Assembly: GCA_017471965.1 (NCBI GenBank)
Contig: JAFURF010000045.1
Span: forward strand, 1 to 42,948
Direction: 5' to 3'
DNA from: Bacteroidales bacterium
GTDB lineage: Bacteria; Bacteroidota; Bacteroidia; Bacteroidales; UBA932
Length of the DNA: 42,948 nt
Shown: positions 1-42,948 of the stretch, piece after piece
How the letters are laid out: each line of letters begins with the position of its first letter
Position numbering within the stretch: position 1 is the first letter of the stretch
Position numbers and translations under genes: made by a program
The notes under the pieces: generated by a model
The model's input: the letters and a program-made list of their open reading frames with translations, nothing else
Told to the model about the DNA's origin: nothing
The model's database searches: none

Positions 1-898
1 GATTCTGCTCCAGAACCAGTTTCTCGGTCTCTGAAGCCATCAGGGCATATTCGACTACCTTATACTCCTGATCACCAGTGTCTCCGTCCATGTCAAGAGT
101 GACCTCCAGAGTCAACTGGTCTGTGTTCGGCACTGCAAGCATCTCTATGACGTCTTCTCCTGACTTCAACATCTGAGCGGATTCCGTTATCTTCAATCCT
201 GTTGCCGGTTCATAGACCACACGGTCCTGAACTGAAGATGCTTCATACGACCACGCTCCACTCCCGGCACTGAAGACAGCAGAGGCAGCAGAACCTTTCA
301 ATACAACTTTCTTCAAAACGACATTTGTCAACTTCTTGTCATCATCTTCCGTCTCATCCTGCTTCAGAACCTCGAACTTGAGTTTCGCCATCGTATGGCG
401 GAACTCCATCTTCAGAAGGCCGGAAGAAGAGTTCTTGTTCTTCAGGTTGTCAGAGTACATCAGGTCAGGGAATGGGCCGTCAGCAAGAGATAGAGAAACC
501 GAAGGAGTCGAACCAGCCTCTCCAATTATCGAGACCTCGGAAGATGTGCCGTATGTCAGTCCATAGAAATCCAGATTCCTGCCCACATCGTAACTTGCCT
601 TCTTGCCATCTATCGAATAGTCGACTTTGCCGGAAGCGGAACCGATACCTTCAACATCATGAAACTTAACACCAGATACACTCCAATCAGAAACAGCACC
701 TAGATTCTGAACAGCAAACAGCCTGAAGTTTGTTTCTTCAGTAAATGGCTCTGCAGAGTCACCTGCCTTGGTAATCACGCGCATCTTCGATGCTGAAAAC
801 TCAATAAGAGATCCGCCGGCATCTGACAATGCGGGCTCATCCAGCCCGCAGCCGCAGGCCAGAACAACCACACCAAAATATGCCAGCAATCTCTTCAT
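1..898 (-). CDS. Fimbrillin-like lipoprotein, 3' end beyond the window (partial)
   Basis: An open frame runs from the ATG at 898 to the window edge without a stop (299 codons visible). The N-terminus is a lipoprotein signal with the lipobox Cys near residue 15, so the product should be exported, lipidated and probably built into or onto a fimbria. It is closely similar to the N-terminal half of the next gene upstream: both share the stretch SKMRVITKAGDSAEPF, the motif LPDLMYSDNLK and the motif MEFRHTMAKL, all typical of Bacteroidales fimbrillin-family (Mfa-like) proteins. It starts only 5 bp after the stop of that gene and is the last visible member of operon A. A C-terminal Fib_succ_major domain like its paralogue's is possible but cannot be seen. 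Function as an accessory or alternative tip subunit is inferred. Confidence 0.85.
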   Translation of the reverse strand, partial: MKRLLAYFGVVVLACGCGLDEPALSDAGGSLIEFSASKMRVITKAGDSAEPFTEETNFRLFAVQNLGAVSDWSVSGVKFHDVEGIGSASGKVDYSIDGKKASYDVGRNLDFYGLTYGTSSEVSIIGEAGSTPSVSLSLADGPFPDLMYSDNLKNKNSSSGLLKMEFRHTMAKLKFEVLKQDETEDDDKKLTNVVLKKVVLKGSAASAVFSAGSGAWSYEASSVQDRVVYEPATGLKITESAQMLKSGEDVIEMLAVPNTDQLTLEVTLDMDGDTGDQEYKVVEYALMASETEKLVLEQN

Positions 899-903
899 AA
901 TCA

Positions 904-3078
904 TCACTTTGCATTCACATCCCGCACACACCTTACCTGGTCTCCGAGAACACGCCGGCTACCACTCTGTATACTTAACTGGTAATCCGTAACAGACAGA
1001 TACTGCACCCAATTACTGCTATTGTTTACACTACCTGTATCAAAACCTGTTGGATCAGAAGTTCTCATAATAGTACCCCATCCGAATGAACGAAGGTCCG
1101 GATTATGGCCATCAGGAACGAAATATCCGCATCCAGGAAAGTCTGATGACTCAATCGGATTGTTCCATAATGTGTTTCCCTTACTGCCCGGCAAGATGGC
1201 GGCATCATATGTACTCGAAGTATAATCCTCTATCTTATCTTCTTTAGTCGCAGAAAACCTGGTTATTGAAATATATCTTTTATTCTTACTGTACCCCTCC
1301 CCGTTTGTGTTTTTTGCAAAATGGGATTTGATAAGTATTCTATATGCATTATCTGTCCCCGGATTCTTGATCATATAGCAGACATTATATCGACCGTCCA
1401 CTCCTTCAACATATCCATATTTACCTGTATTATATTTGGAGGAACTGCTTGAAAGGCTTACGGGATATCGTGAAGAGTTCCAATTGACCTGCTGGCCTCT
1501 AGGCATGAACGAATACAGGTCTTCCATTGTCGGTACACGCCATCCTTTCGGACAGGGCTGATCTTCGACATCATTCCAATAGTATGCTGCTCTATTGTCA
1601 CTAAGGGTCCAGGTCTGAACATTACCTCCATATCTATAACTTTTGGATGTCAATTCATCATCCACATCACCATCTGAGTTCAATATCACGTCACCTGGTT
1701 TACGGATAAGGTGATCACCTTCAGCAATATTGTAATATCCATGAACCCTTTGTCCCTTATGATTCAGACTATAGACACATTCTACCATATTTTTAAGAAC
1801 CTCGCTCTTCTTTACTTCATCATAAGTATCCCACTGCGGATGAAGTCTGGTAATTCTGTCCTGATTTTCTTTTATGATTCTTGCTTCCTTCAAATCCTTC
1901 TTCCCGTCGTCCTCAGTATAGGCAAGCCATTTATCCACATCCAGGATGAAAGGGATGTTCCTTCCGAACTGATAATAATGTCCTATCGTATTGTACCAGT
2001 CATTCTCGCAATCGGCACTCTTGGCACCGAGGTTGCGGTCCATCCACATCAGGCCACCGAAATAGACCGGCTGGCCGAAGTAGGCATCGCCTGTGTCTAG
2101 TTCCACATCGATCCACTCATAGACCTTCGGGGTCACGGTCACGATGCGGACGTCGTTCTTCAGGACAGCGACAGAAAGAGTATATACGTGGTTCTGTTCC
2201 AGATTGAGATAAAGGTCATTACCGCCTTCATCCTTGCCTATCGTCAAGGTGTATGTAATCGGATTGGCCTTGGCACCCTCGATACCGGAAAGGTACACAT
2301 CAAGAGACACTTCTCCGCCCGTTACCGGAATTGCAAGGAGACCGGAAACCACAGTCTCCGCTGAGTTCGTAATATTTCTGGGACCAGAAAATACTGTCAC
2401 GCCATCAACTGACTGGGATACAGACTCCCATTGTCCTGATTCGATATTGAACGTACCGGAAACACCTGTTCCCTTCAAAACTATTTTTTCCAGAACGGCA
2501 CTTTCAAGTTTTCTGTCACCCTCCGGGTCAGCACTCTCGTCCTGCTTGAGTATCTCGATGTTCAGTTTTGCCATAGTATGGCGGAACTCCATCTGGAGAC
2601 GGCCGGAGGCTGAGGTCTTTGACTTCAAGTTATCTGAATACATGAGGTCAGGAAGTCTCCCGTCTGTACCATGTACAACTGCAACCTTCGGAGTCTGGCC
2701 CTCAGGGCCGGAAACCGGAACTTCATATTCGGTCCCATACGTAACCCCATAGAAATCAAGCACATTCAAAGGATCAACACCATAAGAAACCTTGTCACCA
2801 TATGAAACCAGACCGGAAGCGAGAACGCCGGAACGATCATAAAGCACAGTATTCGACCAGTTGTGCGCACCATCTGAATCCTCCACAGCAAATAACTTGA
2901 ACTTTGTCCCGTCGTCAAAAGGCTCAGCAGAGTCCCCGGCCTTGGTAATCACACGCATCTTCGATGCGGAGAACTCGATCGAAGAACCGTCAACAGACGG
3001 CACGACCGGGTCCTCCTCAACACAGGAACCGGCCATCACCAAGGCTGCAAGCAGCAATATGCTTCTGAAAGGCCTCAT
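904..3078 (-). CDS. Large fimbrial tip-type lipoprotein: fimbrillin domain plus Fib_succ_major-type domain
   Basis: The product is 724 residues long. The start is taken at the ATG at 3078 because it gives a clean lipoprotein signal (MRPFRSILLL..., lipobox AGSC, Cys19); a GTG 17 codons upstream would overlap the previous gene and spoil the signal. Residues about 30-320 are a fimbrillin (Mfa-like) region with the MEFRHTMAKL motif. From about residue 345 the protein matches the Fibrobacter succinogenes major paralogous domain: WMDRNLGA, a YYQFGRN segment, CPKGWRVPT and a terminal QVRCVRD. In Bacteroidales such fusions are encoded at the distal end of fimbrial operons and are thought to be tip adhesins or tip adaptors. 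It lies 7 bp from its upstream neighbour, in the same operon. The ligand is unknown. The family call is solid; the tip role is inference from architecture and position. Confidence 0.85.
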   Translation of the reverse strand: MRPFRSILLLAALVMAGSCVEEDPVVPSVDGSSIEFSASKMRVITKAGDSAEPFDDGTKFKLFAVEDSDGAHNWSNTVLYDRSGVLASGLVSYGDKVSYGVDPLNVLDFYGVTYGTEYEVPVSGPEGQTPKVAVVHGTDGRLPDLMYSDNLKSKTSASGRLQMEFRHTMAKLNIEILKQDESADPEGDRKLESAVLEKIVLKGTGVSGTFNIESGQWESVSQSVDGVTVFSGPRNITNSAETVVSGLLAIPVTGGEVSLDVYLSGIEGAKANPITYTLTIGKDEGGNDLYLNLEQNHVYTLSVAVLKNDVRIVTVTPKVYEWIDVELDTGDAYFGQPVYFGGLMWMDRNLGAKSADCENDWYNTIGHYYQFGRNIPFILDVDKWLAYTEDDGKKDLKEARIIKENQDRITRLHPQWDTYDEVKKSEVLKNMVECVYSLNHKGQRVHGYYNIAEGDHLIRKPGDVILNSDGDVDDELTSKSYRYGGNVQTWTLSDNRAAYYWNDVEDQPCPKGWRVPTMEDLYSFMPRGQQVNWNSSRYPVSLSSSSSKYNTGKYGYVEGVDGRYNVCYMIKNPGTDNAYRILIKSHFAKNTNGEGYSKNKRYISITRFSATKEDKIEDYTSSTYDAAILPGSKGNTLWNNPIESSDFPGCGYFVPDGHNPDLRSFGWGTIMRTSDPTGFDTGSVNNSSNWVQYLSVTDYQLSIQSGSRRVLGDQVRCVRDVNAK

Positions 3079-3085
3079 CTTTTTA

Positions 3086-4138
3086 TCAATCGGCTGGTAT
3101 CGGATGAATCGGCACCAGGACGTTTCCACCTTCTTCCCATGGCACCTTTACTGCTGTTATCTCGATCTGGTCTTCATCGAAAATCAGAAGTATTTCATAG
3201 GAATCATTCAATTCCAATGTCAGATCAATGCCATGATCATCTTTAAACGCGACCGGGGCCGTCATAGAAAACGGAGTATAAGGTCCTTCCGCAGCATTTC
3301 CTATCTCTCCTGATATCGTAAGATCCATTGACTCCATAGTCAATCCCTCGTCAGGAACCACATATACTGTCCCTATCAATTTCTGATCGGAAGAGTTGAT
3401 ATTCTCTTTCAAAACCGTACTGGTCCAGTCATTATCCGGACGCTCCTGAGATGGCAAATACTTTGGAGACTGACCGGTACTCCATTTAAGTGATTTCAGC
3501 AAATTGTCCTTGTTGACTATAAAGGACACATTCTTGATATGCTTGGCCATAGTCTGAGCCAAAGTCGCACGTACCGTCAACTGGATCTGCGGATGGAAGA
3601 ATTCAAGATTTCCGTCAAACGGATATATTGACGAACCTTCGAGGTAGTTCTGAGATACCACGACATCCGTAACTCCAACTCCAGGTTCTGCAACATTCAA
3701 CACCGAATAGTCCGGAGTTTCCACAGGCATATCCGTACGCGTAGCAGGTGTGACGCCATCATACGGCCCGTATCCGGTACATACGGCAATTCCATAACTG
3801 TCCGGATATACACGGCCGGTATTGTAATCTTTCTTTTCGCCAGAAGGCTCATTCGTGGAAGCATCAGGTTCCATATAATCCCCGATATTTCCGGTAGGTT
3901 CGGACACATGATATGGCTGCACCAAACGTCCATCTTCGGCCTTCAGCCCCCTGTCAAAATCTTCCTTATGCCAGAACAGGAAAGTGAATTTCGGCTCCGG
4001 TGCATCAGCCTTTACGCTGATCACCATCTCTGGAGCGCCTTCAGGAAGGAGTGGCACAACATCAGGCACGGCCTGCTTCCGGCAGCCGGTCAAGACAGCC
4101 AGAACGAACAGTGCGAATATGTACAATTTCCCTTTCAT
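3086..4138 (-). CDS. Fimbrial accessory subunit, fimbrillin-like lipoprotein
   Basis: The product is 350 residues long, with a lipoprotein signal whose lipobox LTGC places the Cys at residue 19. The rest is predicted beta-rich, ending in a segment VPWEEGGNV of the type found at the last strand of fimbrillin domains. No catalytic motif is visible. It sits between a FimA/Mfa1-like subunit (12 bp upstream) and the Fib_succ_major-type tip protein (7 bp downstream), so it is probably a minor or adaptor subunit between shaft and tip, comparable in position to the FimC/FimD or Mfa3/Mfa4 genes of Porphyromonas gingivalis. That equivalence is positional; sequence identity to those proteins could not be tested here. 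Confidence 0.75.
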   Translation of the reverse strand: MKGKLYIFALFVLAVLTGCRKQAVPDVVPLLPEGAPEMVISVKADAPEPKFTFLFWHKEDFDRGLKAEDGRLVQPYHVSEPTGNIGDYMEPDASTNEPSGEKKDYNTGRVYPDSYGIAVCTGYGPYDGVTPATRTDMPVETPDYSVLNVAEPGVGVTDVVVSQNYLEGSSIYPFDGNLEFFHPQIQLTVRATLAQTMAKHIKNVSFIVNKDNLLKSLKWSTGQSPKYLPSQERPDNDWTSTVLKENINSSDQKLIGTVYVVPDEGLTMESMDLTISGEIGNAAEGPYTPFSMTAPVAFKDDHGIDLTLELNDSYEILLIFDEDQIEITAVKVPWEEGGNVLVPIHPIPAD

Positions 4139-4150
4139 TCCTGTAAATTT

Positions 4151-5866
4151 CTATACGTTAGGTTTCACTATCAGGTTCAGAGCCCCTTTAGGATTCCAGT
4201 CCACGACCTTCGAGTTCACCATCATGAGTTGGTTGAAACTTCCCGGAGTCGCAGGCACCTTCATCAGAGAGCAGTTGAGGATATGATAGTGGTTACGGTA
4301 CACACCAGAATTATAATCATTTTCAGTATCTTCAGCCTTCGGTGCCCTGAACTCTATCTGGCCGGTAGACGGGCTTTTGCCGCCATTGATATACGAATAA
4401 TAGAATCCGTAACCGCCAGGATATGTGGCGAAGTTCTTTCTGCCAAGACCAGGGACAGATCCCAGTTCTATCAGTTTCAGCATTCCTTTGTAATCATAGA
4501 ACTCCTTCATGTCACGGGTAAAGAAGGTCCCTGCGGGATAGGTGTGCGAATTACCGTTTTCATCGACGCCCTCAACTTCCGGCAATGCTGCCAACGCTGC
4601 ATCGTAGCCGTTTTCACCATGATTTTTTTCAATCAGATTCCCACTTCCGTCCACGGTATTTATTTCCCTCGGCACAAACCTGGCCTTGACTATGACATGC
4701 GTGGCAACCATGAACGGCACATATTTCTTCTCATCGTCGGTCATCGATGACAATTCCGAATCATCCGTAGTATTCTCGAGGCAGTAAAGGCCGTTTACAT
4801 ATGTACCATCAGTACAAGTACCGAAAGGAGCCTTGTTTTCTTCGTATATCTCCGGCTTTGCAGACCATTTTGCCCAGGCAGCATCATGATCTCCTGACAA
4901 GTCTTCAGCAAAACCAAGGAAATTGCCCGAAGCATCATCAGACTTATACTCCCACTCCAGGCCTTTCTGAAGAAGGTCGGTCATTGAGTGGTTCAGATCT
5001 TCATAGATAGTGTAATCCGCGTTGCCATAAGCAGGTTGAATGATTCTGGTGCTCTTATTGACGGTATTGACAATATAACTGATGTCGTCCAACTTGCTCC
5101 ATCCGAATGCGCCGAATGCCGCAGGAGTCAAAGATCCAGGCTCAGTGATCTGCACAAACTCCTCGTTAGGATAGTCGTAACACTGGAAGAGCAGATGCAC
5201 CTTGGCCAGCATCCTCACGAGGTCCACAGATTCAGGCGTTCCGTCGGAATCTTCATCGATTACGGCAGGGGTAGACTTGTCGGCATTGGCAGATTTAAAC
5301 GTCAATGAAGCCTTTTTCACACAGAACATCGCCACTCCCCTGTCGGCAGAAGCAAACTCTTCCACCAGACTCTTATAATCATCAGGATAGAGAGTTGTAG
5401 CAGCCTCATAAACGGCATCCGGTCCTCCTGCAAGGAATGCAGAGGCTATATCTGTCGATATATTCGCGCCGACATAGACATTCATCGGCACATTGAGTTT
5501 CGTCCGGACAGACGAGACATATTCATCTCCTGAACCCAGACTCACCTGCGGAACATATGTCATGATGGCCTCCGACCAGTCTTCGGTACCTTCCTCCGCA
5601 GGGACAAGCCATATGGCAAGACGCTTGATGGCATTTTCGTCTATTCCGTTGTTGGTCCCGCCATTCACCTCCGTAGAGGCCTTTGTAGCGGCACCTGAAG
5701 ACACCACATTAAGATTCAGCGACAGCCATGCATTGACCACATCCTCCCTTTCCTGCTCCGGACGAGCCTGCGCATGATGAGGCCCCTCCTTCTGGCAAGA
5801 AAGAAGCATCACCCCGAAAAGCATCAGAGCGGTAAAAAGACGGATATGAGAGAATATGCTGCGCAT
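4151..5866 (-). CDS. FimA/Mfa1-like fimbrial subunit lipoprotein (accessory)
   Basis: The product is 571 residues long. The signal peptide ends in LLSC (Cys24), a lipobox. The N-terminal domain has the fimbrillin look: a conserved strand with KASTEV near residue 60, LAIWLVP near 85, and a KLNVPMNVYVGAN strand near 125. The C-terminal part contains VYRNHYHILNCSL followed by VVDWNPKGALNLIV, which is the terminal strand arrangement of FimA/Mfa1-type subunits. It follows the Mfa2/FimB anchor gene by 9 bp. It is longer than the major subunit of this operon and has inserted loops, which suits a lower-copy accessory subunit. A role as a second shaft subunit cannot be excluded. Confidence 0.78.
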   Translation of the reverse strand: MRSIFSHIRLFTALMLFGVMLLSCQKEGPHHAQARPEQEREDVVNAWLSLNLNVVSSGAATKASTEVNGGTNNGIDENAIKRLAIWLVPAEEGTEDWSEAIMTYVPQVSLGSGDEYVSSVRTKLNVPMNVYVGANISTDIASAFLAGGPDAVYEAATTLYPDDYKSLVEEFASADRGVAMFCVKKASLTFKSANADKSTPAVIDEDSDGTPESVDLVRMLAKVHLLFQCYDYPNEEFVQITEPGSLTPAAFGAFGWSKLDDISYIVNTVNKSTRIIQPAYGNADYTIYEDLNHSMTDLLQKGLEWEYKSDDASGNFLGFAEDLSGDHDAAWAKWSAKPEIYEENKAPFGTCTDGTYVNGLYCLENTTDDSELSSMTDDEKKYVPFMVATHVIVKARFVPREINTVDGSGNLIEKNHGENGYDAALAALPEVEGVDENGNSHTYPAGTFFTRDMKEFYDYKGMLKLIELGSVPGLGRKNFATYPGGYGFYYSYINGGKSPSTGQIEFRAPKAEDTENDYNSGVYRNHYHILNCSLMKVPATPGSFNQLMMVNSKVVDWNPKGALNLIVKPNV

Positions 5867-5875
5867 GTCAAGTTC

Positions 5876-6916
5876 TTAAAGAATAGCGTCCTGCGGGCGG
5901 AGCACCCAGCCGTTGATACGGAGTTCTACCAGAGCATATGGGTTGACTATCGATCCCGTCGGCATCATCGTGAACAGGAGGGAGTATTTGTCCTCATAGT
6001 CAAGGTACTGCTGGTCTGTGAGTTTTACACCTACACGGTCCTCGTAGTATTCGCGGGTCATCAGGATGTACTGGATCAGGTTGATGTCCAGAACAAGTTT
6101 TCCTCCTGCACTCTCGCGGATGACCAGACGGGTCGGGTTGCCCTTTACAAGCCTGAGGGTGTTGAGTTCGGCCCTTGCGACCGTCAGATTGACAGCAGGT
6201 TCCTCGGCCTTAGTGTCATCGTAGTCGGACAGGTTCGCGGTCTCGACGAAATACGCCCCATATTTGAGGACATCGTCCTCGAGAAGGCTATGATTATGGG
6301 CCATGCGGCCGTTGGCCGAATGGATTTCATATGTAAAGGTGTCGCCTTTGATAGGGTTTCCGTTCATGTCGTGGAGGACCACAACGAAATTGTTGTTGGT
6401 CTTGCGCATAGGAACTTCATATACCTGATATACATTCGGCTTCACCTCGATGTCATCGATCATTCCGTGCCATACCGGGCCGAGATACTCGTTCTGGCGG
6501 TTTTCGGAATCCCTGTCAAGAAGGACCTCAAGGTCTTCCATCGTGGATTTTCCCGGCACAAGGTCCGACACGATGTAGTGGTCATCTTCCAATCCGGTCC
6601 AGGCCACCGCCTTGTAGTGGCCTGGGTCGATCGGAACATCCACTGTGTAATCACTCTGCTTCAACGCATCGCCACGCTCGCTGAAATGGCCGACAAAGAT
6701 GCCGTCGCTGCTGAAGACAAAGAGGGAAAGGTCCTGCACTTCATCCCTGAAGGCGGCCACATTGAACCCGCCTTCCGTAGAGATGCCCGCTTCCACCTTG
6801 AGCTGCACACGGCAGCCCTTAGGACAGTCGGTCAGGTCATCCCTAACCCAAGAGCAGCCTGCCACCCCCGCGAGCAGAAGGGCAACGGCAATGAATCTTG
6901 TCAAACGCTGAAACAT
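5876..6916 (-). CDS. FimB/Mfa2 family fimbrial anchor lipoprotein
   Basis: The product is 346 residues long, with lipobox VAGC (Cys21). It carries the family hallmark just after the lipid Cys: CSWVRDDLTDCPKGC, followed by a strand ending in LFVFSSDGIFVG and the VDVPIDPGHYKAVAWTG block seen in Mfa2/FimB proteins (PF08842). The C-terminus ALVELRINGWVLRPQDAIL matches the end of the neighbouring major subunit (WVVRAQDAVLG), as expected for partner proteins that share a beta-strand exchange design. In Porphyromonas gingivalis, Mfa2 anchors the fimbria to the outer membrane and limits its length. Here it lies directly downstream of the major subunit, separated by 46 bp containing a weak hairpin, which would fit lower expression of the anchor. 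Confidence 0.88.
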   Translation of the reverse strand: MFQRLTRFIAVALLLAGVAGCSWVRDDLTDCPKGCRVQLKVEAGISTEGGFNVAAFRDEVQDLSLFVFSSDGIFVGHFSERGDALKQSDYTVDVPIDPGHYKAVAWTGLEDDHYIVSDLVPGKSTMEDLEVLLDRDSENRQNEYLGPVWHGMIDDIEVKPNVYQVYEVPMRKTNNNFVVVLHDMNGNPIKGDTFTYEIHSANGRMAHNHSLLEDDVLKYGAYFVETANLSDYDDTKAEEPAVNLTVARAELNTLRLVKGNPTRLVIRESAGGKLVLDINLIQYILMTREYYEDRVGVKLTDQQYLDYEDKYSLLFTMMPTGSIVNPYALVELRINGWVLRPQDAIL

Positions 6917-6925
6917 AACTGATTA

Positions 6926-6951
6926 CAGATTATAAAATCGTTTATATTCTG
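6926..6951 (-). terminator. Weak hairpin between major fimbrillin and anchor gene
   Basis: Positions 6926-6936 and 6941-6951 form an 11-bp stem with one mismatch and a 4-base loop. The stem is AT-rich and has no clear T-tract. It lies in the 46-bp gap between the major subunit and the Mfa2-type anchor. It may be a partial attenuator or an RNA-processing site that lowers anchor expression relative to the shaft subunit; it may also be fortuitous. Confidence 0.35.
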
Positions 6952-6962
6952 ATTGTTTCAAA

Positions 6963-8480
6963 TTAACCGAGAACGGCATCCTGAGCACGTACTACCCATG
7001 GACGGATGGTGAGTTTCACCTGGAAGTAGGTTTCAGTCTGTTCTACCGGAGTCTCTGCAGTAGGAGTAGGCTCATTCATATCATCATCTCCAAGTGAATT
7101 GATCTGAGTCACGGTTATCTGATATGAGTTGTTTCTTACTATTGCGTACTCCATGATTCCCAAAGCACCATCTGTCGGAGGCAGGATGCCGTTGTTCCAA
7201 TGTCTGACATAATATACATAATAGCAGACACCACCTGTATATTTCTTTACATTGAACTGCTTTGCCTGAGCATCTGTTGCAAGGCCTAATTTTGTATCTG
7301 CATTTACCGCATCAAGGTCCTTATAGAACTTGTTGTCATAGAAATATAGGTCACCGCTAGAATATGTGTATTCCTTCACTGTGAATTCACCATCTTTTTC
7401 CCAGACCTTTACCGGAGCAATCTGTCCTTTGAACTGAACAGCAGTGACATATCCTACAAGTTGAGAATTCTTATGAAGACCGTTCTCATAGACATATGCC
7501 AGAGGTGTATCATCAGTTGTAGAAGTCGGGAATGTTCCTGCAGCAAAAGAAGCATCCGTAAGGTTGACGTCAGCCATTGTCGTTACATTGGCAACAGTCT
7601 TCTTTTCTGTCTGAGGATCAAAAAGATAGTCATAATTAGGATTAGCATTGAAGACACCGTATCCCTTATTTGCAGCAACGAGGGATGCATCAGTTTCAGT
7701 AGTAAAAGAGCAAGACTGACGGAAAGCATTCCAGACTGTAGGCTGATTAAGCACCCTGTAATCCTTCAAAGCAACATCAGCAATCTTGGTCTCAGTACCT
7801 TCGATCTTTGCCTTTACCTCATAAGTATTGGTTGCGTTCTGGGCTACATATGTAATCTTGGCCCAAGCCCTTTCCATATCCAGAGAGATGATGCAAGGAT
7901 TGTCCTTTGTGTTCGAGGTTGAAATAGTCACGACATCATACAACTTTGCATCAGCAGCCGCAGCACGATTGGCAGCAGAAACATTACGGCTTGTCATCGG
8001 AATACCCTTGCTAAGGTCAAGACCTGGCACAGCACCGGCAGTCTGAATGAGTGTCTGAAGTTGAGTTTCTGTAGTAGTGTTGGCAGTCACACCGGCCAGA
8101 CTATGATTGACAACGGCATAAACATGATAATCGCCTGTGCCAAGATTCTGGATAGTACTTGTATATGTAATTTCTCCACCGTACTCATGCTTTGTAAAAG
8201 CAGCAGGATCGTTGACTTCCTTGATGTATTTGACAACATCTCCGCTGACAAAATAAAGTGTAGCATTCTTCACAACATATTCGCTCTCTTCACCTGCATC
8301 ATAACCGGTACCGGTATCTGCATCAGCAGCCTTTGTTCCTGTCGGATTTGCAAATGAAATGGTAAACTGCGCATAAGCCTTGGCAGACTCAGCATTTTCA
8401 TTTCCTGCAGGCTCCTTCTGGCAACCTGCGATTGCTACGAGCAGCGATGCCGCTGCGAGCAAAATCGATAAACGTTTCAT
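6963..8480 (-). CDS. Major fimbrial subunit, FimA/Mfa1 type
   Basis: The product is 505 residues long, with lipobox IAGC (Cys20) and a short Thr/Gly-rich lead-in (FANPTGTKAADADTG) before the first conserved strand, where Bacteroidales major pilins are normally cut by a trypsin-like protease so that strand exchange can occur. No Arg lies at that point, only Lys. The C-terminus shows the classic pattern of the P_gingi_FimA/Mfa1 family: VRNNSYQITVTQINSLG, then an acidic linker rich in Pro and Glu, then TYFQVKLTIRPWVVRAQDAVLG. It is followed by the Mfa2-type anchor, the same order as mfa1-mfa2. I take it as the shaft-forming subunit of operon A. The choice of processing site is inference. Confidence 0.88.
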   Translation of the reverse strand: MKRLSILLAAASLLVAIAGCQKEPAGNENAESAKAYAQFTISFANPTGTKAADADTGTGYDAGEESEYVVKNATLYFVSGDVVKYIKEVNDPAAFTKHEYGGEITYTSTIQNLGTGDYHVYAVVNHSLAGVTANTTTETQLQTLIQTAGAVPGLDLSKGIPMTSRNVSAANRAAAADAKLYDVVTISTSNTKDNPCIISLDMERAWAKITYVAQNATNTYEVKAKIEGTETKIADVALKDYRVLNQPTVWNAFRQSCSFTTETDASLVAANKGYGVFNANPNYDYLFDPQTEKKTVANVTTMADVNLTDASFAAGTFPTSTTDDTPLAYVYENGLHKNSQLVGYVTAVQFKGQIAPVKVWEKDGEFTVKEYTYSSGDLYFYDNKFYKDLDAVNADTKLGLATDAQAKQFNVKKYTGGVCYYVYYVRHWNNGILPPTDGALGIMEYAIVRNNSYQITVTQINSLGDDDMNEPTPTAETPVEQTETYFQVKLTIRPWVVRAQDAVLG

Positions 8481-8505
8481 AATTTTGGATGTTTAGTAAT
8501 TTATA

Positions 8506-9801
8506 TCATTTTATCATTTCTTCTAATTGTGCAAGATTTCTGGCGGCATCCGGATCTCCGGCCTTGGCAGCCTTGGAGAACCATTTCTGCGCGTCCTTCA
8601 GGTCTTCTGTCAGGACCTTCACGCTTCCGATGGCGTTCCATGTGCGAGGGTCATCCTTGTGGGCCATGAGCCTTTCAAGAGCCTCGGCGTACTTGCCGGC
8701 GTTGATTTCCCCGACAGCCTCATTGACCGCATGAGCCACGACATCCTCCTTCTCGGAGAACCATACGCTGATGTAGCATGCGTCGCGGAGTTGAGGATAG
8801 AGGACATCGAGCATGCTCCGATAAGGACGTCCTCCGGCAAGAGCCTTGAGTCTTGCCTGGCGCTGTTCCTGAGGCACATTGTCGATGATGTCGAGGACCT
8901 CGTTCCTGTACGGCATGTCGCTGTCGGCCACAAGGGCACGGAGTCCGCTCCAGTCTTCGCCTCCCGCCGTCACGTTGAAACGGTCGTCACTGAAGCCGAA
9001 CTTTCCGATGATGTATTCCTTGAGAGCCTCGGCACGGCCTACGGAGAGTTGCTGGTTCTGCTTCGTATTTCCCTCCGGAGATGCATATCCGGCGATGTCG
9101 ATGCCTCCGAGTTCGGCCCAATCATCGTCAAGCACCAGACGGATGGCATCCTCTATATCCTTGAGAGCCTTTGCATTGGAAAGGAAATCCGGATCGAGGA
9201 CAGTCTTCGCGACAGGGAAACGCACTGACACGCCTCTTTCGCCCCCGGCATCTGTTCCCACCATGCGCAGGAACGGATACTTAGGCTTGAGTTCCCTTGC
9301 CTGGGCAACAAACGGCACCACTTCCTTCACTGCAGGCACCATCGCAGGGCCCACCTCAAAAGAATATTTTTCAGACAGGCATCGACCCACGCTGCAGCAT
9401 CCTATCTTCTGAGCATCGATCGACAGTTCGAAATGCCTTGAAGGGAAGGATGCGTAGTCTAACGTGGTCACATAGGTATAGGTTTCACCTCCGGCAATCA
9501 TTGCCGCAGGCTTTGTTTTCTTTGAAAGTTTCTCTTTCTGACGCATGATCTTCTGCTGCTGCGGGCCGGCCACATAGAATGCATCCAACTGATTCTCCTG
9601 CCCGGCTACGACAAGCGTCGGAGATACAAGGATCTTTTCTCCATGCCTTACAGCACCCTCCGATGCCGTGACCTTGAACGTCACGACCACACTCTGTCCA
9701 TGGCGCTCCACACTCTGATCCGACACGGTGAAAGGATTCTGAGCGATTGCAGAAACTGCCGAAAGGCAAGCAATCATTGAAATAAATGCAAGTTTTCTCA
9801 T
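8506..9801 (-). CDS. DUF3868 and OmpA-like fimbria-associated periplasmic/outer-membrane protein
   Basis: The product is 431 residues long with a Sec signal peptide ending in SAIAQ (no lipobox). Residues about 20-115 match the DUF3868 type: an N-terminal beta domain with RHGQSVVVTFKV. Residues about 195-300 are OmpA-like, with GIDIAGYASPEGNTKQN and the helix LSVGRAEALKEYI; the SPEG turn is the usual marker in this Bacteroidales subgroup. The last 60 residues look like TPR helices (YAEALERLMAHKDDP...WFSKAAKAGDPDAARNLAQL). The gene lies between a DUF3575 gene (13 bp upstream) and the major fimbrillin (25 bp downstream). Such pairs accompany FimA-type operons and may hold the fimbrial base to the outer membrane or peptidoglycan. 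That role is inferred. Confidence 0.8.
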   Translation of the reverse strand: MRKLAFISMIACLSAVSAIAQNPFTVSDQSVERHGQSVVVTFKVTASEGAVRHGEKILVSPTLVVAGQENQLDAFYVAGPQQQKIMRQKEKLSKKTKPAAMIAGGETYTYVTTLDYASFPSRHFELSIDAQKIGCCSVGRCLSEKYSFEVGPAMVPAVKEVVPFVAQARELKPKYPFLRMVGTDAGGERGVSVRFPVAKTVLDPDFLSNAKALKDIEDAIRLVLDDDWAELGGIDIAGYASPEGNTKQNQQLSVGRAEALKEYIIGKFGFSDDRFNVTAGGEDWSGLRALVADSDMPYRNEVLDIIDNVPQEQRQARLKALAGGRPYRSMLDVLYPQLRDACYISVWFSEKEDVVAHAVNEAVGEINAGKYAEALERLMAHKDDPRTWNAIGSVKVLTEDLKDAQKWFSKAAKAGDPDAARNLAQLEEMIK

Positions 9802-9814
9802 CGTTCCGTCCTCC

Positions 9815-10396
9815 CTATCTTATCATGTAAACCAAAGTGACTCCTGCCTTGGTCGGAGCAAACATCGTCTTCTTGAAATGTCCGTCAAGATCGCCGCAGA
9901 CGGCACAGCCGTAACGGTCGTAATCGGCATGAATGACTCCGAAACCGACAGTGGCCTCAAGGTTCCATCTGCCGCCAAGGACGAACGAATAACCGTACGA
10001 CACACCGGCCTTGACTGCCCAGCCTTCATAGCGTTTGTCCGCCGAAAGCCGAGGCCAAGGACATGCCGCACGGGCCACGTTCAACTCGCCGCCGCCCGCA
10101 TGAATGCCGACAAAATGCCTGTAGAACCGCTCGCATATCCAGTAGCGGGCCTCACCCTGCCATTGGTAATGCTTCCATTTGAGATTATCCTTGAATGTAA
10201 ACGGATTGAGACCTCCGCCGACTTCAAGAGTCCAATGCGGAGACAATCCTACCTCTGCTGATAGATTAGGAGAAGCAGATGCCCAATAAAGGGCATTTGT
10301 CTTTACTGCCACGACCTGCGCCGAAGCAAGGTGCACAAAACCAATCCCAAAGGCCAGCAGCAGAATAAAGAATCTATAAAATGAAAGTCTATTCAT
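9815..10396 (-). CDS. DUF3575 outer-membrane beta-barrel-like protein, first gene of operon A
   Basis: The product is 193 residues long. The start is set at the ATG at 10396, which gives the signal peptide MNRLSFYRFF...LASAQ; longer readings run back into the left arm of the inverted repeat and have no signal. DUF3575 hallmarks: VVAVKTNALYWA at the mature N-terminus, LSAEVGLSPHWTLEVGGG, WQGEARYWICERF, GYSFVLGGRWNLEATVGFG, and a final FAPTKAGVTLVYMIR strand. Alternating strands suggest a small outer-membrane barrel. It lies first in operon A, about 67 nt downstream of the predicted start of transcription from the invertible promoter. In operon B the same domain is fused behind an OmpA-like domain, which supports a joint role of the two. 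Confidence 0.82.
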   Translation of the reverse strand: MNRLSFYRFFILLLAFGIGFVHLASAQVVAVKTNALYWASASPNLSAEVGLSPHWTLEVGGGLNPFTFKDNLKWKHYQWQGEARYWICERFYRHFVGIHAGGGELNVARAACPWPRLSADKRYEGWAVKAGVSYGYSFVLGGRWNLEATVGFGVIHADYDRYGCAVCGDLDGHFKKTMFAPTKAGVTLVYMIR

Positions 10397-10412
10397 TATC
10401 AGTGAATTAATC

Positions 10413-10433
10413 TTCCTTAATCTTGCTGATTGA
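10413..10433 (+). repeat. Left arm of perfect 21-bp inverted repeat (invertible promoter boundary)
   Basis: This arm begins TTCCTTAATC and ends GCTGATTGA; its exact reverse complement lies at 10610-10630. Matching stops at both edges, which is typical of recombination half-sites rather than of chance stem-loop drift. The arm is 16 bp upstream of the ATG of the DUF3575 gene, inside the predicted 5' untranslated region of operon A. See the promoter and finding entries. Confidence 0.88.
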
Positions 10434-10609
10434 CGGCACCGCGCCGTCATCTGCCACACAAAATGCGTACAAATTTAACAAATCCCTCCCCCATAAACAA
10501 AATTTCAAGCATCTTTTTTTTGGTTTTTTTGCACGCGATGTCACAATAATCAACATATGACCCATGAATGAACCAGATGAGAGCATGATTTTTCACCATC
10601 CGGTCTTCC
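10434..10609. promoter_or_regulatory. Putative 176-bp invertible segment carrying a single promoter
   Basis: This gene-free segment lies between two perfect 21-bp inverted repeat arms and between two divergent fimbrial operons. It contains one full Bacteroidales promoter (on the minus strand in this assembly), T-tracts at about 10511-10527, and no convincing reading frame. I found no TAnnTTTG box facing right in this orientation. Size, repeat length and position match known Bacteroides invertible promoters. Inversion would place the -7 box at about 10566-10573 facing operon B. Inversion itself is inferred, not shown. Confidence 0.82.
10470..10501 (-). promoter_or_regulatory. Promoter of fimbrial operon A (inside invertible segment)
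   Basis: Read on the minus strand: TTTG (10501-10498), a 20-bp spacer, then TAAATTTG (10477-10470). This matches the Bacteroidales housekeeping promoter pattern TTTG-N19-21-TAnnTTTG in every defined position. Transcription should begin near 10463 and run left through the left repeat arm into the DUF3575 gene. Confidence 0.85.
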
Positions 10610-10630
10610 TCAATCAGCAAGATTAAGGAA
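10610..10630 (+). repeat. Right arm of perfect 21-bp inverted repeat
   Basis: This is the exact reverse complement of 10413-10433. It lies 14 bp upstream of the ATG at 10645 that opens operon B, nearly mirroring the 16 bp between the left arm and the operon A start. The symmetry means one promoter could serve either side with a similar leader length. Confidence 0.88.
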
Positions 10631-10644
10631 TTGTGTAAAGCGGT

Positions 10645-11895
10645 ATGTTCTCCCCGACGCAGATAAGACGCATCTGCATTGCGATTGTATGTGTAATGTA
10701 TTCTCTATCAGCCTTTGCCGACTGAGGAGCGGACCACCGTGAATTGCACCGAAAAATCACACTACACTACACCTTTGATAGCGCAGAAATTGACGAAAAT
10801 CTTCAAGAAAACAGAAACAACCTTTTTTCTCTTAAAAGCATCCTGCGCGACAGCGTCAGAATAGACAGTATCACCATCATTTCACACGCATCACCTGACG
10901 GAGGATACCGTCACAATATAGAACTTGCCCGTGAGCGAGGCCTGGTACTGAAGAACTTCATCCTGAAAGAATGCTCAGACAGCGTCAGACTCACATCAGA
11001 CCGCATCATCCTGAAAGACGGAGCGGAAAACTGGCAGGGCCTGACCGACATGGTAGACTCGCGATACTCCCGCCACGACCGTGAAAAGGTCCTGCGCATC
11101 CTCGCCGACACATCCGTCGGTCCTGAAACACGCAAATGGCGCCTGAAGCAACTCGACGGCGGCTACACATGGGACTACCTTTACCGCCACTACATGCCGT
11201 CTCTGCGCACGTCGACAGTGATCTGCATCTATGTCACCCTCGAAGAGCCGGAAATCCCTGTACTGCAGGAAGAGGCACCCGTCGTCGTCCCGCAGGAACC
11301 TGAGCAGGAACCAATCCCGGAACCGATGCCGGTGCCTGTTCCATCCCCACAACAGGCACCTCGCACTCCGATCTTCGCGCTCCGCAGCAACCTTCTTGTA
11401 CCGCTTCTGAACATCGGCGCGGAAGTCCCTATCGGCAACAGATGGTCCGTCAGTGCCGACTATTATTTCCCATGGATATGGCCATCACCGAAGAACAAGG
11501 ACTGCTTCGAACTTCTGGGATGGTCCGTTGAAGGACGTTACTGGTTCGGAAAGAACCGCACGGCGTCCGATCGTCTCCATGGTCACTCCCTCGGACTATA
11601 CGGAGCCGGAGGATACTACGACTTCGAGCGCAATTACGAAGGTCAGCAGGGCGAATTCGTCAGCGCCGGCCTCGACTACACATACGCCATGCCTATCGGC
11701 AGGAAGAAACGCGTCAACCTCGAATTCACCATTGCCGTCGGATACATCCACGCATGGGCCCGCAACTACAACGTCCACGGAGAAGGCGGTCCTCTGTTCA
11801 GAGAGGAAGGAGACGTACTTTTCGACTATTTCGGCCCGACAAAGGCCGCCGTCAGTCTTGTAATACCGTTCTACGGAAAGGAGGGCAGGAAATGA
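10645..11895 (+). pseudogene. OmpA-like/DUF3575 fusion protein interrupted by in-frame TGA after the signal peptide
   Basis: The ATG at 10645 encodes a good Sec signal peptide of 26 residues (MFSPTQIRR, a hydrophobic core, SLSAFAD). The next codon in the same frame is TGA (10723-10725), after which the frame stays open to 11895. The open part has an OmpA-like region (ISHASPDGGYRHNIELARERG), a block RHDREKV...TRKWRLKQLDGGYTW, a Pro/Glu-rich linker (about 45 residues) and a C-terminal DUF3575 domain (FALRSNLLVPLLNIGAEV ... FGPTKAAVSLVIPF). The intact paralogue at 18818 has signal and body joined. One base change would restore the gene. A TTG at 10744 could start translation but would give a protein without export signal. 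The last codons overlap the next gene (ATGA). A base-call error is the main alternative. Confidence 0.75.
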
Positions 11896-12911
11896 GAACA
11901 TTCAGAACCATATGCACCGTCCTCCTTCTGACCGTCATCGCCGCATCATGCCAGCGAAGGCCGTTCTCGGACAACACCACAGCCGTCAGCATCAGGCTGA
12001 AGGTCAAGACCGAGGTGAACCACAGCAGGGCCGCAGCAGAAGCCGAAACCATGCGCATCGACCTCTTCGACCCTGAAACCGGCGCCGTAGTCTACACCGA
12101 CTACATATCGACTGAAGGCGGATACATCTACCCCGTGCCGGGAGACTACGACCTCCTGGTCTACAACATCGGAACGGAAAGCACCATCGTCCGCAACGAG
12201 CATAACAAGAACACGGTGGAAGCATACACCAACGAAGTGTCCGCATACATAAAGGCGCAGATGGAAGCCTTCCTCGCCAGCAGGGCCGAAGCAAGAAGAC
12301 AGATGGCGGCGGAAAAGACCGAGACAAAGGGTCCTGCCACCAAGGACCCGATCCTCGAAGGTACGGAAAGGATCGTCAACGAGCCGGACCACCTCTATGT
12401 CGGACAATTGCAGAATCTGACTATTCCGGCATTTGACCTCGGCGAAGAAAGAGTCATCTCCCTCGAAGTCGAAGCGTCGTCAGTCGTGGAGACATGGAAG
12501 ATCACCGTATCTCCTGTAGAAGGACTCCAGTGGGTAAGTGCAGTAAAGGCCCTTATCACAGGACAGGTGGAATCCCACTTCGTCGGACTGGACAAGAAAT
12601 CGGACGGAGTAGCGACAGTCTACTTTGAAATGGGCAAAGACATGGACAAAGGAGCCCTGACCGGCTACTTCAACACCTTCGGAAAGAACCCTGACTACAG
12701 CAGTTTCCTGAGTCTCGACCTCAACATCGTCGACAACGCAGGAGAAGAGCATCACTACCACTTCGACCTCACCGACCAGTTCTTCGACAACGAGGAATAC
12801 CACCTGGAAGTGGAAGAGCCGATAGTGGTCGAAGAGCCTAAGGTCGAAGGAGGAGGATTCGTTCCTTCGGTAGGCGAATGGGAAGACGTACAGACAGACA
12901 TAGAACTATAA
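11892..12911 (+). CDS. DUF5119-like fimbria-associated lipoprotein (module B1)
   Basis: The product is 339 residues long. The start at 11892 overlaps the preceding stop (ATGA), showing translational coupling, and gives a lipobox IAASC (Cys20). The order of features agrees with the DUF5119 family and with the second copy at 20053: an N-terminal beta domain (MRIDLFDPETGAVVYTDYIS, YPVPGDYDLLVYNIGTES), a helical insert (EVSAYIKAQMEAFLASRAEARRQ), a central FHLTDQFF-like strand (HFDLTDQFFDNEEYHLEVE) and the terminal GGGFVPSVGEWEDVQTDIEL block, which is GGGFKPSVDEWGNIDINI in the paralogue. In Bacteroidales fimbrial clusters these proteins occupy the anchor position, much like Mfa2. That role is inferred. 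Confidence 0.78.
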   Translation: MRTFRTICTVLLLTVIAASCQRRPFSDNTTAVSIRLKVKTEVNHSRAAAEAETMRIDLFDPETGAVVYTDYISTEGGYIYPVPGDYDLLVYNIGTESTIVRNEHNKNTVEAYTNEVSAYIKAQMEAFLASRAEARRQMAAEKTETKGPATKDPILEGTERIVNEPDHLYVGQLQNLTIPAFDLGEERVISLEVEASSVVETWKITVSPVEGLQWVSAVKALITGQVESHFVGLDKKSDGVATVYFEMGKDMDKGALTGYFNTFGKNPDYSSFLSLDLNIVDNAGEEHHYHFDLTDQFFDNEEYHLEVEEPIVVEEPKVEGGGFVPSVGEWEDVQTDIEL

Positions 12912-12943
12912 TAAATTAATTAATCAACTAATTCTTTTAAATT

Positions 12944-13840
12944 ATGAAAAGGTTTTTGTTTTGTGCAGCAGCAGCGATAGTTGCTCTCGCATCATGCAGC
13001 AAGACTCAGGTCGTTTACAACGGCGCTCCTGAGGAAATCAGTTTCAAGGCTGTGACTGGGGCCATTACCAAGGCGGAGCAAACCGGAACTCTCTCTGGAA
13101 ACATGGGTGTATTTGCTTTTGTAAACGACACCAAGGCTCCGTATTTTGCCAATGTCGAATTCACAGGAACCACCACTTGGACAGGAGGTCAGTACTGGCC
13201 GCTTCAGAGCAACCTTGATTTTGTTGTATATGCTCCTCACGGAAACGCTAGTTATGAAACCAACACTCTTTCTGTCACCGGAGCAGACAATACAGGAAAA
13301 ACCACAATTGGCGCTCAGACAGACTATCTATATGGTGCGGAATATTATGACGACACAGACAATAAGGGATATTCGAAAGAGACTGTAGGCACAGCCCTCA
13401 AACACGCTCTTGCAAAGGTTACCCTTGCTTTTACAGGATCGAACGTAACCGTTAATTCAGTAAGTCTTGTAAAACCTACGCTGAAAGGTTCTTATACAGT
13501 TGACTATAGCGCAGCAACTCCAGTTGCTGCGTGGAGTGCAACTGCAGAAGCCACAAACCTGACTTTGACAGAATTCGCTGATAAGACCCTGAACAACAGC
13601 GCACAGAGTGTATCAATCATGGTCGTACCTGCAGACGATTCTGACATTGCAATTACTTACACTATCGCAGGCACTGATGATGTTCTCAACGCAACAATTC
13701 CATTGACCAGCACATGGGCTCCTGGTACTCACTATACCTACAACATAAGCATTAATCCGAATGCAATCGAGTTCAGTGCTCCTACTGTTACCGGATGGAC
13801 AGAGAATGATCCAGATCCAAGCGGAACTACCATTCAGTAA
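12944..13840 (+). CDS. Fimbrillin-family lipoprotein, probable major subunit of module B1
   Basis: The product is 298 residues long, with lipobox LASC (Cys18). It has the compact Mfa_like_1 (fimbrillin) arrangement: EEISFKAVTGAITKAE early, YWPLQSNLDFVVYAPHG in the middle, LKHALAKVTLAFTG, and the terminal strand FSAPTVTGWTEND. It is the shortest and simplest fimbrillin of operon B and is followed by a strong GC-rich hairpin (13847-13878). Those two facts suggest a shaft subunit made in excess over the downstream subunits. This is inference; no processing site is evident. A 32-bp AT-rich gap without promoter separates it from the DUF5119 gene. Confidence 0.8.
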   Translation: MKRFLFCAAAAIVALASCSKTQVVYNGAPEEISFKAVTGAITKAEQTGTLSGNMGVFAFVNDTKAPYFANVEFTGTTTWTGGQYWPLQSNLDFVVYAPHGNASYETNTLSVTGADNTGKTTIGAQTDYLYGAEYYDDTDNKGYSKETVGTALKHALAKVTLAFTGSNVTVNSVSLVKPTLKGSYTVDYSAATPVAAWSATAEATNLTLTEFADKTLNNSAQSVSIMVVPADDSDIAITYTIAGTDDVLNATIPLTSTWAPGTHYTYNISINPNAIEFSAPTVTGWTENDPDPSGTTIQ

Positions 13841-13846
13841 TCCCCT

Positions 13847-13878
13847 AACCCACCGGTCCCTGACCGGACCGGCGGGTT
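13847..13878 (+). terminator. GC-rich hairpin after the probable major fimbrillin (attenuator)
   Basis: A 13-bp stem (13847-13859 with 13866-13878, one mismatch) closes a 6-base loop (CTGACC). No T-tract follows, and the next fimbrillin gene starts 36 bp further on, so it probably gives partial termination or protects the 3' end of the upstream message. This fits unequal subunit amounts from one transcript. Confidence 0.7.
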
Positions 13879-13914
13879 CCAATATGAAGACACTAGTCTT
13901 CAAACGAAACAGAA

Positions 13915-14952
13915 ATGCAGAACAGACTTTACATATTGCGCATCATTCTGCCGGCACTGCTTGCTGCGGCATCTCTTGCCTCATGCAGGAAAGAGCCGTC
14001 TCCTGTCCCTGCAGGCGACACGGCGATTGCTTTCAGTTCTTCCGTCAGCGGCACAAAGGCCCTGATCAACGACGTGACGGGCATGGAGCGTTTCAAGGTC
14101 TACGGATATTACACAATTGACGGCACTGCATCCTATACAGCGTTCGACGGTACCGAGGTGACCCGTGCAGGCGCATTGTGGCAATATTCCCCTGCGAGAT
14201 ATTGGGTGCCGGACGCAAAGTACAGTTTCGCGGCATTCCATCCGGCAGATGCATCCGTCAGAATCGCCAACGCCGGCATCGACGGGAACGGGGTCTTTGA
14301 AGAACTTTCATTCGAATACGAAAAGACCGGATTCTATGATGACTTCATGCTTGCGTCAGCCAGCATGACTACGGATGAGGCAGCAGACAACGGTTACAAG
14401 GTCGGTTTGAACTTCAGCCATATTCTGTCGAACATAAAGATCAACATAGGCTTTGCAGATGACGTCCAGAACGGAACATACATCAGGATCAACAGAGCCG
14501 AGATCAACGGAATGAAAAGTTCCGGCACATACACCGTCGGTCAGGGATGGTCAGACCTGTCGACCACCTCACTGCAACTTACAAGCAACATCCCGGACGT
14601 GGTGTTGAAAAAGATAGATGACAAAGTATACAACAACGACACGGAACTCACAGACGGAACGATAAGTCCTACCGGAGACGAAGGTCTTACCGTGATCCCG
14701 GTAGACCTTACAGACAACAGCAATGCCGTCAGAATCATCCTGAACTGCGAAATCTCCAGCGACGGAATCAACTACACGGCAAAGAGGATAGAAAAGACGA
14801 TAAGGGCCACAGGCAGCGTACCGGCATGGCTGGAAGGGAAGTCATACACCTACAAGGCCCTGCTTGATGTGGACTACAGCATCAGTTTCGCCGAACCTAC
14901 GGTCACGGACTGGGAGGACGAACAGGCCACAGGCTCCGTCATCATAAAATAA
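13915..14952 (+). CDS. Fimbrillin-family lipoprotein (module B1, second)
   Basis: The product is 345 residues long, with lipobox LASC (Cys24). Mfa_like_1 features: TAIAFSSSVSGTKALIND, the RFKVYGYYTIDG strand, YWVPDAKYSFAAFHP, a LNFSHILSNIKINIGFAD helix-strand, and a terminal SISFAEPTVTDWEDEQATGSVIIK. It lies after the hairpin and overlaps the next gene by one base (TAATG), so translation of the two is probably coupled. Probably a minor shaft or adaptor subunit; nothing in the sequence names a specific function. Confidence 0.78.
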   Translation: MQNRLYILRIILPALLAAASLASCRKEPSPVPAGDTAIAFSSSVSGTKALINDVTGMERFKVYGYYTIDGTASYTAFDGTEVTRAGALWQYSPARYWVPDAKYSFAAFHPADASVRIANAGIDGNGVFEELSFEYEKTGFYDDFMLASASMTTDEAADNGYKVGLNFSHILSNIKINIGFADDVQNGTYIRINRAEINGMKSSGTYTVGQGWSDLSTTSLQLTSNIPDVVLKKIDDKVYNNDTELTDGTISPTGDEGLTVIPVDLTDNSNAVRIILNCEISSDGINYTAKRIEKTIRATGSVPAWLEGKSYTYKALLDVDYSISFAEPTVTDWEDEQATGSVIIK

Positions 14953-16034
14953 TGGAAATGAGAAGAGTATACGCATATATGATCATGATGATATCTTTTG
15001 CCGCCTGCCAGAAGCAGGTGGACACACCTGATATCCATGCTCCATGGGGAGGATATATCACCTTCTCCACAGGCATCGAAACCAAGACCCCTATCAACGT
15101 CAACATGCGCGGCAAGGGTTCCGGAGTCCTGGCATATTCATACGACAGCAACTGGGCCACGGCAAGACCTGTATCAACCCCAGACCTCTTCTACAACCAG
15201 ACGGTCGAATGCGACAACAACGGCATCTGCACCTATGACTCCGACCCATCCTCTGACGGCACGCAGGTAAAGGAATGGAACCTTGCCAAGACATACTCAT
15301 TCTTTGCATATTATCCGACAAATGCAGACAACTCCGGCATCAGCATCAGCGGGTCTTCAGCCACGGACATGCCGAAGGTCACATATACCTATCCTTTCGG
15401 TACGCCGGACGCAAACGGAAATGTCGACATCACGGTACCAGGCAATGACGCCCTTGTCGACCTGATGACCGCAGCCGCAACCGACCAGACCGGCAAAGGG
15501 TCTGGAATCGTCGGATTCAACTTCGAGCACAGACTGTTCTGCTTTGAAGTTCTGGCAAACAACTACAATGACAACACGACCATCGACATCTCCAATCTCA
15601 AACTGAAACTGACAGGACTTGCATACGACAGCATGACGGTCCCTATGATGGCTTCAGACTCGAGGACACCTGTCACAAGAACCTCGACAGGATTGCCCGC
15701 TTCCGTGACCTACACCATATCAGACGCGCTGACGAAAGCGACAATACCTTCGTTCAAAAACGGAGGAATATCATACAGTCTCTCCAAGAACTGCTCATCC
15801 ACACAGGACGGATACATAATGCTCATCCCTCAGGATACAGCGATAAGCGGAGAATTCACTTGGGACGACATGCCGACAGGATCAGGTGTCATGACCACAT
15901 TCACGACCAACCTGGACTTCCAGGCAGGAAAGAAATATTCGATCATCATCAACTTCGCCGGCGACGCCATAACCATTGCCATCATCGAGGCCGGCACATG
16001 GGCCAGCAACGAAGTGAACATAGAATTTGACTGA
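14952..16034 (+). CDS. Fimbrillin-family lipoprotein (module B1, third)
   Basis: The product is 360 residues long from the ATG at 14952; the ATG two codons later (14958) is an equally possible start. Lipobox FAAC gives Cys19. Fimbrillin features: YITFSTGIETKTPINVN, GVLAYSYDSNWAT, LAKTYSFFAYYPTN, VGFNFEHRLFCFEVLAN and a terminal IAIIEAGTWASNEVNIEFD. The start overlaps the previous stop and the stop lies 2 bp before the next start, so the four genes are a tight translational unit. Position immediately before the giant DUF4906 tip protein suggests an adaptor subunit joining tip and shaft. That is inferred. Confidence 0.78.
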   Translation: MEMRRVYAYMIMMISFAACQKQVDTPDIHAPWGGYITFSTGIETKTPINVNMRGKGSGVLAYSYDSNWATARPVSTPDLFYNQTVECDNNGICTYDSDPSSDGTQVKEWNLAKTYSFFAYYPTNADNSGISISGSSATDMPKVTYTYPFGTPDANGNVDITVPGNDALVDLMTAAATDQTGKGSGIVGFNFEHRLFCFEVLANNYNDNTTIDISNLKLKLTGLAYDSMTVPMMASDSRTPVTRTSTGLPASVTYTISDALTKATIPSFKNGGISYSLSKNCSSTQDGYIMLIPQDTAISGEFTWDDMPTGSGVMTTFTTNLDFQAGKKYSIIINFAGDAITIAIIEAGTWASNEVNIEFD

Positions 16035-16036
16035 TC

Positions 16037-18814
16037 ATGAAGTACTTATATAGACTCATACTTCTAGCCATATATGCCGTGGCAATCTTCGTCTCCTGTA
16101 TGGAAGACGAAGGCGTCTTCGTTCCTGAAACATCCCAGAGAGGCAATATTCAGATCATCGGAGCGGTTGTCGGGTTCGACAGCAAAGTTGTCGGTACAAA
16201 GGCCTTGGGTTCGGAGGAAGACGACGAATCGCTCATCACCGAGATGACCATGTTCATATTTGACAATGCCGGCAAGGCCGTCACATCGCCCGTCACAATA
16301 AGAAACTATAACGCAAGTCCCGACGCTTTCATGATTGAGATCGGCACAGGGCAGACAGGCATAATCGGCACCTTGAACGGTCAGAAACTCGAATATGACA
16401 AGACCAATCTTAATCTGGATAAGTGCAGCATCTATATCGTTGCCAACGCCGAACACTACAAGAAGACCGATGCATCAGGAAATGAGGTATCCGTATATTC
16501 CGGAATATCAACACTTGATGAACTTCTGGCACAGACTCTCCCGCTCGAAGGATTCGAAATGCCGAGGGTAGCCGGAAAAAAGGCTGGATTCCCGATGATA
16601 GGAACGGCTGAGGACGGTACGACATTCAACCTTCTAGACGCAAGTCAGAACCAGAACACCGTCGCAACCATACCTCTCAGGAAACTATATTCCAAGGTTA
16701 CCGTCAACATCCTGGTTCATGCCGATCAGGTAGTGGCTGAACCGGAATTCGAATTGTTGAAATGGAGTGTAAAGAACAGTCCGAATCAAGTCAAACTCGG
16801 ATCGGGTACGACCGTGACATCCTACGAGGACAGTCAGGAGACTAAAAACGCGACAAATCAAATAATTACACATACGGACGCAACAGACAATCCTGATCCC
16901 GGTTCGGTGATGTCGTTTACATTCTATATGCCGGAGCATCTGGTATCTGCAGAAAAAGAAAGTTCATTCTCCTATCCGCCAGGCATACTTGACAATGATA
17001 AGCAGAAATTCAAGCCTGCACTCCTTGGAGACGGCCAGAAAGCGACATATGTGCTGATAGAAGGAATCTACACGGACCACAACGGACTGGTGAAACAGGT
17101 TGCGTACAGATTATACCTCGGTCAGAACAACTACAACGACTTCAAGGTGATCCGCAATCAGCATCTCATCAACCAGGTGACCATAAAAGGTCTTACAAAC
17201 TCCACAAACGCCATTGTGCCCGGACAGCCGGACAACATATCCGTCGACCACCGGGTGGATATCACAAATGAAGGTCTTTCCATTGCCATGGAGCGAGAGA
17301 CGCTGATGGATGCCCATTTCGAATTCCGTCCTATAGACATAACCTTATCACCGAACAGTTCGCTTACAGTCACCATTCCGGAATCCGACAGGACATGGAT
17401 TGCAATCGAGCAGAGCCAGCCGAGCGGTGCCTCACATGTTTCCGGCGTCGGCATCAGGAAGTACTTCACCACAGACCTGATAAGCACTCTGACCACAAAT
17501 AACGCAAGTGACGTAGCGGGACCTGTCCTGACATATGAGAATGATACTGATTCCGCACAGAAATACAGATTCTGGGTCTATGTGGATGAAAATCCTAATG
17601 TGTATGACAAGACCGGGCATGGGAAATTCACCGGAGAAGGCGGGGCTTATACCGTTGACCAGACTCCATCCAGAAAGGGTAAGATAGTATTTGAATTCAC
17701 TGATTCTCAAGGGACCCAGACACTCAACTACAATCTTGAGCAGAGAAATCTATGGAGGATATGGAACGGGGATTGGAACGACCAGACCGCAACCCCTGAA
17801 CCGACCCGTTACTACGACATCGAATACCACGAAGAATACCTTTACAACTATGCTGCCGATGACCCCTATGGTGCAACTACTGATGGTATGGAGTGGGGAC
17901 TGGACGGGGTTACCTTCTCCGGCAATATGGGGGATGGACTTAAGACGAAGGCCCTTGTGGCATCTTCAAGCGGAGGTTGGGCACAGGAAACCGTCAATAA
18001 CATAATCAACGGCCTCGCGCCATACTACGATTTTTATCTGACTAGAGAGGCACGGGACATCTCAGAAGATTTGGTTAATGCTGACAATGACTTTGCCGGG
18101 AGAAGATTTTCAAATGGTATAATTGATTCAGACCCAGATGGTGCCGGAAGTTATGTCGCAATCGGACAGATAAAAAGGGCATTGAACGACACCCCTAGCA
18201 GTGCAATCGAATATTGTCTTCATAAAAATCGCCGAAATCCATCTAACAGTTTAGTAACTGAAAGAAGTTGGTACCTTCCTGCCATAGACGAAATGGAACA
18301 GATAATGGTCGGAGGATATTCTGATTTTTCAGTATTCCAGAATAAGGAATACTGGTCTTGTCAGCCTGCATTCCATAAAAATTATTTCCTGTATAATACG
18401 AACTGGCTTGCATCGTGGATTGGAGGCAGTGAATCTGACACATGGGGTGACTATTATTTGGAAAATGCACAGGCTGCAAGAGCAACAAGCGCTCTTTTTA
18501 TCGGGAAAGATGTAAATGGCAATGATGTATATACATATGTAGGAAGCGGTGTTGATGAAAACATTGAGAACATTGCAGACAGTTATGACCAATATTTAAA
18601 TGCCTCTTATCAGAATCAAAGTGCAGATGTACAGGCAGTACCTGATGCAGGAGTCACCCTCACATATTGGGATGGAACCAGAAGTGGTATTTTGAGTACA
18701 CCGGTAACAAGTTCTAAAACCATTTATAAAGTACAATATGCATCTGGCTATAATGATCGCCAGAACGACATAAACCGTGTCCGGTGTGTATATAGAAGCG
18801 GAAATGTAAATTAA
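16037..18814 (+). CDS. DUF4906-type fimbrial tip lipoprotein
   Basis: The product is 925 residues long, with lipobox FVSC (Cys21). The N-terminal part looks like a fimbrillin tip protein: VVGTKALGSEEDDESLITEMTMFIF, then IPLRKLYSKVTVNILV near 215-230, and RLYLGQNNYNDFKVIRNQH near 360. The C-terminal 200 residues contain AIEYCLHKNRRN, RSWYLPAIDEMEQIM, EYWSCQPA and a closing DINRVRCVYRSGNVN. This end is typical of DUF4906 proteins and resembles the Fib_succ_major-type end of the operon A tip protein (RCVRD). Such proteins are encoded at the end of fimbrial gene sets and are thought to be tip adhesins. It closes module B1; the next gene starts 3 bp later. Confidence 0.8.
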   Translation: MKYLYRLILLAIYAVAIFVSCMEDEGVFVPETSQRGNIQIIGAVVGFDSKVVGTKALGSEEDDESLITEMTMFIFDNAGKAVTSPVTIRNYNASPDAFMIEIGTGQTGIIGTLNGQKLEYDKTNLNLDKCSIYIVANAEHYKKTDASGNEVSVYSGISTLDELLAQTLPLEGFEMPRVAGKKAGFPMIGTAEDGTTFNLLDASQNQNTVATIPLRKLYSKVTVNILVHADQVVAEPEFELLKWSVKNSPNQVKLGSGTTVTSYEDSQETKNATNQIITHTDATDNPDPGSVMSFTFYMPEHLVSAEKESSFSYPPGILDNDKQKFKPALLGDGQKATYVLIEGIYTDHNGLVKQVAYRLYLGQNNYNDFKVIRNQHLINQVTIKGLTNSTNAIVPGQPDNISVDHRVDITNEGLSIAMERETLMDAHFEFRPIDITLSPNSSLTVTIPESDRTWIAIEQSQPSGASHVSGVGIRKYFTTDLISTLTTNNASDVAGPVLTYENDTDSAQKYRFWVYVDENPNVYDKTGHGKFTGEGGAYTVDQTPSRKGKIVFEFTDSQGTQTLNYNLEQRNLWRIWNGDWNDQTATPEPTRYYDIEYHEEYLYNYAADDPYGATTDGMEWGLDGVTFSGNMGDGLKTKALVASSSGGWAQETVNNIINGLAPYYDFYLTREARDISEDLVNADNDFAGRRFSNGIIDSDPDGAGSYVAIGQIKRALNDTPSSAIEYCLHKNRRNPSNSLVTERSWYLPAIDEMEQIMVGGYSDFSVFQNKEYWSCQPAFHKNYFLYNTNWLASWIGGSESDTWGDYYLENAQAARATSALFIGKDVNGNDVYTYVGSGVDENIENIADSYDQYLNASYQNQSADVQAVPDAGVTLTYWDGTRSGILSTPVTSSKTIYKVQYASGYNDRQNDINRVRCVYRSGNVN

Positions 18815-18817
18815 CCA

Positions 18818-20056
18818 ATGAACAGACTACGCCTCATACTATCGATATCTGCCTTGCTGCTGACGTTCGTCAGCAGCATGTCTGCCTATGGCCAGTCAGC
18901 AGATGGGGCGAAGATTCATTTCAGACTGATTGAAACTCAGATAGATACAGAATACCTCTCAAACTCATACAATCTTAAACTTATAGAAAAACTTGTTTCG
19001 GGACGCTGCCGGAGGATAGACTCCCTCAGCATCTCAGCATGGTCTTCTCCTGAAGGGTCGCCTTATCTCAATGCATCTCTTGCCGAAAAACGCGCGGCGG
19101 CTCTTGAGGAGTTGATTCTGCAGACTTCAGACGGGGCTTTGAACCGAGATCAGATCCGGACCACACATTCGGCGGAAAACTGGGAGGGGCTTCTTGCTGC
19201 CGTCAGGGAAGGATATTTCCGCCACGACCGAGAGAAAGTAATCCGTATCCTGTCCGACAGGTCCATCGGTGACGAGACCCGCAAATGGCGTCTGAAGCAA
19301 CTCGACGGAGGCTATACATGGAACTTCCTGTACCGAAGATATATGCCTGTTCTAAGGCAGGCTGTCATCACAGGCATTTCATATAGTTCCTTTACCCCTC
19401 TTGTCGCATGCCTCCCGACAGAGACGATGTCCGGGAGTGCGCACCGCATGCCTGAGAACAGCCCTGGGATTGCTCTGGCGTATGACGGTGACGACCGGGA
19501 GACGACTGACGGCGGCGGTTTTGTCTTCGCCGTGAAGACCAACCTCCTTTACGATGCGGCCCTTGTGCCGAACATCGGGCTGGAATTCCATCTTGGTAAA
19601 GGCTGGGCCGCTACGGCGGGATGGAACTGTGCCTGGTGGGACAGCGACGCAGTCCACAGATACTGGAGAGTCTATGGCGGCGAGGCCGAAGTCAGGAAGT
19701 ATTTCGGAAAGACGGCCAGAAAAACCGTGCTCTCAGGCCACCACCTGGGCCTCTACGGACAGGCCTTCACATACGACTTCGAACTCGGTGGCAGAGGACA
19801 GATCAGCGACTTCAGTTACGGTGGAGGCATCGCTTACGGCTATGCTCTTCCGGTCGGCAGGTCGCTCAATCTGGATTTCTGCATAGGACTGGGCTATCTT
19901 GGCGGCGAATACAAGATATATGATCCGGAAGACGGCTGCTATGTGTGGAAGGAGACCCGACAGCGCCACTGGATGGGACCGACCAAGGCCGAAGTATCGC
20001 TTGTGTGGGTGATCGGCAGGAAAGGTCCGCAATGGGAAAAAGGAGGCAGACGATGA
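18818..20056 (+). CDS. OmpA-like/DUF3575 fusion protein, intact copy (module B2)
   Basis: The product is 412 residues long, with a Sec signal peptide ending in MSAYGQ. Residues about 60-110 carry the OmpA-like turn and helix (ISAWSSPEGSPYLNASLAEKRAAALEEL). Residues about 130-190 are the block shared with the B1 copy (ENWEGLL, RHDREKV, TRKWRLKQLDGGYTW). After a linker of roughly 45 residues comes DUF3575: FAVKTNLLYDAALVPNIGLEFHLG, RKYFGKTARKTVLSGHHLGLYGQ, and the final MGPTKAEVSLVWVIG. In operon A the same two functions are separate genes. This copy has no nonsense codon and might replace the interrupted B1 copy. The stop overlaps the next start (ATGA). Confidence 0.82.
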   Translation: MNRLRLILSISALLLTFVSSMSAYGQSADGAKIHFRLIETQIDTEYLSNSYNLKLIEKLVSGRCRRIDSLSISAWSSPEGSPYLNASLAEKRAAALEELILQTSDGALNRDQIRTTHSAENWEGLLAAVREGYFRHDREKVIRILSDRSIGDETRKWRLKQLDGGYTWNFLYRRYMPVLRQAVITGISYSSFTPLVACLPTETMSGSAHRMPENSPGIALAYDGDDRETTDGGGFVFAVKTNLLYDAALVPNIGLEFHLGKGWAATAGWNCAWWDSDAVHRYWRVYGGEAEVRKYFGKTARKTVLSGHHLGLYGQAFTYDFELGGRGQISDFSYGGGIAYGYALPVGRSLNLDFCIGLGYLGGEYKIYDPEDGCYVWKETRQRHWMGPTKAEVSLVWVIGRKGPQWEKGGRR

Positions 20057-20997
20057 GAGCGACCCTTCATAATATCATGCTCATGTCCTGTGTCATCCTG
20101 ACGCTGGCGCTCACGTCGTGTGTCCACAAGGAACTGTGCTACGACCACAGCCATGTCCTCGAAGTAGACGTCGTCTTCGACTGGCACAACGATCCGGAAG
20201 CCTCCCCGAAGTCCATGTCCCTGTACCTGTTCCCGGACGACGGCGGCAGGCCGATACGTTATGATCTTATCGGCCATGAAGGGGGAAGAATCCGACTTGA
20301 CTCGGGCACTTACGACATCATCTGTCTCAACAGTGATACAGAGAATATCGATGTCCTTGACGATTTGACATACGAGTCCTTGAGGGTAACGACAAAGGAT
20401 GCAGACGCATTACGCGGCTTGTATGCCATGGCTGCTACAATAAAAGCACCTAAAGATGATGGAGAGAGGCTGGCTGATTCTCCTGAAAATGTCTGGAGCG
20501 CTTATGCAGAAGATGTGCTGCTCAATGAATCCTATTCCAAAGTGACCTTGTACCCTGAACCGGATGTGATCAACTGTACTGTGGAAATAAAGAACGCAGA
20601 GAACTTGAAATGGATTGAGGACATCTACGGCACGCTTTCAGGCATGGCTGACGGCTTCTTCCCTCAAAGAGATGTGTTGTGTGAAGAACTCGCGACTATT
20701 GCCTTTGACTGTTCTTATGATTCTGAAAACAAGACAGTGACGGGTGCATTGTCATCTTTCGGTCACTGTCCGTCTTCTCCTAATACACACATTCTCGCTA
20801 TATATGTGACTCTTGCTGACGGCAGTCTGTGGGAATATACTTTCGATGTTACGGAACAGGTTCATGAGTCAGACGACCCGTACAATATAAAGATTGTCCT
20901 TGACAATCTCCCAATACCGAAGCCGGTAGTTAATGGTGGAGGCTTCAAGCCATCCGTAGATGAGTGGGGAAATATTGATATAAATATAAATATGTAA
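20053..20997 (+). CDS. DUF5119 fimbria-associated lipoprotein (module B2)
   Basis: The product is 314 residues long. The start at 20053 is preferred because it overlaps the preceding stop and gives the lipobox LTSC (Cys23). A standard DUF5119 N-terminus follows: CVHKELCYDHSH, VVFDWHNDPEASPKSMSLYLFPDDGG, and SGTYDIICLNSDTENI. The C-terminus GGGFKPSVDEWGNIDINI matches the end of the B1 copy at 11892. The position between the OmpA/DUF3575 fusion and two fimbrillins repeats the B1 order. Role as an outer-membrane anchor comparable to Mfa2 is inferred from position only. Confidence 0.82.
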   Translation: MRATLHNIMLMSCVILTLALTSCVHKELCYDHSHVLEVDVVFDWHNDPEASPKSMSLYLFPDDGGRPIRYDLIGHEGGRIRLDSGTYDIICLNSDTENIDVLDDLTYESLRVTTKDADALRGLYAMAATIKAPKDDGERLADSPENVWSAYAEDVLLNESYSKVTLYPEPDVINCTVEIKNAENLKWIEDIYGTLSGMADGFFPQRDVLCEELATIAFDCSYDSENKTVTGALSSFGHCPSSPNTHILAIYVTLADGSLWEYTFDVTEQVHESDDPYNIKIVLDNLPIPKPVVNGGGFKPSVDEWGNIDININM

Positions 20998-21018
20998 ACA
21001 AACAAAACTAAGTTCATT

Positions 21019-22515
21019 ATGAAAAGGTTATTAATCCTGACGGGAGTAGCGGTTCTTGCTATCGCGTCGTGTGCCAGAGATGAAATCAAGACGGTCAATA
21101 AGGGGCACGCTATTGACTTCAAGGTCGTTGAGACCAAGGGTGATGTGAAGGAAAGTGCTTATTACATGGACCATTTTTATGTTACCGCTTTCAATCTGAC
21201 TACAGATGGTCAAACACTGACTGGAGTTACTCCATTTTTCACCGATGCTTATTTCGGCAGACTTGGAGATTACTTCACATCCAATCCTGCATACTATTGG
21301 CCTGCAGACGGTTCACCTCTTTTATTCTTTGCATATACGCCAGGTGCAGATAATACTGGGGCAACCGTTACCATCAACTCTGAAAAACAGGAAATTTCAG
21401 ATTTTGCACCTGTTGCAGACATCAATCAGCAGGTTGACCTCATGACAGCCGTAGGATATGGAAACAAAGATAATGAAGCCACAGGTGTGGACTTGAACTT
21501 CAATCACAGACTTGCAAGAATACAGGTACAAGCGTATGAGAACAATGCTGAGTATAATTATTCTGTGGCAGGTGTCCGCCTTGTGAACTTTGCCTCAAAA
21601 GGAACACTCAATATTACTGCAAATACAAATGAATGGACTTTAGAAGATGAGAAGACAACATACTCCATGGAGTATGCGGATAATGTCATCAACATATATA
21701 GTGGCAGTCAGACATTGATGTATAACAGTTATTCTGAAAGAGATTACAATGATGCCTTGGTGCTTCCGCAGACCCTTACAGCATGGAATCCTGAAACAGA
21801 TCCGAATAATGATGCAGAAGGAGCATATATCGCCATCAAACTTCAGATCAAGGCTGCCGCATCAGGTACCCAGATATTCCCTGCCGCTGCAGGCGAATAT
21901 GGCTGGGCCGCAGTTCCTGTTCCTGACGGACTTGTACTGACAGCCGGAAATGTATACGCATTCAGTCTGAACCTCACTACAGGTGCAGGTTATATAGATC
22001 CAGAGGATAAAGATCCAGAAGATGACATTACCGAGACAATCCTGGGAGATGATATCATGTTTACTCTGAAGGTCAACGATGTTGAAGAACCTAGCGAAGG
22101 AGCAATTGCGCGCAGGGAACTTGAGGGCCATTGGCTGGCCAAGAAGGCACTGATAACTTATGTAAAGCAGGAGGGTTATGAAGGTACAGAAGAGCATGAC
22201 AGCTTCACGAAGGAGACAGAAGAAGAATTGAAAGTATGGTTTGGCAACAACGGATTCTATGAATTTGATGTTGATAACAATTATAACCTGACGATCATCA
22301 CTTCCAACGGAACAGTAATCCCTACATCTTTTACTGTTGACGACGATAGGAACATTTATCTTGAGGCTCTTAAAGATAAAGATACCGGTGACTATCCGAA
22401 GATAAAAATCCATGACATCAATCAGGAAGAAAAGACTTGTGTCACACTAGTTATTGATGAGAACTATTATACAGGATTTGATCGCTATGTATACTACACT
22501 TATGACAGAAAATAA
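21019..22515 (+). CDS. Fimbrillin-family lipoprotein with extra C-terminal lipocalin-like domain
   Basis: The product is 498 residues long, with lipobox IASC (Cys18). Residues about 30-325 are a fimbrillin domain: GHAIDFKVVETKG, YYWPADGSPLLFFAYTPG, DFAPVADINQQVDLMTA, VDLNFNHRLARIQVQAY and a strand AGNVYAFSLNLTTGAG. After an acidic linker (DPEDKDPEDD) the last 150 residues form a second domain that the next paralogue lacks: LEGHWLAKKALITYV, FGNNGFYEFDVDNNYN, FTVDDDRNIYLEAL and a final YYTYDRK. The repeated short strands and the opening Gly-x-Trp resemble Bacteroidales lipocalin-like domains; this is a tentative match by eye. A tip or ligand-binding role is possible. Confidence 0.75.
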   Translation: MKRLLILTGVAVLAIASCARDEIKTVNKGHAIDFKVVETKGDVKESAYYMDHFYVTAFNLTTDGQTLTGVTPFFTDAYFGRLGDYFTSNPAYYWPADGSPLLFFAYTPGADNTGATVTINSEKQEISDFAPVADINQQVDLMTAVGYGNKDNEATGVDLNFNHRLARIQVQAYENNAEYNYSVAGVRLVNFASKGTLNITANTNEWTLEDEKTTYSMEYADNVINIYSGSQTLMYNSYSERDYNDALVLPQTLTAWNPETDPNNDAEGAYIAIKLQIKAAASGTQIFPAAAGEYGWAAVPVPDGLVLTAGNVYAFSLNLTTGAGYIDPEDKDPEDDITETILGDDIMFTLKVNDVEEPSEGAIARRELEGHWLAKKALITYVKQEGYEGTEEHDSFTKETEEELKVWFGNNGFYEFDVDNNYNLTIITSNGTVIPTSFTVDDDRNIYLEALKDKDTGDYPKIKIHDINQEEKTCVTLVIDENYYTGFDRYVYYTYDRK

Positions 22516-22519
22516 TCAT

Positions 22520-22536
22520 AGGAGGTAATGAAAATG
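22520..22536 (+). promoter_or_regulatory. Unusually strong Shine-Dalgarno site deciding the start of the next fimbrillin
   Basis: AGGAGG (22520-22525) lies 2 bp before an ATG at 22528 and 8 bp before a second ATG at 22534. Only the second has normal spacing, so it is taken as the start. Most other genes in the window lack such a site, as usual in Bacteroidota. Confidence 0.55.
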
Positions 22537-23571
22537 AAAAGATATATTTTTATAACTATGGCGTTACTCGCCCTCGTTTCCTGCACTAAAGACAGTGTCA
22601 AGGAAGTAAGCAGAGGTCAGGTCATTGATTTTCATACTGCCATGACCCGCGCATCAGTCACAACCACAGATAATCTTCAGACCATCTGGGTGACTGCAAC
22701 CAATGAAAGTGAAACAAACTACTATACCGATCTCCAGTATAACCGCAATGGCAACTACTTTACTTCTGAGACATCCTACTACTGGCCTTCTGACGGCAGC
22801 ACCCTTGATTTCTATGCTTATGCTCCGTCAAAGAATCGTCTCGGAGGTACTCTTAGCATTGACAAGACCGCTCAGACACTGACAGGGTTCGCTCCTGCGG
22901 CTGAAATAAGTAACCAAGTCGACTTCATTGTAGCAAATGCAAGCGGAAGCAAAGAGAATGCAGAGACCGGAGTGGGACTCATATTTGACCATGCCCTTAC
23001 TCAGGTAGAAATCAAGGCTCTCAACTCAAATGCCGGTTATACATATAAGGTAAAAGGAGTGCGTATCGCACAGGTTGCTTCTTCCGGAGACTTTGACTTC
23101 CATACAAAACTTTGGACACCTTCTGCAAACAAAACAGAATATAAGGTGGAGTATGCTGAAGCACGTACTCTCGGCACAGAGGCAATCAGTCTCATGCCTA
23201 CAGACGGAGACAATGCCATGCTTATTCCTCAAAAACTTATTCCATGGGATACTGATGAGAAGGGCAATGAAAGTGAAGGTGCATTCATTGCTGTTCTCGT
23301 AAACATCACATCTTCTGCGGGAACTCAGGTATTTCCAAGCGAAGCAGGAGAATATGAATGGATTGCGACGCCTATTGACACAGACTGGGTACGCGGGTTC
23401 CGATACACTTACACACTCGACCTGAGGGAAGGCGGCCTCGTTGCACCTGATGTAGATCCTGTCGATCCAGAGGATCCGGATCCGTTCGGACCAGGCGAAG
23501 AGGTGCTGGGAGGAACAGTCAAGTTCACATCAAGTCATACTTCATGGACCTGGCAATATCCTGCCATATAA
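22534..23571 (+). CDS. Fimbrillin-family lipoprotein (module B2, last gene of operon B)
   Basis: The product is 345 residues long from the ATG at 22534 (347 from 22528). Lipobox LVSC gives Cys17. It is a paralogue of the gene just upstream: GQVIDFHTAMTRAS, YYWPSDGSTLDFYAYAPS, GFAPAAEISNQVDFIVA and LIFDHALTQVEIKAL line up with the same blocks there. It ends soon after an acidic linker (DPVDPEDPDPFGPGEEVLGG), at the point where the neighbour continues into its extra C-terminal domain. It is therefore either a single-domain subunit or a paralogue that has lost that domain. A bidirectional terminator follows. Confidence 0.8.
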   Translation: MKRYIFITMALLALVSCTKDSVKEVSRGQVIDFHTAMTRASVTTTDNLQTIWVTATNESETNYYTDLQYNRNGNYFTSETSYYWPSDGSTLDFYAYAPSKNRLGGTLSIDKTAQTLTGFAPAAEISNQVDFIVANASGSKENAETGVGLIFDHALTQVEIKALNSNAGYTYKVKGVRIAQVASSGDFDFHTKLWTPSANKTEYKVEYAEARTLGTEAISLMPTDGDNAMLIPQKLIPWDTDEKGNESEGAFIAVLVNITSSAGTQVFPSEAGEYEWIATPIDTDWVRGFRYTYTLDLREGGLVAPDVDPVDPEDPDPFGPGEEVLGGTVKFTSSHTSWTWQYPAI

Positions 23572-23643
23572 TTTCAGATAACTGAGAACCGGCAGTATTT
23601 CATGACAGGACATAGAGTCCCTGTTGATGACGTCGGAAAAAAT

Positions 23644-23677
23644 AACACCTGTGACAAGAAGAATTGTCACAGGTGTT
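23644..23677. terminator. Bidirectional rho-independent terminator
   Basis: A perfect 14-bp stem (23644-23657 with 23664-23677) closes a 6-base loop (GAAGAA). It lies between the convergent ends of operon B (stop at 23571) and the Rpn-type nuclease gene (stop at 23682), 4 bp from the latter. Confidence 0.88.
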
Positions 23678-23681
23678 TCTG

Positions 23682-24788
23682 TTAAATATTTACAGCCATC
23701 TCGACATCGCTGTAATCCATTTCGAGCAGTTCACTGATCTGCTCGATGCTCATCCCTTTGGAATGTAACATCCTCAATATTTCCTTCTGTCCTTCCGCTC
23801 TGCCTTCTGCCCTTCCTTCTGCCCTTCCTTCTGCTCGTCCTTCTTCGAGTCCTTCTGCTCGTCCTTCTGCACGACCTTCTGCCAGGCCTTCTTCCATTCC
23901 CTTTGCTCGTCCCTCCGCAGCACCCCGCTCCTGCGCTTCCTTTCTTGCATCTTCCAATTGTTCTGCAATGCTGTTAAGAATGTCATTACGTGTCATGATA
24001 CTTTCCTCGTATTTTAAGCGTTGTTCTACTGTCATCTTTGCAAGTTCAGACTTGACATACAGGTCCTCAATTTCCGTACCCTTGAACTTCTCCGGACAAA
24101 CCAGCATGGAGTGCATGTTCTTGATGCTGTACATCCAGATATCTTCAAGGCTCTCGCATTCCTCCTCCGTCTTGTCAAAGCCATGGAGGTCAACGAACAC
24201 CAGATTCGTGCTGTCACTCAGTTCGTCTCCTGTCTCAATATCTACATATCTATACGTGGATATGTAGGGGTTTCTCTTTGCTTGGGCGTTTTGAGATGTC
24301 CAATTGCTGAAGTTCAGGAAACTCACCACATATAACGGCTGGAAATTATAGTCCCAGCCCTTCCCGGTCTCCTTTCCGATCGTCTCCTTGTACTCTCTTT
24401 GTGCCCTTGCAGCCTGATCCATAAGGACCAGGGACGAATAGTAAATGGCTCTCTTGTAAAAATACTTCTGGCTCCAGTTCTGCATCTCCACTTGAAAACA
24501 GATTCCGTTCTCGTCTTCACAATATACATCGAAACGTGAAGACCTTTCCTCTTCAGTCATACCCGGATGCTCGGTATTCCTATACTCCAGATGAACGATG
24601 CTTGTTCCTAAAAGCCTGTTCAACAGATGGCGCAGGAGTTCTTCGCTTCCAATACGACCGAGTACGATCTTGAATCCTTTGTCAAATGTCAGATCTGCGT
24701 ACCTGTACAGTTTACCGTCAATGATCTGATAAGTGATGCCGTCAATTTCAACGAGCCTGCCTTTGGGGGTTTTAGATGAATTACTCAT
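23682..24788 (-). CDS. Rpn family PD-(D/E)XK nuclease / putative transposase with tetrapeptide-repeat tail
   Basis: The product is 368 residues long. The N-terminal two thirds match the Rpn / PDDEXK_2 family: DLTFDKGFKIVLG at about 32-44, the nuclease core D87 ... E101-x-Q103 (FDVYCEDENGICFQVEMQ), then YYSSLVLMDQA and YNFQPLYVVSFLNFSNW. Rpn proteins are recombination-promoting endonucleases that are often spread between strains. Residues 290-333 are 11 tandem tetrapeptides of the type RAEG, a common but unexplained feature of this family. The last 35 residues have a short helical motif (MSIEQISELLEM). The gene stands alone between the fimbrial locus and the housekeeping region, bounded by hairpins on both sides. 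It is intact. It could be an anti-phage or self-mobilising element; neither is shown here. Confidence 0.85.
   Translation of the reverse strand: MSNSSKTPKGRLVEIDGITYQIIDGKLYRYADLTFDKGFKIVLGRIGSEELLRHLLNRLLGTSIVHLEYRNTEHPGMTEEERSSRFDVYCEDENGICFQVEMQNWSQKYFYKRAIYYSSLVLMDQAARAQREYKETIGKETGKGWDYNFQPLYVVSFLNFSNWTSQNAQAKRNPYISTYRYVDIETGDELSDSTNLVFVDLHGFDKTEEECESLEDIWMYSIKNMHSMLVCPEKFKGTEIEDLYVKSELAKMTVEQRLKYEESIMTRNDILNSIAEQLEDARKEAQERGAAEGRAKGMEEGLAEGRAEGRAEGLEEGRAEGRAEGRAEGRAEGQKEILRMLHSKGMSIEQISELLEMDYSDVEMAVNI
23790..23921 (-). repeat. Tandem tetrapeptide-coding repeat within the Rpn-type gene
   Basis: Eleven 12-bp units encode AAEG, RAKG, MEEG, LAEG, RAEG and similar. The DNA units are nearly identical (CCTTCTGC/TCTTCGAG-type words on the plus strand), so slippage could add or remove units in frame without breaking the gene. 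Confidence 0.85.
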
Positions 24789-24897
24789 GATCTAAAAAAG
24801 TTGAATAGTTAGTAATAAGACATAATTGTCTCGAAAAACGATTCAACTCCCCCTTGCTATTCCCCGCCAAGATACAAATATTCTGATTCAATCAGTT

Positions 24898-24947
24898 TAA
24901 AAAAGAGAAAAATGTGACGAATGACCTGCACATTTTTCTCTTTTTTA
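24898..24947. terminator. Perfect 19-bp hairpin between the Rpn-type gene and the 91-residue gene
   Basis: Arms 24898-24916 and 24929-24947 are exact reverse complements around a 12-base loop. The 3' side is T-rich on either strand, as in an intrinsic terminator. No gene on the plus strand ends upstream of it, and it reaches to within 21 bp of the -7 box of the next gene. It may insulate the 25014 promoter from antisense or upstream transcription. The rest of the 225-bp gap (24789-25013) holds no gene that I can see. Confidence 0.72.
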
Positions 24948-24967
24948 TAAGTTTTTCTTTTTTTTAT

Positions 24968-24975
24968 TATCTTTG
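24968..24975 (+). promoter_or_regulatory. -7 box of the 91-residue protein gene
   Basis: TATCTTTG fits TAnnTTTG and lies 38 bp before the ATG at 25014. The expected -33 region is T-rich (TTTA) rather than a perfect TTTG and falls in the right arm of the 24898-24947 hairpin. Confidence 0.6.
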
Positions 24976-25013
24976 CGGGCGTTATAACAAATTTCACTTA
25001 ATACGTATTTACC

Positions 25014-25289
25014 ATGAACCTTAGAGTTTTAAAGAAAGACATCGAGTATTTCGTTGCAGAATTCATTGACGACTGCGCACTCTTCGTAGCGCTCAACCCA
25101 CACAAGGATGCTGACGAAATAGCACAGATAATCGACGAGGCTGTTGAACTTTACAATTCCCTCAGAACAAGGGCAAATCACCCTGAGGGACCTAAGAAGG
25201 CATACTACAACGGTCTTATAAAGGAGATGTTCGAGAAACTCGACGAACTTTGCGAGAAACTCAGCGCAGTAGTTTCAAAGCAGGAGTAA
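25014..25289 (+). CDS. Conserved-looking small helical protein of unknown function
   Basis: The product is 91 residues long (MNLRVLKKDIEYFVAEFIDDC...). It has no signal peptide, no membrane segment and no motif I recognise. The composition (many Glu, Lys, Leu, Ala; no internal Gly runs) and pattern suggest three or four helices in a soluble cytoplasmic protein. It is clearly expressed as its own unit: a -7 box lies 38 bp upstream and a strong terminator 23 bp downstream. It lies between the Rpn-type gene and galE without being co-transcribed with either. Confidence 0.78.
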   Translation: MNLRVLKKDIEYFVAEFIDDCALFVALNPHKDADEIAQIIDEAVELYNSLRTRANHPEGPKKAYYNGLIKEMFEKLDELCEKLSAVVSKQE

Positions 25290-25311
25290 TCTCCCGATCA
25301 TCAGAAACAGA

Positions 25312-25343
25312 ACAGTCCGAGACCCGCACGGGTTTCGGACTGT
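25312..25343. terminator. Rho-independent terminator between the small helical protein gene and galE
   Basis: A 14-bp stem (25312-25325 with 25330-25343, one G-T pair) has a 4-base loop (GCAC) and is followed by TTT. It sits between two convergent genes and can serve both. Confidence 0.87.
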
Positions 25344-25367
25344 TTTCGTATGATATGAACTTTCGGA

Positions 25368-26417
25368 TTATTTTCCGGCGAGGCGTTTCTCCCAGGCCCA
25401 TGCTGCAGCGAGGGTTTCCTCTACCGAGCGCTCTGCCTTCCAGCCGAGTTCCTCGTTGGCCAATCTGGTGTCGGCCCAGATCGCTACAACATCGCCAGGA
25501 CGGCGAGGGGCGAACTTGTAGTTGAGTTTGAGGTTGTTGACCTTCTCGAAGGCATTGACAAGTTCTGCCACAGACACAGGGCGGCCGGTGCCGATATTGA
25601 ATATCTCGTATCCTTCCTTCATCTTCCCGTCCATCATGCGTGATACCGCTACCACATGAGCCTTTGCCAGGTCCACTATATCAATATAGTCACGCAGACA
25701 TGTCCCGTCCTCTGTAGGATAGTCGTTGCCGAAGATGCTCAGGCACTCGCGCTTGCCGATAGCAGTCTGTGTAATGAACGGCACGAGGTTGTTTGGAACG
25801 CCGCGCGGAAGTTCGCCGATAAGGGCAGAAGGATGGGCTCCGATAGGATTGAAATAGCGTAGGGCTATACCCTTGACAGGTCCCTGCGCTGTACCATCAT
25901 AATCCTTTGTAGCAAACACCACGTCGCGGAGGATGTCCTCGCACATCTGCTTGGTGTTGCCATATGGAGATGTTGCCGGCAGACGAGGGGTCTGCTCTGT
26001 CACAGGAAGGTTCTCAGCCTCTCCATATACGGTCGCCGATGACGAGAAGAGCACGTTGCATCCGCCATGAGTCTTGGCAGCCTCGAGGATGTTCAGGAAT
26101 GACACAAGGTTGTTGCGATAGTACATGATAGGCTCGGCAACCGACTCTCCTACAGCCTTGAAGGCTGCGAAATGGATGACAGCGTCAATCTTGTAGTCAC
26201 TGAAAAGTCTGTCTACTGATGCATAGTCGCAGCAGTCGATCCGGCAGAACGGGATGTCATCCCTGCCTGTGATCTTCTTGACGCCCTCAAAGCAGGTCAT
26301 GTCGCAGTTTGACATATTGTCAGCCACCACTACATCATAGCCTGCGCTGATAAGTTCGACAGTAACATGACTGCCGATATAGCCGGCACCGCCGGAAACG
26401 AGAACTCTCTTTGCCAT
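25368..26417 (-). CDS. galE: UDP-glucose 4-epimerase
   Basis: The product is 349 residues long, close to the usual 338-350. It interconverts UDP-glucose and UDP-galactose in the cytoplasm, feeding galactose use and surface polysaccharide synthesis. It is an extended short-chain dehydrogenase: NAD-binding GGAGYIGS at residues 9-16, the serine segment SSSATVYG near 125-132, and the catalytic YxxxK as Y152-K156 (PYGNTKQ). The stretches LRYFNPIGAHPS and GDGTCLRDYI-type (EDGTCLRDYIDIVDLA) are GalE hallmarks. The gene is monocistronic, divergent from dacB, with a -7 box at 26459-26466 and the 25312 terminator behind it. Confidence 0.95.
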   Translation of the reverse strand: MAKRVLVSGGAGYIGSHVTVELISAGYDVVVADNMSNCDMTCFEGVKKITGRDDIPFCRIDCCDYASVDRLFSDYKIDAVIHFAAFKAVGESVAEPIMYYRNNLVSFLNILEAAKTHGGCNVLFSSSATVYGEAENLPVTEQTPRLPATSPYGNTKQMCEDILRDVVFATKDYDGTAQGPVKGIALRYFNPIGAHPSALIGELPRGVPNNLVPFITQTAIGKRECLSIFGNDYPTEDGTCLRDYIDIVDLAKAHVVAVSRMMDGKMKEGYEIFNIGTGRPVSVAELVNAFEKVNNLKLNYKFAPRRPGDVVAIWADTRLANEELGWKAERSVEETLAAAWAWEKRLAGK

Positions 26418-26458
26418 AGGTTATATTTATATTATATGTTGATCAACATCGTATCAGG

Positions 26459-26466
26459 CAAAGATA
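26459..26466 (-). promoter_or_regulatory. -7 box of galE
   Basis: On the minus strand this reads TATCTTTG, fitting TAnnTTTG, 41 bp upstream of the galE start. No good TTTG lies 19-21 bp further upstream, so the promoter is only half supported. Confidence 0.55.
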
Positions 26467-26500
26467 TACATAAATCCGCAACCCTTTGCTGAAATTGTGT

Positions 26501-26508
26501 TATTTTTG
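26501..26508 (+). promoter_or_regulatory. -7 box of dacB
   Basis: TATTTTTG fits TAnnTTTG, 25 bp before the chosen dacB start. Together with 26459-26466 it makes this gap a divergent promoter region. It also argues against any dacB start upstream of 26508. Confidence 0.55.
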
Positions 26509-26533
26509 TCACATCAAGACAAATATGATAGAA

Positions 26534-27979
26534 ATGAAGAATATTCTTACATACCTGACGCTGGCTCTCGCCCTATCCACGACATCGTACGGCCAGACAC
26601 CGGCAGATGAAGTCAATCTTCAGGAAAAGATCGAGGAACTGATTTCGAGCCCTGCACTCTCACAGGCAGTGACAGGCATCTGCGTCCGCACTGCAGATGG
26701 AAAGACCATCGTTGACATCAATGCTGACAAGATGCTCGTTCCTGCCTCGAACATGAAACTCATCTCCACCGGCACGGCCCTGCACCGTCTGGGTCCGGAT
26801 TTCCAGTATGAAACATCCATCGGATATGACGGTAAAATCATTGACGGAGTCCTTAAGGGAGACCTTTATGTCATCGGAGGCGGAGACCCTACAATCGGCT
26901 CGAAAGACTCGATAGCGGTCGCTCTGGACAGGACATTCGGACAATGGGAAGCCATAATAAGGTCGGCTGGAATAGGAAAGATAGAAGGCCGGATCGTCGG
27001 AGACGGAAGGATCTTTGACGGAATGGCAGAAGAACCATCATGGGAATGGAACGACATAGGGACATATTACGGAGCAGGCGCCACGGGCCTTATGTTTTAC
27101 GAGAACACACAGTCATTCTCCGTCTCTGCGGGCCATGAGGTTGGAGCACCTGTAAATATAAGGCCATATTATCCGGAGACTCCATGGATGGAATTCAGAT
27201 ACGATTGTTCGACAGGTGTGAGCGGTTCCGGCGACCTCCTCTACATGTATACGAGCGATGTTGCTCCTGTCGCAGAGATAAGGGGAACATTCGGAGTGGA
27301 CAGGGCAGCAAAAAGAGTGGACTGCGCAAACAAGTTCCCGGAGTACACCTGTGCATACTATTTCAGGAACTGGCTGATAAAAAGAGGTTTGGAATGCAAG
27401 GGAGAGGTAGCGGATTTCAGACTCCGTCGCATAGAAGCACCTGACTCCATCTGCATCATAGGCTCTGCATTCTCTCCTTCCCTGGCCCGTATCGCCTTCG
27501 AGACCAATCACGACAGCAATAACCTGTATGCGGAGACCCTGTTCAGAACTCTGGGACAAGAAACGGTAAAAGATGTGCTGAAGGACCTGGGAGTGGACAT
27601 TTCACACGGAGTGAAGATCCAGGACGGAAGCGGCCTGTCAAGACAGAACTATGTATCCCCGGATTTCTTCTGCCGTTTTCTTGAAGCCATGATGGACTCT
27701 CCATCCTATGACAGTTTCCTCAGAAGTCTGCCTACACCGGGAGGAAACGGGACTCTGGAATATAATCTGAAAAGCCTGCCCGTCGAAATGCGGAGCAGGA
27801 TAAAGGCCAAGAGCGGTTCCATGAACGGAGTCCGTTGCTACAGCGGCTACATTACCCCATCGGCAGATGACGGGCAGACTTTCATATTTTCTGTGATGAC
27901 CAATAACTGTGCATCACCTTCGTGGCAGGTCAGACTACTCCTTGACAACGTCCTTACGGCTCTTCTTCAACTGCTTTGA
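26534..27979 (+). CDS. dacB: D-alanyl-D-alanine carboxypeptidase/endopeptidase, PBP4 type (peptidase S13)
   Basis: The product is 481 residues long from the ATG at 26534, which gives a clean signal peptide (MKNILTYLTL...TTSYGQ); an ATG at 26525 adds three residues. The enzyme trims or cuts peptidoglycan cross-bridges in the periplasm. All three S13 active-site motifs are visible: SxxK as S72-N-M-K75, SxN as S328-N-N330, and KTG as K426-S-G428. The supporting segment GTALHRLGPDFQYETSI follows the first motif, as in the family. The 3' end overlaps the convergent DUF5723 gene by 45 bp. The start is placed after the -7 box at 26501. Confidence 0.92.
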   Translation: MKNILTYLTLALALSTTSYGQTPADEVNLQEKIEELISSPALSQAVTGICVRTADGKTIVDINADKMLVPASNMKLISTGTALHRLGPDFQYETSIGYDGKIIDGVLKGDLYVIGGGDPTIGSKDSIAVALDRTFGQWEAIIRSAGIGKIEGRIVGDGRIFDGMAEEPSWEWNDIGTYYGAGATGLMFYENTQSFSVSAGHEVGAPVNIRPYYPETPWMEFRYDCSTGVSGSGDLLYMYTSDVAPVAEIRGTFGVDRAAKRVDCANKFPEYTCAYYFRNWLIKRGLECKGEVADFRLRRIEAPDSICIIGSAFSPSLARIAFETNHDSNNLYAETLFRTLGQETVKDVLKDLGVDISHGVKIQDGSGLSRQNYVSPDFFCRFLEAMMDSPSYDSFLRSLPTPGGNGTLEYNLKSLPVEMRSRIKAKSGSMNGVRCYSGYITPSADDGQTFIFSVMTNNCASPSWQVRLLLDNVLTALLQLL

Positions 27980-29410
27980 GCCGACATTGAACGCCAGACC
28001 GAAGTTGATGTTGAACCTGAATGATGTAGGAAGCAGTTCAAGCACAGGCACAAACGGTGCTTCAGCCAGTTCCAGGAACATATAGTCGGTTCCTATGGTC
28101 AAGGCCGGTCCCACCTTCGGAGTAAGTTCTATGAGCAGACCAAGAGTCTTCGCCGTGTTCAGGAACGAATAGTTGGCACTCAAGGCAAACCAGTTGCATG
28201 GCTTTAGGTTATATGATGCCGTCAACTCATGTCTTGTGTAACTGATGCTCTTTCTTGCTGAATACAGCAGGCCGACACTCATCATCTTTACATAAGGGAT
28301 AGGCATTTCCGCTCCCACATAGAAACTTGGCATTGAAGAAGTCACAAGTTTGCCTTCCTTGCCGTCCTGAAGGGCGATGAGGCCTTCAAGATCCTTCATG
28401 ATCTCATCCGGCATCCCCTCAAAATCAGTATCCATGCCTACATCCTGGAATCCGGCCCAGTTGAACTGGCCCTTGGTATTGTATGAATTCACTGCTGCCG
28501 GATCATAGAAGATCTGTCCGAGGTCAGTGAATGCTGCAGAAATATTGGCGCCGTCGAAGATGCTGCCGATATTCAGTTCATATGACACTCCGAGGTCGAA
28601 AGAGTAACCTTTTCCTGCAAGAACACCATTGCTGATAAGGGCCTGAGGGTCAAATTCCACCTGATTGAAGAAATCTCCCATATCGCTCATGCCGGATACC
28701 CTAGGCATCTGAACACCGTGCATCGCGACATTGAGATATCCCTCCGTATCGATGGTCCACTTTTCCTCAGATGTGGTGAGTCTGACATTCTCGAGGTTCA
28801 CGCCAGCATAAGCCACAGGAGCGATGAAACGTGCCCTGGCACCTACCCTGAGGCCTTTCAACAGGTATGAAAGGTCGTGTGAATATCCGAGAGACGCATA
28901 CAGGGAGGCATTTGCATACATATTTATGTTTGCAATGTTGTATGAGTTGCTGCCCATACCTGTTCCCTTCTTGAGGAAGGTGAACAGGTCGTGAGGAAGG
29001 TCGGTATCAAGCCCCACCTTCATGCCGAGGTCAAAGGTCCAGTAACTGTTACGATTGGTGTAGAATCCGAAACTGATGAGGTTTGTGGAGAACTCCGCAT
29101 CAGCATAAGGATGTCTTGCCAAAGCCCTGCTGAACTGTTCCACGGAGACATTCGGATGGAAGGCGGTCATGGTCTTTCCACCTTCCGTCGGATACAGGAA
29201 GGTGGCCAGATCCAGGTTGGAATAGACTCCAAGCCCGAGATTTCCGAGGACAGGAATCTGGAAATAATCATATCCCGCTGCAAAAGCAGGGTTCATCTTG
29301 GTTCTGTTCACGGAATTTTCCATGAAGTAACTTCCCTTGAGCACCTGAGCACCCATCATGAAAGGCACGAGAAGCAACACCAATGAGATAATTATTCTAT
29401 TTCTTTTCAT
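27935..29410 (-). CDS. DUF5723 outer-membrane beta-barrel protein
   Basis: The product is 491 residues long with a Sec signal ending in FMMGAQ. The mature part starts VLKGSYFMENSVNRTKMNPAFA, the typical DUF5723 opening, and continues as a series of amphipathic strands (GFYTNRNSYWTFDLGMKVG, YASLGYSHDLSYLL, GLLYSARKSISYTRHELTASYN) ending in FRFNINFGLAFNVG. This pattern indicates an outer-membrane barrel of the FadL/OmpP1-like kind. It starts 32 bp downstream of a giant lipoprotein gene and is probably co-transcribed with it. Its 3' end overlaps dacB by 45 bp on the other strand. Function is unknown; a structural or secretion role with its neighbour is possible. Confidence 0.8.
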   Translation of the reverse strand: MKRNRIIISLVLLLVPFMMGAQVLKGSYFMENSVNRTKMNPAFAAGYDYFQIPVLGNLGLGVYSNLDLATFLYPTEGGKTMTAFHPNVSVEQFSRALARHPYADAEFSTNLISFGFYTNRNSYWTFDLGMKVGLDTDLPHDLFTFLKKGTGMGSNSYNIANINMYANASLYASLGYSHDLSYLLKGLRVGARARFIAPVAYAGVNLENVRLTTSEEKWTIDTEGYLNVAMHGVQMPRVSGMSDMGDFFNQVEFDPQALISNGVLAGKGYSFDLGVSYELNIGSIFDGANISAAFTDLGQIFYDPAAVNSYNTKGQFNWAGFQDVGMDTDFEGMPDEIMKDLEGLIALQDGKEGKLVTSSMPSFYVGAEMPIPYVKMMSVGLLYSARKSISYTRHELTASYNLKPCNWFALSANYSFLNTAKTLGLLIELTPKVGPALTIGTDYMFLELAEAPFVPVLELLPTSFRFNINFGLAFNVGSKQLKKSRKDVVKE

Positions 29411-29442
29411 AATCGTTTTCTGTTTATCGTTACTTCACAATG

Positions 29443-32400
29443 CTATTCTTCATCTTTGGATGTCAGTTCGTTCAGATCCATGGTGATTCCGTCTGGAACC
29501 ACCACAATGACATTTCCTACGACATAGTCATTCTCATTGATAGGCTGACCGACTGCGTCACCGGAATTTGCAGTAACCACAATATTCATTGACGAGATAT
29601 CGCTCACATCGACACCCGGCTTCTTGATGAGGGACAGGTTCAGATCGAACTCAGCAGGTGAACCGTCGAGATTCCGTGACGGGATGGTCTGTTTTCCGGA
29701 GCCTTCGGCGAGTTCGATGATCCTTCCTTCTGAATCATGAAGTTCAAACGAAAGTTCGAGTTGGAACGGCAGACTGTTCTCGAATTCTCCCTTGAGGGCA
29801 AGATTGCCATAAGACAGGATCTGGGAAACGACTGCAGGGATGTCAGGAATCTCCTGAGTATAGACGATTTCGAAATTCTCGCCTGGTTCGAGAGGAAGGG
29901 CAAGTTCATAGTCTGCCTTCAGGACCATCTCGTCAGCAAGTCCGATCGATGTGTACTGCTCAGAGTCTGTTCCACCCGCGATGTTGAGTTCCAGACGGTC
30001 AGGGATCTGACCCTTCAGGAGTGACAGGAGATCAAGTTCCACGAACTCATAGCCGGCAGGCATGTCAGCATCCTTGTCAGAAATCCAGAACTTGAGGACG
30101 GACACTTCCGCAACAGTCTCGACCGCTTCGATATCGATGCTGGCAGAGAGAGGTTCACCGGCCTCTTCGCCATAATATGGAATGATTTCAAGGTCAAGTC
30201 CGAGAGGAACCGAAAGGTTGGTAGAAAGTTCAAACGCAATATGGAATCTGTTGAGGTCCAGATTGACGGCCAGGTTGTCCTGTTCCGTGAGTGCACCAAG
30301 AGCACTGATGTCTATATCCTGGGAAACAGGATCTATCTGGTAATCCACCTTGGCCTGAACTGTCTCGACAAGAATCTCATCAGAGTCTGCACTTGACATT
30401 TCTGCGCTTATGAGGATCTCATGATTCTTCCCTATCCAATCGTCCACAGACAGTGTCGCATCTTTTATCTCAAGACTTCCGGAAAGCGAAATGTTGTCAG
30501 AGATACCCTCTGCAAGATCATGTCCCGTAAGATCCAGGGCATCAATCCTGACAGGAGCCACCGTTATCTTCTTGGTCTCCGGATCAAGCACTTCAGCAAG
30601 ATGAAGTATACCTGTCTCCTTGTCCACCCTCTCATCATTGATTACTATCATATCAGGAATCCTGACATCAAATCTAAGTTCAAGGTCGATATCATCAAGA
30701 TCAGGCAATGCCGCTGCATCCAGGGTGAGATCAAGATATACATCCTTCAGGTCGATGCGTCCCAATTCCAGAAGTTCTTCAGGAAGATCAGAACCGAGAT
30801 CGAAATCAATGGCTATGTCCTCATTGATATCCGTAGTATAAGAGTCGAGACCCACAGTAGAAGGTTCCATAGCAGGTATATGAGCCTGAATAGAAATGAC
30901 CGATTCCTTGAGTTTCTCGATATCATCCTTTACGATACTGCATTCTGCCACAGCGATACTTCCCTCTACAACAAGATGGCCTTCCGCCACCAGTCTGTCT
31001 TCGGCATTCTTCGTCGGATTTATCACGAGTTTCTCGATAGGAAGGATGATCTGTGAAGGAATCTTACCGGTAAGCGTGATCGAATTCGCAGACTTGTCAT
31101 AATTATAGGAAGCAAGAGCAGCCTCTTCAAACACGATCATATCAGGGAACATGATTCTGACAGGCTTGTCCGCAGCGGCGGTGAGAGCAATGGCATCAAC
31201 TTCCGGCAGGTCAAAGTTCATGGTGATCGCAGGCTCCTCCGCGGGATCCGTACATTCAGGATATACGATGATCTGCTTCATATCCTTCACGTCATCCGGC
31301 AGGTCAAACGAGAAGTACTCTTCGATCTTCTCGAAGTCATAGGTCACGTCAGCAATGACAGCGTTGTAATCGGCGATATCAAGATTTGCATTGACATCGA
31401 TTGCAAACGATATGTCCTCTGAATTGGCAAGAGCACGATAAGTCGCAGAGCCTGATGCACTTGCATCAACATCTACTGCAATCGCCCCTTCATACTTGAG
31501 ATTATGGTCAGCATCAGGTGCAGGGATGTTGAACTTCTTGACCTTGAATGTCTTCTGGAAGCCGTTACTGATGTCTGAAGCGTTCACTGTAATCGTATTG
31601 TTCGCAGCGGTTCCTTCAACCTCCATTCCTTCAGGGAAACGGATGACCATGTTATCTATCATGAGGTCAAGGTCTGTGAAGTTTTCAAGGCCTGACGGCT
31701 TGATGGAAACGCTCACTGCAGACTGATCGCTGAAAGTGACATAAGGCACCGCCTTGATCTGCTCAGGGAGTTCTGTCTCCATCTTCACTACTATATGATC
31801 GATCTCCGGTTCGATGACGATGGGATCCTCAAGGGTGAAGTTTACATCCTCGATGGCGAAATCCTCGAATCGGATGGACACCTTAAGGTCTGTCTGCCTG
31901 GTCTGGGCAAGAAGTCTGGTCGTAGTCATGAGTCCGTCAAGAATGACAGTTCCGTCAACAGTCACCTTGACTGTAGAAGAATATTCGTTATGTCCCGATG
32001 ATGCATCCCATTTGCCGTTCAGGACCAGACTCTCGATATCCCATGAGGCTTCAGCCTTATAATGGTTCTGCTCATTAAGCACCAGTCTGTCACCGAAGTT
32101 GACCACAGAATTGTCGGCACCTTCAAGTACAAGAAGGTCGCTGACGTCAAGTTTCACATCAGGAGTGATGGAGCCGGAATGCAGGAACGGATTGACAAGT
32201 TCTACAGACACCACGACTCTTGCATTGTCGTCAAGAGTGATATCCTCGCTCTGGAATGCTCCCAGGCCTTCAGGCAAGGTGAAGTCCATATCGAACTCAT
32301 GCGAAGAAGAAAATTCCTCTTCAATGTTGAGATACTTGCCAAGAACATCAAGAGAAATAGGATCATCAGTAAGCGCCGCATCCGGCAACTGATACTCATC

Positions 32401-32988
32401 AGATACGGAAATTACGGTTGCAGACTTGCTCAGGTCTGGAGAAGGAAGTTCAAGAGCATCTGCTTCAGGAGCCTTGTCAGAAACACCCACAGAGACATTG
32501 AATGACTTGCCTATAGGCGCAATAGTCGGAAGTTCAAGATCTCCGATAACTTCGCTCAAGACCACTTCATATGGATTCTCAGGGAAGTCCATTGCCTCGA
32601 TCCTGACAGAAGACACATCCACCGACTCAAGAGTGAACTCCACCTTCTCGTCATACTTGAAAGGCTGTATCTCGAGGTTGTCCAGGAGGTCGTTCAACTG
32701 CTCGGAGAAATTGTAATCGCCCTTCATGCTCAACGCATATGCGCCATCAGCATCCGGCAAAAGGAATTCATTTTCCTCCATGCCTTCCACCTGACTCAGA
32801 AGCGTCTTCATCTTAAGCGTATCCAGATTTCCCAACGGCAGCATGAGACCTTCCGAGAAGACCTGAACCTGAGTGTCGATGTTTTCCTCAGTAAGCGCAT
32901 ACTTCTCATTCACACAAGAAACGCCGGAAAACAATAAAGGAGCAGCGCAAACGAACGCCACCACCCTTTGGATCAAACGTTTATTCAT
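29443..32988 (-). CDS. Giant repeat-containing lipoprotein of unknown function
   Basis: The product is 1181 residues long. Lipobox GVSC (Cys25) makes it a lipoprotein. I do not recognise a named family. It is strongly acidic and beta-rich. A motif of the form LP[DE]-x-[hydrophobic] recurs at about residues 238 (LPEGLGAF), 407 (LPEQIKAV), 563 (LPDDVKDM) and 735 (LPEELLEL), at spacings of about 155-177 residues, so at least four related beta-sandwich-like units are likely. Single cysteines occur only rarely after the N-terminus. It has its own full promoter (33012-33042) and precedes the DUF5723 barrel gene by 32 bp, which suggests a two-gene surface system. It could be a surface fibre or a periplasmic partner of the barrel. 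Confidence 0.75.
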   Translation of the reverse strand: MNKRLIQRVVAFVCAAPLLFSGVSCVNEKYALTEENIDTQVQVFSEGLMLPLGNLDTLKMKTLLSQVEGMEENEFLLPDADGAYALSMKGDYNFSEQLNDLLDNLEIQPFKYDEKVEFTLESVDVSSVRIEAMDFPENPYEVVLSEVIGDLELPTIAPIGKSFNVSVGVSDKAPEADALELPSPDLSKSATVISVSDEYQLPDAALTDDPISLDVLGKYLNIEEEFSSSHEFDMDFTLPEGLGAFQSEDITLDDNARVVVSVELVNPFLHSGSITPDVKLDVSDLLVLEGADNSVVNFGDRLVLNEQNHYKAEASWDIESLVLNGKWDASSGHNEYSSTVKVTVDGTVILDGLMTTTRLLAQTRQTDLKVSIRFEDFAIEDVNFTLEDPIVIEPEIDHIVVKMETELPEQIKAVPYVTFSDQSAVSVSIKPSGLENFTDLDLMIDNMVIRFPEGMEVEGTAANNTITVNASDISNGFQKTFKVKKFNIPAPDADHNLKYEGAIAVDVDASASGSATYRALANSEDISFAIDVNANLDIADYNAVIADVTYDFEKIEEYFSFDLPDDVKDMKQIIVYPECTDPAEEPAITMNFDLPEVDAIALTAAADKPVRIMFPDMIVFEEAALASYNYDKSANSITLTGKIPSQIILPIEKLVINPTKNAEDRLVAEGHLVVEGSIAVAECSIVKDDIEKLKESVISIQAHIPAMEPSTVGLDSYTTDINEDIAIDFDLGSDLPEELLELGRIDLKDVYLDLTLDAAALPDLDDIDLELRFDVRIPDMIVINDERVDKETGILHLAEVLDPETKKITVAPVRIDALDLTGHDLAEGISDNISLSGSLEIKDATLSVDDWIGKNHEILISAEMSSADSDEILVETVQAKVDYQIDPVSQDIDISALGALTEQDNLAVNLDLNRFHIAFELSTNLSVPLGLDLEIIPYYGEEAGEPLSASIDIEAVETVAEVSVLKFWISDKDADMPAGYEFVELDLLSLLKGQIPDRLELNIAGGTDSEQYTSIGLADEMVLKADYELALPLEPGENFEIVYTQEIPDIPAVVSQILSYGNLALKGEFENSLPFQLELSFELHDSEGRIIELAEGSGKQTIPSRNLDGSPAEFDLNLSLIKKPGVDVSDISSMNIVVTANSGDAVGQPINENDYVVGNVIVVVPDGITMDLNELTSKDEE

Positions 32989-33011
32989 AGATTGTCAGAT
33001 TGAATTTCTTA

Positions 33012-33042
33012 CAAATTTACTATCTATTTGCTAAATATCAAA
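33012..33042 (-). promoter_or_regulatory. Promoter of the giant lipoprotein/DUF5723 operon
   Basis: On the minus strand: TTTG (33042-33039), a 19-bp spacer, TAAATTTG (33019-33012). It fits the Bacteroidales consensus at every position. It lies in the 64-bp gap after the radA stop, 24 bp upstream of the lipoprotein start. Confidence 0.8.
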
Positions 33043-33052
33043 AAATGACGGA

Positions 33053-34432
33053 TTATTTAAAAAGGATCCGGCAAAGCGACGGAACGTCAGCCACTTTCAC
33101 CACTTCCGGTTTTGCTCCCGCATAGCCTTCAAGACCCTCCAGACTGCTGAAACTTGACACATATATCTTCTTGAAACCAAGTCTGGCCGCCTCGATGATG
33201 CGACGGTCCGTCTGAGCGACCGGACGCACCTCTCCACTAAGACCTATTTCTCCGGCAAAGCAGGTATCAGCGGGTATGGCGAAATCAAAATTCGACGAAA
33301 GAACAGCACTGACCACAGCAAGGTCACACGCAGGATCACTCACCTTAAGGCCTCCGGCCATGTTCAGGAACACATCCTTGACACTGAGTTTGAACCCGGC
33401 TCTCTTCTCCAGCACCGCCAGAAGCATGTTCAGGCGACGCACATCAAAGCCCGTGGCGCTACGCTGCGGAGTACCATATGCAGCAGAACTCACAAGAGCC
33501 TGCACCTCTATCAGGAACGGTCTCGTACCGTCGAGCATAGCACTGACAGCCACTCCACTGAGGCCTTCCTCATGCATCGGTATGAGCATCTCAGAAGGAT
33601 TGCTCACCTCACGCAGTCCCTTGCCCGTCATCTCGAAGACAGCCAGTTCGGATGTGGATCCGAAACGGTTCTTTATGCTCCTGAGAAGACGGTATGTACC
33701 CCTGTTGTCGCCCTCGAACTGGAGCACGACGTCCACTATATGTTCCAGAATCTTCGGCCCGGCGATGCTTCCTTCCTTCGTGATATGTCCTATGAGGATG
33801 ACCGGCACACCTGTCTCCTTGGCAAAACGCAGAAGCATCGCAGCAGTCTCCTTGATCTGGGTAACTGACCCCGGCGAAGACTCGACATTCTGCGAAAACA
33901 TGGTCTGCACCGAATCCACCACCATCAGGTCCGGCATCATCGCACGGGCCTCGGCAATGATGTTCTCCATCAACGTCTCGCTGTATATCATGCAGTTGGC
34001 ATCATCTCCCCCTATGCGGGCCGCGCGCAGTTTCACCTGCTTTGCGCTTTCCTCACCGGTCACATAAAGGGTCTTCAGATGAGGACAATGGAGCGGTATC
34101 TGGAGCGACAGGGTGGACTTTCCGATACCCGGCTCTCCACCTATCAGCACGAGCGATCCCTCGACAAGGCCGCCTCCAAGAATCCTGTCCACTTCGCCGT
34201 TGTTCAGGGAAATACGGTTTTCGACAGAAGAGTCTATATGCGACAACGGCATAGGCTTATGCCCTGAACCTGGCACTGAGACCGATGCGGCACCGGCCTT
34301 CTTTCCTGTCGCAACCGTCTCCTCCACCATTGTGTTCCACTCCCCGCATGCCGGGCACCTGCCCATCCACTTCGGACTCTCATTTCCGCATGACTTGCAG
34401 AACCATACTGTCTTTGTCTTCACTGTCGCCAT
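33053..34432 (-). CDS. radA: DNA repair protein RadA (Sms)
   Basis: The product is 459 residues long, the usual size. It is a hexameric DnaB-like branch-migration helicase used in homologous recombination. A four-Cys zinc finger lies at the N-terminus (C12, C15, C26, C29; the spacer holds KWMGRCPACGEW), Walker A GGEPGIGKST at about 98-107, Walker B LMVVDSVQTM, the RadA-specific KNRFGST motif in the middle, and the C-terminal Lon-like domain (GGLKVSDPACDLAVVSAVLSS, FAGEIGLSGEVRPV). It is preceded by a -7 box at 34450-34457 (TATATTTG on the minus strand), which gives a very short leader. Confidence 0.95.
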   Translation of the reverse strand: MATVKTKTVWFCKSCGNESPKWMGRCPACGEWNTMVEETVATGKKAGAASVSVPGSGHKPMPLSHIDSSVENRISLNNGEVDRILGGGLVEGSLVLIGGEPGIGKSTLSLQIPLHCPHLKTLYVTGEESAKQVKLRAARIGGDDANCMIYSETLMENIIAEARAMMPDLMVVDSVQTMFSQNVESSPGSVTQIKETAAMLLRFAKETGVPVILIGHITKEGSIAGPKILEHIVDVVLQFEGDNRGTYRLLRSIKNRFGSTSELAVFEMTGKGLREVSNPSEMLIPMHEEGLSGVAVSAMLDGTRPFLIEVQALVSSAAYGTPQRSATGFDVRRLNMLLAVLEKRAGFKLSVKDVFLNMAGGLKVSDPACDLAVVSAVLSSNFDFAIPADTCFAGEIGLSGEVRPVAQTDRRIIEAARLGFKKIYVSSFSSLEGLEGYAGAKPEVVKVADVPSLCRILFK

Positions 34433-34449
34433 AGGTCATCTTTTGGATA

Positions 34450-34457
34450 CAAATATA
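34450..34457 (-). promoter_or_regulatory. -7 box of radA
   Basis: Minus strand TATATTTG, 17 bp upstream of the radA start. No clear TTTG at the proper distance was found. Confidence 0.5.
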
Positions 34458-34495
34458 ATCCATTTATAGGAAAAAGTATGGCACATCGCAATAAA

Positions 34496-34525
34496 GAAAG
34501 GACCAGCAACAATGCCAGCCCTTTC
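34496..34525 (-). terminator. Strand-specific terminator of the Cys-rich lipoprotein gene
   Basis: Arms 34496-34507 and 34514-34525 around a 6-base loop. On the minus-strand RNA all 12 positions pair (three as G-U), followed by UUUAU; on the plus strand the same three positions are mismatches. It therefore acts for the minus-strand gene only. Confidence 0.72.
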
Positions 34526-34549
34526 AGGTAACTTCCATTTTGCTACAGA

Positions 34550-34837
34550 TTACTTCTTGCAGCAGTCAGTAGCGGTGCTGTCGCATCCTTCGCAGCACTT
34601 TGTATCATCGCAGCAAGCCTTGTCGCACTCTGCCTTCTTATCACATTCTGCGCACTTTTCCTCAGTGCATTTCTCTTTGCAGCACTCATCCTTGCAGCAT
34701 TTGTCCTCGCAGCACTCGGTCTTCTCACCGCAGCAAGCATCTGTACATTCTGCCTTCTTATTGTTATTGCAACATGAGCATGAAGCAGCAGCAATCATAG
34801 CCGCAACCATCACCATTGACATAAAAACCTTCTTCAT
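34550..34837 (-). CDS. Cysteine-rich small lipoprotein
   Basis: The product is 95 residues long from the ATG at 34837; a TTG two codons upstream is less likely. The signal ends in a lipobox AASC (Cys20). From Cys20 on there are 23 cysteines in 76 residues, mostly as CC pairs spaced by Asp, Glu and Lys (ECCEDKCCKDECCKEKC), with no His, aromatic residue or obvious fold. This suggests metal binding or heavy disulfide use at the cell surface or in the periplasm. Small CC-repeat lipoproteins of this type occur in Bacteroidales without known function. It has its own full promoter and terminator, so it is probably well expressed and independently controlled. Metallothionein-like action is inference. 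Confidence 0.85.
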   Translation of the reverse strand: MKKVFMSMVMVAAMIAAASCSCCNNNKKAECTDACCGEKTECCEDKCCKDECCKEKCTEEKCAECDKKAECDKACCDDTKCCEGCDSTATDCCKK

Positions 34838-34879
34838 AGTCAATCAAATTATTAAAGGGTTAAACAAAACACTAAGTCA

Positions 34880-34911
34880 CAAATTTATAAAAGTCCGCGA
34901 ATAATTGCAAA
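34880..34911 (-). promoter_or_regulatory. Promoter of the Cys-rich lipoprotein gene
   Basis: On the minus strand: TTTG (34911-34908), a 20-bp spacer, TAAATTTG (34887-34880), matching the Bacteroidales consensus at all positions, 42 bp upstream of the start. Confidence 0.82.
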
Positions 34912-34944
34912 TATTTCAATTACTATTTATCGCGCCGTATCTTG

Positions 34945-35436
34945 TTATCTGTCAAGTTCAAAGACTTCCATCGAGTGGATGCGGGCATCTTCTATTTTAA
35001 ATCTGACAGCAGTGCGGACCACATGGAATCCCTGTATTCCGGCCGCTCCCGGATTGATGACAAGCATATCCCGTTTCGGATCCCGCACCACCTTGAGGAT
35101 ATGCGAGTGGCCGCATACGAAGATATCCGGATGGTATGTGTCAATAAGTTGACGTGCCCTGGAGTCGTATCTCCCGGGGTATCCTCCTATATGAGTCATC
35201 AGGACCTTCAGTCCCTCGCACTCGAAGAACCTGTGCAGAGGATGCTCGAATCGGAGGTTATGGTTGTCACAGTTTCCCGCCACTCCGACCAATGGCTTGA
35301 ATGCTGCAATTTCCGCAGCGAGATCCATCCCTCCGCCAAAGTCACCGGCATGCCATATCTGGTCGACCGGTTCAAGGAAATCCCTGAACTGCCGGTCAAA
35401 AACGCCATGGGTATCTGAAATTACTCCTATATACAT
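34945..35436 (-). CDS. YfcE/MJ0936-type metallophosphodiesterase
   Basis: The product is 163 residues long, the usual size of this family. It shows the full set of metal-binding motifs of calcineurin-like phosphoesterases: SDTHG near the N-terminus, HAGDFG, GNCDNHN, THIGGYPG and GHSHI. Members hydrolyse phosphodiester bonds in the cytoplasm; the natural substrate is usually unknown. It is divergent from rsmE, and a -7 box lies at 35491-35498 (TAAATTTG on the minus strand). Confidence 0.9.
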   Translation of the reverse strand: MYIGVISDTHGVFDRQFRDFLEPVDQIWHAGDFGGGMDLAAEIAAFKPLVGVAGNCDNHNLRFEHPLHRFFECEGLKVLMTHIGGYPGRYDSRARQLIDTYHPDIFVCGHSHILKVVRDPKRDMLVINPGAAGIQGFHVVRTAVRFKIEDARIHSMEVFELDR

Positions 35437-35490
35437 ATATAATCCATTTGATGTCTCGACTCACTCCGCCCGCTCTACTTGCAGGAAGGA

Positions 35491-35498
35491 CAAATTTA
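35491..35498 (-). promoter_or_regulatory. -7 box of the YfcE-type gene
   Basis: Minus strand TAAATTTG, 54 bp upstream of the start; no good TTTG partner at 19-21 bp, where a tandem repeat lies instead. Confidence 0.5.
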
Positions 35499-35499
35499 A

Positions 35500-35541
35500 C
35501 ATTTTAAACCGTCATTCTGACATTTTGAACCGTCATTCTGA
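35500..35541. repeat. 21-bp tandem duplication in a divergent promoter gap
   Basis: Two direct copies (35500-35520 and 35521-35541) of a unit ending CGTCATTCTGA differ at one base. The second copy runs on into a REP-like element. The repeat lies between the -7 boxes of the YfcE-type gene and rsmE. Confidence 0.85.
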
Positions 35542-35556
35542 ACGAAGTGAAGAATC
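35531..35556 (+). repeat. REP-like element 1 (intergenic)
   Basis: The words GTCATTCTGAACGAAGTG and AAGAATC belong to a widespread short interspersed repeat family (consensus of the form GTCATyCTGAGCGnAGCGAAGrATC). Two further copies occur at 36060-36086 and 36926-36960. Confidence 0.7.
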
Positions 35557-35563
35557 TTTTATG

Positions 35564-35571
35564 TAAGTTTG
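35564..35571 (+). promoter_or_regulatory. -7 box of rsmE
   Basis: TAAGTTTG fits TAnnTTTG, 20 bp before the rsmE start. A start upstream of it, within the REP-like element, is therefore unlikely. Confidence 0.5.
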
Positions 35572-35591
35572 CATCCATAAATCCGAATCCC

Positions 35592-36344
35592 ATGGAACTT
35601 TTCTACTCCCACGACATAGAAGGCGGCATCTGCCGTCTGGACCAGGACGAATCCGGCCATTGTGTGAAGGTGCTCCGGCATCGTAGCGGTGACGAGATTG
35701 CAGTCATCGACGGGTGTGGCACTCTATACCATTGCCGCATAACCTCCGACAGTCCCAAGGGAGTCGAGGCCATGGTGCTCTCCTGCGAGGAAAACTGGGG
35801 CGCACACCCTTACCGTCTGCATATGGCGGTATGCCCTACCAAGAACAACGACAGATACGAATGGTTCGCAGAAAAGGCTTGTGAGATAGGCCTGGATGAG
35901 ATATCACCTGTGATCGGAGAGCATTCCGAAAGACGTGTCTTCAAGACGGCGCGCATAGAGAAGATCCTTGTGAGTGCGGCCAAGCAGTCGTTGAAGGCTT
36001 CCGTGCCAGTGGTCCATGAGCCGGTGTCGGTGAAGGAGTTCATTCTGAAGCATGGAAGGAGATCCTTCGCTGACGCTCAGGATGACAGATTGTTGCTGAT
36101 TGCATATTGCTTTGAGGATGAGAAGGTTCCGCGCAGAAGCATCAAGGAAGTGCTTGACGGATATGAAGGTCAGGAAATCATTGTGCTGATCGGCCCTGAG
36201 GGCGATTTCTCCAAGGCAGAAGCCGACCTGGCCCTCGCCAACGGCTTCATTCCGGTCCATCTCGGTGCCTCCCGCCTGCGCACAGAGACCGCTGCCCTCA
36301 CCGCCGTCTCTGCAGCCTATTTCCGGATGATCTCGATGGAGTAG
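35592..36344 (+). CDS. rsmE: 16S rRNA m3U1498 methyltransferase RsmE, with in-frame REP insertion
   Basis: The product is 250 residues long from the ATG at 35592 (MELFYSHDIEG). It methylates N3 of U1498 in 16S rRNA with S-adenosylmethionine. SPOUT-fold motifs: an N-terminal PUA-like part (HCVKVLRHRSGDEIAVIDG), CPTKNNDRYEWFAEKACEIG, then GPEGDFSKAE (191-200) and LRTETA (219-224) of the knotted cofactor site. Residues 158-165 read SFADAQDD, the translation of a REP-like element; here it sits in a loop between helix and strand and adds roughly ten residues. The last 28 bp overlap the convergent tsaC gene. Despite the insertion all catalytic motifs are intact. Confidence 0.92.
   Translation: MELFYSHDIEGGICRLDQDESGHCVKVLRHRSGDEIAVIDGCGTLYHCRITSDSPKGVEAMVLSCEENWGAHPYRLHMAVCPTKNNDRYEWFAEKACEIGLDEISPVIGEHSERRVFKTARIEKILVSAAKQSLKASVPVVHEPVSVKEFILKHGRRSFADAQDDRLLLIAYCFEDEKVPRRSIKEVLDGYEGQEIIVLIGPEGDFSKAEADLALANGFIPVHLGASRLRTETAALTAVSAAYFRMISME
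36060..36086 (-). repeat. REP-like element 2, inside rsmE
   Basis: On the minus strand it reads GTCATCCTGAGCGTC and then AGCGAAGGATCT. The same family as the copy at 35531, but in opposite orientation and in frame within rsmE. Confidence 0.8.
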
Positions 36345-36907
36345 TCCAGGCCGACCTTGATGATGGATGAGGATTGGCCGGTGGAACCTTTTTCATATGA
36401 CGGATCCACGATGTGATCGACGGCCTCACGCACTTCCGACGAGATTTCCGCGAATTTCTTAGGCGTCGGCTCTCCTGAAATGTTTGCCGAAGTCGATACT
36501 ATCGGACGTCCGAGACGATGCACCAGTTGGCGGCAGAAGTCCATCATCGGTATGCGGATGCCGACTGTGCCGTCTTCCGCCACGGTGTTATAGGCCAGAA
36601 GACTGTTGCTGCGTTTTGAATCTTCTCCGACGACGGCACCGGGATAGATGATGGTCATAGGCTTGTCGTTCACCTCCACCAGTTGGATGGCCATTTCAGG
36701 AACTTCCTTGACATATCTGCATATCATGTCCATATCACTGGCCAGAAGGACCAGGGACTTGCTGTCCGAGCGTTTCTTTATGGCATAGACTTTCGCCACC
36801 GCCTCGGGATCCGTGGCATCGCAGCCGATTCCCCACACGGTGTCTGTCGGATAGAGGATGATGCCGCCTTTACGCAACACTTCCAGGGCTTTCTGTATTT
36901 CTTCCAT
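36317..36907 (-). CDS. tsaC: L-threonylcarbamoyladenylate synthase (Sua5/YciO/YrdC family)
   Basis: The product is 196 residues long. It makes threonylcarbamoyl-AMP from threonine, bicarbonate and ATP, the first step of the t6A modification of ANN-decoding tRNAs. Family signatures: GGIILYPTDTVWGIGCDA near the N-terminus, VYAIKKRSDSKSLVLLAS (KRS motif), PMTIIYPG, and the C-terminal PIVSTSANISGEPTPKKFAEI. It is the shorter TsaC form without the Sua5 C-terminal domain. It is the last gene of the minus-strand group that starts with the 101-residue protein and mutL, and its 3' end overlaps rsmE by 28 bp. Confidence 0.92.
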   Translation of the reverse strand: MEEIQKALEVLRKGGIILYPTDTVWGIGCDATDPEAVAKVYAIKKRSDSKSLVLLASDMDMICRYVKEVPEMAIQLVEVNDKPMTIIYPGAVVGEDSKRSNSLLAYNTVAEDGTVGIRIPMMDFCRQLVHRLGRPIVSTSANISGEPTPKKFAEISSEVREAVDHIVDPSYEKGSTGQSSSIIKVGLDYSIEIIRK

Positions 36908-36925
36908 AATCGGTTCATTTATTCA

Positions 36926-36960
36926 GATCCTCATGTCGCCTTCCGGCTCCTCAGGATGAC
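36926..36960 (-). repeat. REP-like element 3, between tsaC and the EEP gene
   Basis: Minus strand GTCATCCTGAGGAGCCGGAA and then a CGACATGAGGATC end; it forms an imperfect hairpin and fills most of the 56-bp gap between two same-strand genes. Confidence 0.72.
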
Positions 36961-36963
36961 GTT

Positions 36964-38085
36964 CTACAGTTCAATTGATGCTACTACCGGGTAGTGGTCC
37001 GAGAAACCGAGCCGCGGAATCGAATGATCAATTCCCTTGCACCTCTCCGGGAAAAGGACATAGTCGATTCTCAAGACCGGCCACAGGGCAGCATAGGTGG
37101 CCCCGAAACCACGACCGGATTCAATAAAGGCATCTTTCCTGCCACGGGTCATACGATAATAGGTATATGACATCGGATTGTCATTGAAATCTCCGCACAC
37201 AAACGCCTCTACAGGGCATTTCTCAATGTCATCGAAAACTTTGTCCACCTGCTTGGGCCGTCTTGTGATGGAGCGTTTCATCTTGATGCCGGTCTCAGCG
37301 AAAACGCCCTTGTCTCTGCCGGCGATCGCCCGCATGATACCGGACAGGGAAATATTATAACTTTCAAAATGACAATTATACACACGGAAACTTCTTCCAT
37401 ATGCGGAATAGTCCGTATAGATGGCAAGATTGGCGCTGTTCTCGAACTTTATCACCCCCTTCGCATTGACCGGAAGACGGCTTAACGTCACATTGCCGAA
37501 AGCACCGCGTCCGGTAGGGAAAAGGTAGTATTCCGCCTTGTAATCAGGCATCCTTCGTTCAAGAGCCGACTTGACCTCTTCTACAGCATCGGTATGGAAC
37601 TCCTGGAGGCATATGATGTCTGCATCCTGCGACTCCAGAAAGGAGAATACGGAATCGGCGCACTCCGAACGGCTGCCGATGTTCCCGTCGTCAAGGGCGA
37701 ATCTGCCGACATTGTAGGAGATGACCTTTATGACATTGCCTGTATGGGACATACGCGCTATGCGCTCTTCCTCCGAGTCCATCCTTACATATCTTCCGAC
37801 AAAGAAAAATGCAGGCAGGAGGGCCAGAAGAGGAATCATGAACGACTTGGAACGGCGCTTTATCGCCCATAGAAGAAGGATGAGGTTGACTATGGAAAGA
37901 GGGACGAAGAAGATTCCGACAAGAGATATGAGCCAGACCTTGGCTGGATTCACGACAATGGATGCGTATGACAGGATCAGAAGTCCCGCCACGATCATCA
38001 TCAGCACACGTGAAGTGAGTCCGAAGAACCAGTTGCGTCTCTTCGGCTTCACCGCCTTGCCTGTCTTTCTTGTCTTCTTTGCCAT
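36964..38085 (-). CDS. Membrane-anchored endonuclease/exonuclease/phosphatase (EEP) family hydrolase
   Basis: The product is 373 residues long. A basic N-terminus (MAKKTRKTGKAVKPKRRN) is followed by three hydrophobic segments at about 25-45, 50-72 and 80-97. The EEP domain then fills the rest: VISYNVGRF, DIICLQEFHTD (catalytic Glu), VYNCHFES, VEAFVCGDFNDNPMSYTYY and the final GFSDHYPVVASIEL. The catalytic side probably faces the periplasm, given the number of membrane spans. Substrate unknown: nucleic acid, phospholipid or sugar phosphate are all used by this superfamily. It lies 9 bp after the rhomboid gene in the same operon, an arrangement that points to joint expression. Confidence 0.87.
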   Translation of the reverse strand: MAKKTRKTGKAVKPKRRNWFFGLTSRVLMMIVAGLLILSYASIVVNPAKVWLISLVGIFFVPLSIVNLILLLWAIKRRSKSFMIPLLALLPAFFFVGRYVRMDSEEERIARMSHTGNVIKVISYNVGRFALDDGNIGSRSECADSVFSFLESQDADIICLQEFHTDAVEEVKSALERRMPDYKAEYYLFPTGRGAFGNVTLSRLPVNAKGVIKFENSANLAIYTDYSAYGRSFRVYNCHFESYNISLSGIMRAIAGRDKGVFAETGIKMKRSITRRPKQVDKVFDDIEKCPVEAFVCGDFNDNPMSYTYYRMTRGRKDAFIESGRGFGATYAALWPVLRIDYVLFPERCKGIDHSIPRLGFSDHYPVVASIEL

Positions 38086-38094
38086 GGGTCAGGA

Positions 38095-38799
38095 TCAAAA
38101 GTCTCTGCCGTACAGTTTATGGGTCTTTTTCCAGTAGATTATCAGAATGTAGCCGAATATGAGTCCTCCAAGATGGGCGAAATGGGCGATGCCGCCGCCT
38201 GTACCGGTCACTCCTGTCAGAAGTTCTATAGCGGCGAAAATCAGGACGAACCATTTGGCTTTCATGGTCACAGGAGGAAATACCAGCGACATGAGGGCAT
38301 CAGGATACAGCATCGCAAAGCCCATGAGGACTCCATATATCGCACCGGAAGCACCCACGGTCGGGGTCATCTTGAGAGCATGTATCTTGGCCTGGGCTGC
38401 CATCGAGCCTTCCGCCACCTGCGACATCCATGTATTCATCTGCAGATATTCCACACCTGTATGCACCAGAGCGGCTCCAAGTCCGGTGACAAAGTAGAAT
38501 ATCAGGAACTTCTTGGCCCCCCACCTCTCTTCAAGGACACGCCCGAAGAAATAGAGGGTGTACATGTTGAAGAAAAGGTGGAAGAAGCCGCCATGCATGA
38601 ACATATGCGTGACAGGCTGCCACCAGTGGAAGAACGGCGAGGTAGGATAGAACAACGCGAACTTCTCATACATGAAGTTCTCGTTCAACGCCGTCATTAT
38701 CCAGATACATACATTTATCAGGATAATGTTCTTTGTTGCTGCAGGAATACTTGAAAGGAAGCCTCCGCCTCCCCTGTTGTCATAGGAATAATAACTCAT
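38095..38799 (-). CDS. Rhomboid-family intramembrane serine protease
   Basis: The product is 234 residues long with about six membrane segments. The rhomboid signatures are present: HMFMHGGFFHLFFNMYTLYFFG in the second segment, the catalytic Ser151 in GASGAIYG, and the catalytic His209 in FAHLGGLIFG. The protease cuts membrane-spanning proteins within the bilayer. The insertion between segments 3 and 4 (MNTWMSQVAEGSMAAQAKIHALKM) is longer than in GlpG. The gene lies 2 bp after mutL and 9 bp before the EEP gene; a TGA/ATG-like close spacing supports one transcript. Substrates unknown. Confidence 0.92.
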   Translation of the reverse strand: MSYYSYDNRGGGGFLSSIPAATKNIILINVCIWIMTALNENFMYEKFALFYPTSPFFHWWQPVTHMFMHGGFFHLFFNMYTLYFFGRVLEERWGAKKFLIFYFVTGLGAALVHTGVEYLQMNTWMSQVAEGSMAAQAKIHALKMTPTVGASGAIYGVLMGFAMLYPDALMSLVFPPVTMKAKWFVLIFAAIELLTGVTGTGGGIAHFAHLGGLIFGYILIIYWKKTHKLYGRDF

Positions 38800-38801
38800 T
38801 T

Positions 38802-40727
38802 CTAAAATTTCTTGTCAATTTCATCCGTCGGGATGATGGTCATGATTCTTTTGCCTGTGCTGGTAAACTCCGGATTTGCACTGGCAAGCAAACGGTCAAT
38901 CAACCTCTGTGCCTCAGCAGGATTTGTGACAGGATCTCCACTCAATGCGCCCAATCTTGCGAACCTGGATGCCAGATTGGCAGTCATCACCTCTTCAAGG
39001 GCACTATGACCGTCGGCAAGGATGAGCAGAAGGTCAGAAACCATCGCCTGCACCTTTCCCGCCTCTGCACTGTAGCCTTCAGGTACTCCGTTCACCACTA
39101 TCGTGTCAGTTCCGAAAGGTGCAATATCGAAACCGAGACCAGCCAGCGTATCGGAATGCTCTTCAAAAAGGCACATGTTCTCCACGCCCACCTGAACCGT
39201 GACAGGGAAGAGGGCCGTCTGGGTAGCATGTCCGTTTCGCGAAAGTGCATCAAGAAAACGGTCATAAAGGATACGCTCCATGGCACGTACCGTATTCACC
39301 ACCATAAGGCCGCTCCGGGCCGTAGTGACCACATATTTCCCACTGAGCGTCAGGACTGAACGTGTCGGGGTAAGTTTATCTTCAAAAAGTTTTCCGTAAT
39401 CGTCGCGTCGCTCTATGAAACGGCTCGTATCCATACCGTAACCGGCCGGTTTCCTTGCCTCAAATCCGTCTGCAGCGGCAGTCCAGTCGTCACCGAAAGT
39501 ACCTCCGAATCCGGTGTTCCCGGTCTCTTGTGCGCCTGAGCCAAAAGAGGTCGGAGCGCCGGGGACGAATGTATTTGAGAACGGAGAATCCACAGACTGG
39601 AACCCGTCATTGTCGAACGGATTATATGTCGGATCCACTCCCAGCTTCGGTTCATCGAAACCTCTGAACTCATCGAAACTCTTGCCGAAGGCCGGGATGT
39701 CAGGCACACCCTCGCGGTCGAAATCGATGCTTTCGCCGAAGGAGTTCTTCCCGAGAGTCTCCTTTATGCACGCATACAATATCTGGAAGATGACGCTGTC
39801 GTCCTCGAACTTGATTTCCGTCTTCGTAGGGTGGATGTTTACGTCCACCGACTGCGGGTCGATGTCCATATATATGAAATAGGCCGGAGTCACTCCGTCC
39901 GGGATGAGGTTTTCATATGCCTTCATCACCGCCTTATGCAGATACGGACTGCGGAAATATCGTCCGTTCACGAAGAAATACTGATTGCCCAGACCCTTCT
40001 TCGACGCCTCGGGACGGCCCACAAAACCGTAAATGCTCACGACGGAAGTCTCCGCCTGGATGTCCACCACGTCCTTCACCACATTGGCGCCCAGAAGGTC
40101 CTGTACCCTGAACTTCAACGACTTGGCAGGCCTGAGGACATACACATCCTTGCCGTTATGGGTAAGGGTGAAACCTATGTCCGGACGGGTCATGGCGACG
40201 CGGATGAATTCCGTCACGATGTGCTTGAATTCGACGTTGTCCGATTTGAGGAACTTGCGGCGCGCCGGAACGTTGTAGAAGAGGTTGCGGACGCTGAAGT
40301 TGGCTCCACGAGGGGCGGCGGTTTCAGATGTGGCTAGATGCTGCGAGTCTGCGAATTCGACCTGACATCCCACCTCGTCGTCCTCACGACGGGTCTTGAG
40401 GGTCACTTCAGCCACTGCCGCTATCGAAGCCAGAGCCTCTCCGCGGAAGCCGAAGGTCATGATGTTCTGAAGGTCTTCCGCAGTCTGGAGTTTGGACGTC
40501 GCATGCCTTTCGAAGCATAGGACGGCCTGATCCGGAGACATGCCGCATCCGTTGTCGATGACCTGGATGAGGGTGCGTCCGGCATCCTGTATCACTACGG
40601 TCACCTGGTCCGCGCCCGCATCAACGGCATTCTCCATGAGTTCCTTCACCACGGATGCAGGTCTCTGGACGACCTCTCCCGCGGCTATCATGTTTGCTAT
40701 ATTGCTTGGTAATATCCTTATATCCAT
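38802..40727 (-). CDS. mutL: DNA mismatch repair protein MutL
   Basis: The product is 641 residues long. It links MutS mismatch recognition to strand removal. N-terminal GHKL ATPase motifs: IAAGEVVQRPASVVKELMENAVDAGA, VIDNGCGMS, FGFRGEALASIAAVAEV and DVNIHPTKTEIKF. The linker is about 110 residues, rich in Gly, Ser, Phe and Asp. In the C-terminal dimerisation domain the place where many MutL proteins have DQHAxxER reads NTVRAMERILYDRF, so the metal-binding Asp, Gln and His of the nuclease site are absent. Start ATG 40727 gives the standard MDIRILPSNIA. The gene follows a 101-residue membrane protein gene by 36 bp and precedes rhomboid by 2 bp. Confidence 0.95.
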   Translation of the reverse strand: MDIRILPSNIANMIAAGEVVQRPASVVKELMENAVDAGADQVTVVIQDAGRTLIQVIDNGCGMSPDQAVLCFERHATSKLQTAEDLQNIMTFGFRGEALASIAAVAEVTLKTRREDDEVGCQVEFADSQHLATSETAAPRGANFSVRNLFYNVPARRKFLKSDNVEFKHIVTEFIRVAMTRPDIGFTLTHNGKDVYVLRPAKSLKFRVQDLLGANVVKDVVDIQAETSVVSIYGFVGRPEASKKGLGNQYFFVNGRYFRSPYLHKAVMKAYENLIPDGVTPAYFIYMDIDPQSVDVNIHPTKTEIKFEDDSVIFQILYACIKETLGKNSFGESIDFDREGVPDIPAFGKSFDEFRGFDEPKLGVDPTYNPFDNDGFQSVDSPFSNTFVPGAPTSFGSGAQETGNTGFGGTFGDDWTAAADGFEARKPAGYGMDTSRFIERRDDYGKLFEDKLTPTRSVLTLSGKYVVTTARSGLMVVNTVRAMERILYDRFLDALSRNGHATQTALFPVTVQVGVENMCLFEEHSDTLAGLGFDIAPFGTDTIVVNGVPEGYSAEAGKVQAMVSDLLLILADGHSALEEVMTANLASRFARLGALSGDPVTNPAEAQRLIDRLLASANPEFTSTGKRIMTIIPTDEIDKKF

Positions 40728-40763
40728 GTTCTTTCTGGGATAAACGGGGTCCGTCTCGGAAGG

Positions 40764-41069
40764 CTACTGTCCGAGCGAGTCTATCAGGATAGGGAAATAC
40801 TTGAAGAGAAGGAACATCACGGCTATCAGAAGTATCATTGTGACAATGCCGAGAGTCTTCTGGTTGCGGCTCACGTCCTTTGTCCTCTGGTAGTTGCCGT
40901 CGCGCAGACTTCCCTTGACATGCTGACCGGGAACGTATTTTTCCTCTTTTGGCTTTGTGAAATCGCCATACTTCTTTCTGCGCTCTTCCGCCTCAGGGTC
41001 ATAGAAACGAGGCCTGTAATTGAACTTGCGGACCTCCTGTGTCCCGAAGAAATTGAAACTGAATCCCAT
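40764..41069 (-). CDS. Small membrane protein of unknown function upstream of mutL
   Basis: The product is 101 residues long. It begins MGFSFNFFGTQEVRKFNYRPRFYDPEAEERRKKYG, a basic soluble stretch, and ends in one hydrophobic segment at about residues 72-95, so it is probably a C-terminally anchored inner-membrane protein with the N-terminus in the cytoplasm. Small proteins with this opening are common in Bacteroidales, where I know of no assigned function. It is the first gene of the mutL group. A -7 box (TAAATTTG on the minus strand) lies at 41209-41216, giving a leader of about 130 nt. Confidence 0.75.
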   Translation of the reverse strand: MGFSFNFFGTQEVRKFNYRPRFYDPEAEERRKKYGDFTKPKEEKYVPGQHVKGSLRDGNYQRTKDVSRNQKTLGIVTMILLIAVMFLLFKYFPILIDSLGQ

Positions 41070-41208
41070 ATCGTTATTGTTTTATATTCTTTCAATATTA
41101 TGGCTTGACATCTCCGCCCGGTGTTACGTTCCTGTCTGCAGTAACGGTCGTGTCGGACAAAATCTGCCGTCATGCCGGGCAAAGTCGAGACATCCCCATA
41201 TTAAAAAG

Positions 41209-41216
41209 CAAATTTA
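41209..41216 (-). promoter_or_regulatory. -7 box for the mutL gene group
   Basis: Minus strand TAAATTTG in the gap divergent to ispF. No TTTG at 19-21 bp; only weakly supported. Confidence 0.4.
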
Positions 41217-41228
41217 AGGTTTTTTATT

Positions 41229-41236
41229 TATTTTTG
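41229..41236 (+). promoter_or_regulatory. -7 box of ispF
   Basis: TATTTTTG fits TAnnTTTG, 16 bp before the ispF ATG. The -33 region is A-rich and does not match TTTG. Confidence 0.5.
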
Positions 41237-41252
41237 TGGAAATTATTTCATT

Positions 41253-41747
41253 ATGGATTTAAGAATAGGAAACGGATATGACGTGCATGCGCTGGCACCT
41301 GGTCTTCCCCTGTGGCTCGGAGGCGTGCTGGTAGAGAGCCCGATAGGCTGCATAGCACATTCTGACGGCGACGTGGCGATTCATGCTTTGTGTGACGCTC
41401 TTCTTGGAGCCCTTGCCCTCGGAGACATAGGAAAGCATTTCCCGGACACTTCGGACGAATTTGCCGGAATCGACAGCAAGATTCTCCTGGCCAGAGTCAT
41501 GGAACTGATAGAGGACGAAGGCTGGCATGTGGTCAATGTCGACATCACCATCGCCATGCAGCGTCCGAAACTTGCGTCGTATATCGTGCCGATGCGCGAG
41601 TGCCTGTCTGAGATAATGGAGATTTCCCCTGCCCGTGTGTCGGTCAAGGCCACGACGACGGAGAAACTCGGTTTCGTAGGCCGCGGTGAGGGCTGCGAGG
41701 TCTATGCTGTGGCGCTTCTCGGAAGGAAGTCGGATTATTTTGACTGA
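41253..41747 (+). CDS. ispF: 2-C-methyl-D-erythritol 2,4-cyclodiphosphate synthase
   Basis: The product is 164 residues long, the usual size. It forms the cyclic diphosphate of the MEP isoprenoid pathway, releasing CMP; the active enzyme is a trimer with a divalent metal site between subunits. The ligands are visible: D10 and H12 in GNGYDVHAL, H44 in HSDGDVAIHALCDALLGALALGDIGKHFPD. The C-terminal VSVKATTTEKLGFVGRGEG is the family signature that binds the CDP part. It is divergent from the 101-residue gene. The peptide deformylase gene follows 96 bp downstream and may be co-transcribed. Confidence 0.96.
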   Translation: MDLRIGNGYDVHALAPGLPLWLGGVLVESPIGCIAHSDGDVAIHALCDALLGALALGDIGKHFPDTSDEFAGIDSKILLARVMELIEDEGWHVVNVDITIAMQRPKLASYIVPMRECLSEIMEISPARVSVKATTTEKLGFVGRGEGCEVYAVALLGRKSDYFD

Positions 41748-41843
41748 TGAGGTTGCGAGGAGGACTTGACGCCCAAATCGCTGTATTGCAACATTTAAGC
41801 ACATAAAGACGGGCATTTTTATCTATCTGGAATTATTAATTCA

Positions 41844-42530
41844 ATGACTATCAAACAATCAGGCATAACGATACTTTTGGGGGTCCTTGCATGTTCATCA
41901 TGCGGCAGGGCGCAGAATGGATTTACCGAGGAAGAACTGTCCCTGATCCATGAAGCGGATAGCATCATGCGTGTACTGACCGTCTGTGATCCGGCCGACC
42001 TGGCGGTGCTGCGCGCTCCTTCCATTGATTTTTCCGCTCAAGCGCTGATGTCGGACGAATATGCCGCGCTCTGCTCGCTGATGGTCGCCACCGTGACGCA
42101 CCCGTCGCAGGACGGAGTCGGAATCGCCGGTCCGCAGGTAGGCCTCAACCGCAGGGTCGTCGCCGTCCAGAGATTTGACAAGGAGCCGGTCGCGGGAGGC
42201 GGAGAGCCTGTCGCAGATGGAACATCAGTCCCGGGCGCGGGCGACGGAGGTACTGAAGAAGGAGAGGTAGATTATCCGTTCGAGGTATATCCGAATGTGC
42301 GCATCGTATGGGCCTCAGATTCACTGGCATATGGTCCGGAAGGATGTCTGTCGGTTCCAGGCAGAAGGGGTGATGTGCTCCGATCGCAGGAAATCGTGAT
42401 CGAATATGCCCTTGCGGAAGGCAGGGATGGAATCACCATGGTGCGGGATACGGTCAGAGGCTTCACCGCAGTCATCTTCCAGCACGAAATCGACCACCTG
42501 GACGGGGTGCTCTACATCGACAGACTCTGA
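41844..42530 (+). CDS. Peptide deformylase family protein with lipoprotein-like signal
   Basis: The product is 228 residues long. All three deformylase motifs are present: GVGIAGPQVG (91-100; usual GxGLAAPQ), EGCLS (166-170, metal ligand C168) and HEIDH (H214, E215, H218). Unlike the housekeeping enzyme, it begins with a hydrophobic segment and a possible lipobox (VLAC at 14-17 or CSSC at 17-20), so it may be exported. It also has an insert of about 30 residues rich in Gly, Pro, Glu and Ala (EPVAGGGEPVADG) between motifs 1 and 2. A deformylase outside the cytoplasm would not act on nascent chains, so its substrate is unclear. A housekeeping def gene is probably elsewhere. A mis-assigned start is possible: internal ATGs exist at codons 42 and 69. 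Confidence 0.82.
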   Translation: MTIKQSGITILLGVLACSSCGRAQNGFTEEELSLIHEADSIMRVLTVCDPADLAVLRAPSIDFSAQALMSDEYAALCSLMVATVTHPSQDGVGIAGPQVGLNRRVVAVQRFDKEPVAGGGEPVADGTSVPGAGDGGTEEGEVDYPFEVYPNVRIVWASDSLAYGPEGCLSVPGRRGDVLRSQEIVIEYALAEGRDGITMVRDTVRGFTAVIFQHEIDHLDGVLYIDRL

Positions 42531-42658
42531 TAATTGTCCTCGACAAATAACGGCAAGCGTTCATTAAAAATATCATTAAATTGCAATGAATGAACATTAT
42601 TATCCGCCATTTAAACAAAAAAGGTTATTATATTGCAATAAAAAAATATATTAAAAAA

Positions 42659-42689
42659 TTTGCTTTTTAATAAATAAACCGTACCTTTG
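42659..42689 (+). promoter_or_regulatory. Promoter of the tRNA-Gln/tRNA-Met unit
   Basis: TTTG (42659-42662), a 19-bp spacer, TACCTTTG (42682-42689): a full Bacteroidales promoter 29 bp before the first tRNA. The upstream stretch 42541-42658 is AT-rich, has no gene, and may act as an upstream activating region. Confidence 0.82.
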
Positions 42690-42717
42690 CAATCCCAAAA
42701 TAAAAGGGAAGCCAAAT

Positions 42718-42788
42718 TGAGATATGGTGTAATGGTAGCACTACAGATTCTGGCTCTGTCAGTGAGGGTTCGAGTCCTTCTATCTCAA
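42718..42788 (+). tRNA. tRNA-Gln (anticodon CUG)
   Basis: The acceptor stem TGAGATA (42718-42724) pairs fully with TATCTCA (42781-42787). The anticodon arm is ACAGA-TTCTGGC-TCTGT with anticodon CTG in the loop; the T arm has the TTCGAGT loop with one G-T pair in the stem. Discriminator base A at 42788; CCA is not encoded. Confidence 0.93.
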
Positions 42789-42807
42789 CAAAGTTCTTAA
42801 ACATCAT

Positions 42808-42881
42808 GGCGGGATAGCTCAGCTGGTTAGAGCGCATGATTCATAATCATGAGGTCCGCAGTTCAATCCTGCGTCCCGCTA
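42808..42881 (+). tRNA. tRNA-Met (anticodon CAU)
   Basis: The acceptor stem GGCGGGA (42808-42814) pairs with TCCCGCT (42874-42880) with one terminal G-T pair. The anticodon arm is CATGA-TTCATAA-TCATG with anticodon CAT; T loop TTCAATC. The G-T rather than a mismatched first pair and the lack of three G-C pairs in the anticodon stem indicate the elongator rather than the initiator. Discriminator A; no encoded CCA. It lies 19 bp after tRNA-Gln. Confidence 0.9.
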
Positions 42882-42891
42882 CTTGAAAATC

Positions 42892-42924
42892 AAGCACTTA
42901 CGAAAATTTCGTGAGTGCTTTTTT
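42892..42924 (+). terminator. Terminator after the tRNA pair
   Basis: An 11-bp stem (42892-42902 with 42910-42920, one G-T pair; up to three more A-T pairs inside) is followed by TTTT. It ends the tRNA transcript, 11 bp after the Met tRNA. Confidence 0.87.
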
Positions 42925-42948
42925 CGTTCTTGGGAACACTGAGGGAAC

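Follow-up and report, generated by a model that had tools for sequence, protein, structure and literature searches.

The window analyzed here, a stretch of DNA 42,948 nucleotides long, is a contig of a Bacteroidales genome assembly (G000; 2.32 Mb, 85 contigs, 64% complete) from an uncultured gut bacterium that probably belongs to Candidatus Cryptobacteroides, a genus of Bacteroidales. Within it, two divergent gene clusters are separated by a 248-bp gap, most of which is taken up by a 218-bp segment (10413-10630) bounded by a perfect 21-bp inverted repeat. The left arm (10413-10433, + strand, TTCCTTAATCTTGCTGATTGA) is a putative recombination site, and the right arm (10610-10630, − strand) is its exact reverse complement at 21/21 positions. 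Between them lie 176 nt (10434-10609), the interior of the putative invertible segment, which is assigned to neither strand. The distance from arm end to start codon is 16 and 14 bases on the two sides. Near-perfect repeats around a short intergenic segment, as seen here (21/21 over a 218-bp span), are one of the features used to recognize invertons. Of the inverted-repeat pairs reported for the window, 17 in all, this one is listed first; among spans of 80-600 bp it scored 21 against 12 for the runner-up in the window, while the maximum was 14 in 20 shuffled windows and 12 in 500 gap shuffles. No further copies of the arm at up to 3 mismatches were found elsewhere in the window or in the assembled genome. 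Based on the shuffles and the lack of other arm copies in the window, a chance repeat was rejected. The exact arms with abrupt ends reported in the preliminary description were confirmed, since all 21 positions pair, the bases adjoining each arm do not, and the score lies beyond the shuffles.

The interior carries one promoter of the Bacteroidales type, recognized by its consensus match as TTTG-N20-TAAATTTG (10470-10501, − strand), which would face the left cluster as assembled. Its -7 site, TAAATTTGT, fits the Bacteroides -7 consensus TANNTTTGY given in the available part of PMC12632263. When the gap was scanned at one mismatch, no second promoter was found except a one-base-off reading of the same 10501-10470 site, in agreement with the earlier claim of a single promoter in the 176-bp interior. 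By sequence match to the consensus, the segment would thus also have the one oriented promoter expected of an inverton. Upstream of the -33 site lies an A-tract (A7-CC-A8 on the promoter strand; 10514-10530, − strand), a possible UP-like element, and the leader contains a 7-bp stem-loop, TGACGGC/GCCGTCA (10431-10449, − strand). With the stem-loop between the promoter and the arm, both elements would move together with the promoter on inversion, and the stem-loop would belong to the leader of whichever operon the promoter faces. In fold predictions, the stem-loop forms in the as-assembled leader and retains 6 of its 7 pairs in the flipped leader. The ORF list begins the left gene inside the segment, at GTG 10459; ATG 10396 appears to be the likelier start because the closest relative found (62% identical) aligns from this codon. 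Read from ATG 10396, the left gene leaves the interior gene-free. A gene inside the segment was rejected on this basis, and the absence of one, as previously claimed, holds once the listed GTG start is refined.

Two divergent predicted type-V (Mfa-like) pilus operons flank the segment, with seven genes on the left and ten on the right, the operon calls being predictions from strand and spacing. Adjacent surface-structure operons, a further feature of invertons, are therefore predicted on both sides. The left cluster, on the − strand, starts with a short-form DUF3575 gene (9815-10396; Pfam and closest-relative alignment). This is followed by a gene whose OmpA domain is just over cut-off and whose DUF3868 match falls below the family cut-off (8506-9801), an Mfa1-family major fimbrial subunit (6963-8480; NF038041, 202.2 bits against a cut-off of 130) and an Mfa2 anchor (5876-6916; PF08842, 195.6 bits against 21.2). 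With both the Mfa1 major subunit and the Mfa2 anchor over cut-off, the cluster is of the type-V (Mfa-like) kind. Its last three genes (904-5866), encoding 571, 350 and 741 aa, are probably minor or tip pilins; the final one is an Mfa_like_1 protein and the other two gave no Pfam match. A second copy of the left-type operon, in the same order from the DUF3575 gene to the tip gene (phmmer), lies elsewhere in the genome (G000:C6:1-14000, L063; 5557-14000), and no inverted repeat was reported upstream of it.

On the + strand, the right cluster opens with a long-form DUF3575 gene (10645-11895) that has an in-frame TGA and was searched against Pfam from 10744. Next come a DUF5119 gene (11892-12911, searched as 11754-12911), three Mfa_like_1 fimbrillin genes (12944-16034; Pfam), a DUF4906 gene (16037-18814; Pfam) and then a second long-form DUF3575 gene, a second DUF5119 gene and two more Mfa_like_1 fimbrillin genes (18818-23571). 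Five Mfa_like_1 matches over cut-off identify fimbrillin-like subunits in this cluster, and none of its ten proteins scanned matched Mfa2. The right operon is followed immediately, on the opposite strand, by a gene for a PDDEXK_2 transposase-family nuclease (23682-24788).

As assembled, the end of the -7 site is 74 bp from the left ATG; when the segment is flipped in silico, it is 72 bp from the right ATG. In either orientation, the other operon has no recognizable promoter at one mismatch. With one promoter at near-equal spacing from both starts, the locus makes most sense as an either/or pilus switch, and we consider it likely that segment 10413-10630 is an invertible promoter that selects between the two divergent type-V pilus operons. 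Inversion would result from recombination between the two 21-bp arms by a site-specific recombinase that probably acts in trans. In the assembled orientation, the single promoter would transcribe the left Mfa1/Mfa2 operon (10396 to 904), leaving the right operon without a recognizable promoter; following inversion, the right operon (10645 to 23571) would be transcribed from it and the left would be the one lacking such a promoter. Directly established are the repeat, its single promoter, both gene clusters and the near-equal spacing; from them we infer that the segment is flipped by an enzyme, that each cluster is transcribed as a unit and that expression alternates between the two pili. The preliminary description had proposed a single-promoter switch for a surface structure. 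The surface structure stands, but the two divergent pilus operons on either side had been overlooked; since the segment lies between them, inversion would swap the two pili instead of silencing a lone operon.

The in-frame TGA in the first right gene, near 10723 (10720-10725), bears directly on this proposal. It follows immediately after the signal peptide, the orthologue in G237 is open at this point, and it may reflect a genuine nonsense change, a polymorphism or an error of assembly. As it stands, it questions a working right state in the lineage of this assembly. Such a stop would be expected if the segment were a one-sided on/off switch that flips but matters for the left operon alone, with the right operon decaying or otherwise promoted. 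Other Bacteroidales do have such repeats before a single DUF3575 operon: of 12 named loci where repeats precede DUF3575, 5 have an upstream tyrosine recombinase (Pfam) and 3 end at a contig edge before the recombinase position. We nevertheless regard a one-sided switch as unlikely, given that the remaining nine right genes have open reading frames, the promoter would stand at a matching distance from the start codon of either operon, and repeats are enriched in head-to-head operon pairs, as described below.

Invertible promoters (invertons) beside fimbrillin genes are known in Bacteroidales from the accessible portion of PMC11892184. The likeness to these is a short, repeat-flanked promoter segment beside fimbrillin-family genes; the difference is that the accessible portion describes no promoter shared by two operons, and that the segment here has no linked recombinase. 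The word "divergent" does not occur in the main text of that paper. In the available parts of PMC12632263 and PMC5903667, the Bacteroides fragilis Mpi capsule promoters resemble the switch proposed here in being invertible and in that a trans-acting recombinase is possible, whereas there each capsule promoter serves one operon and here the loci encode pili. A promoter common to two divergent pilus operons is not described in the accessible portions of PMC11892184, PMC8748976, PMC12632263 and PMC10939037, nor in those of PMC5903667, PMC11868660 and PMC10994844. Such a two-operon pilus promoter is also unnamed in the titles and abstract openings found, although the PhaseFinder paper (Jiang 2019) may record it; our search for literature on phase variation in Cryptobacteroides or on divergent invertible fimbrial promoters found none. 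As far as the accessible portions of these sources go, an invertible promoter beside fimbrillin genes is already known, and the variant here would be its sharing by two divergent pilus operons.

The tyrosine-recombinase-linked DUF3575 pilus promoters found in Bacteroides, Phocaeicola, Mediterranea and Alistipes are similar in that a repeat-flanked segment precedes a DUF3575-OmpA-pilin operon. At those loci, the recombinase is next door and one operon is served, whereas the segment here has none beside it and two operons. Outside the phylum, the sap inversion of Campylobacter fetus directs one promoter to either of two divergent sets of S-layer genes. It shares with our segment the single promoter and the divergent surface-protein genes, although the invertible DNA of sap is much larger and the phylum unrelated. 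In the fimS switch of Escherichia coli, the recombinases FimB and FimE are adjacent to the invertible element and one operon is controlled; here, too, fimbriae would be under promoter inversion, but fimS serves that one operon only. Invertible promoters of gut Bacteroidales are commonly described, in the portions of the literature available, as on/off switches for a downstream operon. If our proposal is true, a shared promoter would force a choice of adhesin, so that a population would mix two binding types. In a genus represented here almost exclusively by metagenome assemblies, the locus would offer a switch that is clean and easy to read: reads already available from different samples, hosts and diets would allow its orientation to be scored directly.

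No recombinase was found in the window contig, which gave no PF00589 match. Tyrosine-recombinase-linked switches have their recombinase directly beside the segment; here, both neighbors are pilus genes. Elsewhere in the genome are two tyrosine recombinases (on C42 and C29) and one serine recombinase (on C21), none of them tied to the segment arms in an assembly that is 64% complete. Judging by its neighbor gene, the C42 enzyme may be a housekeeping XerC-like recombinase. The C21 enzyme is an Mpi-like serine recombinase at 251 bits, below the cut-off of 272. The Mpi site consensus is of the ACGT type. In contrast, the segment arms do not look ACGT-type and lack an ACGT-type core, and so are unlike an Mpi-type site. 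The C21 gene (9200-9922) lies inside the repeats of a second probable switch at 9176-10314 of G000:C21:42000-60000 (L062). The repeats at this site match at 33/33 and 45/47 bp, span 1139 bp and lie between two divergent SusC/SusD-type pairs (Pfam), an arrangement that resembles a Hin-type segment encoding its own recombinase. When the segment arms were compared with those of the SusC/SusD cassette, no similarity was seen (901 of 1000 shuffles reached the score). The C21 invertase was rejected as the cognate enzyme on present evidence because its own arms are unlike those of the segment. In another genome of the survey, G390, an Mpi-like serine recombinase gene follows the short-form operon (255.6 bits, again just below the cut-off of 272).

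A cognate recombinase was therefore not recognized in the assembly, which, together with the interrupted first right gene, is what one would expect of a former switch that is now locked, its arms persisting after loss of the recombinase. At 64% completeness, however, the absence of a recombinase means little, and the arms still match at 21/21 positions in noncoding DNA, as expected with ongoing strand exchange. We thus find a locked switch improbable, and prefer a promoter that still inverts.

The opposite orientation of the segment was sought in other genomes. Among 399 other same-genus genomes, none has the same paired arms, and the other orientation was not seen there. At up to 3 mismatches, the arm alone matched 23 times in 22 of these 399 genomes, each time with 2-3 mismatches, as compared with 5 matches for a reversed-arm control; this excess is unexplained. 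None of the 23 matches forms a pair, and a same-arm family elsewhere was rejected for this reason. Comparison of the 2 kb around the segment with 189 other relatives gave short partial matches in 16 of them, none over the segment, while viral contigs gave no match to the segment region and a 381-bp stretch of DNA matched its own genome alone out of 200. An initial scan with the left DUF3575 protein returned 55 stretches, none of which was confirmed. Together, these searches found no genome of the same species. The earlier proposal of an invertible promoter for a surface structure remains the best explanation and has comparative support within the genus, although a second orientation, a sister genome and a cognate recombinase were all missing from these searches.

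To place the segment among related loci, we surveyed the regions upstream of DUF3575 genes. Relatives of the left DUF3575 protein occur in 364 of 400 same-genus genomes, its own included; with an E-value cut-off of 1e-30, relatives of the right one were present in 114 of 400. Upstream regions were drawn from the matches listed, which reach about E 4e-31 or better for the left type and about E 1e-62 or better for the right type; some matches at contig starts were skipped. In a first survey, 118 regions were entered and the 113 with at least 150 upstream bases were scored for repeats spanning 80-600 bp. Six of the 113 scored 14 or more, and we adopted 14 as the repeat cut-off because none of 1130 shuffles reached it. 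For the full survey, 208 regions were entered and 186 were kept (93 short-form, 28 long-form and 65 named loci from other Bacteroidales) after dropping duplicates and regions with fewer than 200 upstream bases.

In six genomes (G000, G110, G175, G236, G349 and G390), the survey turned up head-to-head DUF3575 pairs. Across the 121 distinct regions of the genus, repeats scoring at least 14 were present in 4 of 6 head-to-head pairs and in 3 of 115 other regions (Fisher p = 6e-5; the pairs were known ahead of the test, and in short regions a partner more than about 1.6 kb upstream could be missed). Without the window, the counts were 3 of 5 against 3 of 115 (p = 7e-4). The two pairs counted as lacking a repeat at cut-off 14 are those of G349 (score 12) and G110 (score 10). 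The 12-bp repeat of G349 is modest, being reached by 2 of 500 shuffles, and the best repeat of G110 is no better than shuffles (107 of 500). A link between repeats and head-to-head pairs is thus directly established in the sampled genomes. The direction of the promoter also differed (p = 0.014 across the 186 regions from the genus and other Bacteroidales): in the 16 regions with a repeat, the promoter inside it faced the gene in 3 and away in 4, with none found in 9, as against 60 toward, 9 away, 1 both and 100 none in the 170 regions without a repeat.

The arms at these loci fall into different families. Besides that of the window, we found ACGT-type arms (AAACGTACGTTT) in G390, G349 and G236, a similar motif in G110, and CTCTTGCCAAGAG-type arms in G175 and also in G052, where they precede a single operon. 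For instance, the gaps of the head-to-head DUF3575 pairs at G175:C65 (L067, 7690-7850), G110:C24 (L066, 10790-11000) and G236:C19 (L174, 7655-7865) each hold a repeat or repeat-like motif with different arms. The pattern ACTATYGCTTTTAAAYGTACG matched in 10 of 400 genomes and was mismatch-free only in three (G236, G390 and G349); its reversed control matched many genomes at up to 3 mismatches, and weaker matches were left uncounted. Four ACGT-type site matches at 3 mismatches, ACTATCGGCATTAAACGTACG being one, were seen on G223:C47, C106 and C129 (L188, L197-L199), and these are possibly a family of switches. With somewhat less assurance than for the window itself, we lean toward a Cryptobacteroides family of either/or switches, in which head-to-head operon pairs share one invertible promoter at sites of at least three unrelated families (the window's, the ACGT-type and the CTCTTGCCAAGAG-type), the layout recurring while the flipping machinery is exchanged.

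Two of these loci could be compared directly. In both G349 and G390, a short-form and a long-form DUF3575 gene stand head to head, with orthologues at 79% and 71% amino-acid identity; the orthologous genes on both sides fix the orientation of the flanks. On the long-gene side, a 39-base block comprising the arm and about 20 bases beyond aligns collinearly, while the short-gene-side flank was not alignable by eye. The promoter interior, on the other hand, aligns only when inverted, with a score of 38 flipped against 20 collinear and a maximum of 28 in 1000 shuffles; this alignment covers 47 of about 150 interior bases, and the remainder does not align. Consistent with this, the promoter faces the short-form operon in G349 and the long-form operon in G390, each at one mismatch to the consensus. 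Opposite cassette orientations are thus observed in two sister species. We regard this as the strongest single result, in that the aligned sequences indicate two species holding a promoter cassette in opposite orientations, albeit in a repeat family other than the window's and with two species, not two cells of the same strain, being compared.

These comparisons also bear on whether the repeats might be regulator binding sites or part of an RNA structure, with no inversion taking place. A dimeric regulator might in principle occupy the two arms, and a stem-loop is present in the leader. However, 176 nt separate the abruptly ending arms, sister species carry unrelated repeats around the same kind of promoter at this position, and one such cassette is oppositely oriented in G349 and G390, all of which makes this reading very improbable beside that of an invertible promoter.

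Lastly, we examined the closest relatives found of each operon. For the left operon, this is G138 (62% at the first gene), where the operon stands alone with an unrelated divergent neighbor, its own promoter at one mismatch and no repeat at the cut-off. For the right operon, it is G237 (58% at the first gene), which has no divergent pilus operon; upstream, a -7-like TATATTTG is not accompanied by a matching -33 site, and no repeat reaches the cut-off. Because neither relative has a divergent pilus partner, the head-to-head pair with its shared switch is probably a secondary arrangement.
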